Below are positions 1 to 64,000 of a stretch of 64,000 bases of DNA, one piece after another. Location: NCBI GenBank assembly GCA_016887485.1, contig CP069395.1:1-64000 (forward strand), read 5' to 3'. Numbering within the stretch: position 1 is the first letter of the stretch; the number at the start of each line of letters is the position of its first letter. The DNA comes from Chloroflexota bacterium (GTDB taxonomy: Bacteria; Chloroflexota; Anaerolineae; Anaerolineales; Anaerolineaceae). A program made the position numbers and the translations under genes. Under the pieces are notes generated by a model. The model did not search any database and was not told the DNA's origin. It saw nothing but the letters and a program-made list of their open reading frames with translations.

Positions 1-408
1 AGTGCCGGCGAAATGGTTAAACAGGTGTGTTTTGAGGTGGAAGAGTATTTTCATTGGGTAGACCTTGGTGAGTTCCAAGTCATGCCGAATCATCTTCACA
101 TCATTATAAAACTTGGACTTTCAGACTCGATAGAAAGTACTATTAGGACAAGAGCCAAAACATTGGTGGAAAATAGGGAAGGTCAAATCTCGTTAATTGA
201 TGTGGTTGGCCGGATTAAATCCATCACAACATACCGGTATATCCAAGGTGTACGGAATCGCCAATGGCTCAGCTTTTCTGAGCGATTATGGCAGCGAAGT
301 TTTTATGATCATGTGATCCGAGATGAACGGGATTATGAGAGGATTATGGATTATATTGCGTCCAATCCGATGAATTGGGCAGATGATGAAGAAAATCGTG
401 AGGAATAG
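1..408 (+). CDS. REP-associated Y1 transposase (RAYT/IS200-like), 5' part missing
   Basis: The frame is open to base 1, so the true start lies before the window; about 135 C-terminal residues are visible. The Y1/HUH nuclease core is recognisable: VMPNHLHIII carries the His-hydrophobic-His metal motif, and the C-terminal WQRSFYDHVIRDERDYER followed by YIASNP is typical of TnpA_REP proteins and contains the likely nucleophilic tyrosine. RAYTs are single-copy, domesticated relatives of IS200 transposases that cleave and join single-stranded DNA at REP hairpins. It belongs to a different subgroup from the RAYT at 55495-56046, which has LPDHIHLIW and different flanks. No REP repeat is visible beside it inside the window. 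Whether the gene is intact cannot be judged. Confidence 0.85.
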   Translation, partial: SAGEMVKQVCFEVEEYFHWVDLGEFQVMPNHLHIIIKLGLSDSIESTIRTRAKTLVENREGQISLIDVVGRIKSITTYRYIQGVRNRQWLSFSERLWQRSFYDHVIRDERDYERIMDYIASNPMNWADDEENREE

Positions 409-435
409 CAATGGAGATAATTCGGAGTAATTAAA

Positions 436-461
436 AAGGGTGCCTACTTTCGGGCACCCTT
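436..461 (-). terminator. Rho-independent terminator of the pepF-like gene
   Basis: A 9-bp stem (AAGGGTGCC at 436-444 pairing with GGCACCCTT at 453-461) lies 24 bases after the pepF stop. Read on the minus strand the stem is followed by TTTTTAATT, a good U tract. On the + strand it also lies just after the end of the transposase gene, so it could serve both. Confidence 0.8.
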
Positions 462-484
462 AGGATATTTATTTTTAAGTGGCT

Positions 485-2302
<1,818 letters not shown>

Positions 2303-2379
2303 GTGTGGATCTCCTAAATCCAAAGGTGAGGTGTTGTTTGAGTTAATTTTCTCTCATTACGAAGTAAATGCAAACTTTG

Positions 2380-2766
2380 TTAACTGATCCGATCTTTAAG
2401 TGCTTCTTTGACATCCTCTTGCGCCTTAAACACGCCATGAACGGTGATGGATTGGATCGTGTCGAGAGCCAATTGGGGGGTGATGTCGTCGGCCAGGATC
2501 AACATGCCGACCACCCGGATATTAACCATCTCGTTGGCCTCTTTTTTCTCCATCAAATCTCGGTTGGTGTAGATTTGGGTACCGATCACCATTGATTTCC
2601 TGGATTTAATCGAGTCCACCGTATTGCTCTGCCGTTCCAATTGATTGCGGATAGCGGTCCGAATGAAATCAGCCCGGTTGGAATAAAAACCTTCTTCAAC
2701 GAGCAGGTCAATCCGTCCGAGGTCAACGCTCCCGATATTGATTGTAATTTTCTCTGTATCTGTCAT
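2380..2766 (-). CDS. Ribbon-helix-helix (CopG-like) transcriptional regulator
   Basis: A 128-residue protein. Residues 1-45 form a ribbon-helix-helix: a short beta strand (KITINIGSV), then two helices with the pattern LVEEGFYSNRADFIRTAIRNQLE. The C-terminal 80 residues are a separate domain with the strand-rich stretch MVNIRVVGMLIL and no metal-binding His/Cys cluster, so it is not a canonical NikR. RHH dimers bind short inverted repeats; a perfect 16-bp palindrome lies between its own promoter and start codon, which suggests autoregulation. AAGGAG precedes the ATG by eight bases. It is read toward pepF (77 bases apart), and could be co-transcribed with it. Targets beyond itself are unknown. 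Confidence 0.8.
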   Translation of the reverse strand: MTDTEKITINIGSVDLGRIDLLVEEGFYSNRADFIRTAIRNQLERQSNTVDSIKSRKSMVIGTQIYTNRDLMEKKEANEMVNIRVVGMLILADDITPQLALDTIQSITVHGVFKAQEDVKEALKDRIS

Positions 2767-2790
2767 CTTTCACTCCTTTTTTGCTAATAA

Positions 2791-2806
2791 CCATCCATAT
2801 GGATGG
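2791..2806. promoter_or_regulatory. Perfect palindrome, likely RHH autoregulatory operator
   Basis: CCATCCATATGGATGG is a perfect 16-bp palindrome with a third half-site (TGGATG, 2811-2816) next to it. It sits immediately downstream of the predicted transcription start of the ribbon-helix-helix gene. RHH repressors usually bind such short repeats; the protein-site pairing is inference from position. Confidence 0.65.
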
Positions 2807-2821
2807 TCTATGGATGTTCTT

Positions 2822-2850
2822 AGTATATATTGGTTGGAGATGGAAGTCAA
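2822..2850 (-). promoter_or_regulatory. Sigma-70-type promoter of the RHH gene
   Basis: On the minus strand TTGACT (2850-2845) and TATACT (2827-2822) are separated by exactly 17 bases. The expected start of transcription, near 2814, falls at the edge of the operator palindrome. Confidence 0.75.
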
Positions 2851-2973
2851 GGGGAGAAAAGAAATCATCAGTGATAATCGCATTCTGGACTTGAGATAAA
2901 ACGAAATATCCCTTCCACAGGGTAGGGATTGGACCGAAGATGAAATAACTAAAAACAATCGTTGAAGGTGAGA

Positions 2974-3927
2974 TTACAAATCGTTTTTGGGACTTTTCCG
3001 CAGCCTTAAGATTACCAACGCGATCAGGATCAGGCCGCTGCCCAGCAGTTCCGGTGCCGTGAGCCGTTCTTTCAGCAGAAAGAAGGCCGTGAATGCGGTG
3101 AAAACCGGTTCAATAGTCACGATCAGGTTCGTTGTGCTGGAGGGCAGCATGCTCAGGCTGACGTTATAGAGCCCAAAGCCCAGCAGGGTAGGACCGGCAG
3201 CCAGTAATAAGAGCAGCAGCCAGCCTGCCCAACGATCACCCAACAGGAACATCTCGGCGGGAGTGGCGGCGGTACCGGGAATGACATTGCCAGGGATTAG
3301 GTTCACCACCAACATGAAAAAGGAGGCGAAAAGGAAGGTGTAGAAGAGTGCCGTCCAGGGGTTGATTCCGCGCTGGGTGGCGGATCGGCCGATCAGAGAA
3401 TAAAACGCGTACATTAGGCCGGACAAGATCCCGGTGATGATCCCGAGGGCATTCGCTTCCCAGGCTGATGGCTGCGCAGCGCCGGAGACGAAAACTGCCC
3501 CGACCAGGCAGAGGATCACGGCAATGATCTTCTGCCACCCCAGGCTTTCCTTGAGCAGCCACCACCCGAGGATGGCGGTGAACGCACCAGAGCAGTAGAC
3601 CAGGACGGTGGCCACAGAAGCGCCGATCAGGGTGACGGAGAGTGTCCAAAGCATGTTGAAAAGTGCTAAAACCAGACCAAACAGGACCATAAAAGATAAG
3701 TGACGCTTCTCCAGCTTCAGGAGGGCGGGTTTCACAATTAGAAGGACCGGGAGCAGGCAGAGCGCGACGAAGATCTCCCGCCAATAGGCGAGGATCAGGG
3801 CTGGTAACTGATAATTCTGCGAGATCAGCCGGATCAGGATGGCCGTGAACGAGAGCACGATGGCGCTTGATAGGGCCACCAGGAAGCCGCGGTTGAGCTG
3901 TTTTTGCGAATTGGATTTGAGGGTCAT
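2974..3927 (-). CDS. EamA/DMT-family transporter
   Basis: An inner-membrane protein of 317 residues with about ten hydrophobic segments arranged as two EamA repeats (residues about 12-145 and 160-305), as in the drug/metabolite transporter superfamily (YdcZ/RhaT/RarD-type exporters of amino acids or metabolites). The start at ATG 3927 is supported by AAGGAG six bases upstream; a longer frame from 4014 would add a hydrophilic extension not seen in the family. It is read alone, with a palindrome overlapping the leader. The substrate cannot be predicted from sequence. Confidence 0.85.
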   Translation of the reverse strand: MTLKSNSQKQLNRGFLVALSSAIVLSFTAILIRLISQNYQLPALILAYWREIFVALCLLPVLLIVKPALLKLEKRHLSFMVLFGLVLALFNMLWTLSVTLIGASVATVLVYCSGAFTAILGWWLLKESLGWQKIIAVILCLVGAVFVSGAAQPSAWEANALGIITGILSGLMYAFYSLIGRSATQRGINPWTALFYTFLFASFFMLVVNLIPGNVIPGTAATPAEMFLLGDRWAGWLLLLLLAAGPTLLGFGLYNVSLSMLPSSTTNLIVTIEPVFTAFTAFFLLKERLTAPELLGSGLILIALVILRLRKSPKNDL

Positions 3928-3934
3928 CAACACT

Positions 3935-3950
3935 CCTTGATCGATCAAGG
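3935..3950. promoter_or_regulatory. 16-bp palindrome at the EamA transcription start
   Basis: CCTTGATCGATCAAGG is a perfect palindrome that overlaps the AAGGAG ribosome site. A TACAAT -10-like hexamer (minus strand, 3960-3955) lies five bases upstream, so the palindrome would occupy about +1 to +14. This position suggests an operator; the regulator is not identified. Confidence 0.45.
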
Positions 3951-4039
3951 CTTGATTGTAACAGAATGAGGCAAAAAATAGCAGGGATGGATTTTGCGAG
4001 GTCTTACTGCGCAATTGAAATTAGAAGAATTTATCAGCT

Positions 4040-4055
4040 TTCGTGTAGCCAATTA
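4040..4055 (+). repeat. Dispersed intergenic motif TTCGYRTAGCCAWTWA, copy 1
   Basis: TTCGTGTAGCCAATTA, one of six intergenic copies of the same 16-base motif in this window (others at 11533, 16898, 25791, 38067 and 58545). Confidence 0.5.
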
Positions 4056-4091
4056 TTATATAAATAATAATTGGCTGAAGAATAAGAAAAT

Positions 4092-4137
4092 GGCCGTTGA
4101 ATTTTATCTGAGATAAGGATCAACGGCCTGTTTTTTT
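4092..4137. terminator. Hairpin terminator, probably bidirectional
   Basis: GGCCGTTGA (4092-4100) pairs with TCAACGGCC (4120-4128). The + strand side is followed by TGTTTTTTT. On the minus side, downstream of the DUF333 lipoprotein gene, the stem is followed by ATTTTCTTATT, a weaker tract. It most likely ends the lipoprotein transcript. Confidence 0.6.
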
Positions 4138-4159
4138 GACAAGTTAATCTGACCCCTTA

Positions 4160-5224
4160 TTACGGTAAAGTGCTGCCCTCAGTGATCTCGCCATAAAGGG
4201 TGATGTTACCTTCCCAGTCGATACTCCCGGATTGTTCCTCCACAGTCACATGATAGGACGCAACCAGCGGGGAGGTAGGTTCAAATTCGAGAACGACTAC
4301 CCAGCTATTGGCTGAAAAGGTTCTCACCGTTGTGGGGTGATCGTTGAGGGTACCCTGTGTACTGCCCTCATCAGACCAATTACTGAGAATCGGTGTGCCA
4401 TAGGCCTGGTTCAGGTACGCAAACACGGCATCCCTAGCTTCTTCAACACTTTTGATGGTGCCAGGCAGATGGACTTCATCGGTGAGGACGGTGCCGTTAT
4501 AACTTAGTGTGCCTCGCCAAATGAATCCATTGGTCAGATTGGACACTTCATTGATGATATAGTCGTTGGCAGGCGCCGAGGCCATAGTCGAGATCACAAC
4601 TGTCAGCGGTCCGGAAACGTAACGATGGGTGGTTGTGGCAGTGGTGTTATCGGTTGTGATGTCCGTTTCTGTCCAGGGTTCTGAGGCTCTAAAGTCATAT
4701 TGATCCTGCATATACTCAAGAATGTAGCTTAAGGCGTCATTAAAGCCCTGAATCTCAATATCAACAAGTGCGATTTCCGGATCGACAGGGTAACTTCCCT
4801 CGTTTTCGGCTGAAATGGAGGCTTCCTCGGGGTTGTCGCCCTTTGCGCACTCACCTGTCAGGAAAGCGTATTCGTCACAGTAGGAGCCATCGGCAAAACG
4901 ACAAATACCGACATTACCGCCTTCTTCCAAGGTGCCGCCCTGTTGTTCACAGTAACTGAAGGGCTGGCCGCAGCGCCCGGCGAGAAAGTCCCACTGTGCA
5001 CATTGAGAGCCGTTTGAAAAGACACAGTCAGCATCTTCGCCACCATTGCGTTCCACACTTAACAGTGTGTATCCCAAGTTTTCGCAGTAAACCGCTGCTG
5101 GATTGGCAAGGGTGAGGTTGTCATTGGGCTCCTGGGTCTTATCCAGGGCAGGTGAACAGGCGGCCATTAGCAGCGCCAGGGCACCGAATATCGTGATTAT
5201 GGTGAGCTTGTTGGTTCTTTTCAT
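4160..5224 (-). CDS. Secreted lipoprotein with two DUF333 modules
   Basis: A 354-residue lipoprotein: basic start, hydrophobic segment and lipobox LMAAC near residue 23. Residues about 43-127 hold two consecutive DUF333 modules, each with the pattern NPAxxYCE...G...C.F.DGS.C..W/Y.F..G.C (first ...NPAAVYCENLG..., second ...YCEQQGG...). DUF333 is found in periplasmic or surface 'hemolysin-like' small proteins with no known activity. The rest (about 140-354) is beta-rich and resembles no family I can name. GGAG precedes the ATG. It stands alone between a Xer-like recombinase and an exporter. Role unknown. Confidence 0.8.
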   Translation of the reverse strand: MKRTNKLTIITIFGALALLMAACSPALDKTQEPNDNLTLANPAAVYCENLGYTLLSVERNGGEDADCVFSNGSQCAQWDFLAGRCGQPFSYCEQQGGTLEEGGNVGICRFADGSYCDEYAFLTGECAKGDNPEEASISAENEGSYPVDPEIALVDIEIQGFNDALSYILEYMQDQYDFRASEPWTETDITTDNTTATTTHRYVSGPLTVVISTMASAPANDYIINEVSNLTNGFIWRGTLSYNGTVLTDEVHLPGTIKSVEEARDAVFAYLNQAYGTPILSNWSDEGSTQGTLNDHPTTVRTFSANSWVVVLEFEPTSPLVASYHVTVEEQSGSIDWEGNITLYGEITEGSTLP

Positions 5225-5423
5225 TTGAACTCCAAATCCTAATTTGTTTTTCTTAGATTGTGTTTTCTTTCACAATAGGAACGCCTTTTCATAGGGATTG
5301 GTTCCAAATAATTTGAATGAATTATCGTATTTCGCTCAGGAATCGATCTGTGAGGGGATGAGTGCGTGCTTTTTTATGAGTAAATTACTAATGGGAGCTG
5401 GTTTAGCTTATTTTTGGAGGAGT

Positions 5424-6479
5424 TTATTCCTCAGGGAAGGGGACATCTAGGCGATCAACAGCTTCCTGCATCACCTTATCCGGGCGGCGATCGTAGCGGC
5501 GGGTGGTGTTGGTGTCCTCGTGTCCCGCCATCTTCGAGACGGTGGATAGGTCCACGCCGGCCTCCAGCAGGTCGCTGACAAAAGTCCGCCGCAGGTCGTG
5601 GGGGGTGGTTTTCTTTACCAGACCTGCTTCGAGGGCACGCCGGTCGATGATGTGATAGATGATCTGGTCGGTTAACCGGGCCTCAATCCATCCGGGTACC
5701 CGTCCGGCTGCCTTTTGGGCATCCGTGAGGCGCTCTTTGCGCTTGCGGACGACCTTCCCGCTCTTATTCACCGGATAAAACAGCGGTCCGGGCTGGTTTC
5801 CCCGTACTTCCAGCCATTTTTCAATTGCCCTAACAGCGCCTGCAGCCAGAAAAGCCAGCCGTTCCTTGTTGCGCTTGCCGATCACCCGCAGTTGCCCCTT
5901 CGCCAGATCCAGGTCCTCCAGGCTCAGCGCAACCACTTCAGAGCGGCGCAGGCCAGAAGAATACATCAGACTGATGATAGCGGCATCCCTAAGGCCTAAT
6001 TTGGGGTTTTTTTCGTCCTCCAGGCAGGCCGCAATCAGTCCCCGCAGCTCATCCGAGGCCAATTCCCGGCCTGTGGGGAGCCGCTGGGCATTCACCGACT
6101 GAACATCCGTCGCCCGTTGATAGGCTTCCGCACTGATCAGATGGTGCCGCCAGGCCTCCTTAATCACCCGCCGGATCGCCACCAGGTAGCGATTGACGGT
6201 CGCGGGGGCATAACGGTCGTCCAGCCAGGCTTTCACGGCCGTGACGGTGCCGTAATCCAGCTTTTCCCAGGGGAAATTCAGGCAGTCCGTGATCTCACCG
6301 TTGGAGAGCAGTTCAGCGATCTTATCCAACGCAGCCCGCTGCACCCGGCGGCTGCTGGCGCTGCCGAGGCTTGCCAGGTAAGAAACAGCCGGATTCTGAC
6401 TGGGTGGGCGTTCCACCCGGGTCTGCAGGGCTTTTTCGTGGTCCCGGTCTTCTTGCGGGGGAAGGATTTCCATCATCAT
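5424..6479 (-). CDS. Tyrosine recombinase/integrase (XerC/D-like)
   Basis: A 351-residue site-specific DNA recombinase. An N-terminal SAM-like core-binding domain (about 35-130) precedes the catalytic domain. Visible catalytic signature: Arg in SSGLRRSEVVAL, Lys in the VIGKRNKERLAF beta hairpin, His-x-x-Arg in TPHDLRRTF, the second His in AGHEDTNTTRRY and the nucleophilic Tyr in the same motif. The set is complete, so it should be active. It begins 9 bases after the Fic gene stop and has no clear ribosome site of its own, which suggests translational coupling. No att site or cargo boundary is visible. It could be a chromosome-dimer-type or an integron/phage-type enzyme. Confidence 0.9.
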   Translation of the reverse strand: MMMEILPPQEDRDHEKALQTRVERPPSQNPAVSYLASLGSASSRRVQRAALDKIAELLSNGEITDCLNFPWEKLDYGTVTAVKAWLDDRYAPATVNRYLVAIRRVIKEAWRHHLISAEAYQRATDVQSVNAQRLPTGRELASDELRGLIAACLEDEKNPKLGLRDAAIISLMYSSGLRRSEVVALSLEDLDLAKGQLRVIGKRNKERLAFLAAGAVRAIEKWLEVRGNQPGPLFYPVNKSGKVVRKRKERLTDAQKAAGRVPGWIEARLTDQIIYHIIDRRALEAGLVKKTTPHDLRRTFVSDLLEAGVDLSTVSKMAGHEDTNTTRRYDRRPDKVMQEAVDRLDVPFPEE

Positions 6480-6488
6480 TTTGTCATT

Positions 6489-7646
6489 TTACTCGTTTTC
6501 TATCATAATCTGCAGGATTTCATCCGCCTGATATAGCCGGTTGCGGTGCTGTCCGGTGATCTCATGTACGATTCCCAGGGCTGCCAGCTTCTCAATCTGG
6601 CGCTGGATGGTGGTGTAACTGCCCATTTTCAGACTTTCCTGGGCCTGCTGGATGCTCGTGATCGGTGTACCGATCAGAAAATCGACCAATTCCGCCAGTT
6701 TTTGCCGGCTTCGTTGATCGGCAAACCGGCGGTGATAGGTCTGGCGCAGGTCGGTCAGGCGCTGGATTCGGTGCGTTGCACCTTCCGCCTGGCTGGCGAC
6801 GCCCTGGAGGAAGAAAATCAGCCATTTCTCCCAGGCGCTTTTTTGCGTTACGTCCAGCAGGTGGTCGTAATAGTCCAGTTGATGCGTTTCAAAATAAGCG
6901 CTAAGAGTGAGCAGGGGTTGCGAAAGTTTGCCCCAGGCAGCCAGCAGCAGGGGAATCAACAGTCGTCCGATCCGTCCGTTACCGTCCAGGAAGGGGTGGA
7001 TTGCCTCGAATTGGTAGTTAATCAGCCCAATCCGGATCAGTTCGGGTAGGTCAGAGCCGCTGTGGATGAAGTTTTCCAGTTCAACCAGCGCAATTTTCAT
7101 CTCCGGCACTGGTGGAGGAATGTAACGGGTGTTTTCCAAGGTCGTACCGGGTCCGCCGATCCAGTTTTGCGCCTCACGGAACTCCCTGGGTGTCCGCCAC
7201 TCTCCCCGAATGCCTTCAAATAATTGAGTATGAAGTTCGCGGATTAGGCCCGTGCTGAATGGCTGAGAAAGAATTTGATCCAGCCCGTTTTCCATTGCCT
7301 GGACGGTGTTTTGAACATCTCGGGCGTCCAGCAGGTCCCTGCCGAGACTACGGAGCCCGGCTTCGTAAGATAAAAGGCTCTCAAAAGAGGTGCGAATACC
7401 CTCAATTCGGCAGGAATGCATCGCTTCCTTGCGGATGAAGGGACGGGCAAGCATTTTTGGGGCGAGGAAGGCCTTGCCGATTTCCTCGAGCGCTGCCAGC
7501 CGCGCCTCAGCCTGCGATAGGGCGGACATCAGCCGGTTTGACCCGTCTAACACGGGTGGGAGCGGGTTTGGGAGGTAGGCGGCGTGGCCTGCGGGGGTCT
7601 CGATGAGCCTGCCGGGGGCTTGGTGGGTGAAATCAGAGGGATTCAT
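6489..7646 (-). CDS. Fic-domain protein with N-terminal inhibitory helix and C-terminal winged helix
   Basis: A 385-residue Fic protein that probably transfers AMP (or another nucleotide moiety) to a target. The active loop HPFLDGNGRIGR (about residue 215) matches HPFx[D/E]GNGRxxR completely. An N-terminal helix carries SCRIEG, matching the (S/T)xxxE(G/N) inhibitory motif of class II Fic proteins, so activity is probably self-restrained. The last 70 residues resemble a winged-helix domain (TSIQQAQESLKMGSYTTIQRQIEKLAALGIV), as in Fic proteins that also bind DNA. It is the first gene of a pair with the recombinase at 5424-6479. The ribosome site is weak. Target unknown. Confidence 0.88.
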   Translation of the reverse strand: MNPSDFTHQAPGRLIETPAGHAAYLPNPLPPVLDGSNRLMSALSQAEARLAALEEIGKAFLAPKMLARPFIRKEAMHSCRIEGIRTSFESLLSYEAGLRSLGRDLLDARDVQNTVQAMENGLDQILSQPFSTGLIRELHTQLFEGIRGEWRTPREFREAQNWIGGPGTTLENTRYIPPPVPEMKIALVELENFIHSGSDLPELIRIGLINYQFEAIHPFLDGNGRIGRLLIPLLLAAWGKLSQPLLTLSAYFETHQLDYYDHLLDVTQKSAWEKWLIFFLQGVASQAEGATHRIQRLTDLRQTYHRRFADQRSRQKLAELVDFLIGTPITSIQQAQESLKMGSYTTIQRQIEKLAALGIVHEITGQHRNRLYQADEILQIMIENE

Positions 7647-7680
7647 AGGGATGAAAGAAGTGGATAAGATAATAGGTTTA

Positions 7681-7753
7681 TATTTTCATTATAGATGATT
7701 AATGATAATAATACAAACAGTATTTTCAAAATAGGATGAAAATGATAATAAAA
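7681..7753. repeat. Two imperfect 40-bp direct repeats upstream of the Fic gene
   Basis: Both units begin TATTTTCA and carry ATAG and AATGATAATAA in register (7681-7713 and 7721-7753), with an exact 40-base period, about four helical turns. They lie in the AT-rich leader 35-107 bases upstream of the Fic start. The winged-helix domain of the Fic protein is one candidate ligand. Confidence 0.5.
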
Positions 7754-7776
7754 TCTGACTTTCCTAGGAAATAAAA

Positions 7777-7801
7777 ACGCCCTGGCGTAAAACCAGGGCG
7801 T
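7777..7801 (-). terminator. Rho-independent terminator
   Basis: ACGCCCTGG (7777-7785) pairs with CCAGGGCGT (7793-7801), 9 bp with a 7-base loop. On the minus strand the stem is followed by TTTTATTT. It ends the gene at 7828-9348. Confidence 0.85.
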
Positions 7802-7827
7802 CATATATTCATCAAATATCTAAGGTA

Positions 7828-9348
7828 TTACTCTTCCGGATCAACAACACATTCCTCATTCCACTCCTCCAGCGGCACGGACTCATACCAGTCTTTGGTG
7901 TGGGTGTAGCTCTCATCGGGCAGATATTCGATATCCGTCCCGAAATAGGTGTTGAAGATGGTCGGGAAGACGTTCACCAGGGTCATGTGGCCATCCAGAC
8001 CCTCGGTGCCGCCATCTGGTAGGTAAAGCGCCAGCAGGGTGGAAGTTACATACTTCTTACCGAAGGCGTGGTCGCCTTCGATGATAATGATTGGCGGCTC
8101 CTCGGAAGTCGCTAAAATCTGCGCCACGATATTCAAAATACGGGGCTCCAAATAGGCCAGTTGGGCGGGATAACCCTCTCGTTCCGAGGTATCTTCCGCA
8201 TTCTCATTGATCGTCCCATCTGCATTGAATACATAAGGTGGGTGAGGGTTGATGATATGGGCGTAGACGAACTTTGGCCCGGCCAGTTGGGGCACTTCCG
8301 GCAGGACGTCCAGGATCAGGGTGGTGCGGGCAGCCTTGCGCTCGATATCCGTCAGGGTCACCTGCGCGCCCAGGTCGGTGGACTGGGTGAAGAGCAGCCG
8401 TCCCAGGGTGCTGTTGAGATACATCAGCTCAAAGGGGTCCATTTCCCAGGTGTCAATATCCTCCGGGTAGCTGACAAAATAATAGTCCGACCCCTTCATA
8501 TTGCCCCAGGAATAGCCCATATTGAAAGCAATGGTGCTATAGCCTACTTCCTCGAAGGCCTGGAACACCTTGTTTTTCTGGATCAGGGCGGAAGTTGTCT
8601 TCAGATCTGGGGTGTCCGTCAGGTTGTAGACGTAATCCATGTTCAATTCCGATGACAACGACATCACGGTGAAGGCGTAGTTTGAGCGGCTGCAATCCGC
8701 TACCCAGAAGCCCAAATCCTCCAGCCCTGCGATGAATTCGCTGTTGTCATAGTCAAAATAGTCTTCCAGGGCATCCGAGCGGCCGTATTTGTCCAATAGA
8801 ATGAAGTAGACATCCGGCATATTGTTCGGGTCCACCGGCTGCAGGAAGGTCGTCTCTCCCGAATCCTGTCCGGTTTGCGCTTTGGCGATGGCCACCTGGA
8901 CTTCAAAAACGCCAATTCGGCCCAGTTGGAACGCAAATAAGGCCAGAATAACGATATTCAAGATCTGTGTAAGTGCCTGAGTGCTCTTTGGCAGGATCAT
9001 CAGGAGGTAAATTGCCAGGGCAAACAGCAGCGCCCAGATGATGACGGTGTAGAACGGCGTACCGATGACCCAGGAACCGATCACCCGTCCTTCCATTACC
9101 TCGTAAAAGTGCCCATAAGTGAGCGCGAAAAAGGAGAGGATGAATGCCAGCAAACCGGCCCTGGTGGTGGAGCGGAATATCACCCACGCCACCAGAAAGA
9201 CGGCCAACGCGAACAAAGTGCTGAGCCACAGGGGCCGCCAGGCCACACTGAGCTCCATTTGGCCCAAATTATTCGCCACCAGCATTAAAACCGTGATGGC
9301 GGGTAACAAAAAGGTATATATTGGGAAGGTTTGTAAGGCTTTTTTCAT
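7828..9348 (-). CDS. Membrane-anchored sulfatase/alkaline-phosphatase superfamily protein
   Basis: A 506-residue protein with about five transmembrane segments in the first 150 residues, then a large extracytoplasmic domain. That domain shows superfamily features: DVYFILLDKYGRSDAL (first metal Asp region), HIINPHPPYVF and IIIIEGDHAFG (second metal-binding pair Asp-His). The organisation resembles LtaS/EptA-like phosphoglycerol or phosphoethanolamine transferases and the Chloroflexi 'sulfatase-like' proteins. The usual Cys/Ser-x-x-x-x sulfatase formylglycine motif is not visible, so hydrolysis of sulfate is not implied. It is a single gene with a strong terminator. Likely a cell-envelope modification role; substrate unknown. 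Confidence 0.7.
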   Translation of the reverse strand: MKKALQTFPIYTFLLPAITVLMLVANNLGQMELSVAWRPLWLSTLFALAVFLVAWVIFRSTTRAGLLAFILSFFALTYGHFYEVMEGRVIGSWVIGTPFYTVIIWALLFALAIYLLMILPKSTQALTQILNIVILALFAFQLGRIGVFEVQVAIAKAQTGQDSGETTFLQPVDPNNMPDVYFILLDKYGRSDALEDYFDYDNSEFIAGLEDLGFWVADCSRSNYAFTVMSLSSELNMDYVYNLTDTPDLKTTSALIQKNKVFQAFEEVGYSTIAFNMGYSWGNMKGSDYYFVSYPEDIDTWEMDPFELMYLNSTLGRLLFTQSTDLGAQVTLTDIERKAARTTLILDVLPEVPQLAGPKFVYAHIINPHPPYVFNADGTINENAEDTSEREGYPAQLAYLEPRILNIVAQILATSEEPPIIIIEGDHAFGKKYVTSTLLALYLPDGGTEGLDGHMTLVNVFPTIFNTYFGTDIEYLPDESYTHTKDWYESVPLEEWNEECVVDPEE

Positions 9349-9529
9349 GGTTTACCGTGGTTGTGATGATATGGGCGATGAAATTTGCTCCTCCCAGGCA
9401 CTTAGGAGAAAAAAGGGTACTAGAATCGCCGGCGCAAGGGGTTGACCAAAGATTATACTGCGCTTTATAGGGGGATGCGATTGGGTTAAAAGGTAGCGTA
9501 CTCGAATAGGGGCTTTAAGCGGGAATCAA

Positions 9530-9558
9530 AACAGCCTGTGAATCGCTCGCAGGCTGTT
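9530..9558 (-). terminator. Rho-independent terminator
   Basis: AACAGCCTG (9530-9538) pairs with CAGGCTGTT (9550-9558). On the minus strand it continues TTTGATT. It lies 12 bases after the NifX-like gene. Confidence 0.7.
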
Positions 9559-9570
9559 AGAGTGGGTTGA

Positions 9571-9972
9571 TTAGTGCAGCATTTCGGTGTGATCGGTCAG
9601 GCTGCCCTTGAGGTATTCTTCCAAGGCTTTGTCGATTTCAAATTCCTGGGCCACCACAGGTGTGATACCTACGGTTTCCATACTTTGATAAGCGCCCCGG
9701 CCCATCCCGCCGCAAACCAGGGTCTGGCAGTCGCTGATCGCTTCGGCCATGCTCAAATGCTTGCCGTGGGATTCAGCTCCCATGCCAGAGCCGCCGCTTG
9801 AGTTGTGGTCATGCTGCTCATCCTGCTGGGAAAAATGGCTGTGACTCATTTTATCCCGCATTTCACGGGAGATTTCTTTGCCGTCTTCAATTTCGATGAC
9901 CAGGTAGTGGCCTGCCCGGCCAAAATGCCGGCTGATGGTCTTGCCGTCATCGGTGATAAATGCTATTTTCAA
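9571..9972 (-). CDS. NifX/NifB-type iron-molybdenum cofactor domain protein
   Basis: A 133-residue cytosolic protein of the dinitrogenase Fe-Mo-cofactor domain family. It starts MKIAFITDDGKTISRHFGRAGHY, with the SxHFGxA pattern, and contains CQTLVCGGMGRGAYQSM in the second half, both characteristic of this RNase H-like fold. A His-rich insert (SHSHFSQQDEQHDHNSSGG, about residues 43-62) replaces the usual linker and could bind metal. No nitrogenase genes are near, and many anaerobes carry such stand-alone members of unknown role, possibly in Fe-S or metal handling. It is read divergently from the FW-domain lipoprotein. Confidence 0.85.
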   Translation of the reverse strand: MKIAFITDDGKTISRHFGRAGHYLVIEIEDGKEISREMRDKMSHSHFSQQDEQHDHNSSGGSGMGAESHGKHLSMAEAISDCQTLVCGGMGRGAYQSMETVGITPVVAQEFEIDKALEEYLKGSLTDHTEMLH

Positions 9973-10293
9973 GATTAAAACTCCTTCTAGAGGCTCATTT
10001 CTGGAATTATACTCCTAAATCTTTCCGAGTTAATTCCATTAGGCATATCTTTAGGTTGGTTTCTTCTGTTTTTGGTAAGAAGGTGGACGCCTTTGGGGGT
10101 GATAAAGGCTATACAGATTCATCTGAATTTGCGATATACTGATTACAGGGGCCCTTTCTTGGGGAGATGATTGGGAGATCATAAGGGATGATGTAAATCA
10201 TCCAGCCATGTCAGATTCTATGTAGCCGAAATTTTATTCTTTTGGAACTATTCGCAGCTTGATAGCGTCATAGAGGATGAAAGGACTAATAAG
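9973..10293. other. Divergent intergenic region, 321 bases
   Basis: It separates the NifX-like gene (minus) from the FW-domain lipoprotein (plus) and must hold both promoters. I see no convincing -35/-10 pair, hairpin or small gene. AAAGGACTAATAAG just before 10294 is the ribosome site of the plus-strand gene. Confidence 0.5.
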
Positions 10294-11427
10294 ATGAAGA
10301 GAATGTCTAAACCCTCAAGAATGCATATATTACTTAGCCTGACAGCGTTATTCCTTGTCATGGTGACGATCTCAGCCTGCACAGGCCGGAATGAGCCTGC
10401 TGTTCAGGATCAGGTCGCAACTTACGCTGCGCAGACCCTTCAAGCGTTCCAGGCGGAACAAACCCTGAGCGCTATTGAAGCTCAGGCCACCCAAATGGCT
10501 GCCAACCCGACCGCCACAGCCGTTCCGCCCACTGCCACGACCCAGCCGACTGAGGAACCGCCTCAGGTGGATTGCAACATGGCAGAATTCGTCAAAGATC
10601 TGTCGCTCGCGGATGGCACCACCGTCAGCACCGGTGAAGCGATCACCAAAGGCTGGCGCTTGAAGAACGTTGGCTCCTGCACTTGGACCACCAGTTATGA
10701 CCTGGTCTTTGTGGAGGGGAAGACAATGGGGGCGGCCACTCGGATTGGTTTGACTGAATCTGTAAAACCTGGCGAGACAGTTGACCTGTATGTCCTGATG
10801 GAAGCGCCGACCACCATGGGGTTTTATCAGGGCTTCTGGATGCTCGAAGATGCCAGTGGTAACCGGTTTGGGATTGGCGACGATGGCGAAGGCCCCTTCT
10901 GGGTCAAGATCAATGTTGCGCCAAAGGTTGTTTACAACTTTGTAGATGAATACTGCAAAGCCGAATGGTCCAGCAGCAACACGGATACCCTGCCATGCCC
11001 CGGCACGGAGAATGACAACCAGACTGGGTTTGTTTACCGGGTCAATACGCCCACTCGGGAGAACGGTACCTATGAAAATGAGGCCGCAATCTTCACCAGC
11101 CCGGACCATATCTCCGATGGTGGCGAGATCGTAGGCGTGTATCCGCCGTTTGAAGTGCAGGATGGCGATGTTTTCAAGGCTGTGATCGGCTGTATGAATG
11201 GGTTTGATAAATGTAACCTGCGTTTTGAGCTACGTTATCAGATCGGAGACGGCACGGTGAAAACATTGGCATATTGGTATGAGGTTTATGAAGGCAAGAT
11301 GAACTCGGTCGTCGTGGACCTTTCTGACCTGGCCGGCGAAGAAGTGACCTTCATTTTACGGGTCCGCAACCATGTCACCGCTGCTGAGAATGTTGGGATG
11401 TGGATCCAGCCCCGGATCATCCGCTAA
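10294..11427 (+). CDS. Lipoprotein with NBR1-type FW (Ig-like) domain
   Basis: A 377-residue surface lipoprotein. The lipobox ISAC places the lipidated Cys at residue 29, followed by a coiled Gln/Ala-rich stretch (about 37-70) and a Thr/Pro linker (70-92). Residues about 92-205 form an FW domain: DGTTVSTGEAITKGWRLKN, then GSCTW, PGETVDLYV and GFWMLEDASGNRFG follow the conserved order of the NBR1 Ig-like domain that is expanded in Chloroflexi secreted proteins. The last 170 residues form another beta-sandwich-like region without a known match. It has its own terminator. Probably adhesive or scaffold-like; no enzymatic motif is visible. Confidence 0.82.
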   Translation: MKRMSKPSRMHILLSLTALFLVMVTISACTGRNEPAVQDQVATYAAQTLQAFQAEQTLSAIEAQATQMAANPTATAVPPTATTQPTEEPPQVDCNMAEFVKDLSLADGTTVSTGEAITKGWRLKNVGSCTWTTSYDLVFVEGKTMGAATRIGLTESVKPGETVDLYVLMEAPTTMGFYQGFWMLEDASGNRFGIGDDGEGPFWVKINVAPKVVYNFVDEYCKAEWSSSNTDTLPCPGTENDNQTGFVYRVNTPTRENGTYENEAAIFTSPDHISDGGEIVGVYPPFEVQDGDVFKAVIGCMNGFDKCNLRFELRYQIGDGTVKTLAYWYEVYEGKMNSVVVDLSDLAGEEVTFILRVRNHVTAAENVGMWIQPRIIR

Positions 11428-11447
11428 ACCCTGTAGCAGAAAAAATT

Positions 11448-11472
11448 AACCGCCAGCCAAAGGCTGGCGGTT
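11448..11472 (+). terminator. Rho-independent terminator, strong
   Basis: AACCGCCAGCC (11448-11458) and GGCTGGCGGTT (11462-11472) form an 11-bp stem with a 3-base loop, followed by CTTCTTTAAT. It ends the FW lipoprotein transcript and may also serve the opposing gene. Confidence 0.88.
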
Positions 11473-11532
11473 CTTCTTTAATAATGAGGTGGAACGAAGG
11501 TTTCTTGTGAGATTTTCTAATTATTTTCGTGT

Positions 11533-11549
11533 TTCGCGTAGCCAATTAA
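11533..11549 (+). repeat. Dispersed intergenic motif, copy 2
   Basis: TTCGCGTAGCCAATTAA, directly behind the stop codon of the DUF1893 gene. Confidence 0.5.
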
Positions 11550-11550
11550 T

Positions 11551-11949
11551 TTATTGCTTCTCTTCTTGTCCGCCCTGACAGCGACCGGCCCGCTTACAGA
11601 GGATATCGTATGCCTCATCGGGGTCAACGACGTCTTTGAGGAGCTCTTCGGTTTGGCAGTCAATTTGAGGCACCAGGTTGTCAAACGAGTGGGCAACACC
11701 TGCCTTTTCAAGTGTTTTTGCAGCCAATTCGCTCATCAAAACGCCATGAATCCGGTTACCGCCCATCCGCAGGATCAGTAAGGCAGCTGCTTTGCCGATA
11801 ACCTTGTCCCAAACAGTCGCATTTTTGAGCAGTCCAGGATGCTCCTGCAGGTAATCTTCCAGGTCAAATAGGGGATAAAGCCATTTACCGGTACTGGTAA
11901 ATAGAACCTGGTCATCAAGAAGGACCTGCATAGAAGGGGAGTCGGTCAT
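11551..11949 (-). CDS. DUF1893 family protein
   Basis: A 132-residue cytosolic protein of the DUF1893 family, whose structurally known member (Thermotoga TM1506) has a deaminase-like fold with no proven activity. The stretch GKAAALLILRMGGNRIHGVLMSELAAKTLEKAGV is the family core. The C-terminus DPDEAYDILCKRAGRCQGG has two Cys but no complete deaminase zinc motif, so catalysis is doubtful. I use ATG 11949; an in-frame TTG at 11979 gives ten more residues but neither start has a good ribosome site. It stands alone. Function unknown. Confidence 0.8.
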   Translation of the reverse strand: MTDSPSMQVLLDDQVLFTSTGKWLYPLFDLEDYLQEHPGLLKNATVWDKVIGKAAALLILRMGGNRIHGVLMSELAAKTLEKAGVAHSFDNLVPQIDCQTEELLKDVVDPDEAYDILCKRAGRCQGGQEEKQ

Positions 11950-12482
11950 AATTGTGTTCTCGTCTCGGTGTGGACCCAAATGGGATGCTTTTCTTACCGG
12001 CAGGATTGTACCACATCCGAATCAGGCATGATATGAGGTTCCTGGGTTTGAAAGTAGCTGATTTGGGCCTGTAATGCGACGTAAATCGGGGGTGCCAAGA
12101 GGCTGCTGAAGGGATCCCTTATTCTGTTAACAAACCAATTTGCCGGAAAATTCGCATGGTAAAACGTTTTATCTATTGTTTTATGTATTATAAAGCAGTG
12201 CCAGAATTCAATAATTTCGCAAAAAACAGTATATATTGCGTAATAGAATGTAAATTTGAAAATTTTAACTTGCAAAAAGGACTATTTTTAGATTACAATA
12301 TAATATATAGGAGTGGAATGAGGCAATATTGAAGAAAGAAAAGGTTGTATACCCCAACCCTCCTGGCGTATAAGCGCTGTTAGTAAAACGATTTATCAAC
12401 CTTTATTAACATCCTATTGATGTTCGGTTAATAGTGGTTGTAAACCTAATCAACTTTTCAACCTTTTAAGGAGGCAAAATAA
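11950..12482. other. Intergenic region upstream of the CUT1 transporter, 533 bases
   Basis: AT-rich between about 12120 and 12310, with a TATAAT at 12299-12304 but no -35 at proper spacing. The operator-like inverted repeat at 12379-12400 and the strong AAGGAGG ribosome site at about 12469 belong to the transporter leader. I see no gene. Confidence 0.5.
12379..12400. promoter_or_regulatory. LacI-type operator-like inverted repeat
   Basis: A 22-base imperfect palindrome centred on CG at 12389/12390 (8 of 11 pairs complementary), with the core TAAAACGATTTA. LacI-family operators usually have this CG-centred form. It lies 83 bases before the sugar-binding-protein gene. No regulator gene is adjacent, so the assignment is tentative. 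Confidence 0.4.
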
Positions 12483-13844
12483 ATGAAGAAGCACGCATTT
12501 ACCATTCTCTCTGTGTTAATGGTCTTCGTGTTCGTTTTGGCCGCTTGCGCACCCAAAACAACTGAGACCGCCGCTCCGACTGAGGATATGGCAGAAACAG
12601 AGGAAGTAGCTGTTGAACCCACTGAAGAAGTCGTAGAAACAGAAGTTGTTGCTTCTGATATCGACTGCATGGGTGCAGAGCCTGGTGATACGATCACAAT
12701 GCTCTATCAATGGTCCGGTGTTGAGGAAGAGAACCTCAATAAGATTCTCGCTCCCTTCGTTGAGGCCTGCGGTGTGGTCATTGAACCCGAATCAACACGT
12801 GACCAGGCATTGTTGGACACCCGTGTCCAGGCTGGTACGCCGCCAGACATCACATTCTGGAACGTGACCCAATTGACCCAATATCAAGACCTCCTGGTTC
12901 CGATGACAGATTTGGGCGTTCATGGTGAAAACTATGCTGACTACTGGAAGACAATTGGCACCGTCAACGGCGCATGGCTTGGTCTCCCTGTCAAGGCTGA
13001 CCCCAAGACTCTGGTCTGGTACAGCCCCGCTAACTTCACTGCCGCCGGCTACGAAGTTCCCACCACATGGGACGAACTGGATGCTCTGGTTGAGCAGATG
13101 GTTGCCGATGGCGTGACCCCCTGGTCCCTCGGTATGGAATCCGGTGACGCCACTGGCTGGACCGGTACGGACTTCGTTCAGGACATCATGCTGGTTCAAC
13201 AGGGCCCCGACTACGTTTTGGGCATCATTGACGGCTCGATTCCTTACAATGATCCTGGTGTGAAACAAGCCTGGGAAACCTACGGCAAGTGGGCTATGGG
13301 CGATGAATACACCGTTGGTGGCGCAGCTGGCACCGTTTCAATCGGTTTCAACGACGCTATCCTCAAAGTATTCTCCGATCCTGCAGAGGCCATGATGGTC
13401 AAACAGTCTGGCTTTGCTGGCGGCACGATCCTGGAAACCTATCCCGACCTGGTCTTTGGCGAGGATTACGCCTTCTTTGGCGTCCCCGGTGCCCAGGGCC
13501 TGCAGGGTGGTTCTGACTGGATGATGTCCTTCAGCGACTCCAATGCCGTCAAGGCGCTGGTAGCCTTCCTGAGCAGCACGCTGGGTGGCGAAAAATGGGC
13601 GCAAGTTGGCTTCGACCTGACCCCGAACATGGCCGGCGAAACCGCTTACACCGATGCAGCTTTATTGATGAAGGCTGCAATTCTGGCCAATGCATCCGGC
13701 TTCACCCCCGATATTGGCGACTCCATCCCCGGTGGCTTCGGCAGTGCTGAATTCTCTGGCATCACCGAATACGTCAATGGCGGCACCCTGGACTCCATCC
13801 TGGACAACCTGACACAAGTACAAGCTGACGCCTTAGCTGAGTAA
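12483..13844 (+). CDS. CUT1 sugar ABC transporter, solute-binding lipoprotein
   Basis: A 453-residue extracytoplasmic carbohydrate-binding protein (SBP family 1). Signal segment with lipobox VLAAC, an acidic Thr/Glu/Val linker (about 24-58), then the binding domain starting DTITMLYQWSG. Sequence blocks such as TPPDITFWN, LPVKADPKTLVWYSPANF and WTGTDFVQDIML are typical of alpha-glucoside/maltose-type binding proteins. AAGGAGG lies eight bases before the ATG. It heads an operon with two permeases and is separated from them by a stable hairpin. No ATPase gene is linked; CUT1 systems often share one MsiK-type ATPase encoded elsewhere. A glucoside substrate is likely but not proven. Confidence 0.88.
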   Translation: MKKHAFTILSVLMVFVFVLAACAPKTTETAAPTEDMAETEEVAVEPTEEVVETEVVASDIDCMGAEPGDTITMLYQWSGVEEENLNKILAPFVEACGVVIEPESTRDQALLDTRVQAGTPPDITFWNVTQLTQYQDLLVPMTDLGVHGENYADYWKTIGTVNGAWLGLPVKADPKTLVWYSPANFTAAGYEVPTTWDELDALVEQMVADGVTPWSLGMESGDATGWTGTDFVQDIMLVQQGPDYVLGIIDGSIPYNDPGVKQAWETYGKWAMGDEYTVGGAAGTVSIGFNDAILKVFSDPAEAMMVKQSGFAGGTILETYPDLVFGEDYAFFGVPGAQGLQGGSDWMMSFSDSNAVKALVAFLSSTLGGEKWAQVGFDLTPNMAGETAYTDAALLMKAAILANASGFTPDIGDSIPGGFGSAEFSGITEYVNGGTLDSILDNLTQVQADALAE

Positions 13845-13865
13845 AAACGCTATTTGAACAAAATA

Positions 13866-13894
13866 TCAGAGGTGCTGTGACCCAGCACCTCTGA
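13866..13894 (+). other. Intercistronic hairpin after the binding-protein gene
   Basis: TCAGAGGTGCTG (13866-13877) pairs perfectly with CAGCACCTCTGA (13883-13894): 12 bp, 5-base loop, no U tract. Such stems commonly protect the upstream message against 3' decay and raise binding protein over permease. Confidence 0.7.
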
Positions 13895-13911
13895 TTGTAA
13901 TTGGAGGAACT

Positions 13912-14874
13912 ATGGCAAAACCCAGAGCGTCTGCGGTGATGAAGCAGGGAAAACTGACCCCTTGGTTTTACTTGCTTCCCGCACTAATCGTAATGAGTTT
14001 TTTTATTGTCTATCCAATGATCAACACCCTCGCCCTAAGTTTTCAAAACAAGGACAGCACAGCCTCCGCTGCGACGACTTGTCGAGAAGGGCAGCCCTGT
14101 TGGGGCGTTTTTGAGAATTACCGCTACGCACTAACTGCGGAATTGGATACGACGGATTTTCAAACAACCTGGCAATCTTTTTGGACCTCTTCTTACGGCA
14201 ATACCCTGAAATGGATCGTATTCATGGTCTCCGGCACGGTCATCCTTGGCCTCTTGGTCGCTGTCCTGGTGGACCGGGTGAAGTATGAATCGCTGGCGAA
14301 ATCCATGATTTTCCTGCCAATGGCGATCTCATTTGTCGGTGCCGGTGTGATCTGGAAGTTTATGTATAGTTATGGCACAGGACAAGTGCAAATCGGGCTC
14401 CTCAATGCCATTATCACCGCCATGGGTTTCGATCCGGTGCCCTTCCTCTCCAAAGTGGGGCTGAATACCTTCATGCTGATCATCGTCGGGGTCTGGATGT
14501 GGACCGGTTTCTGTATGACCGTCCTCTCTTCGGCCTTAAAATCGGTGCCCCAGGAGCTTCTGGAGGCTTCCCGGATTGACGGTGCGAACGAATTCCAGGT
14601 CTTTTTCAAAATCATGCTGCCGATCATTTCGCCTACGGTGGTCGTTGTGATTACCACGATGGTGATCAATGTCCTAAAGCTTTTTGATATCGTGTACGTA
14701 ATGACAGGGGGTAACTTCAAGACCCAGGTCATTGCAAACCGCATGTACACGGAGATGTATAAGAACTTTCAGACGGGAAGAGGGACGGCTATTGCCGTGG
14801 TTCTCATCCTGGCGATCATTCCCTTCATCTTCATGAACGTCAAACGCTTTATGGCACAGGAGGCAATGCGATGA
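13912..14874 (+). CDS. CUT1 sugar ABC transporter permease, MalF-like
   Basis: A 320-residue inner-membrane permease with six predicted transmembrane segments. The EAA loop reads EASRIDGANEFQVFFKIMLPIISP (split here as EASRIDGANEF and FKIMLPIISP), the docking site for the ATPase. A Cys-containing periplasmic insert (TCREGQPCWGVFENYRYAL, about 60-78) between TM1 and TM2 recalls AglF-type alpha-glucoside permeases. GGAGG lies four bases before the start. The stop overlaps the start of the next gene by four bases (ATGA), which indicates tight coupling. Confidence 0.9.
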   Translation: MAKPRASAVMKQGKLTPWFYLLPALIVMSFFIVYPMINTLALSFQNKDSTASAATTCREGQPCWGVFENYRYALTAELDTTDFQTTWQSFWTSSYGNTLKWIVFMVSGTVILGLLVAVLVDRVKYESLAKSMIFLPMAISFVGAGVIWKFMYSYGTGQVQIGLLNAIITAMGFDPVPFLSKVGLNTFMLIIVGVWMWTGFCMTVLSSALKSVPQELLEASRIDGANEFQVFFKIMLPIISPTVVVVITTMVINVLKLFDIVYVMTGGNFKTQVIANRMYTEMYKNFQTGRGTAIAVVLILAIIPFIFMNVKRFMAQEAMR

Positions 14875-15821
14875 AACGGGCAAAAATCAATCACGTCTTG
14901 AACAAGATCCCGCTCCATGCCATTACTATCCTGATTCTGATCATCTGGATTGTCCCGACATTGGGGCTGTTGATTACTTCTTTCCGTCCTGTGACCTTGA
15001 TCAATACCACCGGCTGGTGGACTTTCCTGTCTGCTGATACCGGTGAGTCCGAGAGGTTCACATTTAATAACTACATCGATGCCCTGGTGGGCTATCGCGG
15101 CAATAAAACCTATGTGGAGGACTGCGCCGCTGGGACCCAGTCCCTTGACTTGAAGTGTAATATCTCAGATTTGCTCAATCCCCGAGGGATGGGCAGGGCA
15201 TTCCTAAACAGTCTATTGGTCACCTTACCGGCCACGGTTCTCCCGATCCTTTTTGCGGCATTCGCGGGGTATGCCTTTGCCTGGCTGGATTTCAAAGGGC
15301 GCTACCTTCTCTTTGCCATATTGGTGGGGCTGCAGGTCGTCCCGCTGCAGATGACGTTGGTGCCAATCCTCAGGGTTTATGCCAAATTACACTTAAATGG
15401 CACTTTCTGGGGCGTTTGGCTCTTCCACACGGGCTTTGGCATGCCTTACGCTATCTATTTGATGCGGAATTTCCTGGGCGGCCTGCCTAAGGACCTGTTT
15501 GAATCAGCTTATCTGGATGGCGCGAACCATTGGACAGCCTTCCGCAAGCTGGCTATCCCTCTGGCGATGCCCGCCATTGCTTCGCTGACGATTTTCCAGT
15601 TTCTTTGGGTCTGGAACGATTTGTTGGTGGCCTTGGTCTTCCTGGGCGGCACTAAACCTGTAATGACTTACCAGATCAGCAATATGGTCACCTCACTCGG
15701 TGCCGGCTGGCACCTTCTGACGGCTGCGGCTTTCCTTTCGATGCTGCTCCCGATGATCATCTTCTTCGCCCTGCAACGTTTCTTCGTGCGGGGGATGCTC
15801 GCTGGGGCCGTCAAAGGATAA
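14871..15821 (+). CDS. CUT1 sugar ABC transporter permease, MalG-like
   Basis: A 316-residue inner-membrane permease with six hydrophobic segments; EAA loop ESAYLDGANHWTAFRKLAIP. A large periplasmic insert after TM1 (about 45-105, with two Cys) matches the AglG type of alpha-glucoside transporter rather than plain MalG. It pairs with the permease at 13912-14874, and the operon ends with a strong terminator. An ATPase must be supplied in trans. Confidence 0.9.
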   Translation: MKRAKINHVLNKIPLHAITILILIIWIVPTLGLLITSFRPVTLINTTGWWTFLSADTGESERFTFNNYIDALVGYRGNKTYVEDCAAGTQSLDLKCNISDLLNPRGMGRAFLNSLLVTLPATVLPILFAAFAGYAFAWLDFKGRYLLFAILVGLQVVPLQMTLVPILRVYAKLHLNGTFWGVWLFHTGFGMPYAIYLMRNFLGGLPKDLFESAYLDGANHWTAFRKLAIPLAMPAIASLTIFQFLWVWNDLLVALVFLGGTKPVMTYQISNMVTSLGAGWHLLTAAAFLSMLLPMIIFFALQRFFVRGMLAGAVKG

Positions 15822-15845
15822 AAAACTTACGATTGAATATGGAAC

Positions 15846-15873
15846 AACCCAACCAGTTTCGGCTGGTTGGGTT
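15846..15873 (+). terminator. Rho-independent terminator, strong
   Basis: AACCCAACCAG (15846-15856) and CTGGTTGGGTT (15863-15873), 11 bp with a 6-base loop, followed by TCTTTTTT. It ends the CUT1 operon. Confidence 0.9.
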
Positions 15874-15980
15874 TCTTTTTTCCAACAACTTTTATAAGGA
15901 TATTGGGTTACAATCTATATCAACTTAATTACTTTATTGACGTTTATTGGGCCCCCAATTTTTTCTGAAAAGGATTCATA

Positions 15981-16835
15981 ATGCCAAAGACTGCCATTAT
16001 AACAGATACAAATTCCAGCCTATCTAAGACCCTTTGTGAGTCACTTGGCATCATTCAGGTGCCGATTCAAATCATGTTTGGTGAAGAAACTTACCTAACG
16101 GGTGAAGAAATTGGCGATGAAAAGCTTTTTGAGATGATCGATGAGCGTCAGATCCTGCCAACCACCGCTGCACCATCACCAGGCGCTTTTCAAATGGCCT
16201 TTCAGAACGCTTTTGACCAGGGTGCAGACGAAATTGTCTGTGTGTGCTGCTCCAGCAAGGTCAGCGCGACTTATGATGCTGCCTGTATGGCTGCCAAGGA
16301 TTTCCCCGGAAAGAAAATTGGCGTTATAGATTCGCTCCAATTGTCCCTGGCTGAAGGGTTTCAGGTGCTGAAAGCCACTGAGGCTGCCGCTGAGGGCGCA
16401 GGAGTGGATGAAATTATGGCGCTGATCGAGGATTTGAAGCCCCGGCTGCATATTTATGGCGCCCTTCCAACCTTGAAATACCTTGTAATGGGGGGCAGGG
16501 TAGGGAAATTATCCGCCGGAATGGCTGAAACCTTCAACATCAAGCCGATTATGACCAATATAGATGGTAAATTGGCCTCACTGGAGAAGGTGCGCACCTG
16601 GCGCAAGGCGCGTGCCCGCTTGGTGAAAATCGCGATTGAAAAAGCTGAGGGTACCGTTATTACCAAAATTGGGCTGTTCCATGTTAATAATACGGAAGGG
16701 GCAATGGAGCTGTATGAGGATTTGAAAGCAGTGTTACCAGTTCCAGAGGATTACATCTTGGAAGAATTCACCCCAGGCCTCTCCGTTCATGCCGGTTCCG
16801 GTGTGATAGGTTATGTCCTGGAGACAGAGAAATAA
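15981..16835 (+). CDS. DegV family fatty-acid-binding protein
   Basis: A 284-residue cytosolic protein of the DegV/FakB family, which binds a single fatty acid and, in Firmicutes, presents it to the kinase FakA. Family landmarks: ITDTNSSL at the N-terminus, TTAAPSPGAFQMAF (the fatty-acid carboxylate loop, about residue 57), LKYLVMGGRVGK and the C-terminal HAGSGVIGYV. Length is normal. AAGGA precedes the start. No FakA-type kinase is adjacent. Confidence 0.92.
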   Translation: MPKTAIITDTNSSLSKTLCESLGIIQVPIQIMFGEETYLTGEEIGDEKLFEMIDERQILPTTAAPSPGAFQMAFQNAFDQGADEIVCVCCSSKVSATYDAACMAAKDFPGKKIGVIDSLQLSLAEGFQVLKATEAAAEGAGVDEIMALIEDLKPRLHIYGALPTLKYLVMGGRVGKLSAGMAETFNIKPIMTNIDGKLASLEKVRTWRKARARLVKIAIEKAEGTVITKIGLFHVNNTEGAMELYEDLKAVLPVPEDYILEEFTPGLSVHAGSGVIGYVLETEK

Positions 16836-16897
16836 GAAACGTACCTAAGTTAAGCGAAAAATATATAACTAACTATTAAAAATTATATATTATATCT

Positions 16898-16914
16898 TTC
16901 GCGTAGTCATTAAT
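16898..16914 (+). repeat. Dispersed intergenic motif, copy 3 (one mismatch)
   Basis: TTCGCGTAGTCATTAAT, in the tail between DegV and the convergent GNAT-like gene. Confidence 0.4.
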
Positions 16915-16947
16915 CATTCAAATTTCTCCAACAATATTATCCCAACA

Positions 16948-16992
16948 AAAAAACCTGAGCCAATCCTAAAAAAGACAGTGCTTAGGTTTTTT
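16948..16992. terminator. Bidirectional terminator between convergent genes
   Basis: AAAAAACCTGAGC (16948-16960) pairs with GCTTAGGTTTTTT (16980-16992) with one G-U pair. A/T tails on both sides let it serve DegV (+) and the GNAT-like gene (-). Confidence 0.75.
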
Positions 16993-17029
16993 GATGTTTT
17001 TTCAGCTGATGGGGGACGGAGAATCGGTC

Positions 17030-18151
17030 CTACAGCTCTTTGATATAGCAGCGCCGACGCTTGTGCTGGCGTTTTTCAAACGTTTTCCATTGCGATTGGA
17101 CGTTTAAATTGTCTTCCAGCTCCGGATTTGTCTCAATTTTCTTGATCCCGCGCCTGATAAAAGCCTCCCAGACCTGATTCATCAAGACCATATTAACACC
17201 CAGACCCTGATATTTCTTCCGCACTGCGATGAGATAAAGGTCCGCACGGTCGTTGTGAGAAAGGGCATACAAAATTCGAGCCCAGCCAAAGACGAAGAGT
17301 TTTCCCCGGCTTTTTTGCAGGGCTTTAGAGAGGGAGGGAAAAGTGACACCAAAAGCAACCATCTGGTCGTTCTCATCGAGGATCACAGGCACAAAATCCG
17401 GATGCGCAAAGCCGAAATATGCTTTCGTATAGTGCTGAATTTCTTCAGGTGAGAGCGGCGTCGCTCCATAAAGGTGGCTGTATTCGTCATTGATCAGCCC
17501 AAAAAGCTGAGATGCGTACGGGAGAAGCTCTCTCTTGTTTTTTGCCTCAAGAAGATGCAGATTATTGCGTTTCAGCACGATCTTAGCGGCTTTGGCGATC
17601 TTTTCATCCAGTTTTATAGGCATTTTCAGCTCATATTCCACCCAGTCTGTGTCCTTCCGGTAGCCCAGCCGGTCCATGTGCTCTGGATAATAGGGGTAAT
17701 TGTAGAGTGTCGCCAGGGTGGCCACTTCGGTGAAACCTTCCACCAGCATGGCTTCCCGGTCCAGATCTGAAAAGCCCAAAGGACCGTGGATGGCTTCCAA
17801 GCCTTTTTCCCGCCCCCAGGCCTCAACAGCGTCAAGTAGGGCAGCAGAAACTTCGGGATCGTCCTCAAAATCTAACCAGCCAAAGCGGATGTAAGGCGCA
17901 TCCCACTTCTCGTTGTGTCTGGGATTGATAATGCCGGCAATTCGACCAACCAGGTGATTATCTCTGTAGGCGAGCCAGTAGCGAGCCTCACAGTACTCCA
18001 ATGCCGGATTTTTCGTAGGATCCAGGGTGTTTCTTTCGTCAGAAGCCAACGCAGGGACGTAATAGGGGTTGTTCTTATAAAGCTTCAGAGGATAATTGAT
18101 GAATTCTGCCAAATCCCGCTTGGTTTGGACTTCCTTGAGACGAAGTGCCAT
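17030..18151 (-). CDS. GNAT-fold protein of the YghO-like family
   Basis: A 373-residue soluble protein. It has the pattern of YghO-type proteins: an N-terminal LAEFINYPLKLYKNNPYYVP motif, NPALEYCEARYWLAYRDNHLVGRIAGIIN (strand-turn of a GNAT fold), and a C-terminal GNAT half with LYLIAVRKKYQGLGVNMVLM, where QGLG is the acetyl-CoA pyrophosphate loop. It likely transfers an acyl group, but no substrate is known for the family. I use ATG 18151 because GGAG lies four to seven bases upstream; a longer frame from 18208 is less likely. Single gene with a shared terminator. Confidence 0.75.
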   Translation of the reverse strand: MALRLKEVQTKRDLAEFINYPLKLYKNNPYYVPALASDERNTLDPTKNPALEYCEARYWLAYRDNHLVGRIAGIINPRHNEKWDAPYIRFGWLDFEDDPEVSAALLDAVEAWGREKGLEAIHGPLGFSDLDREAMLVEGFTEVATLATLYNYPYYPEHMDRLGYRKDTDWVEYELKMPIKLDEKIAKAAKIVLKRNNLHLLEAKNKRELLPYASQLFGLINDEYSHLYGATPLSPEEIQHYTKAYFGFAHPDFVPVILDENDQMVAFGVTFPSLSKALQKSRGKLFVFGWARILYALSHNDRADLYLIAVRKKYQGLGVNMVLMNQVWEAFIRRGIKKIETNPELEDNLNVQSQWKTFEKRQHKRRRCYIKEL

Positions 18152-18777
18152 GTTTTCTCCAATTCTAGCTGTGATGATGCTAAATAAATTTACCACTGAT
18201 AATAACACTAAAATAAAGGTGTGGTTTCACCTCTTACTGAAAGAAGGGGGATAGCTGGAGGTGAATTGATGGTAAGATTGGTTTGGAAAAACAAACCAAG
18301 GCACGGCGATATACTACACGAAATATTAACAGAATAATTCATTGTTATTGTAAATGCTTATTCACATAAACTATAATAGGGTTTTTAGGACCAATTCTAC
18401 GCCAATTTCATAGGGTTTTGATCCAATGGATCACTGTAAATCGCTCCAGAGCCTTTCTGATGAACTTACCTTTTTACACTTTGTGATAACTTTTCTGCGC
18501 TGTTCTTTTTCGTGACCAGAGTTACAACATTCTATAGAGTACAAGCCAATATTTCCATAGAAAATAACGAGGAAATCCAGTAATAAGCCGGTTTTTGATG
18601 GACAAGCCATTCTTGGGCACAATCAAAGATAGAACTCCCCCAGTGATATTATTCTTACTAGAAGCCCTAGTATTCAAGTTACTTCAACAGTCGCTTATTT
18701 CCAATAATCCGCTATTAAGGATATATAATATAATTAAATATATTATATAATATTATACTAATATAAATTACCATATC
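18152..18777. other. Intergenic region, 626 bases, AT-rich
   Basis: It holds the promoter of the GNAT-like gene and the tail of the GH13 gene. From about 18720 to 18770 it is almost pure A/T with overlapping TATA stretches. A partial copy of the dispersed motif (ATTTCGTGTAG on the minus strand, 18324-18314) is present. A short open frame at 18431-18622 has no coding character. I see no RNA gene. Confidence 0.5.
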
Positions 18778-20550
18778 CTATGGCATACCTCCCTGCAGTT
18801 GCAAAATATACACGCCATATGGCTCAATCAGCGGGGTATCCAGCAAATGGAATATTACACCATCTTCATTAACCTTCAACGGGTTGAAATACCCCGAACC
18901 AATAATCGGTGCAAGCTGATAGATCCCTTCTGAAAGGCCGCTATTCCCTTTAGCCAACCAAACTTCATCCACCGGCTGGTCACTGAGATTAACGAGGACC
19001 AGAACGGCCTCACCCTCACTCATGCGTAGAAAGCTGATTATTGCTTCATCTGTAGTGGTCAGCATTATCAGGCCCCCTACCCTCAACGCGGCATGCTGGT
19101 TGCGGATTCGGATCAAATCTCGATAGTTGGACCAGATAGAATCGGGGTCCGCCATTTCATCCGCCACATTCGTGACCATCCACCCCTCACCTAAGGCCTG
19201 CCAGGGCGATCCAGGTGTGAAACCGGCAAAAGCCGCGTCTCCAGTCCATTGCATGGGCCGCCGAATCCTTTCATGGATTTGGCTCCCCGTCATGCCAATT
19301 TCCTCACCATAATAAATAAATGGAACGCCTGGTGATGTCAGCAGCAATGCGCTGGCTACCGCCATCCGTTTTTCATCGCTGTTTACCTGATTCAACACCC
19401 TATCCTGATCATGGTTGGTCAGAAAAGTGGCATATTGCATATTGGGTATTTGTGAATAAGAATATCCCATTTGATATTCAAGAGCCTGGTTGTTTCCGGA
19501 ATTAACCGCCCCAATTACAGTGTCAGCCAGTAAAAACTCAAAAGACAGATCCAACTCGTCCCCTTGCAGGTATGCGGATGTGATGGATGTATCATCCCAG
19601 ACCTCACCCACAACAAGCGAATCAGGACTGATTTGTTTGTAAAATGGTCTAAAATCCTTCCACCAATTATGCGTGGAATCCGAGTTTGCCTGAATCGCAC
19701 CCTCTTCGATAAGGTGTTTTGCAGCGTCCATCCGGAATCCATCCACGCCCACGTCTTCCAGCCAAAACTGAACCACGTCCTCCATTTGGGCGGTCACTTC
19801 CAGGTTGTTGTAATTCAAATCAGGCATCCCAGAGGTAAAAGTCGAATAATAATATTGGCCATAAATAGGGAACCAAACCTGTTGGCCCCAGGAACCTGTA
19901 TAGCCCGGGTTAGTCTCTGACCAGATATACCAGTCATGATATGGGGAAGATGGGTCTTTTGCCTGCGTGAACCAGGGGTGCTTATTGGATGTATGATTAA
20001 CGACCAGGTCTATGATGACCCGGATACCACGAGAATGAGCTTCTTCAAGCAAGATCTTGAAATCATCCATTGTTCCATATTCAGGATTGATATCATAATA
20101 ATCGGTCACATCATAGCCATGATATGAGGGCGAAGGGAAAATCGGCATCAGCCAGATTCCGGTAATGCCTAAATCAGAATCAGTATTCGGATCACCATCA
20201 TTGAGGTAATCCAGTTTCTGGATGATTCCATTAATATCACCGATACCATCCCCATCGCTGTCATAAAAGGACCGCACGAAAATCTCATAAAAAACACTGT
20301 CATTCCACCAGGGATACCCATCTGTCCCCTCCGGAAGTCCCGGGATCGGATCAACCGTGGTCATTTCAGGTATTAGCTGAGGTGTAGGCGTTTCTGTGGG
20401 TAATGCAGCCGCATTTGGGGTAAGTGAACTATATATTTCACTGGCTATCTGGGTTGAGAGTTGATTGATTTGTGCCTGTGAAGGACCGCAGGCAGGCAAC
20501 AGTGCGCCAATTATTACAAGCATCAGGCCTAAAAAGATGATTCTTTTCAT
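18778..20550 (-). CDS. GH13 alpha-amylase-type glycosidase, lipoprotein
   Basis: A 590-residue cell-surface glycoside hydrolase. Lipobox LLPAC near residue 21, a short Thr/Pro linker, then a GH13 barrel beginning YPWWNDSVFYEIFVRSF. Conserved regions are all present: I DLVVNHTS, II GFRMDAAKH (nucleophile Asp), III VVGEVWDD (acid/base Glu) and IV FLTNHDQDR (transition-state Asp). A DxDGDGIGD calcium-like loop precedes region I. The C-terminal beta domain (about 500-590) is short. It should cut alpha-1,4 or alpha-1,6 glucans outside the cell, which fits the CUT1 alpha-glucoside-type porter at 12.5-15.8 kb. I prefer ATG 20550 (MKRIIF...) over 20562, since it gives a standard signal peptide. Confidence 0.9.
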   Translation of the reverse strand: MKRIIFLGLMLVIIGALLPACGPSQAQINQLSTQIASEIYSSLTPNAAALPTETPTPQLIPEMTTVDPIPGLPEGTDGYPWWNDSVFYEIFVRSFYDSDGDGIGDINGIIQKLDYLNDGDPNTDSDLGITGIWLMPIFPSPSYHGYDVTDYYDINPEYGTMDDFKILLEEAHSRGIRVIIDLVVNHTSNKHPWFTQAKDPSSPYHDWYIWSETNPGYTGSWGQQVWFPIYGQYYYSTFTSGMPDLNYNNLEVTAQMEDVVQFWLEDVGVDGFRMDAAKHLIEEGAIQANSDSTHNWWKDFRPFYKQISPDSLVVGEVWDDTSITSAYLQGDELDLSFEFLLADTVIGAVNSGNNQALEYQMGYSYSQIPNMQYATFLTNHDQDRVLNQVNSDEKRMAVASALLLTSPGVPFIYYGEEIGMTGSQIHERIRRPMQWTGDAAFAGFTPGSPWQALGEGWMVTNVADEMADPDSIWSNYRDLIRIRNQHAALRVGGLIMLTTTDEAIISFLRMSEGEAVLVLVNLSDQPVDEVWLAKGNSGLSEGIYQLAPIIGSGYFNPLKVNEDGVIFHLLDTPLIEPYGVYILQLQGGMP

Positions 20551-20726
20551 ACCAGCGTCCATTCTGGAATATTAGAAAGCCAATATAGAGTTCCCCCTTC
20601 AGTATACAAGTAGAAAGAATCATTGGAAAGACTGAATAAATAAAATTCAGAGTTTGAACGCACTTCTGGATAATTTTATTCTGAATGGACAATTAGCAAA
20701 GGTTACACAATCATCCCTGCGTTTCT

Positions 20727-21686
20727 TCATCCATTAAACGCCACTAAAGGAACCCCTTTTGCCACAAAATAGGCTTTCTTCTCCTCCAGATAGTCCGGTG
20801 ATGCCTTCGGAAGGTCGATAAGGGCATATTCCCGCCCTGTGCAGCGATATTTGGTCGTCCCCAACGTGTGGTAGGACAGTAAACTAAGCCCCATCACAGA
20901 GGGCAGTGATTTTACTAACTTCGCCAGGTTATCCAAATTTTCCTCGGAGTCGTTAAGCCCCGGAATTAACGGAACCTGGATCACTATAGGCGTCCCGGAC
21001 GAATTGATATACGAAAGATTATCCAGTATCTGGCCGTTGGGCACCCCAGTCAGCTTTTGATGGGTTTTGTTATCCATGTGTTTGATATCAAAGATCACCA
21101 GGTCCAGATATGGGAGCACCTGCTGGAGGTTTTTCAGCGGCGCCTGGCCGCTGGTTTGTATGGCGGTGTGGATCCCCTTGGCCTGACAGAGCCGCAGGAC
21201 TTCGGCTGAAAACGCCGGCTGAGCCAAAGCCTCCCCACCTGAGAGCGTGACGCCCCCTTGAGAGTGCTTATAGAAAGGCCAATCGCGCTCAATGATCGAT
21301 ACCACTTCCTCGGCTGTCATTTTCTCCCCGGCCAGGGTCAGCGCCTCAACGTAACATGAGTCAATACACTTCCCGCAGCCGTCACAGCGGTCAAAGAGCA
21401 CAGTTACCGGTTCTCCGGGCTTTTCCTGAACGATGGCATCCTGCGGACAAACGCCCACACAGCGCCCACAACCGATGCATTTATCCTCAAAATAGACAAT
21501 TTCCGGACTTCCCATCTGAGATTCAGGGTTACTGCACCATAAACAGCGCAGCGGGCAGCCCTTCAGAAAGACCGTGGTCCGAATTCCCGGGCCGTCATGG
21601 AGGGTGTAGCGCTCAATATTGAGCACCCAGCCCTCTATTTTGTCATTTTTCGGCGTTTCCTGAGTTGTCATCGACTTAGAGGGCAT
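20727..21686 (-). CDS. Glycyl radical enzyme activating enzyme (radical SAM)
   Basis: A radical-SAM activase of about 319 residues that installs the glycyl radical on the enzyme encoded just upstream. It has CPLRCLWC (the CxxxCxxC SAM cluster) and an inserted pair of 4Fe-4S ferredoxin motifs, CIGCGRCVGVCPQDAI and CDGCGKCIDSC, as in activases of dehydratase/lyase-type GREs (PflC, YbiY, CutD) and unlike PflA. GGVTLSGGEAL is the SAM-binding GGE motif. Start choice: ATG 21686 overlaps the GRE gene by 11 bases and has a GGATGG upstream; ATG 21671, five bases after the GRE stop, is the alternative. It is the last gene of the unit. Confidence 0.92.
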   Translation of the reverse strand: MPSKSMTTQETPKNDKIEGWVLNIERYTLHDGPGIRTTVFLKGCPLRCLWCSNPESQMGSPEIVYFEDKCIGCGRCVGVCPQDAIVQEKPGEPVTVLFDRCDGCGKCIDSCYVEALTLAGEKMTAEEVVSIIERDWPFYKHSQGGVTLSGGEALAQPAFSAEVLRLCQAKGIHTAIQTSGQAPLKNLQQVLPYLDLVIFDIKHMDNKTHQKLTGVPNGQILDNLSYINSSGTPIVIQVPLIPGLNDSEENLDNLAKLVKSLPSVMGLSLLSYHTLGTTKYRCTGREYALIDLPKASPDYLEEKKAYFVAKGVPLVAFNG

Positions 21687-24084
21687 GTTCCATCCGCTCG
21701 ATAATATCCCGCTGCAAACCGGGAGCCAAAGCCACAAATAAGGCGCTGTAACCGGCCACCCGTACGATCAGGTCCTTGTAATTCTCTGGGTGGGCCATGG
21801 CATCCCGCAGGATCTCGGTGGAAACCGTGTTGAACTGAACGTGCCAACCCTTCATATCGACGAAACCGCGCAGCATAGCGGAGAGTTTACGCACACCCTC
21901 GCTGGTGGAGAGCGAATCCGGCGTCAGGCGGATATTCAGCAGTTGTCCGCCGGTCACTTTGAGTGTCGGGAGCTTGGAGACGGAGTGGAAAATCGCCGTG
22001 GGGCCCTTGCGGCCGTTGCCCTGGGAGGGTGAAATGCCATCCGCCGTCGGCTCATGGCTCTTGCGGCCATCCGGGGTCGCACCGATCACATCCCCGGCGG
22101 TGATATTGGCCGAAATGGTCACGGTGGAGGGGTAGAAATTACCGCCAATCGGACCCCGTCCATAGCGCATGTTCTTGTATTGCGGGATGATATCGCAGTA
22201 GGAATTCAAGGCCTCAGCGGTCAGTTCATCCACATAATCCTCATCTTCGCCGTATTTCGGTACCCGATTCATCAGGATTTGGCGGATTTCCTCGCCGCGT
22301 TTACCTTCAAAGTTCGTGTCAATGGCCTGTTTGACCTCTTCCTGGGTCAAAACCTTATCCTCATAGACCAGTTTCTTGAGGGCTGCCAGGGCATTCCCAA
22401 CATTCGGAATGCCAACCAGCGCGCCGCTGGTCATGTCATAGATCGCCCCACCCTGGTTAAGGTGCTTGCCACGCTCCAAACAGTCATTTACCAGCAGCGA
22501 GCAGAAGGCATTGGGCGTCAATTTCTCCAAAGTCCAGTCGTTGATATTATCGGCCGTGACATGGACTCGGGTGTAATACTGAATTTGTTGGTTCCAGGCC
22601 GCCAGAAGGTCCTCAAAGGTCTTCATTTGGGTGATATCACCAGAGCCCGGCAGCGGACAAAGCCCGGTTTCAGGGTCCTTGCCACCGTTGAGGGTCAGTT
22701 CTAGCACCTTGAGCACATTGACCTTGCTCTTGCCGTTCGCGCGGTAGCCCCATTTTCCCGGCACCTGGACTTCCAGACAGCCCATAGTCGAATAATCCAG
22801 GGCGTCCTCGTGCGAAACACCCCGGCCCTCCAGTGAGGGTACAATGATCGCATCGTTGACGAAGGCGGGCATTCCAAAGCCCAGCCGGACCACCCGAAGG
22901 GCTTCTTGCAGGAAATCCTCATCAATTGTGGGATGCAGCCGGATGTAAAAATTAGGCTCAGAAAGGCGCACCTCGGCCAGCGCAGAGAGGCACAGCCAGC
23001 TTAATGGGTTGACCGCGTCCTCGCCATCCCCTAACTGGCCGCCAACGACCAAATTTTGGTACATTGGATATCCGGATTGGGTGCGGGAATGCTTCTCGGG
23101 GCGAATTTTAATGATGGTGAACAGCTTCAAATAGAAGTGCTCCAGCAGTTCAAGGGCATCATCTTCGGTGAGAATACCCTTTTCCAGGTCATATTTGAGA
23201 TAAGGATATAGATATTGATCGAAGCGACCCAGCGAAACGGAATGCCCATTGCTCTCAATTTGTTCGATCAGGTGGAGCAACCAGACGGTAATCAAGGCCT
23301 GCCGGAAATTTTGAGCCGGTTTGGCGGGGACTACGCGCAAATCGCTTGAAATTTGGGCCAATTCCTGGCGCCGCTTCTCATCTTTGACGTCTTTAGCCTG
23401 CCGTTCCGCCTCACTGGCCAGCCGCTCTGCGTAATTTATCACACCGCTACAGACGGTCTCCACAGCTTCATAGAAATCACGTTTATCCAGTGACTCGGGC
23501 TCATATAAAGGAAGGGCAGCCTTCAGCTCTGAGGCCCGTTTCCATAGGGCCTCAAACCCGTTTTTCAGCACCATCCGGTGATCCACGATAATGTGGCCCT
23601 CACCGGAGGTTGCTTGCCCGGTCCAACTGGTGACCCCAATCTTGCTGGCGTCCTTTACAAAATCGGGCTGGCGGGTTTCGATGCGATCTAGCAGGGATTC
23701 GCCATCCCACCAGGGTAAAAGCTCTCGCAGTTCTTCCCGTGTCTCGGAGGAAATCGTGAACTTATCATAACGACGCTTTTCGAACCGATCCAGCTCATCA
23801 TAGACCCATTTCCAGGAATATTCCGGGAAAACGGAGGCCCACCTGGGATGAGAAGCGCCAATACCCGGGATTAGATCATTTTCACCCAGATAAACGGTTT
23901 TGTTTTCCAGATAAGACTTCAGGGCTTTTGCCCGTTTGATGATCGGCGGATATTGCTTGAAATCCTGATAAACCTGGGTATAAATGCGTACCCTCTCCGA
24001 ACAAATGCCAGGGGGATTACTGATAAGGGAGTCTTTGATCTGCTTTACGCGTGCCTGTTTTTCATCCGACAATTGGGTCAACAT
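21676..24084 (-). CDS. Glycyl radical enzyme, dehydratase/C-O lyase class (PflD/YbiW-like)
   Basis: An 802-residue anaerobic enzyme. The glycyl-radical loop RVAGYSALFVAL puts the radical Gly at about 778, and the thiyl site STMGCLEVQ holds Cys 436 with Glu 438, the C-x-E arrangement of dehydratases and C-O lyases. Pyruvate formate-lyase has a Cys-Cys pair instead, so this is not PFL. The substrate is not predictable by eye; known relatives act on glycerol, propanediol, choline, hydroxyproline and 1,5-anhydrohexitol 6-phosphates (YbiW, PflD). The start is ATG 24084 with GGAGAG six bases before it; a GTG at 24117 overlapping the previous stop is possible. It lies between a ROK sugar kinase and its own activase, in one operon with D-allose genes. 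Confidence 0.92.
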   Translation of the reverse strand: MLTQLSDEKQARVKQIKDSLISNPPGICSERVRIYTQVYQDFKQYPPIIKRAKALKSYLENKTVYLGENDLIPGIGASHPRWASVFPEYSWKWVYDELDRFEKRRYDKFTISSETREELRELLPWWDGESLLDRIETRQPDFVKDASKIGVTSWTGQATSGEGHIIVDHRMVLKNGFEALWKRASELKAALPLYEPESLDKRDFYEAVETVCSGVINYAERLASEAERQAKDVKDEKRRQELAQISSDLRVVPAKPAQNFRQALITVWLLHLIEQIESNGHSVSLGRFDQYLYPYLKYDLEKGILTEDDALELLEHFYLKLFTIIKIRPEKHSRTQSGYPMYQNLVVGGQLGDGEDAVNPLSWLCLSALAEVRLSEPNFYIRLHPTIDEDFLQEALRVVRLGFGMPAFVNDAIIVPSLEGRGVSHEDALDYSTMGCLEVQVPGKWGYRANGKSKVNVLKVLELTLNGGKDPETGLCPLPGSGDITQMKTFEDLLAAWNQQIQYYTRVHVTADNINDWTLEKLTPNAFCSLLVNDCLERGKHLNQGGAIYDMTSGALVGIPNVGNALAALKKLVYEDKVLTQEEVKQAIDTNFEGKRGEEIRQILMNRVPKYGEDEDYVDELTAEALNSYCDIIPQYKNMRYGRGPIGGNFYPSTVTISANITAGDVIGATPDGRKSHEPTADGISPSQGNGRKGPTAIFHSVSKLPTLKVTGGQLLNIRLTPDSLSTSEGVRKLSAMLRGFVDMKGWHVQFNTVSTEILRDAMAHPENYKDLIVRVAGYSALFVALAPGLQRDIIERMEHAL

Positions 24085-24113
24085 AATATCTCTCCGAGTA
24101 CTTAATAATAAAC

Positions 24114-25079
24114 TCACCCACGCTTATTGAAAACCATGGCACCCGCACCAATAACACCTGCTTCATCACCTAGCTGCCACGGTTTCAATTCAAAACTATC
24201 CAATAGCTGCGGCTGAATGCTCTCCCGCAGCCCTTTCATGGCTGGCTCAAACACCCTCTCGCCCATCCGGGTTAGCCCGCCGCCATAAACGATCAGCTCC
24301 GGATTCACAATTTGGGCGATAATGGATAAGCCTACACCAAAATAATACCCTGAAGTATCAATAATTTCATTCGCAATTCGGTCCCCTTGCTGGGCGGCTT
24401 CCAAAATCAGGCTGCCATGGATCCGCTTACGGTCAGGTGTGGCATATTGGGTCAGGAGGGTCTCCTCACCAGCATCAATCTGCTCGTAGGCCATACGGGA
24501 GATGCCCACCCCACTGGCATAAGCCATCAGGCATCCATTCTTACCGCAAGTGCAGGGCGGCCCGCCGACATCCACCACGATATGCGCAATTTCACCGGCT
24601 GTGCCAGTCGCGCCCACATAAAGCCCGCCATCTATAATAATTCCGAGGCCATAACCTGTGCTATAGGTCGCATAGCACATATTCCGGCTGCCGCGGCCTG
24701 CGCCATAGTGATATTCGCCCAAAGCACATAAATTGGTGTCGTTTTCCAGGATCACCGGCCTGCCAATCTTGCTGGCAACGGTATCCCTGAGGGGCACTTT
24801 ATGCCAGGCTGGCAGGTTCGAACTGATCAAAACCAGCCCATCCGGGCCATTAACTGTGCCTGCAAATCCGATGCAGACACCCTCAATCTCGTCCGGATCG
24901 ATCCCACAATCATCAATCAGGGCAAAATAAGCTTTTTCAATCGCATCAATAACATATTGGGGTTCTTTTTCAGAATGGGCGCGGGTCTTGTAACAAGACG
25001 TGACTTCACCATCCCGATTAATAATACCTGCAGCTATTTTGGTGCCCCCCACATCAATACCTACAGCGTACTCTTTCAT
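24114..25079 (-). CDS. ROK-family sugar kinase with altered sugar-site Glu
   Basis: A 321-residue ATP-dependent hexose kinase. N-terminal GIDVGGTKIAAG phosphate loop, catalytic Asp 114 in LENDTNL, GEIAH (162-166) and zinc Cys 176, 178 and 183 in CTCGKNGC are all present. The Glu that follows in most ROK kinases (GCxE, a sugar hydroxyl contact) is Met 185 here: GCLMAYAS. The other two ROK proteins in this window keep the Glu. From family knowledge this Glu contacts the O1/O2 region of the sugar, so the substrate may lack or differ at an anomeric hydroxyl; that is inference. It lies 29 bases before the glycyl radical enzyme gene. Confidence 0.88.
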   Translation of the reverse strand: MKEYAVGIDVGGTKIAAGIINRDGEVTSCYKTRAHSEKEPQYVIDAIEKAYFALIDDCGIDPDEIEGVCIGFAGTVNGPDGLVLISSNLPAWHKVPLRDTVASKIGRPVILENDTNLCALGEYHYGAGRGSRNMCYATYSTGYGLGIIIDGGLYVGATGTAGEIAHIVVDVGGPPCTCGKNGCLMAYASGVGISRMAYEQIDAGEETLLTQYATPDRKRIHGSLILEAAQQGDRIANEIIDTSGYYFGVGLSIIAQIVNPELIVYGGGLTRMGERVFEPAMKGLRESIQPQLLDSFELKPWQLGDEAGVIGAGAMVFNKRG

Positions 25080-25096
25080 AAAATCCTCTTATACTT

Positions 25097-25783
25097 TTAA
25101 TTTAGCCTGATCGCATCATCTACGGCTTGTTTGAACGCCGCAACATTCTCAACCAGGTCACTTTGAGGTTTGAAGATGCTGGATGTGCCACAAATAAAAT
25201 GATTACATCCAGCATCCAGGAATGTCGCTAATCGACCCTCAGAAACCGACCCATCAGCAGCTATTTCCATCTCCAAACCAAGTTGCGCCACCACGTCACG
25301 GATTTTCTTCATGTTCGTGACGCCATGTGGATTGAAAGGCTGACCTGCGTAGGCCGGGCCCACCAGATTAACCACCACCTGAGAGACTATACCCAGGGCC
25401 TTATCAATATCCTCAGGCACTTCAGAAGTCGGTAAAATGCCTAATCCAGCCTCCAGACCCAGATCTCGGACCCGTTGAATGGCTTCAAGATAGTCCTCGC
25501 CCCGCGTTTCCAGCTGGATCACCACAACATCCGCCCCACCCTGCTTCAATTCTTCCAGGTATTTCGACGGGTAATGGCAATACAGATGCACATCGAATCG
25601 CTTTGTTGATAAAGGGCGAAGCGCTTTGATCAGCGCCGGGCTGAGGAGGAATGTCGGTGCGAACACCCCATCGCAAAGATCAAAGTGATAGGTATCGGAT
25701 ACCGAACGTTCCAGTCGTTCAAAATCATGGCTTATGCAAATTGGATTTGCACAAGCCACGGATGCAGAAATGCGAAAGGTCAT
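25097..25783 (-). CDS. Ribulose-phosphate 3-epimerase family protein, divergent paralog
   Basis: A 228-residue TIM-barrel protein of the RPE family. The metal and acid/base residues survive: YHFDLCDGVFAP (His and Asp of HxDxxDG), FDVHLYCHYP (second His) and EIAADGSVS (catalytic Asp). It differs from canonical RPE by DLCDG instead of DIMDG and by a divergent N-terminus (SASVACANP). Expected activity is C3 epimerisation of a ketose phosphate. It is not the AlsE orthologue, which is at 32790-33491, so it probably serves a related substrate made by the neighbouring ROK/GRE pair. Seventeen bases separate it from the ROK gene. Confidence 0.8.
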   Translation of the reverse strand: MTFRISASVACANPICISHDFERLERSVSDTYHFDLCDGVFAPTFLLSPALIKALRPLSTKRFDVHLYCHYPSKYLEELKQGGADVVVIQLETRGEDYLEAIQRVRDLGLEAGLGILPTSEVPEDIDKALGIVSQVVVNLVGPAYAGQPFNPHGVTNMKKIRDVVAQLGLEMEIAADGSVSEGRLATFLDAGCNHFICGTSSIFKPQSDLVENVAAFKQAVDDAIRLN

Positions 25784-25790
25784 AGTTGTA

Positions 25791-25807
25791 ATAAATGGCT
25801 ATACGAA
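25791..25807 (-). repeat. Dispersed intergenic motif, copy 4
   Basis: On the minus strand TTCGTATAGCCATTTAT, between the epimerase-like and GATase-like genes inside the operon. Confidence 0.5.
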
Positions 25808-25812
25808 ATTAG

Positions 25813-26565
25813 TTAAATTTCTTTAGCCAGCCATTTCAGAATATTGGTGAACAGGATCTCGTAACCTTCCCAATCCAGGAATTCCTTCGTGCCCCAATGC
25901 GGCGCGAGGTCGGAAGCAAAGGCAAATGACCTGCCCTGTCCATAATCCCAGGCTGCCATGAAGGTGTCGCCATCAATTTTGGCAATCTCGTCAGCCTCAT
26001 CCTTGGCCATGATCTTGTTATAGCCCAGGAACTCAGGCCAGGCGCTGTTTTCAATACCCTTCAGGACGGGATGATCAGCCTTGGTGACCACCGGCGTAAC
26101 ACCTTCAGGGTGTTCCATCCGGTCATCCCAATTGAGCATATCCACCGGTAACACATCGGCGATGGGGGTCATGGCATAGCGGGCCTTATTTTCCAGACCG
26201 GCAAAGCTCAAATAACCACCGCACATCAACAAGCCGCCCCCCGCTTTGACATAATCCTGAATGGCCAGTAGACGGTTCCCCTTGCGCACGCCATTGAACT
26301 GCATCTCAGGATCAAGAAGCAATGTGTTACTGCCGCAGTCACTGATGATCACGGCATCGTATTGGCTCAATTCCTCCGCTTTTTGCGGGAATTTTGATTG
26401 GGCAATATGGTTTGGATAATAGTCCAACTCAACGCCTGTGTCTTTGAGAACCTCAAAGAACCGATCGGCGAAAAAGTCTTCATAGCGATTCAATACCGCA
26501 GTATCAAAGCCCTTCATATGGGTTTCTGCAACGATCCAAGACTCGCCTGCCATTATGATCTTCAT
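25813..26565 (-). CDS. GATase1/ThuA-like protein (DUF1355-type)
   Basis: A 250-residue cytosolic protein of the class I glutamine-amidotransferase-like fold (PF07090-type). It opens MKIIMAGESW and has a possible nucleophile elbow at GLLMCGGYLSF (Cys about 123); WPEFLGYNKI and the C-terminal WDYGQGRSFAFASDLAPHWG are typical of this group. No synthetase partner is present, so ammonia transfer is unlikely; relatives are found in sugar and glycosaminoglycan loci with unknown role. AAGGAAC precedes the ATG. Its place between the permease and the epimerase suggests a role in sugar processing. Confidence 0.75.
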   Translation of the reverse strand: MKIIMAGESWIVAETHMKGFDTAVLNRYEDFFADRFFEVLKDTGVELDYYPNHIAQSKFPQKAEELSQYDAVIISDCGSNTLLLDPEMQFNGVRKGNRLLAIQDYVKAGGGLLMCGGYLSFAGLENKARYAMTPIADVLPVDMLNWDDRMEHPEGVTPVVTKADHPVLKGIENSAWPEFLGYNKIMAKDEADEIAKIDGDTFMAAWDYGQGRSFAFASDLAPHWGTKEFLDWEGYEILFTNILKWLAKEI

Positions 26566-26607
26566 GATGTTCCTTTCTTGATTAGATCCTAATCAAAATC
26601 TGCGAGG

Positions 26608-27603
26608 TTATTTCTTTTGCCTCATGATGAATGTATCCAATGACACGGCTGCGATAATAAGGGCACCCATAACGACCTGCTGATAGAACGAGTCAATCCG
26701 CATCATGTTCAAACCGTTGTTGATCAAACCAATAACCAGACCACCAATAACCACATTCCAGACTCGGCCTTTACCGCCGAAGAAGCTGGTCCCACCGATG
26801 ATGGCGGCTGCGATAGCGAAGGTCTCATAACCAGAAGCGGCCAGAGGTTCAGCAGCACCGGTCTTTGCTGTGATGACCATACCGGCGATACCGGCACAAA
26901 TCCCGGAGATGATGAAAACGATCAGCGTATAGAACTTGATATTGATGCCGGAGAACCAGGCAGCTTCTTTGTTGCCACCGAAGGCATAGATGTTCCGACC
27001 CAATTTTGTCCGGGTCGTCACGAACCACAGGATGACCGCCAGGAACAAGGCAATGATAATGGCCATTGGTATTTGGCCAAACAACCTGTAGTTGATGATC
27101 GCCTTGAATTGGGGCGGGAAACCGGAAACAGCTCGAGCGTCTGAGATGATCATGATCAGGCCGCGGAAGATCCAGTTTGTGCCCAGGGTAATAATAAAGG
27201 GATGCACACCGGTGAAGTTCACCAGAAGACCATTGATTGCGCCCAGCACACCACCGCCGACAATACAACCCAGAAAAACCGCCAACAGAACAGGCATCCC
27301 GGCGTTCATCAATTTGCCGGCGAGGAGGCCGGTCAGCGCGAGGATCGAACCTACAGAAAGGTCAATCCCGGCGATCAGGATGGCAAAGAACTCACCCAGG
27401 CCGATGATGATCTTATCGGAACTCTGATAAAGGATGTTGATCAGGTTCGTTGGGGTAAGGAAATTGCTGTTGTCAGCAGAAAATACAGCAATAAAGCCAA
27501 CAAGGAGCAGCAAAATCGCCGCTGTTCCAAAATTCTCCCAAATTTGGCTAAAACTCTTCTTCGGTTTAACAACTTTTGTATTATCCATTTCCAGATCTTC
27601 CAT
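26608..27603 (-). CDS. alsC: D-allose-type ABC transporter permease
   Basis: A 331-residue CUT2 permease (RbsC/AlsC family) with eight to ten hydrophobic segments. GIDLSVGSILAL, GVHPFIITLGT and AIAAAIIGGTSFFGGKGRVW are diagnostic. It starts three bases after the ATPase stop. It works with the ATPase at 27607-29121 and the tandem binding protein at 29238-31142. The symbol follows from the clearly AlsB-like binding protein and the AlsK/AlsE neighbours. Confidence 0.88.
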   Translation of the reverse strand: MEDLEMDNTKVVKPKKSFSQIWENFGTAAILLLLVGFIAVFSADNSNFLTPTNLINILYQSSDKIIIGLGEFFAILIAGIDLSVGSILALTGLLAGKLMNAGMPVLLAVFLGCIVGGGVLGAINGLLVNFTGVHPFIITLGTNWIFRGLIMIISDARAVSGFPPQFKAIINYRLFGQIPMAIIIALFLAVILWFVTTRTKLGRNIYAFGGNKEAAWFSGINIKFYTLIVFIISGICAGIAGMVITAKTGAAEPLAASGYETFAIAAAIIGGTSFFGGKGRVWNVVIGGLVIGLINNGLNMMRIDSFYQQVVMGALIIAAVSLDTFIMRQKK

Positions 27604-27606
27604 TTC

Positions 27607-29121
27607 TTATGTTGCTGCTAGAATAATTTTCTCTTCAGTTGCTTCTGAACTATCCAGCCTGGCGCTGATCTCACCCTTCTTGAATACCAGGATCCGATCA
27701 CACACACTTAACAGCTCCGGCAGCTCAGAAGACACCATAATGACACCCTTCCCCTCATCAACCAGTTCCCGCATGATCTTATAGATTTCGCTCTTGGAAC
27801 CAACATCAATCCCTCTGGTGGGCTCATCAAACAGAATCACTTCTGCATCCGCACAAAGCCATTTACCAATAATGACTTTTTGCTGGTTGCCGCCAGAGAG
27901 CTTGGTGATATTTTGAAATACTGAGGTGCACTTAATCGCCAGTTTGTTTTTCTGCGTTTCAGCCTTCTTCTTTTCATCGGCTGAGTTAATCCGACCCGTT
28001 GCTCCTTTTAGCTTCGAGTGCTTCAGATGCTCCACAATGGAAACATTCTTATAAATCTCAAAGTTATGGAAGAAGCCGGTCTCTCTACGGTTTTCTGTCA
28101 ACAGAGCAAGGCCTTTTTTCACAGCATCATAAGTATCATTGATCTTGATCTCTTCCCCATTGAGATAAACTGTGCCGCTTTCTTTCGGTTCTGCGCCAAA
28201 GAGCGCATTCAACAACTCAGTCCTACCCGCCCCCATCAGACCGGCAAAGCCCAGAATCTCATGTCGTCGAAGCTGGAAGCTGACATCCCTGACCTTATTG
28301 TCAGGTGTTGTGAGGTTTTTGACCTCAAAGACAATTTCCTCCGTGCCTTCACTTTTATTTCTCGTAGAGAAATATTTGTCTTTGAGCTCTCGTCCGACCA
28401 TCATCAGGACGATCTCTTCTTTGGACTTGATCTCTGAGAGCGCTTTTGTTCCAACCAGTTTTCCGTCTTTTAACACCGTTATACGATCGCCAACCTGATT
28501 GATTTCATCAAGTTTGTGCGAGATATAAATAATGCCGACACCTTCATCCCGAAGATTCCGAATAATTTTAAAGAGCCTATTGATTTCCTCAGGTGTAAGG
28601 GATGAGGTAGGTTCGTCCATGATTAGGATTTTGGCTTCCATCACAAGCGCTTTGGCAATTTCGACAAGCTGCTTTTCCGAGATGGAGAGTTCCTGGACGA
28701 AAGTTGACGGGGGTTTCTTCAAGCCAACCATTTGTAACATCTCAGCCGCTTTGTTATTGATGTATTTCCAATCAACAACGGAAGCGCCCAAAACCTTCTT
28801 GGTAGGTAATCTTCCAATGAATAAATTTTCTGCGATCGAAAGCTCGTTGATAACGCTAAGTTCCTGATAAATGATACTGATACCCAATTCCTGGGATAAG
28901 GTCGGGTTGAGCTGTGAGTAGGTCTTCTCACCAATAATGATCTTTCCGCTGGTGGGGGTATATACACCGCTCAAGATCTTCATCAGGGTAGATTTACCTG
29001 CACCATTTTCACCGACCAGAACGTGCACTTCCCCTTCATTCAAGTCAAATGAAATATCATCAAGGGCAGTCACCCCAGGGAATTCCTTGGTTATGTTCTG
29101 CACTTCAATTAGTTTTGTCAT
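27607..29121 (-). CDS. alsA: D-allose-type ABC transporter, double ATPase
   Basis: A 504-residue CUT2 ATPase with two fused ABC modules. First: Walker A GENGAGKST, signature QELSISEKQ (degenerate), Walker B ILIMDEPTSSL. Second: degenerate Walker A GLMGAGRTEL, signature KLSGGNQQK, Walker B VILFDEPTRGID. This pairing of one intact and one degenerate site is normal for RbsA/AlsA/XylG. It follows the binding-protein gene after a strong hairpin. Confidence 0.92.
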   Translation of the reverse strand: MTKLIEVQNITKEFPGVTALDDISFDLNEGEVHVLVGENGAGKSTLMKILSGVYTPTSGKIIIGEKTYSQLNPTLSQELGISIIYQELSVINELSIAENLFIGRLPTKKVLGASVVDWKYINNKAAEMLQMVGLKKPPSTFVQELSISEKQLVEIAKALVMEAKILIMDEPTSSLTPEEINRLFKIIRNLRDEGVGIIYISHKLDEINQVGDRITVLKDGKLVGTKALSEIKSKEEIVLMMVGRELKDKYFSTRNKSEGTEEIVFEVKNLTTPDNKVRDVSFQLRRHEILGFAGLMGAGRTELLNALFGAEPKESGTVYLNGEEIKINDTYDAVKKGLALLTENRRETGFFHNFEIYKNVSIVEHLKHSKLKGATGRINSADEKKKAETQKNKLAIKCTSVFQNITKLSGGNQQKVIIGKWLCADAEVILFDEPTRGIDVGSKSEIYKIMRELVDEGKGVIMVSSELPELLSVCDRILVFKKGEISARLDSSEATEEKIILAAT

Positions 29122-29189
29122 AGCGTTTCATTTCTAATCAAGGATAGTTGATTTTGCTATAGTGAATAATAAACGAAAATTCCAGAGTT

Positions 29190-29220
29190 GTACGGCCGTT
29201 CCATAAAGGAACGGCCGTAC
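29190..29220 (-). other. Intercistronic hairpin between alsB and alsA
   Basis: GTACGGCCGTTCC (29190-29202) and GGAACGGCCGTAC (29208-29220) form a perfect 13-bp stem with a 5-base loop. On the minus strand no U tract follows, so it fits a message-stabilising stem or partial attenuator rather than a full terminator. Confidence 0.8.
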
Positions 29221-29237
29221 ATTTCAACTACTAATAA

Positions 29238-31142
29238 CTACTCTACGTATTCACCAACATTCTCAGGTGAAATCAGAACGGAATCAACATATTGGAAGGC
29301 AGGTTCCGCATCAACGGAGCCAGCGTTGCCATTTTGAACAGCTTCGAGGAGCATATTGAAACAAACCACGCCGATTTGGGCGGGGTCCTGAGCCACTGTG
29401 GCGGACATGCGGCCTTCAGCGACAGAGGTGAATGCATCCGGAATACCATCGGTGCCGACGACCATGATCTGGTCAGCCAGACCGGCGTTTTCCACAGCTT
29501 CCTGAACACCGAGTGCCATGGTGTCATTGGCGCAGTAGAAAGCCTTGAGGTCAGGATATTGGCTGATGATGTTGGTGGCAACATCGAGGGCCTTGTTGCG
29601 GTCCCAGTCAGCGGGCTGTGAGGAAACGATTTCATAACCGGCAGCCAGGAAGGCTTCTTCAGCGCCCTGTTTGCGGTCTTCACCACTTGCATTGCCAGCT
29701 TTACCTTCGATGATGGCAACCTGACCGGGTTCGGTGTTCTCAATGATGTAAGCAGCGCCTGTGCCGCCAACCTGGACATTGTCCGTGGTGGCGAAGCCAA
29801 CAACATAACCGCCGGCTGCGGCGAGTTCATCTGCATCGATTTTCTCATCCAGGTCAACAACAGGGATGCCGGCTGCATTGGCTGCAACCACACCCTCGAT
29901 GGCGTTGGTGGGGGAAATCGGGGCGATACCAATGCCGTCATAACCCTGGCCAGCAGCTGTGAGCAATTTGTCCAGCTGTCCGGACAGTTCATCTTCGGAG
30001 TTCATGGCATCAACGTAAACTTCCACGCCAGCTTCTGCTGCCGCGGCTTCAATACCTTCCTTCATCGCAACCCAGTGCGGGTTGGAGAGGGTTTTCAGCA
30101 GGAAGTAAAAGCTCAGAGGTTCAGCGTCAACTTCTTCAGCCTCGGTATCTTCAACATATTCACCAACATTCTCAGGTGAAATCAGAACGGAATCAACATA
30201 CTGGAAGGCAGGTTCCGCATCAACGGAGCCAGCGTTGCCATTTTGAACAGCTTCGAGGAGCATATTGAAGCAAACCACGCCGATTTGGGCGGGGTCCTGA
30301 GCCACTGTGGCGGACATACGGCCATCAGCAACAGAGGTGAATGCATCCGGGATACCATCGGTGCCGACGACCATGATCTGGTCAGCCAGACCGGCGTTTT
30401 CCACAGCTTCCTGAACACCGAGTGCCATGGTGTCATTGGCGCAGTAGAAAGCCTTGAGGTCAGGATATTGGCTGATGATGTTGGTAGCAACATCGAGGGC
30501 CTTGTTGCGGTCCCAGTCAGCGGGCTGTGAGGAGACGATTTCATAACCGGCAGCCAGGAAAGCTTCTTCAGCGCCCTGTTTGCGGTCTTCACCACTTGCA
30601 TTGCCAGCTTTACCTTCGATGATGGCAACCTGACCGGGTTCGGTGTTCTCGATGATGTAAGCAGCGCCTGTGCCGCCAACCTGGACATTGTCCGTGGTGG
30701 CGAAGCCAACAACATAACCGCCGGCTGCGGCGAGTTCATCTGCATCGATTTTCTCATCCAGGTCAACAACAGGGATGCCGGCTGCATTGGCTGCAACCAC
30801 ACCCTCGATGGCGTTGGTGGGGGAAATCGGGGCGATACCGATGCCGTCATAGCCCTGACCAGCAGCTGTGAGCAATTTGTCCAGCTGACCGGACAGTTCA
30901 TCTTCGGAGTTCATGGCATCAACGAAAACTTCCACACCGGCTTCTGCTGCCGCGGCTTCAATACCTTCCTTCATCGCAACCCAGTGCGGGTTGGAGAGGG
31001 TCTTCAGCAGGAAGTAAAAGCTCAGGCCTTCGCCTGCGGCGGCTTCTTCAGTGGGTTCTGTCGCTGGGGTTGTACAACCTGTGATAACGGTGGTCATCAT
31101 AACAGCGATAACCAAAATCAATAGAAATTTCTTCTTACCCAT
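29238..31142 (-). CDS. alsB: Tandem-duplicated D-allose-binding lipoprotein
   Basis: A 634-residue lipoprotein, twice the usual length (about 310). Lipobox VITGC lipidates Cys 23. Residues 40-331 and 343-634 are two complete periplasmic-binding-protein domains with a period of exactly 303 residues, joined by an 11-residue acidic linker (DTEAEEVDAEP). They differ at only two residues (Phe/Tyr in VEVxVDAM, Asp/Glu in SVAxGRM). Each copy carries the AlsB hallmarks KTLSNPxWVxMK, VDLDEKID, VAIIEGKAGNASGE, SQPADWDR and YCANDTMA, close to E. coli AlsB, so D-allose is the likely ligand. It has its own LacI-type operator upstream. Two ligand sites on one anchor should raise local ligand capacity. Confidence 0.93.
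   Translation of the reverse strand: MGKKKFLLILVIAVMMTTVITGCTTPATEPTEEAAAGEGLSFYFLLKTLSNPHWVAMKEGIEAAAAEAGVEVFVDAMNSEDELSGQLDKLLTAAGQGYDGIGIAPISPTNAIEGVVAANAAGIPVVDLDEKIDADELAAAGGYVVGFATTDNVQVGGTGAAYIIENTEPGQVAIIEGKAGNASGEDRKQGAEEAFLAAGYEIVSSQPADWDRNKALDVATNIISQYPDLKAFYCANDTMALGVQEAVENAGLADQIMVVGTDGIPDAFTSVADGRMSATVAQDPAQIGVVCFNMLLEAVQNGNAGSVDAEPAFQYVDSVLISPENVGEYVEDTEAEEVDAEPLSFYFLLKTLSNPHWVAMKEGIEAAAAEAGVEVYVDAMNSEDELSGQLDKLLTAAGQGYDGIGIAPISPTNAIEGVVAANAAGIPVVDLDEKIDADELAAAGGYVVGFATTDNVQVGGTGAAYIIENTEPGQVAIIEGKAGNASGEDRKQGAEEAFLAAGYEIVSSQPADWDRNKALDVATNIISQYPDLKAFYCANDTMALGVQEAVENAGLADQIMVVGTDGIPDAFTSVAEGRMSATVAQDPAQIGVVCFNMLLEAVQNGNAGSVDAEPAFQYVDSVLISPENVGEYVE
29241..30116 (-). repeat. Intragenic repeat of alsB, second copy (residues 343-634)
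   Basis: 876 bases that align without gaps to 30150-31025. I count about 21 differences (near 97.6% identity), of which two change the protein. Confidence 0.92.
30150..31025 (-). repeat. Intragenic repeat of alsB, first copy (residues 40-331)
   Basis: The first copy of the duplication, offset 909 bases from the second. It follows the signal peptide and a short acidic linker. Confidence 0.92.
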
Positions 31143-31288
31143 TTAATATTCTCCTTATAAGGTTAATTTTGGAACTTGTCATCCTTCAAACCTATTCAGC
31201 AGTTTTTCAATCTTCCGGCCGGAGCCGTTGTGGCGTCAGTGATCTGACCTTATAGATTGGCTTTTGAGACTTTCAACCATCTCCCTTC

Positions 31289-31306
31289 CGGGTAATGGTT
31301 TACTCA
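31289..31306. promoter_or_regulatory. Second LacI-type operator, upstream of alsB
   Basis: CGGGTAATGGTTTACTCA matches the 18-base palindrome at the regulator's promoter (34565-34582) at 15 of 18 positions. It lies 147 bases before alsB in the 269-base gap after rpiB, which suggests that alsB has a separate, co-regulated promoter. No clear -35/-10 pair is seen. Confidence 0.65.
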
Positions 31307-31411
31307 TTGGACAGACGTGTTCCATTTGACTGTAAGTGAAATCGCCCTTTTTTGGGCCCTTTTTCCTCGAATATGTATAGTGCCTCCTTCTCTTCTTTCC
31401 TGGTCAAGTGA

Positions 31412-31885
31412 TTACTCTCCCACCATATCAGCATCAAGAACAAGGGTTCTGTCCTTGTCAATCATCATAATTTGTTCAACTCGCTTGGCGTGCCGCCCAC
31501 CTTCAAATTCACCATCTAGCCAGGTCCTCACGATCATCTTGGCCAACTCTGTGCCCACCACCCTGCTGCCCATTGCCAGCATATTGGTGTCATTATGCTG
31601 CCTGGAAAGAAGGGCTGAATAAGGTTCACTGCAGACAACGCACCGGATGCCTTCAACTTTGTTTGCGGCAAGCGAGATCCCAATACCGGACCCGCAGCAG
31701 ATAATCCCTTTTTCACATTCACCACTGGCCACGGCCACCGCTGCTTTATAGCCAAATTCAGGATAATTACATCGTTCTTCGCTGTAGGTGCCATAATCCT
31801 TAAAAACGATGCCCATCTCATCCAGAAGTTGAGCGATGGCCTTTTTTAAAGGAAGCCCTGCGTGATCACTGCCCAGAGCTATCAT
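31412..31885 (-). CDS. rpiB: Ribose/allose 5(6)-phosphate isomerase B
   Basis: A 157-residue sugar-phosphate isomerase. IALGSDHAGLPLKK at the N-terminus, catalytic Cys in ICCGSGIGISLAANK, and HNDTNMLAMGSRVVG are all diagnostic of RpiB/LacAB. In E. coli RpiB also converts D-allose 6-phosphate to D-allulose 6-phosphate, and its place here between alsK and alsB fits that activity. Its start overlaps the alsK stop by four bases (ATGA). Confidence 0.93.
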   Translation of the reverse strand: MIALGSDHAGLPLKKAIAQLLDEMGIVFKDYGTYSEERCNYPEFGYKAAVAVASGECEKGIICCGSGIGISLAANKVEGIRCVVCSEPYSALLSRQHNDTNMLAMGSRVVGTELAKMIVRTWLDGEFEGGRHAKRVEQIMMIDKDRTLVLDADMVGE

Positions 31886-32796
31886 TTTCCTGCTCCTTCC
31901 AGCTGCTTGCGAGCGAACAGCCCCGCACCAATCACACCATTATAGGGATTGGAAAAATCGGAACGGATGATATTCAACGAATCACCGGGTAAGGGTTTAC
32001 GGGTGAATTGATGGATATAATCAATCAGTAAGTCATAGGGGAAGTCTGTCATCCCAATCACGCCACCGCCCAGGATGATGTAGTCCGGGTTGAGAATATT
32101 GATCTCGGTGACGATGATCTTCGCCATGCTTTCGATGAAGTAACGGATCTCTTCGGTCTGGCCCTGCACAGTGAAAATCTTGGCAATGGGGGTTTCTGAG
32201 AAGCGTTCTCGTTGAAGCCTTTCCAAGCCTAGGCCAGCGACATACAGCTCAGAGCATCCTTCCAACCCGCAGCCGCACTTATCGTGCCGGTCGAGGATCG
32301 GAATATGACCAAGTTCTCCAGCCACACCATCCTTGCCAACGATGACCTTGCCATCAATGAGGATGATATTGCCCAGGCCAGTACCGATGTAGTAGCCGAT
32401 CAAAATGCCATCGGAGATATCATGCCGGTCCAGATCATAGTGCATGAGCATACAGGTGTCTTTTTCGATCAGGACTGGAACCTGGAGTTTTTCTTCAAAC
32501 TGGTCAATAATATCCAGGTTATCAAACCCTTCGATATTGGGGGTTGAAAGCACTACCGTCCGATCCCGGTTGATCGTGGATGGGAAACCCATCGCAATGG
32601 CGTCAACATCATAAGGTAAGTTTTTCTTATATTGATAAATGACATCCAGAAGGCGGTCGGCGGCGTCTGCACCGGCAATCTGCTTTGTGGAGAAAATTTC
32701 AGCGTTCTCCAAAGTGGAATCAGGCGTGACTACACCAAGACGGACATTGGTGCCGCCAATATCAATACCCAGGAAATTATCAGACCGCTTTATAAT
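31882..32796 (-). CDS. alsK: D-allose kinase (ROK) with apparent AUU start
   Basis: A ROK kinase close to E. coli AlsK: AMGFPSTINRDRTVVLSTPN, AGELGHIPILDRHDKCGCGLEGC (shown in part) and ILGGGVIGMTDFP align block by block. It should phosphorylate D-allose at O6. The first ATG/GTG/TTG codon in frame is TTG 32712, which would remove the ATP loop. Upstream the frame still encodes FLGIDIGGTNVRLGVV, so translation must begin earlier. Between that block and the upstream in-frame stop there is no ATG, GTG or TTG. The best candidate is ATT 32796 (reading I/M-IKRSDNFLGID) behind a G-rich GGGGGTGGC, overlapping the alsE stop by seven bases. CTG 32772 is a weaker alternative. The coordinates assume ATT. 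Confidence 0.82.
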   Translation of the reverse strand: MIKRSDNFLGIDIGGTNVRLGVVTPDSTLENAEIFSTKQIAGADAADRLLDVIYQYKKNLPYDVDAIAMGFPSTINRDRTVVLSTPNIEGFDNLDIIDQFEEKLQVPVLIEKDTCMLMHYDLDRHDISDGILIGYYIGTGLGNIILIDGKVIVGKDGVAGELGHIPILDRHDKCGCGLEGCSELYVAGLGLERLQRERFSETPIAKIFTVQGQTEEIRYFIESMAKIIVTEINILNPDYIILGGGVIGMTDFPYDLLIDYIHQFTRKPLPGDSLNIIRSDFSNPYNGVIGAGLFARKQLEGAGK

Positions 32797-33491
32797 GCCA
32801 CCCCCGTCGCCTCGGTGAATTCTGCTTTCATCAACTTACAACCTTCTTCCAATTCGATACCTGGTTTGAATAAACCGCTGGTCCCTACAACAAAAGCCCG
32901 TGCCCCAGCTTCATAAAGCGGTTGATAGTTTTTCTTCCCGATTGCGCCATCCACCTGGATGACATAGTGATAATCACGGTCAAGGCAAAGGTCCCTGGCC
33001 TCAGCGATCTTCTCGAACATTCTGGGGATGAATTTCTGACCGGCATAGCCAACCTCAACCGTCATGATGGTGAGGATATCAATCTGATCCAAATACCAAT
33101 CCGCCATCGAAAGCGGAGTCGCCGGGCATAGTACGATCCCAACCTTGATGCCAAGGTCTTTAATCCTGCGGATGATCCGGTAGGATTCCCTCTGAATGGT
33201 CTCCGCATGAAGGGAGATTGTCTCAACGCCAGCCTCAGCCAGGGCATCAATATAATCGTTTGGCGAGGTCACCATCAGATGCGCCTCAACAGGAATAGTC
33301 GCCACACTCTTGATGGCTTTGACAATATCAACGGAGAGGGTGATATTCTTGGCAAAATGCCCATCCATGATGTCGGCATGCAGCATATCACAATGCCGGT
33401 TGAGGATCTCGATTTGTTTTCCAACCTCAAGAAAATCGAGACACATCAGCGAAGGTGAGAAAAGGGGTTTGCTATCCATAACTTTATCCAT
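32790..33491 (-). CDS. alsE: D-allulose 6-phosphate 3-epimerase
   Basis: A 233-residue TIM-barrel epimerase. FSPSLMCLDFLEVGKQIE, LHADIMDGHFAKN, EAHLMVTSPNDYI, TIMTVEVGYAGQKFIP and VGTSGLFKP match E. coli AlsE better than housekeeping Rpe. Metal ligands His, Asp, His, Asp are present, the last in IQVDGAIGKK. It converts D-allulose 6-phosphate to fructose 6-phosphate, completing the allose route with AlsK and RpiB. I use ATG 33491; TTG 33500 and ATG 33479 are alternatives. Confidence 0.88.
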   Translation of the reverse strand: MDKVMDSKPLFSPSLMCLDFLEVGKQIEILNRHCDMLHADIMDGHFAKNITLSVDIVKAIKSVATIPVEAHLMVTSPNDYIDALAEAGVETISLHAETIQRESYRIIRRIKDLGIKVGIVLCPATPLSMADWYLDQIDILTIMTVEVGYAGQKFIPRMFEKIAEARDLCLDRDYHYVIQVDGAIGKKNYQPLYEAGARAFVVGTSGLFKPGIELEEGCKLMKAEFTEATGVAL

Positions 33492-33532
33492 TAATGACAA
33501 TTCTTTCGTTATACAGGCTGAAGCAGAAAAAA

Positions 33533-34543
33533 TCAGAGTTGGGTTGAGCCTCTGACGACGACATTGATTGGAAACTTTATATAAGACTTCTCTACCGGGT
33601 TTCCATCCATCATTGAAACAAGGTTTTTGACGGCCAACTCAGCGATCATATCCACGGACTGGTGAATGGTCGTCAGTTGCGGAATACTTCTGGTGCAGGC
33701 GGCAATATCATCAAAACCAATGATCTTGAGGTCCTCAGGAACGTTGACATTTCTCTTTAGACAATATTGCAGTGCGCCAAGGGCCAGAATATCGGCTGTG
33801 TAAAAAATACCATCCACATCGGGATGTTCTCTCAGCAGCTCATCTGTGACTTCAAAACCGTCTTCATAGGTCACGGCCTTGGTGCAATAGATCAGGCTTT
33901 CATCAACCGAGATCCCAGATTCCCGTAAGCCTCGTTTATAGCCTTCACACCGGTTATGGTGGGAGGAAATCTGTCCCTCAAGACAGACGAGTGCGATCCG
34001 CCGGCAACCCTGGTCAACCAGATGCCTTACCGCCTGGCGCCCCCCTTCCGTGTTTTCACTCTCGATGAAGACATTCTCTTCCTGAGAGCTGATGCATAAA
34101 GGTTCCCGGTCAATGTAGATTGTTGGGACGATCAGGGTGTGATTAGTGTCAATCGATTCATGCGTAATATAGATCAAGCCGCTCACCAGCATGGACTTCA
34201 ACATGGAGAGATGGGCTCGTTCAATATCACCGGATTCATTGGTGTTGCAAATGATGGCCATATAATCTTCGTTGAGCAGCCGGTTTTGCATTTCAAGCGC
34301 CATCTTGGCAAAGAATTCATTGGTAACGTCCGGGACGATGATACCTACAACCTTCCCCCTATTTTTCCGCAGGCCCCTCGCCATCTGGTTCGGTCGATAA
34401 TTGTATTTAGCGATAATTTCGTTAACGCGTTTTTCGGTTTCTTTTGAGAACCGTCCATTTTGGTTAATAACCCGAGAAACCGTTGCGATGGACACACCGG
34501 CCATGTGGGCTATTTCTTCTAAAGTAATTTTCTTCGTTGGCAT
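33533..34543 (-). CDS. LacI-family repressor of the allose operon
   Basis: A 336-residue LacI/GalR regulator. The N-terminal helix-turn-helix reads ITLEEIAHMAGVSIATVSRVIN, followed by a hinge (YNYRPNQMARGLRKNRG) and a sugar-binding domain that ends IGFDDIAACTRSIPQLTTI and VVVRGST. It is first in the minus-strand unit, behind a consensus promoter with an 18-base operator at +1, so it probably represses itself and the operon. E. coli als is controlled by an RpiR-type regulator instead; this is a different wiring. Confidence 0.9.
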   Translation of the reverse strand: MPTKKITLEEIAHMAGVSIATVSRVINQNGRFSKETEKRVNEIIAKYNYRPNQMARGLRKNRGKVVGIIVPDVTNEFFAKMALEMQNRLLNEDYMAIICNTNESGDIERAHLSMLKSMLVSGLIYITHESIDTNHTLIVPTIYIDREPLCISSQEENVFIESENTEGGRQAVRHLVDQGCRRIALVCLEGQISSHHNRCEGYKRGLRESGISVDESLIYCTKAVTYEDGFEVTDELLREHPDVDGIFYTADILALGALQYCLKRNVNVPEDLKIIGFDDIAACTRSIPQLTTIHQSVDMIAELAVKNLVSMMDGNPVEKSYIKFPINVVVRGSTQL

Positions 34544-34564
34544 CCTTGAAACCTTGGTTAACGT

Positions 34565-34582
34565 TGGGTAAAGGTTTACCCA
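34565..34582. promoter_or_regulatory. LacI-type operator at the operon promoter
   Basis: TGGGTAAAGGTTTACCCA: 8-base arms that are exact reverse complements around GG. It lies directly downstream of the -10 element. Confidence 0.8.
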
Positions 34583-34583
34583 T

Positions 34584-34612
34584 ATGATATATACACTTTA
34601 GAGATTTGTCAA
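34584..34612 (-). promoter_or_regulatory. Sigma-70-type promoter of the allose operon
   Basis: On the minus strand TTGACA (34612-34607), 17-base spacer, TATCAT (34589-34584). Transcription would start at about 34577, inside the operator. Confidence 0.8.
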
Positions 34613-34729
34613 TATAATAGAGCCTAGTTTTAACAATGGATTAAGCATATTTTAAGGTTTCATGAGGTTTATCCATTATCATAGTATGACTTTTGTTATT
34701 ATTCATTGCACAACGGGAGAGAATTCATC

Positions 34730-35695
34730 TTGATCACAATAGGCATTGATATCGGTGGGACGAAAATTGCTGCAGGTTATCTGGATAGCGAAAGAAAACT
34801 GAAGGGCTTTACAAAGGTCAATACAGCGGATGTCTTCGCTGCTGCGGATGATGCTGCAGACGCACTGCAGCTATTTATTAGCGAATACATTCAAGACCTT
34901 GGCTTTAATCGGGAATCAATCAAAGGTGTGGGCATCGGTGTCCCCTCCGTTCTGGATAGTCACACCCAGAAAGTCGTTTCAACCCCCTACATCCCCCTGC
35001 TCAACAATTACCCACTAAGCGTGCTTCTGGCTCCAAAAATCGGTGTGCCGATTTTTGTTGAAAATGATGTCAACCTGATCGCTATTGGTGAACACCTCTA
35101 CGGGCGCGGCAAGGACCTGACCGATCTGGCCTGCGTTTTTGTGGGCACGGGGCTGGGCTGTGGCCTGATCTTGAATAACCAGCTCTATACCGGCGCGGAT
35201 GGCGCCGCAGCCGAGTTTGGCCACTTAGTCCACAACGCTGAAGGCCGCATTTGTGGCTGTGGCGCGACGGACTGTTTCGAAACCTACTGCTCCGGATTTG
35301 CGCTGACCTATGAGGCCAAAAGGATCTTCCCCCAATCGGAGATAGACCTTTTTTATGCAACCGGCAGTAAGGGTGAATATTCCCTGGCGGAATATCTGAT
35401 CAACAAAGCACGGAATGGTCATCTGCAAGCCAAAGCGGCAATCGAGAAGTCGTTCAATATTCTTGGCATCGCGATCACCGATCTGGTCAATCTGCTCAAC
35501 CCCCAACTGGTTATCCTGGGCGGGGGGATCCTTGCGGGCTGGCCGGAAGCGCTGGATATCGTTAAAGAGATCGTTTATTCCCGGGCGCGAGCCGTCACAA
35601 GGAACCGTCTCGAAATTGACCGACCCATACTCAACGAAAAAGCCGGCTTATATGGCGCCGCAAGCCTGGTCAATTTAAAACTGGGAAATAATTAA
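34730..35695 (+). CDS. ROK-family sugar kinase, third paralog
   Basis: A 321-residue ROK kinase read divergently from the LacI gene. ITIGIDIGGTKIAAGYL, VENDVNLIAIGE (catalytic Asp), AEFGHLVHN and CGCGATDCFETYCSG (zinc Cys triad plus the sugar-site Glu) are intact. I take TTG 34730 as start because GGGAGAG lies about eight bases upstream; TTG 34706 would put that site inside the gene. It shares the regulator intergenic region, so it may belong to the same regulon. The sugar could be allose, glucose or N-acetyl-sugar; not decidable here. Confidence 0.86.
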   Translation: MITIGIDIGGTKIAAGYLDSERKLKGFTKVNTADVFAAADDAADALQLFISEYIQDLGFNRESIKGVGIGVPSVLDSHTQKVVSTPYIPLLNNYPLSVLLAPKIGVPIFVENDVNLIAIGEHLYGRGKDLTDLACVFVGTGLGCGLILNNQLYTGADGAAAEFGHLVHNAEGRICGCGATDCFETYCSGFALTYEAKRIFPQSEIDLFYATGSKGEYSLAEYLINKARNGHLQAKAAIEKSFNILGIAITDLVNLLNPQLVILGGGILAGWPEALDIVKEIVYSRARAVTRNRLEIDRPILNEKAGLYGAASLVNLKLGNN

Positions 35696-35720
35696 TTCGG
35701 AGTTCCATTATTTGGTATTT

Positions 35721-35755
35721 AAAAACCCACTGAGTCCGAGCTTCAGTGGGTTTTT
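35721..35755. terminator. Bidirectional terminator between convergent genes
   Basis: AAAAACCCACTGA (35721-35733) pairs with TCAGTGGGTTTTT (35743-35755), with A/T tails on both sides. It serves the ROK gene (+) and the epimerase gene (-). Confidence 0.9.
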
Positions 35756-35775
35756 ATTATCATCAAAAGTGCTGA

Positions 35776-36468
35776 TTAGGCACCTACTATTTTATTGACC
35801 TTTTCGCGGACCATTTGCACCGCCTTGCCAAGGTCATCATCCAGATTGAACAACCCGGAAGTGCCCACGACCAATACATTGGCGCCCGCCTGAATCACGC
35901 TCTCGAAGGTCTTGTCATTGATCTGACCGTCCACCTGAATATCGACATCAAGGTTGCGCGCCTCAATCATCTCCCGCAGCTTGCGAATCTTATCAAGCAT
36001 CGGCATAAGGAAGCTCTGTCCGGCAAAACCAACATCCACAGTCATCACAGTCACCATTTGGAGGTCATCGAGCAGATATTCCAGATCGATCAGCGGGGTC
36101 TTGGGGGAGATCACCACACCGGCTTTTCGGCCTGCTTTATGGATTGTCTGCACCGCACGGAAGATGTGCGGGGTCGATTCAAATTGCAGGCTGATAATGT
36201 CCGAGCCGGTTGCCGCAATTTCGGGGATGAACCCGGCCGGGTCCGCAATGCACATATGAACATCAAAAGGTTTCTTGGTGAAAGGTCGGCAGGCGGTGAT
36301 CAAATCGGGGGTGAGGCAGAAATTATGGACAAAAACGCCATCCATAACATCCCAGTGAAAGAGGTCCACGCCCGCTTCATCCAACAGCTTCACCTGATTA
36401 CCCAACTGGCTAAGATCTGCACAAACAACTGAGGGACTGATTTTGATTTCGTTCATCATTACCATCAT
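35776..36468 (-). CDS. AlsE/RPE-family epimerase, third paralog
   Basis: A TIM-barrel epimerase of about 230 residues. ISPSVVCADLSQLGNQ, FHWDVMDGVFVHN, FDVHMCIADPAGF, VTVMTVDVGFAGQSF, IQVDGQIND and VGTSGLFNLDDD follow the AlsE/RPE pattern with all metal ligands. It resembles AlsE at least as much as housekeeping Rpe. It is convergent with the ROK gene. Several ATGs cluster at the start (36468, 36465, 36459, 36456); GAGAAAG upstream favours 36468. Substrate unknown; one of three RPE paralogs within 12 kb. Confidence 0.85.
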   Translation of the reverse strand: MMVMMNEIKISPSVVCADLSQLGNQVKLLDEAGVDLFHWDVMDGVFVHNFCLTPDLITACRPFTKKPFDVHMCIADPAGFIPEIAATGSDIISLQFESTPHIFRAVQTIHKAGRKAGVVISPKTPLIDLEYLLDDLQMVTVMTVDVGFAGQSFLMPMLDKIRKLREMIEARNLDVDIQVDGQINDKTFESVIQAGANVLVVGTSGLFNLDDDLGKAVQMVREKVNKIVGA

Positions 36469-36853
36469 TTCTTTCTCGTTTCCAAAAAACCTGGTCATGC
36501 CGTAAGCTTATTCAGATTTTTGGGTCGGTGGAATATAACTTTATGTGAATAATTACCAATTTCTACCATTATATTGACTTGTTCAGCAAAAATCAGTTGG
36601 GATTATAACCTAAAAAACTGGGATTTTTGGCATTAATCCCAGTCAGAAACGAAAATTAGGGCTCCCCTCCTCTTTTTTTCCCAATTTTCCTTGGCGAAAC
36701 TTTTTACAAGAAATTTACTTAATCAGAATGACAGGTATATGCAGACAGGTATAATACTTCTGGCTTAGGTAAACTTTTGTCACCAAGGCAACGAACATAA
36801 GCAGACTCAACCGTTGCCATATCACTCGTAGTCGTAACGATGGACCACTTCCG
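36469..36853. other. Divergent intergenic region, 385 bases
   Basis: It holds the promoters of the epimerase (-) and the sulfotransferase (+), and a hairpin at 36617-36643. No other gene or repeat seen. Confidence 0.5.
36617..36643 (-). terminator. Leader hairpin with U tract upstream of the epimerase gene
   Basis: ACTGGGATT (36617-36625) pairs with AATCCCAGT (36635-36643). On the minus strand TTTTTTAGG follows. No minus-strand gene lies upstream, so it would act as a leader terminator or attenuator about 150 bases before the epimerase start, or block antisense transcripts from the sulfotransferase region. Confidence 0.5.
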
Positions 36854-38002
36854 ATGATTCCAAACATCAAACTTTTTTTCAAGACCATTTATATCAGTTT
36901 TTTCAAATCTGAAGGAACCCCAGGCAGGCTTTCTCCTAAACGTTTCTTCGTACTCCTTTTCATCTTCATCATCTATCCCCTCTGGCATTATAGTTTCCGC
37001 CTGGCCTACAGCCTTGATAATCTCTTTTTCCCCCATCTGAAAGAACAGGATATCAAACAGCCGATTTTCATTATCGGCAATTTCCGTTCTGGAACCACAC
37101 TCCTGCATCGGCTGCTGGTTAAAGACGAACAAACAACCGGGATGCAAACCTGGGAGATCTATTTAGCACCCTCGGTGATCCAGCGCAAAATGATCCACTG
37201 GCTAATGAAAATCAACCGTCTGGTCGGCAATCCCATCGATCATGTCTTGAAAGCTTTTGATAAAGCCCTGCAGGAATACTCCTATATGCACCCAACCGGT
37301 CTCCAGGAAATTGAAGAGGACAGCCACGTCCTGCTGCATATCTGGTCCACTTATGACCTGTTCGCCTTCTTCCCCTTCCCCGAGCTGATCCGCAACTATA
37401 TCTATTACGATGATGCTGTCCCCGAGGGACAGAAGAAAATTGATATGACCTACTATCGTGAGGTCCTCAAGCGGCACATCTATACGAATCCCGGGAAAAG
37501 GTACGTCTCAAAAAGCCCCAGTTTTTCCGCCAAAGTTCGCACGCTGCATGAACAGTTTCCGGATGCCAAGTTCATCAACCTGATGCGCTCCCCCAAGAGT
37601 GTTATCCCCTCCTCAGTCAGCATGTTTTCCAATCACTGGCGCACCTATGGCGACCCTGCAGAAGAATATCCTAAGCCAGCCTCAAAGGTGATCATGGAAC
37701 AGGCCCGGCATTGGTACATTTACCCTCACCGCTACCTCAAGAACCTGCCCGACAGCCAATATATCCTGGTTCAATATGACGATTTGGTTAACGATCCGGA
37801 AAGCACCATAGAGCAGATCTACACTCAGTTCGGTATAGAAATGACACCCAAATTCCACCAAATCCTGCACACCGAATCGGAAAAGTCAAAACAATACAAA
37901 AGCCACCACCAGTATTCACTGGGTGACATGGGGCTTTCGGATCAGGGCATTGAAAAACAGGTCCGTCTCCCCGCCCTAAAGCAACATATCCCCCTTAAAT
38001 AA
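36854..38002 (+). CDS. Sulfotransferase family protein
   Basis: A 382-residue PAPS-dependent sulfotransferase-like protein. IFIIGNFRSGTTLLHRLL is the 5'-phosphosulfate loop and KFINLMRSPKSVIPSSVSMF the 3'-phosphate site, in the right order and spacing. The first 70 residues contain a hydrophobic, possibly membrane-associated stretch (FFVLLFIFIIYPLWHY), as in a group of bacterial sulfotransferases that act on lipids or glycans. Ribosome site weak. It has no partner gene nearby. Substrate unknown; some of this family transfer sulfate onto cell-surface glycolipids. Confidence 0.85.
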   Translation: MIPNIKLFFKTIYISFFKSEGTPGRLSPKRFFVLLFIFIIYPLWHYSFRLAYSLDNLFFPHLKEQDIKQPIFIIGNFRSGTTLLHRLLVKDEQTTGMQTWEIYLAPSVIQRKMIHWLMKINRLVGNPIDHVLKAFDKALQEYSYMHPTGLQEIEEDSHVLLHIWSTYDLFAFFPFPELIRNYIYYDDAVPEGQKKIDMTYYREVLKRHIYTNPGKRYVSKSPSFSAKVRTLHEQFPDAKFINLMRSPKSVIPSSVSMFSNHWRTYGDPAEEYPKPASKVIMEQARHWYIYPHRYLKNLPDSQYILVQYDDLVNDPESTIEQIYTQFGIEMTPKFHQILHTESEKSKQYKSHHQYSLGDMGLSDQGIEKQVRLPALKQHIPLK

Positions 38003-38066
38003 GAATCAAGAAATATTGAAAAACAATTAGAGTTTCTTACAGCCCGACTAAAAAACCAAATCCAAG

Positions 38067-38082
38067 AAAATGGCTATGCGAA
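38067..38082 (-). repeat. Dispersed intergenic motif, copy 5
   Basis: On the minus strand TTCGCATAGCCATTTT, between the convergent sulfotransferase and flavodoxin genes. Confidence 0.5.
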
Positions 38083-38088
38083 TTTATA

Positions 38089-38565
38089 TTAATTTTCCGC
38101 TGTCAGCAAGGTCTTGATGTCCTCAACCGCCCCGAGGATTCGTTTCTTTCGCCTCAGACTAAGCCAGGTAACATCCGCACTACCGAGTATCTTTCCGCCT
38201 CTTTCCCAACACAGGCCTTTCATAACCTCAATGGTTTGTGCTGCCCCCCACTTGCGGGGGAAGAAATGAGTCAATAAATAGGCCACTTGTTTCCCTTCCA
38301 GTGTCGGGATTTTTTCCAGAAAAGCCAGCATGGGTGCCGACATCCGGCCACCGTGAACCGGTGTTCCCAGGATTAGGACATCAAAACCCGACACATCAGG
38401 TTGGACTTTGAGAGGCACTGTGATGGCACTTAATTGAAGCGGGCTCTCGGGTTCCAGAACAATCTTGGAAACCTCCGCTCCTGACTCGTTCAAATCCGTT
38501 ACAAGCTGGTCAACGACCAGCGCGGTGTGGCCGGAATAAGAATAGTAGATTACGCCAATTTTCAT
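38089..38565 (-). CDS. Flavodoxin-like protein
   Basis: A 158-residue FMN-binding flavodoxin-fold protein. KIGVIYYSYSGHTALVV is the phosphate loop (YSxSGHT), and ILGTPVHGGRMSAPM is the second FMN loop. No zinc or extra domain. It should act as a small electron carrier or FMN-dependent reductase component. I use ATG 38565 (MKIGVIYY) with AGGGA upstream; a longer frame to 38616 is not supported. Not closely tied to the Liv operon, which ends with a hairpin before it. Confidence 0.85.
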   Translation of the reverse strand: MKIGVIYYSYSGHTALVVDQLVTDLNESGAEVSKIVLEPESPLQLSAITVPLKVQPDVSGFDVLILGTPVHGGRMSAPMLAFLEKIPTLEGKQVAYLLTHFFPRKWGAAQTIEVMKGLCWERGGKILGSADVTWLSLRRKKRILGAVEDIKTLLTAEN

Positions 38566-38586
38566 AACATTCCCTTCCCAATTAAC

Positions 38587-38624
38587 AACTCCCTTTGATT
38601 GACAAATGTAGTTCAAAGGGAGTT
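38587..38624 (-). terminator. Hairpin at the end of the Liv/acyl-CoA operon
   Basis: AACTCCCTTTGA (38587-38598) pairs perfectly with TCAAAGGGAGTT (38613-38624), 12 bp. Only a weak T-containing tail (GTTAATT) follows on the minus strand, so termination may be partial. Confidence 0.6.
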
Positions 38625-38646
38625 CTATCTACCGAATCACTTAATA

Positions 38647-39711
38647 TTAACCCGCATCCGCCTTGGGTGGGAAGAAGAGCTTCACCAAACGCTCCCTCCC
38701 CGCTTTAATATCATTCTTCTTTAGCTGCCAGGTGCCAACGATCCCATAGGGGATGAACATCACGAAGACAACATAAATTGCACCCGTGATAAAGCTTGCA
38801 CTCTCACCAATGAACCGCCGCAGAGAGAAGTCCAGCAGGCGGAGCACAAAAGCGCCCACGACAGCACCGCTGAGCGTCCCCACCCCACCCAACAACACCA
38901 TCAACAGCCCCACCACAGTGAAGCTTAGATCAGCCACACTCGGGCTGATGATGGGCTGATAAAGGGCATGGAGTACACCTGCCATTGATGCCGTAAGGGA
39001 CGAAATGATCATCACAACAAACTTGAAAGTTGATGTATTGAAACCCAGCATTTTTGCGCGGGCTTCATTCTCACGAATGGCAACGCAGACCCGCCCAGTT
39101 GGCGAATCGACAAAGCGCCGGTAGAAGAGATAGATGGCCACCAACAGTACCGCTGCAATTGCATAGAATCGCAGCCGCTCCGTTGCCGGGTTCATGAATG
39201 CCGGTACAATGACACCTTGCAAGCCCACATCCGCCCCCGTCCATTTGACCATATCACTCGACATGACGATGATGTGGAACATGGATGCCAGGCCCAGGCT
39301 GACCAAAGTAAATGTGACGCCTTTGACCCGGGATAGAACCACGCTGAACAGTAACGCTTGGATGATCGCCGCTAAGATGACAAACAAGATTACAGCCCAG
39401 AATGGCAGTGCAGTCAATTTCAGGGTGATGCCTGTGATATAGGCAGCAACCGCAAAGAACATCGAATGGCCAAAAGAGAGCAGGCCGGTTACGCCAAAGA
39501 GCAAATCATAACTGAGGGCGAACAAACCGTAGATGAAGATCTCAATTCCCAGCCCTTCGATAAACTTGGAGATGCTGCCTTCATTGGACCAAACCATCCC
39601 CAGCGAGGAACCTTCAAAAAGGCCAACAATAAACGGCAGCGCTAACATAACCAAAAGGAATATCAGGGCGGAACCGTGTCTGCGAATAAATGAAGCCTTG
39701 GTGTTTTTCAT
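38647..39711 (-). CDS. livM: Liv-type ABC transporter permease, LivM-like
   Basis: A 354-residue inner-membrane permease with about ten hydrophobic segments. IFIYGLFALSYDLLFGVTGLLSFGHSMFFAVAAY is the LivM signature region and the EAA-like loop ENEARAKMLGFNTSTFKF is present. Starts two bases after the livH stop. Partner of LivH, LivG, LivF and the binding protein in the same operon. The transported compound may be a branched-chain amino acid, an amide or an aromatic/aliphatic acid; the linked acyl-CoA genes favour an organic acid. Confidence 0.85.
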   Translation of the reverse strand: MKNTKASFIRRHGSALIFLLVMLALPFIVGLFEGSSLGMVWSNEGSISKFIEGLGIEIFIYGLFALSYDLLFGVTGLLSFGHSMFFAVAAYITGITLKLTALPFWAVILFVILAAIIQALLFSVVLSRVKGVTFTLVSLGLASMFHIIVMSSDMVKWTGADVGLQGVIVPAFMNPATERLRFYAIAAVLLVAIYLFYRRFVDSPTGRVCVAIRENEARAKMLGFNTSTFKFVVMIISSLTASMAGVLHALYQPIISPSVADLSFTVVGLLMVLLGGVGTLSGAVVGAFVLRLLDFSLRRFIGESASFITGAIYVVFVMFIPYGIVGTWQLKKNDIKAGRERLVKLFFPPKADAG

Positions 39712-39713
39712 AA

Positions 39714-41261
39714 CTATTCCTTCTTCCCTAACAAACCACCGGGCAGGATCAACAGAACGATCACCATTAGCAGGACCGTAGATGCCGGGATGATGGGAGG
39801 TGACGGTTTGAAGAGGATGTCTGTGAATGGGATGGGAATCCCGATTTGTCCATACTTAATCAGGAACTGCTGGATCAGACCCACCAGCAAGGACCCGAGG
39901 GCCGCGCCTGGGTAACTGGTTAGGCCGCCGATCGCCAGCGCAATCAACGCGCTCAACAGTAACCGCTCTCCCATTGCGGTGGAAAGGCCCACCGATGGCG
40001 CCGATAGCACGCCGCCGAATGCTGCCAACCCCACACCCAGTGAAAAGACCATCGTGAACACCCGGCGCACATTAATGCCCAGCGCTTCCACCATTTCACG
40101 ATCCTGAACGCCTGCCCGGATGATCATGCCAATCCGGGTGCGTTTCAATAGGATCCAAACCCCAATCAGCACTAAAATGCCGATAATTGGGATGAATATT
40201 TCATCATAGACCCGCACCCGACCACCGAGTATCAACACCGTCGAACAGTGGTTCTCCAGCCAGCCGGATAAACTGGTGGCAGGGCAGCCATCCCCAGTGC
40301 CGCGGAATAAGGCGGGCTTGGGGAATACAAATTCCGGCCGTCCCCAAATCGCCTGGACGATCTCGATACCAATCGTTCCAAGACCAATGGTAAGCATCAA
40401 TTGGTAGATCGGGCGGTTATAAAGAGGCCGGATCAGCGTACTTTCCAACAGGGCTCCCAAACCAAAACCGCATAACACAGCCACGATGATGGATATCACG
40501 AAAAGCAGGTTGGTGTTGAGCCCTACAAGCCAACTGGAAAGAGGTGCGTTGAAAACCAAAGCCAACACACCAATCAGGGCGAGCACGCCAGATGCGATGA
40601 AGCTCTTCCATGAGAGGTTGGCATAGACATTTTCCCGCTTTTGAAGCAGCGAAAGCCCAAAAGCAATCATTGAACTTGAAAACAGCAATCCAATCAGCAG
40701 TAGAACTGGTGAAACAGCCTCAAAAACAGCCTCAACCGTTGCCACTCGCATGCCCTGATCAGCCATAAATGCAAATGTGATCGGACTTTGAGCGTAATTA
40801 TCGAGGTTCCAAATTGCAAAAGGATACTTCGAAAAGGCCAAAACTAATAATCCACCACCGACAACGATCAGACCCCAGGCGAGCAGCCTGGTCCCTTTCT
40901 GCGCGAGCTTGATCTGCTTTGCCAGGAAGGCCCAGAGGGACTTTAAGGAAAATCCCGCCAGCACGATTAAAATTGGCGTGACCAGGTCAACGAAGGTGTC
41001 TGGGCGCACATACACTACCCAACCGATATAAGCCCCGATCATATACAAGGTCCCTTGGGCGAGGTTCAACACGTCCAGCAGGCCAAAGATCAGTGAAAAA
41101 CCGGCGGCGACCAGGAACGTGACCGAGCCTGTTGAAAGGCTGCGCAGGGAGGTGATAACAAAATCCTGCGGGTCCATGCCACGAGCTGCCAGGAAGAGCA
41201 GCAGTCCTATGAAAAACAGGATGGTGATAGTCTTGTAGTTTTTCTTAATAAAAGTATTCAT
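39714..41261 (-). CDS. livH: Liv-type ABC transporter permease, oversized LivH
   Basis: A 515-residue permease; ordinary LivH has about 290-310. The LivH start (SLSTGSVTFLVAAGFSLIFGLLDVLNLAQG and GAYIGW, up to residue 82) and the remainder (from about 262: FGLGALLESTLIRPLYNRPIYQ, then the EAA loop MVEALGINVRRVFTM) are normal. Between them lie about 160 extra residues with four to five additional hydrophobic segments and a charged loop. GRTGDGCPATSLSGWLENHC-like Cys-containing loop (about 330-350) is also unusual. No frameshift is visible. The insertion may be lineage-specific. Confidence 0.83.
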   Translation of the reverse strand: MNTFIKKNYKTITILFFIGLLLFLAARGMDPQDFVITSLRSLSTGSVTFLVAAGFSLIFGLLDVLNLAQGTLYMIGAYIGWVVYVRPDTFVDLVTPILIVLAGFSLKSLWAFLAKQIKLAQKGTRLLAWGLIVVGGGLLVLAFSKYPFAIWNLDNYAQSPITFAFMADQGMRVATVEAVFEAVSPVLLLIGLLFSSSMIAFGLSLLQKRENVYANLSWKSFIASGVLALIGVLALVFNAPLSSWLVGLNTNLLFVISIIVAVLCGFGLGALLESTLIRPLYNRPIYQLMLTIGLGTIGIEIVQAIWGRPEFVFPKPALFRGTGDGCPATSLSGWLENHCSTVLILGGRVRVYDEIFIPIIGILVLIGVWILLKRTRIGMIIRAGVQDREMVEALGINVRRVFTMVFSLGVGLAAFGGVLSAPSVGLSTAMGERLLLSALIALAIGGLTSYPGAALGSLLVGLIQQFLIKYGQIGIPIPFTDILFKPSPPIIPASTVLLMVIVLLILPGGLLGKKE

Positions 41262-41269
41262 AGTATGTC

Positions 41270-41974
41270 CTATGCTGCCCCCAGATACCGTTGGATCATC
41301 GCTTTGTCCTGTTCCAGGTCTTTCATCCGGCCGGATTCAACAGACTGACCTTCTTCAATAATCACGAAGTATTCAGCCAATTTACTGGCGACCAGGAAGT
41401 TTTGTTCAACCAGCAGAACCGTGCTGTCCTTGGAAAGCTTCTGGATAACATCAATCATGTGCTCAATGATCACTGGGGCCAGGCCCTCACTTGGTTCATC
41501 AATCAGCAATAATTGGTTATCCGCCACCAAAGCCCGGGCGATTGCCAGCATCTGCTGCTGACCGCCGGAAAGACTGGTGCCCCTGATGGAGAGGAAGTTT
41601 TCCAAATCCGGGAAGGTTTCAAAAAGGAATTCCTTCTTCCGGTCATAATCCCCTTTTTCCCGCTCAGCTATCTTGAGGTTCTCCTCTACGGTGAGATTAC
41701 TGAAAATAGCCCGGTGCTCTGGGACAAAACCTATTCCCAATGAGGCAATGTCATAAGGCGGCATCCCGTTCACTTCACGGCCGTTGAAAGCCACCTGGCC
41801 TCCACGGACGGAGGTCAACCCCAGGATGGATTTTAATGTGGTTGTCTTCCCTGCCCCGTTACGACCCAATAAAACGGTGATTGAACCTCTGGGTACGACA
41901 AAATCAACACCCTGGAGAATGTGATACTGTTTGATATAAGCTTGCAGGTTTCGGACTTCTAATATATTTTCCAT
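41270..41974 (-). CDS. livF: Liv-type ABC transporter ATPase, LivF-like
   Basis: A 234-residue ATPase. Walker A LGRNGAGKTTT, signature SLSGGQQQMLAIARAL, Walker B LLLIDEPSEGLAP. The SEGLAP variant after Walker B is diagnostic of LivF. Stop is eight bases before livH. Partner of LivG. Confidence 0.92.
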   Translation of the reverse strand: MENILEVRNLQAYIKQYHILQGVDFVVPRGSITVLLGRNGAGKTTTLKSILGLTSVRGGQVAFNGREVNGMPPYDIASLGIGFVPEHRAIFSNLTVEENLKIAEREKGDYDRKKEFLFETFPDLENFLSIRGTSLSGGQQQMLAIARALVADNQLLLIDEPSEGLAPVIIEHMIDVIQKLSKDSTVLLVEQNFLVASKLAEYFVIIEEGQSVESGRMKDLEQDKAMIQRYLGAA

Positions 41975-42015
41975 AAGAACCTCAGATAACGGTCAACGAT
42001 GGGGATGCGACTTGG

Positions 42016-42786
42016 CTAAAGGTCAAGGTCATATAAGCCTCCAAGATAAGCCGTCTGTACTTCTTTGTTGGCGGCAATCTCTGCTGGGGTGCCTTCCGCC
42101 AGGACCTGGCCCAGGTGCATCACGGTGATCATGTCGGAGATGCTCATAACCACGTTCATGTTATGTTCAACAAGAACGACCGTTTTCTCGCCCGCAAGTT
42201 GAATCTCCTGGATCAGAGCGATCAATTCTGGCACCTGTTCAGCTGCCATACCGGCCGTGGGCTCATCCAGCAGGAGGACCTCCGGGTCCGGCGCCAAGAT
42301 CATCCCCAGCTCAAGTTTACGTTGATCGCCATGAGGGAGCGTACGAGCCAATAGCATCGCCTGACTTTGCAGACCCATCCTTTGGATCACTTCCTGCGTC
42401 CGCCGTTCACAATCTGCTAATTTGGTCACGTCCTCAACAATTCTGAAGTTTCCCGGCTCCATCGCTTGAGATGCCAGGCGGATATTCTCATAAACCGTCA
42501 GGTTGGGGAAAATATTCGTGATTTGGAAGGAACGCCCAATGCCGAGATGGATCATCCTGTGGACAGGCTGTTGTGTCAGGTCCAAGCCTTTATAAAAAAC
42601 CTTGCCTGCTGTCGGTTTCAAAGTTCCGCTCAGGAGGTTGAATAGCGTGGTTTTTCCAGCCCCGTTGGGACCGATGATGGCATGGAGACTATTCTTCTTG
42701 ATCTTAATGCTGACATCATTTACGGCAGCCAGTGAGCCAAAATTCTTACTCAAATGCTGGGTTTCAATTGCAAATTCATCTGCCAT
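42016..42786 (-). CDS. livG: Liv-type ABC transporter ATPase, LivG-like
   Basis: A 256-residue ATPase. Walker A IGPNGAGKTTLFN, LGIGRSFQITNIFPNLTVYENI, Walker B EVLLLDEPTAGMA and a C-terminal LAEGTPAEIAANKEVQTAYLG that is typical of LivG. The signature is degenerate (TLPHGDQRKLELGM), which is common in LivG (LPYGxQRRLE). It follows a hairpin after the binding-protein gene. Confidence 0.92.
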   Translation of the reverse strand: MADEFAIETQHLSKNFGSLAAVNDVSIKIKKNSLHAIIGPNGAGKTTLFNLLSGTLKPTAGKVFYKGLDLTQQPVHRMIHLGIGRSFQITNIFPNLTVYENIRLASQAMEPGNFRIVEDVTKLADCERRTQEVIQRMGLQSQAMLLARTLPHGDQRKLELGMILAPDPEVLLLDEPTAGMAAEQVPELIALIQEIQLAGEKTVVLVEHNMNVVMSISDMITVMHLGQVLAEGTPAEIAANKEVQTAYLGGLYDLDL

Positions 42787-42848
42787 GTTATTGTCTCGCC
42801 TTTTATTGGTGATAAAAAAGGATAATTACTAATATAATAATGTAATTT

Positions 42849-42879
42849 TGTCCCTAAGGGCCAAAAACCCTTAGGGACA
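42849..42879. other. Intercistronic hairpin between binding protein and livG
   Basis: TGTCCCTAAGGG (42849-42860) pairs perfectly with CCCTTAGGGACA (42868-42879), 12 bp with a 7-base loop. On the minus (sense) strand no U run follows; T-rich sequence lies on the opposite side. A message-stabilising stem is the likely role. Confidence 0.75.
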
Positions 42880-42901
42880 TTTTTATTAATCTAAGTTGGT
42901 A

Positions 42902-44263
42902 TTACTCGCCTGAGAGGCTCCCCACGGGGAGGTCACCACAGCGGGCAACATTATCGCCGGTGAGCAAGCATGGCGGCACGGGGCGGGTTGTGCCCACATA
43001 GGAATAGAAATTGAAGGTCGGATCAGTCAGATTTTCCAGGGTCAGAATGTACATATCCTGAATGGCAACATGATCTTCGGGGCGAATTTCGATCAGGCCC
43101 TTGGGACCATCGAAGCTCAAACCTTCCATAGCGGCAACGAGTGTCGCGCCATCGGTATCACCATTGGTGGCCTTGAGGGCTTCCACAACCATGATGGCGG
43201 CGTTCATAGCATCGGCATCGAAGAGGTCAGGATATACACCATAGCGGGTGGACAGATTCTCAACGAGGAAGTCATTGATGACGTTGTCCGGTGCGGAATA
43301 GTGGTAGAGAATGCCAGCGGTGGTGCCAACGGCGTTGCTGTAGAACACAGGCATCAGGATATTGTCGATGAAGGTCGTACCCAATTCTTTGGTTTCATTG
43401 ACACCCTGATCCTCAGCAGCCTGGACCAATGGAATGAAGCCTGAGCCTGCCCAAGCAACAATATAGGCTTCGGCATCGGTGTCAGCGATAATTTCCATGT
43501 AGGGTGTGAAGTCAGTCGTATCTGCAGGTGCGTAAATATCATCAGTTACGAATTCACCACCATCCAGGGTGCAGGCATCCCGGAAGGATTCAGCAGCACC
43601 CTTACCAAAGGTGTTGTCAATCGCGATTGTGACGAAGGTTGAATAATTTTCGGTCAGCGCGGCACATTCGTTAATGGAGTCCTGATAGTTGTTGCGGCTG
43701 GTGCGGAAAGTATATTCATTGAAGTCTTTGCCGGTGATGTCATTAGCGGCAGCAGGGGCAACGATCAACGGAATTTGATTGTCGAAGGCAATTTCCTGCA
43801 GAGTAGCGGTGCAGGATGAGGAGGTTGAACCAACGAGGAAATCAACACCCACAACGTCAATCAATTCGTTCGCAACGGCGGTTGTGTTCTCAGGGGAACC
43901 AGCGTCATCTCGAACATAGACCTGAATCTCACGGCCATCGAGCATGAAGGTGTTTTCCTGGGTGGCAGCGAAATCGAAGACATCGCCTGCGGTACCAGCA
44001 GCACCTGTGGCATATTCCATCCCCAGCATGAATGAACGGGGGATCATGACGCCATAGATGGCCAATGCACCGGTCAGGTCAGCAATAACGCCAACTTTGA
44101 CGGGCTCTAGAACAACCTCAGTCTCGACTACCTCTTCGGTAGCGACAACTTCGGTTTCATCCACAACAGGTTCAGTAGTCTCGACAGCCGGAGTTGCGCA
44201 GGCTGACAGAACCATGGGAATGATGACCAATATGGCCAATACGGTTAAACTAGCTTTTTTCAT
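42902..44263 (-). CDS. Liv-type ABC transporter, solute-binding lipoprotein
   Basis: A 453-residue extracytoplasmic binding protein of the LivJ/LivK (PBP type I) class. Lipobox VLSAC, acidic Thr/Val/Glu linker (24-55), then VKVGVIADLTGALAIYGVMIPRSFMLG (shown in two halves: VKVGVIADLTGALAIYG and MIPRSFMLG). ASSSCTATLQEIAFDNQIPLIV-type middle blocks are as in amide/urea/aromatic-acid-binding relatives. AAGGAG precedes the ATG. It sits between acyl-CoA enzymes and the transporter membrane genes, so its ligand is probably the compound those enzymes process. Confidence 0.85.
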   Translation of the reverse strand: MKKASLTVLAILVIIPMVLSACATPAVETTEPVVDETEVVATEEVVETEVVLEPVKVGVIADLTGALAIYGVMIPRSFMLGMEYATGAAGTAGDVFDFAATQENTFMLDGREIQVYVRDDAGSPENTTAVANELIDVVGVDFLVGSTSSSCTATLQEIAFDNQIPLIVAPAAANDITGKDFNEYTFRTSRNNYQDSINECAALTENYSTFVTIAIDNTFGKGAAESFRDACTLDGGEFVTDDIYAPADTTDFTPYMEIIADTDAEAYIVAWAGSGFIPLVQAAEDQGVNETKELGTTFIDNILMPVFYSNAVGTTAGILYHYSAPDNVINDFLVENLSTRYGVYPDLFDADAMNAAIMVVEALKATNGDTDGATLVAAMEGLSFDGPKGLIEIRPEDHVAIQDMYILTLENLTDPTFNFYSYVGTTRPVPPCLLTGDNVARCGDLPVGSLSGE

Positions 44264-44342
44264 CCTTTTTGCTCCTTCTAATAGGTTAGAAAACAGGTAT
44301 TTTGTTTGGTTCTAGCGTTCGAATCGAGGATATAACACCTCC

Positions 44343-45140
44343 TTATTTTGAGTTTTTATAAACAAAACCCAGCAGCAGCGTATTTAACACCGCCGGCTTT
44401 TCCAGGCAGAGCGCATGGCCCGAACCAGGGACCATGACAAACTCACTGCCAGGGATCTGGGCAGCAATAATCTCGGCATATTCACGCCCCTTGATCAGAT
44501 CTTCCTCTCCTGCAATAACCAATGTGGGCGCAGTGATCGCACTCAACTGGTCTGTCAGGTCCAGGGCGTAGAATGATTTCATCAATCGAACAAGGGCATC
44601 CATATCTAATGCGGCATAGCGATCCACCGATGAATCGATGAACGCCTGATTAACTCTAATCCAATCCTGTGCAAAATTCATATGATAGGATGTTTTAAGC
44701 AGCCATTCAGCATCGTGCTGTTCAGCGGCCATCAGCCACGGCATGGTTTGGGCACGCAATAGGGGATGGATTTCGCTGACCCCATCGATCACAACCAAAG
44801 ACTGTGTCTTCTCAGGATATTGAAGCGCAAATGACATGCTGACTTCAGCTCCGTATGAAATACCGGCAATATGGGCTTTCTCAATCCCTAATGCATCAAG
44901 TAGACCCGCCAGGTCATCAGCGTGTTGGGACATTGAATATTCCTCTTCGGGATGGTCGGATTGCCACATACCGCGGCAATCATACAGCAGCACCCGCAGG
45001 TGCTGTTCAAGGGCAGCCTTTTGGAAAGCCCAACTGGCAGTACTCATCATCACACCATTGGAAAGCACCAACACCGGGGCATCTTCCGGCCCGGAAAGCT
45101 CATAATAGAGTTCAATCCCGCTCACACCAATCTTCGGCAT
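44343..45140 (-). CDS. Alpha/beta-hydrolase (enol-lactonase/esterase-like)
   Basis: A 265-residue alpha/beta-hydrolase. Nucleophile elbow AGISYGAEVS (Ser about 97), acid in AGEEDLIKG and His in GSGHALCLEKP: a complete triad. The layout resembles 3-oxoadipate enol-lactonases and C-C bond hydrolases (PcaD/MhpC). AAAGGGA precedes the ATG. The start follows the DUF35 stop by 15 bases. It probably opens an ester, lactone or thioester in the pathway of this operon. Confidence 0.85.
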   Translation of the reverse strand: MPKIGVSGIELYYELSGPEDAPVLVLSNGVMMSTASWAFQKAALEQHLRVLLYDCRGMWQSDHPEEEYSMSQHADDLAGLLDALGIEKAHIAGISYGAEVSMSFALQYPEKTQSLVVIDGVSEIHPLLRAQTMPWLMAAEQHDAEWLLKTSYHMNFAQDWIRVNQAFIDSSVDRYAALDMDALVRLMKSFYALDLTDQLSAITAPTLVIAGEEDLIKGREYAEIIAAQIPGSEFVMVPGSGHALCLEKPAVLNTLLLGFVYKNSK

Positions 45141-45155
45141 GTCAGTCCCTTTCTA

Positions 45156-45572
45156 TTAAGCAGGTTTGAAAGCCAAATAGGTTTTCTGAACGCCACCCTC
45201 TTCACGCTGAATGGTGGTCATCTGCAAATCCATCCCAATTTCAATTAATTCAGGATGGGTCAGGTCGACATCCAGGATCTGAGCTGAAATCCGGGGCCCT
45301 TCTGCCAATTCAACGATACCAACACAATAGGGGTTCTTACTGTCATAACCTGCTTCGGCCATCTTGACCGGCGGAACACTGATGACGGTATAGGCCACCA
45401 GTTTCCCTTTACCGGAGAAGGCCTCAACTTCAATCTTGTGGGAATAACAAACCGGACAAATCTCCCGTTGCGGAATGGAAACCTCACCACAATCCAGGCA
45501 TTTGGAACCGATCAGTTCGCCGGCTTCCAGGGCACGGAAGAATTCTTTGTTGAATAATGCAAATTCACTCAT
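45156..45572 (-). CDS. DUF35 OB-fold/zinc-ribbon acyl-CoA-associated protein
   Basis: A 138-residue protein. N-terminal rubredoxin-like zinc ribbon: CLDCGEVSIPQREICPVC (two CxxC pairs), then an OB fold (residues about 55-130) with AYTVISVPP and YCVGIVELAEGPRISAQI. DUF35 proteins form complexes with thiolases and HMG-CoA-synthase-like enzymes and pass acyl-CoA between their sites. It starts two bases from the thiolase stop, which fits such a complex. Confidence 0.9.
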   Translation of the reverse strand: MSEFALFNKEFFRALEAGELIGSKCLDCGEVSIPQREICPVCYSHKIEVEAFSGKGKLVAYTVISVPPVKMAEAGYDSKNPYCVGIVELAEGPRISAQILDVDLTHPELIEIGMDLQMTTIQREEGGVQKTYLAFKPA

Positions 45573-45573
45573 C

Positions 45574-46839
45574 TCAGTCTCTCCGCTCGTAGATATTGAC
45601 GACGCAGGTTTGCCCGGAGCCGCCGACGTTATGGGTCAGGCCAATGGTGGGGTTGTCAGGCAGTTGTCGCTCGCCCGCAATCCCGTGCAGCTGTTTCCAG
45701 ACCTCAACCACCTGAGCCACACCGGAAGCACCCACTGGGTGTCCCTTGGCTTTCAGGCCGCCGGAAGTATTGATCGGATGTTCGCCATCGCGGGCAGTCT
45801 TGCCGTCCATGGCGGCTTTCCAACCTTCACCACGGGGGAAGAAGCCCAAATCTTCACTGGCCATGATCTCAGCTATTGTAAAGCAGTCATGCACTTCAGC
45901 CAGGTCAATGTCATAAGAGGTTAGACCGGCCATCTCATAGGCCTGTTTGCCGGCTTTTTCGGCTGCCGGGATGCCGGAAAGCGTTTCCCGCTCCGGCAGT
46001 GCCCCATCGCTGGCCTGCCCGCTGCCGATCAGATAGATAGGTGAATCGCTGAACGCTTTGGCAATGTCTTCCGAGACCAGCAAGATCATTGCCGCCCCAT
46101 CGGACACCGGTGAACAATCAAAGAGGGTCATCGGCCAGGCGATATTAGGATTGCCTTTCGGGTCCTGAAGAAATTCGAGGTCGGTTTTCCAGGTAGGTTC
46201 CGGGCGGCCTTTCTTCACCGCACGGGCCTTCTTGGCTTCCATGATCTGTTCAATCGTTTGTTCGAATTGCGCCTTGTCATTTAGCGCGCCATTCTTGTGA
46301 TTCTTGATCGCGACATCGAAAAAGGCATTGCGATCTGCGCCATATTCATGCATATAAGCGGTTGCCATTGCGGCATAGAAACCGGGGAAAGTGAAACCGG
46401 CCGGGATTTCAAACTGGGTGTCTGCTGCGGTGCCCAGGGCCTCGGTGATCTCGGCGATCTGCAGGTCGGTCATCTTTTCCAGCCCGCCCACCAGCACGAC
46501 ATCATATTCACCGGAAGCAATAGCCAGAGCAGCCTGGCGAATCGCCACACCACCACTGGCACAGGCATCTTCCACCCGCACGGCGCTGATGGGAGAAAGC
46601 CCTAACCAGCTAGCCAGGATAGGTGCAAAGTGGGCCTGCTTTTCGAACTGGTCACTGCTGAAATTCCCAAGATAGAAGGCTTCAATTTTCTTCGGATCCA
46701 AAGGCTTATTCATGCTTTTCTTCAGATCTTTGAAAGCTTCCACCGCCAGATCGCGGGAGGTCTTATTGGGAAATGCACCGAACTTGCTCATGCCGACGCC
46801 AACAACTGCGACGCCTCTGGACCATTTTGATTTACTCAT
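45574..46839 (-). CDS. SCP2/acetyl-CoA acetyltransferase-type thiolase
   Basis: A 421-residue thiolase. Catalytic Cys in VEDACASGGVAI (about 90), His in EVHDCFTIAE and His in KGHPVGASG; the C-terminal segment has HNVGGSGQTCVVN instead of the CxGGGxG of degradative thiolases. This is the SCP2/archaeal-type subclass that works with DUF35 partners. It either cleaves a beta-ketoacyl-CoA or condenses acetyl-CoA. Confidence 0.9.
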   Translation of the reverse strand: MSKSKWSRGVAVVGVGMSKFGAFPNKTSRDLAVEAFKDLKKSMNKPLDPKKIEAFYLGNFSSDQFEKQAHFAPILASWLGLSPISAVRVEDACASGGVAIRQAALAIASGEYDVVLVGGLEKMTDLQIAEITEALGTAADTQFEIPAGFTFPGFYAAMATAYMHEYGADRNAFFDVAIKNHKNGALNDKAQFEQTIEQIMEAKKARAVKKGRPEPTWKTDLEFLQDPKGNPNIAWPMTLFDCSPVSDGAAMILLVSEDIAKAFSDSPIYLIGSGQASDGALPERETLSGIPAAEKAGKQAYEMAGLTSYDIDLAEVHDCFTIAEIMASEDLGFFPRGEGWKAAMDGKTARDGEHPINTSGGLKAKGHPVGASGVAQVVEVWKQLHGIAGERQLPDNPTIGLTHNVGGSGQTCVVNIYERRD

Positions 46840-46859
46840 TCAAATCCTCTTATCGCTAC

Positions 46860-47168
46860 TTATGCTTTGATGTAAACCCGAGCTTCTGAAAGGTCTGCCG
46901 GGCGGTCCTCACCTGGACCGGCGGCCAGCGCCATCTTCAACTCAGAGCCTTCAACCTGGAACAAGCCCTTGAACTCGCCAAGCATGCCGAGGGTATGTTC
47001 ATTTTGTTGCATTGTGATCTGGCCGCCATCGGTCTCATATGTTCCGCCGGAGCTAATCCCCATTGGTTCATATAGAGCCTCAAAAGTGCCATCCTCACGA
47101 AATTCAAACCAGAGCCCTGCGAAGGGCTGGCCTTCTTTTTGGGCCCACTTGCCAATCAGTTCACTCAT
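46860..47168 (-). CDS. Small beta-rich protein of the acyl-CoA operon
   Basis: A 102-residue protein, no signal peptide. Alternating strands (KWAQKEGQPFAGLWFEFREDG, shown up to 20: FREDGTFEALYEP; GGTYETDGGQITMQQ) suggest a small beta barrel with the W..F..DGTF..Y....GTY..DG pattern of lipocalin-like domains. Its ATG overlaps the stop of the CoA-transferase gene by eight bases, so it is translated together with it. I do not recognise a family. It may bind an acyl chain or stabilise a complex. Confidence 0.75.
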   Translation of the reverse strand: MSELIGKWAQKEGQPFAGLWFEFREDGTFEALYEPMGISSGGTYETDGGQITMQQNEHTLGMLGEFKGLFQVEGSELKMALAAGPGEDRPADLSEARVYIKA

Positions 47169-48498
47169 CTAAACCTCCCACAAAGAAATGGGCTTTAGGG
47201 ACAATACCCAAACGGTCAGCTTCATCACGGATCCAATCCCGGAAATTGGGATGGGCCACCCTGATCAACGCTTCCATCCGATCCTGAACTGACCGGCCGC
47301 GCAACTCTGCCACGCCAAACTCTGTGATGATCGTATCCACATCCTGGCTGGGCACAGTCACGCCGGCGCCGGGGGCCAGGGTGGGAACAATCGTGGAAAT
47401 GCTGCCGTTCTTCGCTGTCGAGCGCAGGGCAATGATGCCGCGCCCACCTTCGGACATCTGCGCGCCGCGGTGAGTATCCAGCTGGCCGCCGGTCCCACTG
47501 AACTGGCGGGTGCCGATGCTCTGGGAGCAGACCTGGCCGAGGATATCAACCTGCAGTGCCGTGTTGACGCTGATCATCTTGTTATTCTTGGCGATCACAT
47601 AGGGGTCATTGGTATAACGGCCCCGGTACATTTCGACATCCGGGTTGTGATCAAGAAAATCATAGAGTTTTTTACTGCCCAAGGCGAAAGCGCCGATCAT
47701 CTTGCCGGGGTGCAGTGTTTTCTTTGCGTTAGTGACCACACCGGCCTCTAAGAGGTCCACGAAACCATCCACGATCATCTCAGTATGCACACCGAGGTCT
47801 TTGCGTTCCATAATGAAAGCGGTGATCGCATTCGGAATGCCGCCGATCCCCAATTGGATCGTTGAGCCATCTTCGATCAGATCAGCAATAAAGCCGCCGA
47901 TCTGCTGTTCGGTTTCAGTTGGGGCAACAACGGGCAGTTCCACCAGGGGGACGTTGTTCTCTACCAGATAATCCACCTCGGAGACATGGACGAGTGTATC
48001 GCCATAGGTCCAGGGCAGGTTTTCATTCACTTCCAGGATTTTTAGGTCAGCCGCTTCAAGCAGGTCTTTTTGGACGATCAGGCCCAGCGAAAGGGACATA
48101 TACCCTTCCTCATTAGGCGGTGTGGCCGTCCCCATGAAGACATCCAGGTGACCACCGGTGGCATAGAGCTTATCGGTGGCTGCCCGGTGCAGGTTATTGG
48201 GAATATAGGAGACCCGCCCTTCCGGGTGCACCTGGCGGTCCGTAGCGCTATAGAACCAGTTCTCATTAAAGATATGGCCGCCCATTTCAGGCTTGGTGAA
48301 GATGTCATAAGGTCGCATGGGCAGGCAGGTCCAAAAATGGACGCCTTCCAGCTCCGTGGCATAATCCGCCATAGCGCGCATAAGGCCCACCGGTTCGGAA
48401 CCTGCAATGCCGACCCCAATTGTCTGGTGTGGCTTGACCAGCCGAACGGCTTCTTCAGCCGTCAGGTATTTATCGATAAATCGCTTGGTGGTTGGCAT
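47161..48498 (-). CDS. Acetyl-CoA hydrolase/transferase family CoA-transferase
   Basis: A 445-residue CoA-transferase (4-hydroxybutyrate CoA-transferase/AbfT-like). Two-domain layout; STIQLGIGGIPNAITAFI and ITEFGVAELRGRSVQDR are diagnostic of the family. It probably activates an imported carboxylate with CoA from acetyl-CoA. The start is ATG 48498, with GGAG ten bases upstream; a longer frame to 48708 is only an overlap with the next gene. It overlaps the small gene at its 3' end. Confidence 0.87.
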   Translation of the reverse strand: MPTTKRFIDKYLTAEEAVRLVKPHQTIGVGIAGSEPVGLMRAMADYATELEGVHFWTCLPMRPYDIFTKPEMGGHIFNENWFYSATDRQVHPEGRVSYIPNNLHRAATDKLYATGGHLDVFMGTATPPNEEGYMSLSLGLIVQKDLLEAADLKILEVNENLPWTYGDTLVHVSEVDYLVENNVPLVELPVVAPTETEQQIGGFIADLIEDGSTIQLGIGGIPNAITAFIMERKDLGVHTEMIVDGFVDLLEAGVVTNAKKTLHPGKMIGAFALGSKKLYDFLDHNPDVEMYRGRYTNDPYVIAKNNKMISVNTALQVDILGQVCSQSIGTRQFSGTGGQLDTHRGAQMSEGGRGIIALRSTAKNGSISTIVPTLAPGAGVTVPSQDVDTIITEFGVAELRGRSVQDRMEALIRVAHPNFRDWIRDEADRLGIVPKAHFFVGGLDE

Positions 48499-48517
48499 AC
48501 AATTATTTCTCCAATTC

Positions 48518-49525
48518 TTAGGGCATTCGAATGGCGACGCCAGCCTGGTTGTAGCCCACACCGGAACCGATGAAGACCACCAGATCACCGGATTTGATCT
48601 TGCCCAACTTGCGGGCGTCATCAAATGCCATCGGCAGACAAGCGGAACCGGTGTAGCCCCATTTATCCATGATCCAATGGGCTTTCTCAATCGGCAGACC
48701 GAGTTCATCCATCACCAGCTTGATGCTGGTAAGGCGAACCTGGGTGAAGATCACAAAATCAATATCGGAGATTTCAAAACCGCCGTTTTTCGCCACTTCA
48801 CGCACTCGCTGCGGCCAGCCTTCATTATTAACCTCTGGCGGGAAAGCCGTCACAAGGTGCACTTGGGACTTGCCGCTCTGCACGTTCTCAACCGTGGCAG
48901 GTTCTGCTGTGCCGCCGGCATAAATGCCCCAGTGCTTGTAATAGGCACCATCGGCAAAGAAGGTGGAGGAAATGAAGCCTGGTTTGTCACTGGGTGCCAG
49001 AACGGCCGCCCCAGCGCCATCACCATAGAAAAAGGCCATCACATCGTGCTTGTAATCGGCCAGTTTGTGCATCATATAGGCGCCGATCACCAGAACGTAT
49101 TTCAGGTTCGCGTTGGCAGCGATCAGACCGGAGGCCAGGGACAGCCCTGTCGGGAAGCTGGCGCAGGCGCAGCCCACATCAAATGTGCCGGCATTCTTTG
49201 CGCCCAGTTTTTCCTGCACCACCACAGAGGTGGCAGGTGTGATGTAATCCGGTGAGTCAGTGCCCAGGATGATCAGATCCAGATCTTCGGGTTTGATCCC
49301 GGCATCTTCAAGAGCAGCCTTGGCCGCTTCAACGGCCAGGTCAGAAGTGGCCATGCCCTCATCGGCATAGAAGCGAGTCTTGATATTCGAGCTTTCTTCA
49401 AACTTACCGACCACATCCGCCAGCTTGGGGCTGACCTCGCCCATCCATTCGGCAAAGGTTGCATTCGTGATTTCGTTCTTCGGGACGTAACGACCGGTAC
49501 CGATAATATTGGCATATCGTTCCAT
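48518..49525 (-). CDS. Ketosynthase III/HMG-CoA-synthase-like enzyme with non-canonical triad
   Basis: A 335-residue thiolase-fold enzyme that aligns end to end with FabH. The nucleophilic Cys 121 is present (FDVGCACASF). The FabH catalytic His, in the PHQANLR motif, is replaced by Thr 261 (IFTQVRLTS), and the catalytic Asn, in GNTSAAS, by Tyr 291 (GYTGSACLP). So malonyl-decarboxylating condensation of the FabH kind is unlikely; an acyl-transferring, hydrolytic or HMG-synthase-like role is possible. It is in one operon with a DUF35 protein and a thiolase, the partners of archaeal HMG-CoA synthases. Length normal. Confidence 0.85.
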   Translation of the reverse strand: MERYANIIGTGRYVPKNEITNATFAEWMGEVSPKLADVVGKFEESSNIKTRFYADEGMATSDLAVEAAKAALEDAGIKPEDLDLIILGTDSPDYITPATSVVVQEKLGAKNAGTFDVGCACASFPTGLSLASGLIAANANLKYVLVIGAYMMHKLADYKHDVMAFFYGDGAGAAVLAPSDKPGFISSTFFADGAYYKHWGIYAGGTAEPATVENVQSGKSQVHLVTAFPPEVNNEGWPQRVREVAKNGGFEISDIDFVIFTQVRLTSIKLVMDELGLPIEKAHWIMDKWGYTGSACLPMAFDDARKLGKIKSGDLVVFIGSGVGYNQAGVAIRMP

Positions 49526-49576
49526 CTAATACCTCGTTTCTAATAAATGAATGATGATGTTCGCTGCAGTGTTGGA

Positions 49577-50341
49577 TTAGGTACCCAGTACCATGCCGCC
49601 GTCAATGCTGATGGCTGTACCGCTGATATAGGAAGCCTCGTCGCTGGCCAGCCAGCTGTAGAGGTTGGCGATTTCTTCCGGTTTGCCCATCCGGCCCAGA
49701 GGTGTCTTGGCAGCCAAACCTTCGAGGATCTTCTCGGGCATCTTCTGAACCATTTCGGTCAGGATGAAACCGGGGCAAACTGCGTTCACCCGGATATTAT
49801 AGCGTCCCAACTCACGGGACCAGGTCTTGGTCATGCCGATCACACCGAACTTGGTGGCGGCATAGTTGGTCTGGCCGAAGTTGCCATAGAGGCCCACGAT
49901 GGAGGAAGCGTTGAGGATCACACCGCCGCCCTGTTTGATCATCTGGGGTGTCACGGCCTGAGCGCAGTTGAAAACGCCTTTGAGGTTCACTTTGATCACC
50001 AGATCGAAAGCATCTTCCGACATCTGGCTGACCACTTCGCCGTTCTTATACTTAACAAAAAGACCGTCCCGAGTGATCCCGGCGTTATTGACCAGCACAT
50101 CGACCCGGCCGAAATTGTCAATAACATCGTCAACCCACTCCTGGACGGCATCCCGATCGGTCACATCGACCTTATAGAAAACCGCACCGTTACCAAGTTC
50201 CTTGGCAAGGGCTTCGCCGGCTTCGGGGTCCACATCGCAAAGCACAACCTTCGCGCCTTCATTAGCGAATTTAATTGCGGTGGCCTTACCAATCCCCGCG
50301 GCACCACCCGTGATCAGACACACTTTGTCCTTTAAACGCAT
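49577..50341 (-). CDS. Short-chain dehydrogenase/reductase (FabG-like)
   Basis: A 254-residue NAD(P)-dependent oxidoreductase. Nucleotide loop [16 protein letters not shown] motif [12 protein letters not shown], catalytic Ser in LNASSIVG and Tyr-x-x-x-Lys in TNYAATKFG. Asp in VLCDVDPE after beta-2 suggests NAD(H). Probably interconverts 3-hydroxyacyl-CoA and 3-oxoacyl-CoA. The start is ATG 50341 with AGGAG seven bases upstream; a longer frame to 50428 is unlikely. First gene of the twelve-gene operon. Confidence 0.92.
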
Positions 50342-50530
50342 TGAGAATCTCCTGTTTGGTATAAAATTGTTATCCATTGCGCGGAAAAAATTAACGCAAG
50401 GGGCTCTTTTCCAACTGAAGTATAGCAAGATGAGATTACAAAACGGTTACGGGGCGGTAACAAAAGTGAGGGAATTTAGGGAATTTACGAATTTCATGAA
50501 TGGTGTACAATTGTGTGAATGGAGGGATTG

Positions 50531-51760
50531 ATGAACAAACAGACCACAAAGTTCTTCGCTACAGTCCTATTTTCTCTGGTTTTTCTCTCAGGTTGTACTG
50601 AGGTTATACAAACTCAGATTGCGACTGAAAGAGAAGCTCAACCAACGGCCACGGTTGAAATCAACACGGCAACCCCGGAACCCACTCACACCCCAACCCT
50701 GGCCCCAACCCCCACCCCGACCGCGACGGATGAACCCGCTGACGGGACACCGGAAAAATACCTGCAAATTCTCAACGAAATTTATGAGTATTATGACAAT
50801 ACCATGCCATCAGCAGCGACACGTCCATATTATGCTGATGACTTTCTCTCGCCGGATGGCAGATACCTTGCCCTTCAATTTATTTTATCTGATGGGGAAT
50901 TCTCCACCTATTCTATCTATGATTTTTTGGATAATCAGCAAGTGGATATCCCACTTAACCTCCAGGAAAAGGCTGAGATATATGATATTAGTATGGATAG
51001 CTGGTCGTCGGATGGATCAACATTATTTATGAGAATTTCTCCCACAAGGGGCCTTCGTCTAGACACGTCCCTACTTATCGTAAAATCCATTGATGAATCA
51101 AATTACGTTAACTATGTAGTCCCCTATCCAGAGGATACTTATGGAAATTCATTCATTTTAAGCCAGGATAACAACCATATAATTCTTAGGGGGTCCACCG
51201 ATTTCTTTGTTATTACTTTTCAAACAAATCAAACATTAAAATACATCTTCCCTGAAGGATTCTTTATACAAAGGATTCTTCCTTATGAAGGAACCAACTA
51301 CTTAATAATGGGTTATTATCCAACTCTATTGCAGGGAACTTCTTATTCCGAAATGCGAATTGTCTATGGAAGTTCAGGGGAATCGGTAGTAGTTTATAGT
51401 GCGATTGGATATGATGATATTGTTGATTATGATCCTGAGAGAAAATTAGTCTTGATCAAAACTGACTATGGTAAGTTTATCTTTCTTGACACAGAAACCT
51501 GGACAGAAACGACTTTTCTGGAGGAAGATGCACTTTTTGGGCAAAAGACAAAGTTAATTGGGCATTGCATACCCTACAATTTTCAAGGTGAAGATGGGAG
51601 GAGACAATCCGGTCTGTATAATTTAATAACCGGCGAAACACAAAGAATTGGTGATCCCTTTTATTTGGGATGGTATCCGTTTTTTAAAAACCATCTCATC
51701 GCAGTCCACGATGAAGAATATACAAGGTGGATTGAATTTCTTGATGTGGTTTGCGAGTAG
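50531..51760 (+). CDS. Lipoprotein with Thr/Pro linker, beta-propeller-like
   Basis: A 409-residue lipoprotein. Lipobox LSGC near residue 22, a Thr/Pro-rich linker (about 42-75), then a mainly beta domain with propeller-like signatures (FLSPDGRYLALQF, SWSSDGSTLFMRI, LSQDNNHIIL). I recognise no enzymatic motif. GGAGGG lies before ATG 50531; an ATG at 50519 is less likely. Similar in style to the lipoprotein at 56161-57492. Likely a surface protein of unknown role. Confidence 0.75.
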   Translation: MNKQTTKFFATVLFSLVFLSGCTEVIQTQIATEREAQPTATVEINTATPEPTHTPTLAPTPTPTATDEPADGTPEKYLQILNEIYEYYDNTMPSAATRPYYADDFLSPDGRYLALQFILSDGEFSTYSIYDFLDNQQVDIPLNLQEKAEIYDISMDSWSSDGSTLFMRISPTRGLRLDTSLLIVKSIDESNYVNYVVPYPEDTYGNSFILSQDNNHIILRGSTDFFVITFQTNQTLKYIFPEGFFIQRILPYEGTNYLIMGYYPTLLQGTSYSEMRIVYGSSGESVVVYSAIGYDDIVDYDPERKLVLIKTDYGKFIFLDTETWTETTFLEEDALFGQKTKLIGHCIPYNFQGEDGRRQSGLYNLITGETQRIGDPFYLGWYPFFKNHLIAVHDEEYTRWIEFLDVVCE

Positions 51761-51781
51761 TGAGTGAACCCCCTAAACCTC

Positions 51782-54700
51782 TTACCCCTCGCCGATCAGC
51801 CCCTCATACAGCTCCACCGTCGCGGGTGAGACGTCACTGTCCATCTGCTGGCGGAAGACGTCCTGACACTGCTTATACACTTCCCGGACCATCGAACTCC
51901 GTCCCATCTTGTGGAAGATGGTCATCTGGGCGCGGTAAGCCGATTCCCAAAGTGGGTCCTCCCCCAGGGTCTTATAGGTCACTTCCAGCGCTCGTTCATA
52001 ATCCCCCTCATCCAGCAATTGAGCGGTCAGCCGCTCCGCAGCCAGCAGAAACTGCTGGTGGAAGTACTGCACATCGATCATCAGCCATTCCTGGGCGTAA
52101 CACCCATCAAAGTACCGTCCCCGATAGAGGTTGACGGCACTCTCCAAAGCCGGCAGCGAGCCATCCCCGATCTGCTGAGTGAATAGTTCCGCATCCACCA
52201 TGACCCGCGCCCGGGGGTTCAGCCGGTAGAGCTCCTGGCGGCGCTCGACAAAGAAAGCCGTCTCACCCCGCGGCCGGTCAGGTTCCAGCACCTGGTTGAG
52301 GGTATTGAGGATCACTTTCAGGTAGTTATTGGCGTTTTCCAGCGGCGTATCGGGCCAGAGCATCGAGATGATCTGATCTCGGTGCAGCCATTTATCACGG
52401 TGACCCACCAAAAGCTGGAACAATAACCGGGCTTTCTCCCGCTTCCACTCCTCCGGGTCGACAGGCTGGTCACCCCGCCAGACCTTGAAACCGCCGAAGG
52501 TCTGCACCCAAAGCGAATATCCCGGATGGTAGGTTTCGGGTTCCAGCCCGCGTGCTTTGAGCAATTTGGCAATGAAAGGCTGTTCAATGTTGTTCTCCGC
52601 CGCTGCCAGCAGCAAGGGGTAGATCATTTCGCGATCCTTGAGGCCCATAAGGCTCTCCCGGGTCAGCAGGAATTCATAACCATGTTCCTGCACAATCGGC
52701 AGCATCTTCTCCAGATAGCCAAAAGCCGTGTTCTGATAACCCTGCTGCCAGGCCCGCAACGCCAGCCACATCCGTGCCGCACTGAGGGCGAAGGGGTCGC
52801 CGACCTTGATCGACAAGGTTTCCGCTGTGGTCAGATATTGTTGAGCAGCTTCGTAGTTACCGGTCAACACCTCGCCGGCGCCCAGTGAGAGCTGGATCAG
52901 AATGCTGATCCACTCGTCACCGGCTTTCTTGGCGATCTCCAACGATTCAAGCGCCATTTGTTCGGCCTGCTGGATGTGATGCGAGTAACCCAGCGCACGG
53001 CACATGCCCCATAAAGGCTCGACATGGATCCGGGTCACATCCACCCTGTCGATCGCCTCCTGATACAACTTCATCGCCTGTTCCAGCCCGTCCTCGTTGA
53101 AGGGATGCTGGGCATAAAGCAAGACGGCATGTCCCAGGCGCATATAGCCCACGGATTGCACAAAAGTGGATTGCAGCAGCTTGCCCAGTTCAATGCCCAA
53201 ACGGGCATAGCGGTCAGCTTTTTCAATTTCGCCGGTGATGGCATAGAAGAGCGACAGCAGCAAGGTGCTCTCACGGTGAAAGCGCTGCGGTCGGGATGGC
53301 GGGACCACGCCGGGGTTATTCGCTTCACGATCTTGCAGCAAGTCGATCCCATCCTGCAGGCGTCCAGTCCGCAGCAAGATGCGAGCCTGGATCAGGTCAG
53401 TTTCTTTATCAAGGACCGGCCGGAGCTGGCTGGCTTGCTTCAACAGAGATTCAGCACTATCCGGCAGCCCGAGGTTTAGCTGATTTTCCGCAGTCAGCAC
53501 CAACAGATCCGCCACTTCCTCCTTCATCTCCACCGGGTCCAGCAGCTTGAGGGCATCCTGCAGCAGTTGGTTGGCATTATTAGGCCGGATCGTATCCAAG
53601 AAGACCCGGGCCTGTCCCGTCAGTGCCTGCGAAACGCCCAGGTGGTTGTCCCGTTTGCGATAGATGCGCTCAGCCGCATGATAGTATTCCAGTGCTTCCT
53701 CAAAATGCCCGAGATAGCGGTTGACCTCAGCCAACAGAAAGACCATATAAGGGTAGTTCCTGCGGATGCTGGCCGGGACCTGCGTGATCCAGTAATTGAT
53801 CGATTCATGCCGGCCATCCCGAACCATCTTCTTGCCAATGCTTTCCAGAATCTGATTGATCTGGTGATAGTCACTGGCCAGCAGGAGGTGGTTCATCGCC
53901 TCTTCCCAATACTCATGAGCATAGAAATAGCTGGCGATCTTGCGGTGCAGGTCCACCACCCGCCGGGTGTCCTGTTGAAGCCGGTTGAGCAGGAATTCGC
54001 GGAATATTTGATGATAGCGATAAACACCAGGGCGCAGTTCCTCGATGAACAGGCCGCTGCTGTGCAGGTCCATCAGGATCTTATCGCTGGTATCGATCAT
54101 CAGCAGGAAGTCACAGGTGCTGCTATCCAGTTTGGAGAGGATTGAAGTCGCCAGGAGGAAGTCCTGCCGTTCGGGGGTCTGCCCTGCCAGCACTTCCTCA
54201 GCCAGGTAATCAAATAAGGCCGTGCGGGATTGCCGGTCATCTTCCAGCACCTGTTGGATGGTCATCCCGGGGTTATTCTGGAGCGTCTGCCAAACCATCT
54301 GCAGCCCAATCGCCCAACCCTCCGTTTTCTGGAGCAGTTGAGTGATCGTCTCCTCATCAAGTTGGATATCGTATTGACTGGCAAAAAGTTGGCCGATCTC
54401 CTCCCCGGTGAAGGTCAACTCATCCTTGCTGATCTCCAACAGCTCGCCCTTGACCCGCCATTTGTTCATCGAGGGGAATTCGAGCGTGTGACGCGTGGCG
54501 ATGACCACATGCAGCTTTGGCGGCAGGTTCTCGACCATCCAGTCAATGAAGCCCATCACCTCGGGTACATTCACCATCCGGTGGAAATCATCCAGAATGA
54601 ACAGGGCATCCTCGGTCAGGTGAACAGCCAGCGCGTTCAGGAAGGCGATCATTGCTTCCTGCTGGGTGGAATCCGGCATATCGAGGATCCGCAGCGCTTC

Positions 54701-54991
54701 CTCACCGATCTGCGAACCACGCTGGTTGAACGCAGTGAACAGCTTCGCCAGGAAGAGCTTGGGGTCACGGTCCGTGCCGGAGAGAGTGAACCAATAGATC
54801 GGCAGGTCCTTCTCCCGCAGGAAAGAAAGGATTGCGGTGCTCTTGCCGTAACCGGTACCGGCCTCCAGGATGGTCAGGGGGTAATGCAACATCCCTTCCA
54901 GCCGCTGGTTGATGCGCTCACGCACCAAAACCCGGCTGCGCTGGGCAGGCGGGTTGATCTGGCTGAGGATGATGAGGTTGCGAATGGACAT
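51782..54991 (-). CDS. Large MalT-like STAND activator with BTAD/wHTH C-terminus
   Basis: A 1069-residue signal-integrating transcription factor. The N-terminus is a MalT-type STAND ATPase: TGYGKSTAILSFL (Walker A), LFILDDFHRM (Walker B), HVVIATRH sensor. Residues about 340-800 are TPR-like helical repeats. The C-terminus, from about 825 (VQTFGGFKVWRGDQPVDPEEW), is not the LuxR helix-turn-helix of MalT but an OmpR-type winged helix followed by a BTAD domain as in AfsR/SARP activators. Hybrids of this kind are common in Chloroflexi. The ligand and targets are unknown. Read alone. Confidence 0.9.
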   Translation of the reverse strand: MSIRNLIILSQINPPAQRSRVLVRERINQRLEGMLHYPLTILEAGTGYGKSTAILSFLREKDLPIYWFTLSGTDRDPKLFLAKLFTAFNQRGSQIGEEALRILDMPDSTQQEAMIAFLNALAVHLTEDALFILDDFHRMVNVPEVMGFIDWMVENLPPKLHVVIATRHTLEFPSMNKWRVKGELLEISKDELTFTGEEIGQLFASQYDIQLDEETITQLLQKTEGWAIGLQMVWQTLQNNPGMTIQQVLEDDRQSRTALFDYLAEEVLAGQTPERQDFLLATSILSKLDSSTCDFLLMIDTSDKILMDLHSSGLFIEELRPGVYRYHQIFREFLLNRLQQDTRRVVDLHRKIASYFYAHEYWEEAMNHLLLASDYHQINQILESIGKKMVRDGRHESINYWITQVPASIRRNYPYMVFLLAEVNRYLGHFEEALEYYHAAERIYRKRDNHLGVSQALTGQARVFLDTIRPNNANQLLQDALKLLDPVEMKEEVADLLVLTAENQLNLGLPDSAESLLKQASQLRPVLDKETDLIQARILLRTGRLQDGIDLLQDREANNPGVVPPSRPQRFHRESTLLLSLFYAITGEIEKADRYARLGIELGKLLQSTFVQSVGYMRLGHAVLLYAQHPFNEDGLEQAMKLYQEAIDRVDVTRIHVEPLWGMCRALGYSHHIQQAEQMALESLEIAKKAGDEWISILIQLSLGAGEVLTGNYEAAQQYLTTAETLSIKVGDPFALSAARMWLALRAWQQGYQNTAFGYLEKMLPIVQEHGYEFLLTRESLMGLKDREMIYPLLLAAAENNIEQPFIAKLLKARGLEPETYHPGYSLWVQTFGGFKVWRGDQPVDPEEWKREKARLLFQLLVGHRDKWLHRDQIISMLWPDTPLENANNYLKVILNTLNQVLEPDRPRGETAFFVERRQELYRLNPRARVMVDAELFTQQIGDGSLPALESAVNLYRGRYFDGCYAQEWLMIDVQYFHQQFLLAAERLTAQLLDEGDYERALEVTYKTLGEDPLWESAYRAQMTIFHKMGRSSMVREVYKQCQDVFRQQMDSDVSPATVELYEGLIGEG

Positions 54992-55125
54992 ATTAGCGCT
55001 TTGGGCCGGTTCGCCGTGTGGGTTGGTGTGATGGTGAGAGGGCTAACCGGTGGGATATTGGTAGTTCAATCGGTAATTATAACGGGGAACCGCGCGAGAT
55101 TCAATTTAATTTAGGCATATCAACT

Positions 55126-55191
55126 GTAGGGTGCGCATCGCTCTTATGAGCACTTTTTTGGTGGTGCGCTCAACTACGGAGCGCACCCTAC
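55126..55191. repeat. REP pair (BIME-like), copy 1
   Basis: Two inverted REP units. Left: GTAG then a GGTGCGCAT hairpin whose right arm has decayed (ATGAGCACT). Right: a perfect GGTGCGCTC/GAGCGCACC hairpin followed by CTAC, which is GTAG on the other strand. Confidence 0.85.
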
Positions 55192-55273
55192 AATTGCATT
55201 ATTTGGCAGAAGATTGAACTTGGTTCATCATCTGATGTACTTAAAATCAAGAAATATCCCGAAACAATTTTTC

Positions 55274-55341
55274 GTAGGGTGCGCAACTCTTTTATGCGCA
55301 CCATTATTATTCGGTGCGCTCAACTACGGAGTGCACCCTAC
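55274..55341. repeat. REP pair (BIME-like), copy 2
   Basis: Same paired-hairpin structure with GTAG feet at both outer ends; left stem GGTGCGCA/TGCGCACC intact, right stem with one change (GAGTGCACC). Confidence 0.85.
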
Positions 55342-55422
55342 AATTAATTTATTTGGCAGAAGATTCAACTTGGTTCATCGTCATATGTACTTAAGATCAG
55401 GAAATATCCCGAAACAATTTTC

Positions 55423-55491
55423 GTAGGGTGCGCATCGCTCATATGCGCACCATTATTTATTCGGTGCGCTCAACTTCGGAGCACACCCTAC
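55423..55491. repeat. REP pair (BIME-like), copy 3
   Basis: Left hairpin with GGTGCGCAT/ATGCGCACC intact, right hairpin with GAGCACACC. Its right foot ends four bases before the RAYT stop. Confidence 0.85.
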
Positions 55492-55494
55492 TGA

Positions 55495-56046
55495 TTACTC
55501 TCCAAAATTGTACTTATTCTCATTTCGTTGATCATCCCAGCCCCAACTATCATCATAAATTCCTGATTTTACATACTCATGGAAACTCGAATCCGGCCAA
55601 TCATCCAAATTTTCCACCAGCCCGTGTTTGATTGGGTTGTAATGAATGTAATTAATATGACGTTCCAGATCCTGTTCATCACGGATTAAATGCTCCCAAA
55701 ATCGACGTTGCCAGATAGCAGCTTCACGACGTTTGGTGCGTGAGATATCTGGAGGTCCTGGCTGCCCACCGTTAAGACGATATTGTTTTGTAAATCTCGC
55801 CTTGATTAACCCAACCCGCAAAGAGTAATCATGATCACTCTCTAGCAGGGTCCAAATTAGGTGAATGTGATCCGGGAGAATACAATAAGCCACCATTGTA
55901 AATGGATGAAAAGTCCTTACGTGCATTATTGTGTCCAATAATAATGATCGATTCTCAGGATTGCTGAAAATCTTATACCTTTGGAAAGTCACCAACGTGA
56001 AGAAATATGTTCCACCCTTAATGTAAATGCGGCGATATTCAGACAT
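55495..56046 (-). CDS. REP-associated tyrosine transposase (RAYT)
   Basis: A 183-residue Y1/HUH single-strand nuclease. It starts MSEYRRIYIKGGTYFFTLVT, typical of TnpA_REP, and has the HUH motif in CILPDHIHLIW and the catalytic Tyr region ERHINYIHYNPIKHGLV, preceded by WQRRFWEHLIRDEQDLE. All landmarks are intact. REP copies 1-3 follow its stop and copy 4 lies 43 bases before its start, so gene and repeats form a REPtron. RAYTs are thought to spread REP sequences. AAGGGGTTG precedes the ATG. Confidence 0.92.
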   Translation of the reverse strand: MSEYRRIYIKGGTYFFTLVTFQRYKIFSNPENRSLLLDTIMHVRTFHPFTMVAYCILPDHIHLIWTLLESDHDYSLRVGLIKARFTKQYRLNGGQPGPPDISRTKRREAAIWQRRFWEHLIRDEQDLERHINYIHYNPIKHGLVENLDDWPDSSFHEYVKSGIYDDSWGWDDQRNENKYNFGE

Positions 56047-56088
56047 TAATGGACAACCCCTTCATTGTGTGGATCTTACATTATTTTC

Positions 56089-56154
56089 GTAGGGTGCGCA
56101 TCTCTTTTATGCGCACCTTTTTTGTGGAGCGCTCAAATCCGGAGCGCACCCTAC
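56089..56154. repeat. REP pair (BIME-like), copy 4
   Basis: GTAG-hairpin and inverted hairpin-CTAC, upstream of the RAYT and directly behind the stop of the lipoprotein gene at 56161. Confidence 0.85.
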
Positions 56155-56160
56155 ATGGTT

Positions 56161-57492
56161 TTATTCCCAATTGATTTGATAGAAAATGATTTGTACTTCG
56201 TCAAATGAAAAACCCACATTCTCAGAAATCATGTCGAGGTAAAAATCTTCATCGGCTTCTATACCAGAATCATCCATGATTTGGTCCAGGTAAGCAACAC
56301 AAGGATTTTTAAGCGACTGATTGATAATATCAAAATGCAACATGGTATTTAGAGACAAAGGGTCTGCCACTACTCCCCCTGTTTGCGGATTGTATTCAAT
56401 ATCAATGTATCGATCAAGTCCTTCAATCGATTCATCCATAAATAGGATATATTCATCAAGCTGTTGACTTCTATTGAATAAACCCAATTCAACTAAATAA
56501 TATTTTTCACGCTCACCTGAATAATCATGCTCACTTAGATAGTAACTTGATAAATAATAATTTTCGTCAATCCATTCAACAAGAATAATTGAAAACAAGT
56601 CTACATCTAAACCTTCAACCTCAGTAAATGCTCCATCTTCATAGAGAAGCATTCTCTGAAGCATCTGTAATAAATAACGATCCGGATCATTTTCGTCTGG
56701 AACCCACCATAGGTTTCTCAAAAACCAGACTGATTCATCGGGGACTGTCACAGAGCCCAAATATTCCAATGACGGAACGGAATACAACTTAAATAATATA
56801 ATCTGTGGCGGCTCGCCAGCATATTCAAAAGAGGGATCGCATATTCCACGTGGTAATGGAACGGCAATCGTACTCTCGTCCCACGACCATCTTATGGTTT
56901 GACTATGCGGCGTCATTTTGCCAACAATTTGTTGCAAATCGACATCAAATAACGAAACGAATGTTGGATAGATCAGCGCGATATATTTCCCTGACGGCGA
57001 TAATTCAACCTGATAAGATCTCAGTTCAGTAAAATCACTCGCATAAACTATCTCCCATTGATCGCCAAGCGTCTTATCCAAAATCGTGATCCGGGTGTAA
57101 CCTTCACGCTGTTCACTAATGACTAGCCTGTCATAAGTGTCATTAAAATGCGGCCGCCAGGAATTTTCACCATCTATACCAACTTTCGAGATATCAATGC
57201 TTGAGAGGACCTCCATGGATGCCTGGCAGAGTGGAAGGTCAGCGATGGTTCCATTCGCCATGGCTCTACCCTGCTCCATGAAGCTCAGCTCTTCCGTTTC
57301 TTCCAACACAGGCATTTCGGTGGCAGTCTCAGCAATTTCCTCCGTTTGATCAGGAGCTTCCGTTTCAGATGGAGAATATTCTGTTCCAGTATCCACTTTG
57401 GAAGGAACCTGATCAATTGGCGTAGTCTGACAAGAAGCAATCATCAAGACGAATAGGAGTGCAAGAAAGGCTTTTCTTAGTCGATTATTCAT
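56161..57492 (-). CDS. Lipoprotein, propeller-like, unknown role
   Basis: A 443-residue lipoprotein. Lipobox MIASC near residue 21, an acidic Thr/Glu linker (about 30-70), then a beta-rich domain with propeller-like blades (VELSPSGKYIALIYP, RWSWDESTIAVPL). No catalytic motif. It resembles the lipoprotein at 50531-51760 in plan. REP pairs lie on both sides of it (copies 4 and 5). Confidence 0.75.
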   Translation of the reverse strand: MNNRLRKAFLALLFVLMIASCQTTPIDQVPSKVDTGTEYSPSETEAPDQTEEIAETATEMPVLEETEELSFMEQGRAMANGTIADLPLCQASMEVLSSIDISKVGIDGENSWRPHFNDTYDRLVISEQREGYTRITILDKTLGDQWEIVYASDFTELRSYQVELSPSGKYIALIYPTFVSLFDVDLQQIVGKMTPHSQTIRWSWDESTIAVPLPRGICDPSFEYAGEPPQIILFKLYSVPSLEYLGSVTVPDESVWFLRNLWWVPDENDPDRYLLQMLQRMLLYEDGAFTEVEGLDVDLFSIILVEWIDENYYLSSYYLSEHDYSGEREKYYLVELGLFNRSQQLDEYILFMDESIEGLDRYIDIEYNPQTGGVVADPLSLNTMLHFDIINQSLKNPCVAYLDQIMDDSGIEADEDFYLDMISENVGFSFDEVQIIFYQINWE

Positions 57493-57582
57493 TTTTCTCC
57501 TTTACGAAGAATTTCGCGGACTATCAACTGGTATGTAATGATCCCAATGATCACCGGATGCGCTTAACACCAGATCTTTTTT

Positions 57583-57649
57583 GGTTGGTGTGCATCTCTT
57601 TTATGCGCACCTTTTTGGTTGGTGCGCTCAACTACGGAGCGCACCCTAC
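57583..57649. repeat. REP pair (BIME-like), copy 5, decayed left foot
   Basis: The left foot GTAG has become GGTT and its stem has one change (GGTGTGCAT); the right hairpin and CTAC are intact. Confidence 0.8.
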
Positions 57650-57666
57650 ATAACAATTTTCGTTAA

Positions 57667-58509
57667 TCAAAAATCCCCGACGATCACCAAGTATCGCTGA
57701 TCGCCACGATTGGCGAAAAAGACCATCCGATCCTCCAGACCATGCGGATTAGCCAGGCCGCTGCTACAGCAGGCGTGATTTGATATCCTGTCATAGTCCA
57801 GGGGATATTCGACGCCATCATATGAATAGCCAAGCGCGTCATCCCGAATGAAGAAATAAAACGGCTTGCCGGATAAAATGTGAAAACCAAAGGATTGTTG
57901 ATAGCCCTCCAGCTCGTTCAGCGATTCGCCATTCTTGATAATGTCACCCAAATTGGTAGCTTCAATAGATCCATCTCCACGGTCAATTCGCTCCCCCCGG
58001 TTGATTTCCAGATACCAGGAATCCTCAGTGGCCACGAAACCCCAGACGGCCGGCAAGGGGCCATTATCTCCCAGGGTAATGGTCATGAAAAGCTCATCAT
58101 TTTTGTAAAGCCTGACGTCAACCTGATACTCCGTCATCCCATCAGGATCAGTGTTCAACAAAATATGCTCTTCTTTGAAAGAATAGACGTCATCACCAAT
58201 GGTGACCCGGTGAGGAACGGATTGGGGTTCAGTCCATTCGGCATCCTCATATTCGGCCCAGACCACATCAATATCCTCACGCTGAGTTAAAGGATGTTCC
58301 TCAATCGTCAGCGCGCCGCCCGTTCCAGGTGTGAGCGTGACCCGCTCCTGAATGGTCAGCGTGGGTAAAATTGTCAGTTGGGGTTGAGTGGATAAGGCTG
58401 GTGCCTCGGTTGATGTTGCCGTTTCAGCCACCTCAGTCTGGGTGGCAGCGGTGCAACCGACCAAAAATGTCATCAGTATTACGGTCAGTAATGTTGCTTT
58501 ACGAACCAT
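57667..58509 (-). CDS. Lipoprotein of unknown function
   Basis: A 280-residue lipoprotein: MVRKATLLTVILMTF signal, lipobox LVGC, Thr-rich linker, then a beta-rich domain containing DDVYSFKEEHIL, VDVRLYKNDELFMTITLG and SSGLANPHGLEDRMVFFANRG. I recognise no family. AGGGGA precedes ATG 58509; longer frames to 58536 are possible. Confidence 0.7.
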   Translation of the reverse strand: MVRKATLLTVILMTFLVGCTAATQTEVAETATSTEAPALSTQPQLTILPTLTIQERVTLTPGTGGALTIEEHPLTQREDIDVVWAEYEDAEWTEPQSVPHRVTIGDDVYSFKEEHILLNTDPDGMTEYQVDVRLYKNDELFMTITLGDNGPLPAVWGFVATEDSWYLEINRGERIDRGDGSIEATNLGDIIKNGESLNELEGYQQSFGFHILSGKPFYFFIRDDALGYSYDGVEYPLDYDRISNHACCSSGLANPHGLEDRMVFFANRGDQRYLVIVGDF

Positions 58510-58544
58510 CCTGTCCCCTTTCATGACCAATTTCAACTTTGTTA

Positions 58545-58560
58545 TTAACGGCTATACGAA
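58545..58560 (-). repeat. Dispersed intergenic motif, copy 6
   Basis: On the minus strand TTCGTATAGCCGTTAA, 36 bases upstream of the lipoprotein start. Confidence 0.45.
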
Positions 58561-58788
58561 CTGTTTAGAGACTTCCCACCATTATACACCCACTCGATGA
58601 TTTGATTACCCCACTAGAAAAAAGCACGCAAAGACAAATACACCTCAGTACCCAAGTTCTTCGTGAGGAGAGGAACAACTATTTAATTAACTGAATTCCC
58701 CTGGGACTGACTTGAAGTGTTACGGCTCCATGCCTCTTTGCGGTAGAGTACTCTGAGGTTTGTATGGAACATGCGCTAAACTTTTAAA

Positions 58789-59136
58789 TCATTTACCTTC
58801 TTCTACCATCTTGATATAGGCCAAACATCGCAGGTATTCATCACGTGAAAATGTCTTCTGCAGTGTTTCCATAATATTTGGGACCCTGAGTTTGACCAGC
58901 TCATGAGCCGAGGCAAATCGGACGGTACCCTCATCGTCCTTCAATGCGGCCTTTAGGGCCTTGATTGCCCTGTTATTGCCAATTTTCCCCAAGCCCATAA
59001 TCGCCGTTAGACGAATCACCATATCCCCACCGTTTGGCGGTTTGCTATGGTATTTTGAGGCCTTTATCAGGCCATTCAAATCTCCTGTCTCATGCCACTT
59101 TGCTACTTTTTCAATCATGCCATCAGATTTTTGCAT
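58789..59136 (-). CDS. Small HEAT-repeat protein
   Basis: A 115-residue all-helical protein with at least two HEAT-like repeats: VIRLTAIMGLGKIGNNRAIKAL and ALKDDEGTVRFASAHELVKL (each shown in part). No enzymatic motif. It lies 87 bases after the STAND gene on the same strand and may be a partner or scaffold for it, but many genomes carry stand-alone members. Confidence 0.75.
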   Translation of the reverse strand: MQKSDGMIEKVAKWHETGDLNGLIKASKYHSKPPNGGDMVIRLTAIMGLGKIGNNRAIKALKAALKDDEGTVRFASAHELVKLRVPNIMETLQKTFSRDEYLRCLAYIKMVEEGK

Positions 59137-59223
59137 TTCAACACTCCTCTTTACATGCCTTAATGGGTGATCAAGAGAATATTCTTAATATGAGTTCCTG
59201 CCTCCTTGACGGATAAGAATCAA

Positions 59224-62200
59224 TTATTTCTTAAACATTACAGAAAGATTTTCCAATTCCTCAGCACTGATCTGCAGATCAGAATCCACCGGGAACGCGG
59301 CATTTAGAGCTCGTACTGAGTTTTCAGCCTTACTCACCTCGCCAATTCCACGATATCTCCCAGCGATGGCCCGCGCAATGGCATCACACCAGGCAAAGAA
59401 GGATGTGAAGAATTTTCGATATTCATCCTCTGATAGCTTTGCTCGCAAGAATGCCCGGAACTTTATCGCTGGATAGAGCAGTTTATTCCCTGCGTTAGGT
59501 GTTGGGATTGGCAAGCCGCCAACCTGACCTAGGCCTCCCCGCTCACCCACCTTTTCATCAAGCCCTTTATTGAATAACTCCGGGAGAACCTTAGTAAAGA
59601 TCGAATCTTTCATTTTTTGATTTTGCGCCCAATGTATATTAAAGTCAGCCAATTCACGCCGGGATATCTGCGATTTTGATTCAGCCAAAAACATAAATAC
59701 TAAGATCAGCAACTCTTCAAAGGCGTCCAGTTCAGCTTCGGAGAATAAGATCCTGCCCACTTGGCTGTCTTTCTTGCTCCCCGATTGCTGCATGAGATAA
59801 AATGGCATTTCTTCAAGATCCGGGTATTCCAAACGCAGAAAATGAACCAGGCCCAGGTTCTCACCGGCGACGAGAGTTTTTCCATCAGTGGTAATCTTCT
59901 CAGAGAACAACTCACTATCGCCATAAAAGGACATTTCGATCGTTCCACTTTCGATATCCCACACCCGAATTGTCCTATCCAAAGAGCATGAAACAATACT
60001 CTGACTGTCCGGCGTCACAATAACACTTTCAACCGATTTAGTGTGTCCGGAGAAAGTTCGAACGTCGGACAATTTCTCCATATTCCAGACTTTTATTGTT
60101 CCATTTTCGTGGGCTGAGACGAATTTTCTTCCATCCGGAGCAACTGCCAATGACAACACGCCGCCCAGGCCAGCAAACAGGGCAGGCAGGCCCTGGTTCT
60201 TCGCCAGATCCCAGGCCCTGATTTCACCATCGGCCGATCCGGATATGGCTAACCTGCCATTAGGCGTCACTGTAACGGTTTCGACCGGTCCGCCATGGCC
60301 AGGCAAGATCAGAATACATTTCTTACGTTTTAAATCCCAAAGCCGAAGCGTATGATCATGAGATGCTGAGATGATTTGATTGCGATGGGGAACAAATTTC
60401 AGATCCCAAATAATCCCATCGTGCCCCCTTAATGTGCCAATCTGCTTTTTGCGTTGTAAGTCCCAGATCTTGATTAAGGAATCGCCTGCGCCGGTGGCCG
60501 CCAGTTGTCCATCTTCAGAAATCGCCACACAGGCTATAGACCCTTCGTGATCGGTTTGGATAGTGGAAAGCAGATTTCCATCTTGCGGATTCCACACTTT
60601 TAACGTTTTATCGGCTGAAACCGAAACTGCTATCCTGTTATCCGCAGAGATACCAACATCCCAGACCGTCAACGAATGGGCGACAGCATCCTGCTTATCA
60701 AATGTCTGGGTGAGATCCCATTCCTGAATAGGTCCATTGGAGGAGGCGGAGAACAGACTTTCCCCATCCGGGGACACCGCAAGGCTTTCAATTGAGCCGG
60801 CAATCCCTGAAATGGTATAGACCTCAACGCCACGCTCAATATCCCAAACCTTGATTGTCCGGTCTCTGGAACCCGAAAATGCCAACCGACCGTCCCTGCT
60901 TACCGCCAGGGCTGTGACCATGCCGTTATGCCCGGTCAGCTTATGGATCGTTTTGCCATTGGCCAAATCCCAGACCCGAATTTCCCCTTTGACGTCGCTT
61001 GAAACCACCTTGCGGCCATCCGGTGTTACGGCAACTGCCAGGATTAAATCCTTGTGCCCTTTCAAGAATTCGGGCTGAGAATTGTGCAAATTCCATACGC
61101 CCAGGGATTTATCATCTGAACCTGAAATGAGATATTGCCCATTAGGCGTTATCGTCATCGCCCTGACCCAATCATCATGCCCCGATTGATGAGGTCTGCC
61201 CTTTTTCCCCAGAACAGGCCGGGACAGGGTGCCATGCCGCGTCAACCTATCCAAATTCCATATCAGAATTTCGTTCGATGCGCCCCCTGAATACGCCTTA
61301 CGCCCATCCTTTGAGACGGCGAGAGCGTAAATATTCTTGTCGAAGATATTCGACCCTTGGGGAGCGAAGTACTGAATTTCGGAACCTTTTTGCAGGTCCC
61401 AAACCCTAATACCGCCATTAGAAGAACCTGATATCAACAAATGACCATCCGGCGAAATGGTCAATGACTGGACTGAACCGGTATGACCCACCAATGTGTC
61501 CTGCTTTATCCCCTTGATTCTGTCCCAGACGATAATGGTCTGGTCCTCAGAACCTGAGATCACATACCGGCCATCCGGAGTGATAACCAGGGATTTCGCG
61601 GCCATCCTGTGACCAATAAAGGTCCGCTTCAGCAGTCCACCGGGTTGCGTCAGGCTGACGGAAATCGGCCGCAGCCAGGGGGCGATGTTCGACTGCCTGG
61701 CTTTTGCCAGGAGGGCTTTAATTTCTTCTTTTCCATTTTCACGGATTCGCCCAAGCATTTGAGAAGGGAACATATATGGATCTTCGATAAGAACACCCGC
61801 AGAGAGTTGAAGGGCGTCTTTTATCAGAGACAAGAGCTTCCCGCCATAACCCGAACTTTCGGCTTCATCGTAATCCTCAATCAGCAGATAGGGGCCAAAT
61901 GCCCAAATCTTGACTTGCAGGAAATCATAATCTGTCAAAGTCTTCTCCAGGCCATCCCAGTCATTGGCATGGGCCTGTTGGTAAGGCAACTCGACTAATT
62001 TCCGAACATTGGCGAATTTAGTCTGTCCGTCAACTTTATTAAGGGGCTGATCGAGGAAATAATCCGCAAGCAAGCTATGCCATTTTCTTTTGGGGCGATT
62101 TTCCTTGACCTCATTGGGTATTATTGAACAATATCGCTCTCGAACGCCGATCTCAAGGCTTTCAAAGAAAATATTATATCGTCCCTCACGCATCCCTAAA

Positions 62201-64000
62201 TAAGGCTTGACCTGCCTGATGAATAGATTAACGGCTTCATTCACTTGACCCATATCCAAATCTGATTGGGGAATATTCCTGATAAACAAGCCACTCAATT
62301 CATCAGGAGAGAGGCCTTGCCTGGAATTCAGCAGGAGGCCAAAGAGTAAGGGCACCCCATTTTCCGGGTCAATTATCGAATAACTTGGGTCCTGTTCGAG
62401 CCGTCGCAGCACTGCCTTGAATGCTGAAACCGGCGTATCGCCAAAATCGCTTTCTATCCGGTCCTTTAATTGCTGAAAGGCACCAAAAACCCGAAGCTCT
62501 GCAAGGACAACCTTCAAGAACAAAGGGTTATTTGCCCCTTTGATTGAAATAAGCTGTTCGATATGATTCTGATCCAGCTCCTTTAGGTATTGGGAAAGGT
62601 AGGTTCTAACCAGTTGGCGGCGGTGTTCCGGATTATTGAATGGTTCGACGCTCACCATCGTGACATGATTGTTCGTTTTCAATCCTGCCAACAATTCATT
62701 CGCCGTCTGATCGCCAGTGCGAAAACTGACAATTATTTTTACATTTTTGGGCAGCCCGGACATCGGCAGCCAGGATAAATCGCCCAAGCCTCGTTCCAAT
62801 TGATTCAAGGCATCAATGACAATAACTGTCTTCCCACGCTTACCCAGTTCCAATAACTGTTCGCGCCAAAAACTTCGAAGGGCCTGCGTCTCCTTGGGAA
62901 TCTCAATCGGTGGGATCTTGCCAGCAACCTCCTGAAATTCTCGCAGCAGGTAATATAAAAGTCCTGATAATGTATTGGAGCGATCGCTTTTGCCAATAAA
63001 CCGCACATGGTATGAGATTTCCTGATCTTTATTGGGCAGATTCCGGCAGCGGTCAACCCATTTTGCCAGAAGCATGGATTTGCCCATGCCGCCTTCAGCC
63101 GCAACAACCAGCAAATCGTCACTTTCCCCATTCACATAATTATCAAGGGCCTCGTAATCATGGCCCCGTTCAATAAAACCCTCACTATTGATAAATAAGA
63201 ATGCTTCGTGCTGATCAATTTCCTGCTGGAGATCGGTTTTCTCGCCAATCACCATATGCTCAGGGAAGCGCTTCGCAATCGCCTCTTTGAGGTCATTAAG
63301 GACAACCTCATGGAGAGTCTCATCCCCCACTCGGAAGTCACCGAGTCTTCCACCGGTCAGCTTATGGTTATATGCATTCCCAGCCGCCAGGAGATCCGCT
63401 GGCAGCTCCCTCCCCATAATGGGTTCATTAAGATTGAGGGCTTTCATCCACTCTCTTTGCCAGCGTGCGATATTGTCATCAAGCAAAGCTGGGCACAAAA
63501 CAGGCATAGCAATTTCCGGTGTCAGACTCTGACTATCCCAGGTGGCCTGATAATGGCGAATAGGCCGCCCCGTGTTGGGAATAATCTCTTCCTTTAGCGT
63601 GCTCATTTTCGAAAGCAGGAAATCTCGATAGCCAGAATCGATTTCTTCATTATCTGAATAAATCCGTTTTAATTGATTCGGCTCTTTTGGAAGGTTAACA
63701 ACATAATCATCATCCCGGAAGTAGAAAAATGTGTGCTCACTGTGATCCATCCCGCCCGAACCATCCCCATTCTTCATGAAAGGTCTGACGATGGCGTGCA
63801 GAATCTCGAGCTCTGTCACAGAGGTATCATTTTCCATTTTGCGATTTAGGCCGGGGAAATTCGAGAAAGTCTCCTCGGAGACATCTGAACTTTTCGGGAT
63901 CCAACCATAGCGCTGCCCCAGGAAGCAGAGGAAAAACGGGCGGCAATCATCTATACGTTTCAGACAAGTTTGGACAACATTGGCATTCGCAGTGGCATCT
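59224..64000 (-). CDS. DUF4062-NACHT-WD40 STAND protein, N-terminus beyond window
   Basis: Visible length 1591 residues; the frame is open to the window end. Upstream of Met 63837 it encodes VVQTCLKRIDDCRPFFLCF, LGQRYGWIP and then SVTELEI, which fit the DUF4062 (TIR-related, NPHP3-like) domain; so 63837 is an internal Met, not the start. A STAND NTPase follows: Walker A EGGMGKSMLL (about 63076-63093), Walker B TVIVIDALNQL and a helical winged region. Then 14 WD40 repeats (about 61640-59830), enough for two seven-bladed propellers. A C-terminal helical domain of about 190 residues is unassigned. Such proteins sense a partner or invader through the propellers and signal through the N-terminus; a conflict or defence role is possible, not shown. 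Confidence 0.88.
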   Translation of the reverse strand, partial: DATANANVVQTCLKRIDDCRPFFLCFLGQRYGWIPKSSDVSEETFSNFPGLNRKMENDTSVTELEILHAIVRPFMKNGDGSGGMDHSEHTFFYFRDDDYVVNLPKEPNQLKRIYSDNEEIDSGYRDFLLSKMSTLKEEIIPNTGRPIRHYQATWDSQSLTPEIAMPVLCPALLDDNIARWQREWMKALNLNEPIMGRELPADLLAAGNAYNHKLTGGRLGDFRVGDETLHEVVLNDLKEAIAKRFPEHMVIGEKTDLQQEIDQHEAFLFINSEGFIERGHDYEALDNYVNGESDDLLVVAAEGGMGKSMLLAKWVDRCRNLPNKDQEISYHVRFIGKSDRSNTLSGLLYYLLREFQEVAGKIPPIEIPKETQALRSFWREQLLELGKRGKTVIVIDALNQLERGLGDLSWLPMSGLPKNVKIIVSFRTGDQTANELLAGLKTNNHVTMVSVEPFNNPEHRRQLVRTYLSQYLKELDQNHIEQLISIKGANNPLFLKVVLAELRVFGAFQQLKDRIESDFGDTPVSAFKAVLRRLEQDPSYSIIDPENGVPLLFGLLLNSRQGLSPDELSGLFIRNIPQSDLDMGQVNEAVNLFIRQVKPYLGMREGRYNIFFESLEIGVRERYCSIIPNEVKENRPKRKWHSLLADYFLDQPLNKVDGQTKFANVRKLVELPYQQAHANDWDGLEKTLTDYDFLQVKIWAFGPYLLIEDYDEAESSGYGGKLLSLIKDALQLSAGVLIEDPYMFPSQMLGRIRENGKEEIKALLAKARQSNIAPWLRPISVSLTQPGGLLKRTFIGHRMAAKSLVITPDGRYVISGSEDQTIIVWDRIKGIKQDTLVGHTGSVQSLTISPDGHLLISGSSNGGIRVWDLQKGSEIQYFAPQGSNIFDKNIYALAVSKDGRKAYSGGASNEILIWNLDRLTRHGTLSRPVLGKKGRPHQSGHDDWVRAMTITPNGQYLISGSDDKSLGVWNLHNSQPEFLKGHKDLILAVAVTPDGRKVVSSDVKGEIRVWDLANGKTIHKLTGHNGMVTALAVSRDGRLAFSGSRDRTIKVWDIERGVEVYTISGIAGSIESLAVSPDGESLFSASSNGPIQEWDLTQTFDKQDAVAHSLTVWDVGISADNRIAVSVSADKTLKVWNPQDGNLLSTIQTDHEGSIACVAISEDGQLAATGAGDSLIKIWDLQRKKQIGTLRGHDGIIWDLKFVPHRNQIISASHDHTLRLWDLKRKKCILILPGHGGPVETVTVTPNGRLAISGSADGEIRAWDLAKNQGLPALFAGLGGVLSLAVAPDGRKFVSAHENGTIKVWNMEKLSDVRTFSGHTKSVESVIVTPDSQSIVSCSLDRTIRVWDIESGTIEMSFYGDSELFSEKITTDGKTLVAGENLGLVHFLRLEYPDLEEMPFYLMQQSGSKKDSQVGRILFSEAELDAFEELLILVFMFLAESKSQISRRELADFNIHWAQNQKMKDSIFTKVLPELFNKGLDEKVGERGGLGQVGGLPIPTPNAGNKLLYPAIKFRAFLRAKLSEDEYRKFFTSFFAWCDAIARAIAGRYRGIGEVSKAENSVRALNAAFPVDSDLQISAEELENLSVMFKK

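Follow-up and report, generated by a model that had tools for sequence, protein, structure and literature searches.

The AlsB-type sugar-binding protein encoded in the window, the 64-kb stretch of Anaerolineaceae DNA analysed here, carries two near-identical sugar-binding domains behind a single presumed lipid anchor, and comparison with a sister species indicates that the two copies evolve in concert. We consider it likely that the domains are equivalent, that recombination and selection acting together keep the copies alike on their shared anchor, and that the arrangement provides more like sites per porter.

Architecture of the twin-domain AlsB

The alsB gene of the window (29238-31142, reverse strand) encodes a protein of 634 residues from an ATG start. 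The protein displays a linear organisation, all elements lying on the reverse strand, that begins with a signal peptide bearing the lipobox ITGC and the presumed lipid-anchor cysteine C23 (31074..31142), recognised by the lipobox pattern and a model helix at residues 4-16. C23 is invariant among 8 aligned tandem sugar-binding proteins. A flexible spacer follows (residues 24-39; 31026..31073), with model pLDDT under 50 at residues 19-37, and leads to the first sugar-binding domain (residues 40-331; 30150..31025), an 11-residue acidic linker, DTEAEEVDAEP (residues 332-342; 30117..30149), and the second sugar-binding domain (residues 343-634; 29241..30116). The two domains repeat with an offset of exactly 303 residues, or 909 nt. 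Each half matches Peripla_BP_4 of Pfam, and NF007254, the AlsB equivalog of NCBIfam, aligns in two stretches, the whole protein scoring 727.7 bits against a cutoff of 335. Copy 1 is homologous to the E. coli D-allose-binding protein (PDB code 1gub; query residues 4-283, E 2.9e-83). In place of the single binding domain per chain expected of an AlsB, the window protein has two. Judging from this homology and from the gene neighbours described below, the window protein is presumably a D-allose binder.

The two copies differ at 21 of 876 nucleotides, 20 of which are third codon positions, and only two residues change, F73Y and D273E. The sequence-only reading had proposed a fused tandem behind one lipobox, which the open reading frame, the lipobox with C23 and the two Peripla_BP_4 halves bear out, and its domain boundaries, period, linker length and estimate of about 21 base differences, two of them amino-acid changing, proved exact. 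The codon-based comparison that it suggested gave dN of 0.003 and dS of 0.096 (NG86), a dN/dS of ~0.03. At 875 nt and 97.7% identity, this is the longest repeat in the 64-kb window, followed by one of 219 nt at 86% (blastn, E 1e-5).

Gene neighbourhood and the associated importer

The alsB gene is flanked upstream by rpiB and downstream by genes for an AlsA-like ATPase and then an AlsC permease, all on the reverse strand. The next gene after alsB (27607..29121) encodes an AlsA-like ABC ATPase with two ABC_tran stretches that scores 753 bits with NF007253, just under the cutoff of 772, and the AlsC-like permease (26608..27603) reaches 436.8 bits with NF007252 (cutoff 396). Together, the double-ABC ATPase and the BPD_transp_2 permease constitute a CUT2 importer. 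AlsB is a separate open reading frame with its own lipobox and AlsC a separate gene, with no fusion of the binding protein to the membrane subunit. On the other side lie the RpiB isomerase (31412..31885; TIGR01120, 186 bits, cutoff 138.65), an AlsK-like allose kinase (31882..32712; NF007251, 281.3 bits, cutoff 253), an AlsE-like D-allulose-6-phosphate 3-epimerase (32790..33500; NF007266, 278 bits, cutoff 271) and a LacI/RbsR-type regulator (33533..34543) whose best match, NF047341 at 232 bits, is below the cutoff of 382. The allose gene set around alsB therefore comprises AlsC, AlsK, AlsE and RpiB above their cutoffs and AlsA slightly below.

Several other features of the window were observed. 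The region 24114-36498 contains three AlsE/Rpe-like epimerases (25097, 32790, 35776) and three ROK-family kinases (24114, 31882, 34706), of which only one epimerase and one kinase pass the allose-specific cutoff. Between the AlsC and epimerase genes, positions 25813-26565 encode a 250-residue protein with no NCBIfam match at 1e-20, and in the sister genome (locus L034) the AlsC gene is likewise followed by one for a similar protein. Farther along, at 55121-57650, a 40-nt repeat occurs five times, four copies being alike over 67 nt (GTAGGGTGCGC...GCGCACCCTAC, with palindromic ends) and the first three spaced ~149 nt apart; one copy folds as single-stranded DNA far better than its shuffles (z -4.7). 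We take these repeats to be REP- or MITE-like. Rfam and tRNA scans of the 64-kb window returned 0 matches each.

Constraint, conserved residues and predicted structure

Of the 21 changes between the window copies, two alter the amino acid, whereas 71-75% would do so in the absence of constraint (binomial P 4e-10 to 8e-9). This codon pattern indicates that both copies have been under purifying selection since they were last identical. An alignment of 21 rows, comprising the window AlsB, L034 and 19 single-domain AlsB proteins, revealed 68 invariant columns, and all 68 residues are kept in both window domains. They include D129/E130, R187, N236, D262 and Q282, each with its partner at +303. Arg141, Asn190, Asp215 and Gln235 are tabulated as binding-site residues of the E. 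coli ribose-binding protein in a published report (PMC2630998); by motif and spacing, R187, N236, D262 and Q282 would be their equivalents.

The AlphaFold2 model of the window AlsB (mean pLDDT 89) displays two confidently folded domains. The pTM is 0.52 and linker residues 332-339 have pLDDT under 50, and the model therefore does not fix the mutual orientation of the domains. Both halves look functional by these measures of sequence and model, which place two domains on each chain; more than one domain per porter is predicted.

That the extra domain serves chiefly as a spacer or stalk, or alters specificity, and is not a second equivalent receptor, appears improbable. Such a role would suit ten other tandems of the class whose halves are only 25-36% identical and could bind different ligands, but in the window protein the complete invariant set, with the residues listed above and their partners at +303, is present in both halves.

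AlsB copies evolve in concert in sister species

The search for a two-domain AlsB in related genomes, as proposed from the window alone, was successful. A genome of the same genus (G009, probably Anaerolineaceae bacterium WOFB10; WOYY01000098.1, locus L034) encodes a two-domain AlsB that is 87% identical to the window protein over residues 1-633, with the same period of 303 and the same linker length of 11 residues. No frameshift separates the halves of this one other tandem AlsB. The two linkers are identical at 20 of 33 nucleotides, a level reached in 0 of 20,000 shuffles.

The copies differ at 20 of 873 nucleotides within the window and at 14 of 873 within L034, compared with 163-165 of 873 between the genomes. 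Synonymous divergence follows the same pattern, with dS of ~0.09 within the window, 0.04 within L034 and 1.13-1.21 between species. The species distance is genuine, as AlsC presents a dS of 1.27 for the same pair and AlsA is saturated. When the four copies are compared over 873 sites, 146 group by genome, 0 by copy, 1 is crossed, 31 show other patterns and 695 are constant. Because 146 sites follow the genome and none follows the copy, the AlsB copies evolve in concert, and these site patterns indicate that each genome's two copies became alike only once the species had split. The shared period and the homologous linker suggest that the duplication itself is the older event, as concerted evolution supposes. 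For AlsB itself a single species pair provides the case for concerted evolution, because only two tandem AlsB sequences, those of the window and L034, were found among the relatives.

The near-identity had been ascribed at first to strong purifying selection or gene conversion. The constraint stands, since only 2 of the 21 changes are nonsynonymous, but selection as the cause of the near-identity does not. That purifying selection alone has kept two old copies alike is barely conceivable: the dN/dS between the window copies agrees with it, but the synonymous sites are alike too, and a dS of 0.04-0.10 within genomes versus 1.13-1.21 between them requires homogenisation, for which purifying selection is insufficient.

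The L034 copies share an 827-nt identical run, longer than any in 20,000 permutations, and 13 of their 15 differences (over 876 nt) lie within the last 60 nt. This distribution is characteristic of a homogenised tract bordered by an older edge. Between the window copies, clustering of the differences is weak: the longest stretch of identity is 188 nt (p 0.13 with all sites counted, 0.04 with polymorphic sites), and because the differences are spread no single conversion tract is visible.

An alternative is that each lineage doubled a single-domain gene anew, and that the likeness of the copies merely reflects their youth. The copies are indeed young in both the window and the sister genome, and the closest other AlsB, from a Leptolinea assembly (L035; G099 carries the same gene), is single-domain and 88% identical over the domain; the many clusters of tandem genes in the class, described below, likewise suggest many origins. 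Independent doubling would nevertheless have had to yield the same 303-residue period and 11-residue linker, with 20 of 33 linker nucleotides identical, on both sides of a dS of 1.13-1.21. The C-terminal edge of the L034 repeat is also far more diverged than its 827 identical nucleotides, which a fresh duplication does not readily produce, and five other species pairs group by position, in keeping with tandems that persist through speciation. On balance, independent recent duplication is unlikely, and recombination between the repeats is the most likely route of concerted evolution, as judged from these sequences.

Distribution of tandem sugar-binding proteins

Among 60 homologous AlsB loci, 58 are single-domain, one is double (L034) and one is a fragment that was left unscored (L093). 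The earlier statement that family members are single-domain thus holds for 58 of 60 AlsB loci, and fails for L034 of the same genus and for other sugar-binding proteins of Anaerolineae. Seven of 147 genomes of the window's family match copy 1 at E 1e-45: G000 and G009 carry a double AlsB, G099 a single one, and four others single-domain proteins at 39-43% identity. Other two-domain sugar-binding proteins had already surfaced in the first search for relatives, and the search of the 147 family genomes supplied further tandems.

The class, Anaerolineae as given by the lineage of Anaerolineaceae, was surveyed with a profile of eight tandems from the window's order, a row being counted as tandem when it covered 500 or more of the 639 profile positions and extended over 1.5 kb or more. 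Tandem sugar-binding proteins were found in at least 54 of 396 genomes, under 19 family labels, at E up to 1e-70, and in at least 35 of 396 at the strict cut of 1e-95; three candidates were scored per genome, and these counts are thus lower bounds biased to look-alikes of the profile. At 1e-95, no tandem was found among 291 genomes from the class of a Clostridium (four candidates scored per genome) or among 249 from the order of a Rhizobium (five per genome). Excluding the window's own genome, 34 of 395 compare with 0 of 540 controls (Fisher p 8e-14), the test being confined to the Clostridium-class and Rhizobium-order sets because control sets share G818, G821, G822 and G851. The survey and the control counts alike are limited by the number of candidates scored in each genome and by the bias of the profile. 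Control rows with long open frames, G852 (690 residues) and G1394 (651 residues), carry one such domain each, as does the 316-residue frame of G845. Outside the phylum, none of 49 genomes with AlsB has a tandem at 1e-75 (up to 25 candidates scored), and a phylum-wide sample of 301 genomes, some of them of the class, returned only the window's own tandem at E up to 1e-90.

Two readings were rejected on this evidence. The fusion is not unique, given the sister species and the recurrent tandem CUT2 proteins of the class, and it is not a trait of AlsB only, given the 27 clusters of tandem ORFs described below.

Anatomy of the class-wide tandem set

The loci fetched contain 75 distinct multi-domain ORFs of two or three domains, with 87 domain pairs within ORFs. 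By amino-acid identity, 32 pairs are at ≥95%, 28 at 90-95%, 12 at 70-90% and 15 below 70%. At least one pair at ≥75% identity is present in 63 of the 75 ORFs and absent from 12; the 63 form 27 clusters at 60% identity, 19 at 40% and 39 at 80%. Three domains are found in L116, L118, L121, L162 and L181, and in L104/L225 a third copy is broken by a frame change. In the latter (L225:1504-4562), which belongs to a subfamily other than AlsB, the third copy is divided over two overlapping ORFs, by decay or sequencing error. Genomes of the same genus differ in domain number, L162 having three and L163 two, within one clade of the domain tree.

A tree was built from 263 domains. For 48 of its 74 multi-domain ORFs, the domains of the ORF make up a clade of their own; support exceeds 0.8 for 39 of these clades and is 0.61 or lower for 9. 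The remaining 26 ORFs comprise 10 with very different halves, 10 that make up five species pairs grouping by position (L108/L109, L112/L113, L179/L195, L187/L188 and L173/L175) and 6 mixed cases. The five position-grouping pairs mean that tandems pass through speciation. Synonymous divergence repeats the AlsB pattern in L010/L012, L142/L143, L022/L139 and L125/L128, and in L105/L106/L107 dS is 0.037-0.09 within genes and 0.42-1.59 between them, with a conserved linker. Homogenisation is not universal, as 12 of 75 ORFs have no pair at ≥75% identity and five species pairs group by position; in L177 the copies are homogenised, although those of the related L179 and L195 still group by position. 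A CUT2 permease or ATPase gene lies near the tandem gene in 17 of 18 extended loci, and L238 has none in its stretch.

Two kinds of unusual tandem were also observed. Ten have halves 25-36% identical (L127, L169, L171, L172, L174, L176, L178, L184, L190 and L191), possibly representing two specificities on one chain. Locus L231:2573-5530 encodes a 986-residue ORF with two sugar-binding domains and ~340 C-terminal residues unmatched by the domain model.

An assembly artefact or a mixture of strains is very improbable as the source of the tandems. Fully identical copies, as in L132 and L139, are what such an error would leave. The window copies, however, carry 21 differences with a strong synonymous bias, and another genome of the genus has the same fusion with differences of its own, so that the initial argument against an assembly duplicate is upheld. 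Tandems also lie inside very long contigs (G395 C1, 4,668,611 bases; G138 C1, 3,519,887; G101 C1, 3,573,743), and many tandem pairs are at dS 0.2-1.3. At least three contigs end inside a repeated domain, namely L257 (G549 C750), L259 (G549 C267) and L258 (G163 C8), which makes it more likely that assemblies lose copies than invent them. G494 C13 (L196) resembles these in the span of its profile match and in its contig end, and further tandems are probably concealed in fragmented assemblies.

Proposed mechanism and significance

Anaerolineae are not known to have an outer membrane, and their binding proteins would consequently be anchored. In the likely reading stated at the outset, the lipobox AlsB would present two complete and equivalent sugar-binding domains, joined by the flexible 11-residue linker, beside one AlsA/AlsC CUT2 importer. 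As in-frame direct repeats of 0.9 kb, the copies could recombine by gene conversion, or by unequal crossing-over through three-copy and one-copy states, and this recombination, together with selection for matching specificity, would keep the domains alike. The two-domain protein would offer more sites of the same specificity per anchor, such that while one loaded domain docks the other may capture sugar or wait. The twin domains probably provide more binding sites of the same kind per sugar pump, and a two-domain AlsB might achieve higher ligand capture or feed the porter alternately. By analogy with GlnPQ and OpuA, two equivalent receptors would feed one AlsAC porter.

A broader and doubtful possibility is that recombination between in-frame repeats works as an accordion, shifting the receptors of Anaerolineae reversibly among one, two and three like domains on a single lipid anchor, every form being in frame and able to work. 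If so, binding capacity would be tunable without new genes, and the same recombination would keep the domains alike.

The number of binding domains per ABC importer, and whether additional copies of the same domain bring a benefit, is reportedly an old question, posed by van der Heide and Poolman in 2002. The class seems to have run a repeated experiment on it, related genes having one, two or three like domains, and such natural series would allow the effect of an added identical receptor to be measured directly. The tandems also exemplify concerted evolution clearly, here within individual bacterial genes, and this has consequences for annotation, the dating of duplications and short-read assembly, in which repeats are easily lost.

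Comparison with known systems

Each half of the window AlsB is a full-length homologue of the E. coli protein AlsB/ALBP (PDB codes 1gub, 1gud and 1rpj), which has the same kind of gene neighbours. ALBP, in contrast, is a single domain in a chain of 288 residues. Other tandems of the class, such as L007, L010, L022, L105-L107, L118 and L162, have two or three similar Peripla_BP_4-like domains in one ORF, usually beside CUT2 porter genes. They belong to different sugar-binding subfamilies, the members of the eight-tandem alignment being 25-33% identical to the window AlsB over its length.

Among the matches listed from the open-licence PMC literature, judged by titles and the beginnings of abstracts, no paper dealt with this architecture; GlnPQ and OpuA did appear in titles. 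According to the GlnPQ report (PMC8025302), its tandem substrate-binding domains act largely independently and place several sites near one porter, four in the homodimer. GlnPQ resembles the window AlsB in having two tandem domains per chain with a short flexible linker (14 residues in GlnPQ, 11 in AlsB). As described there, the GlnPQ domains form one chain with the membrane subunit, take amino acids as ligands and have different specificities, whereas the window AlsB is a lipobox protein in its own right, belongs to the CUT2 sugar class and has near-identical copies. For OpuA, the published report (PMC11065425) proposes that after one domain delivers, the other stands close for the next round. 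OpuA thus resembles the proposed AlsB in having two binding domains beside one porter, but is a homodimer with the domains on the transporter itself and no tandem in a separate chain. Tandem binding domains as such are already known; what we rate as new is the recurrence, within one class, of lipobox CUT2 proteins with two or three like domains that are homogenised within genes.
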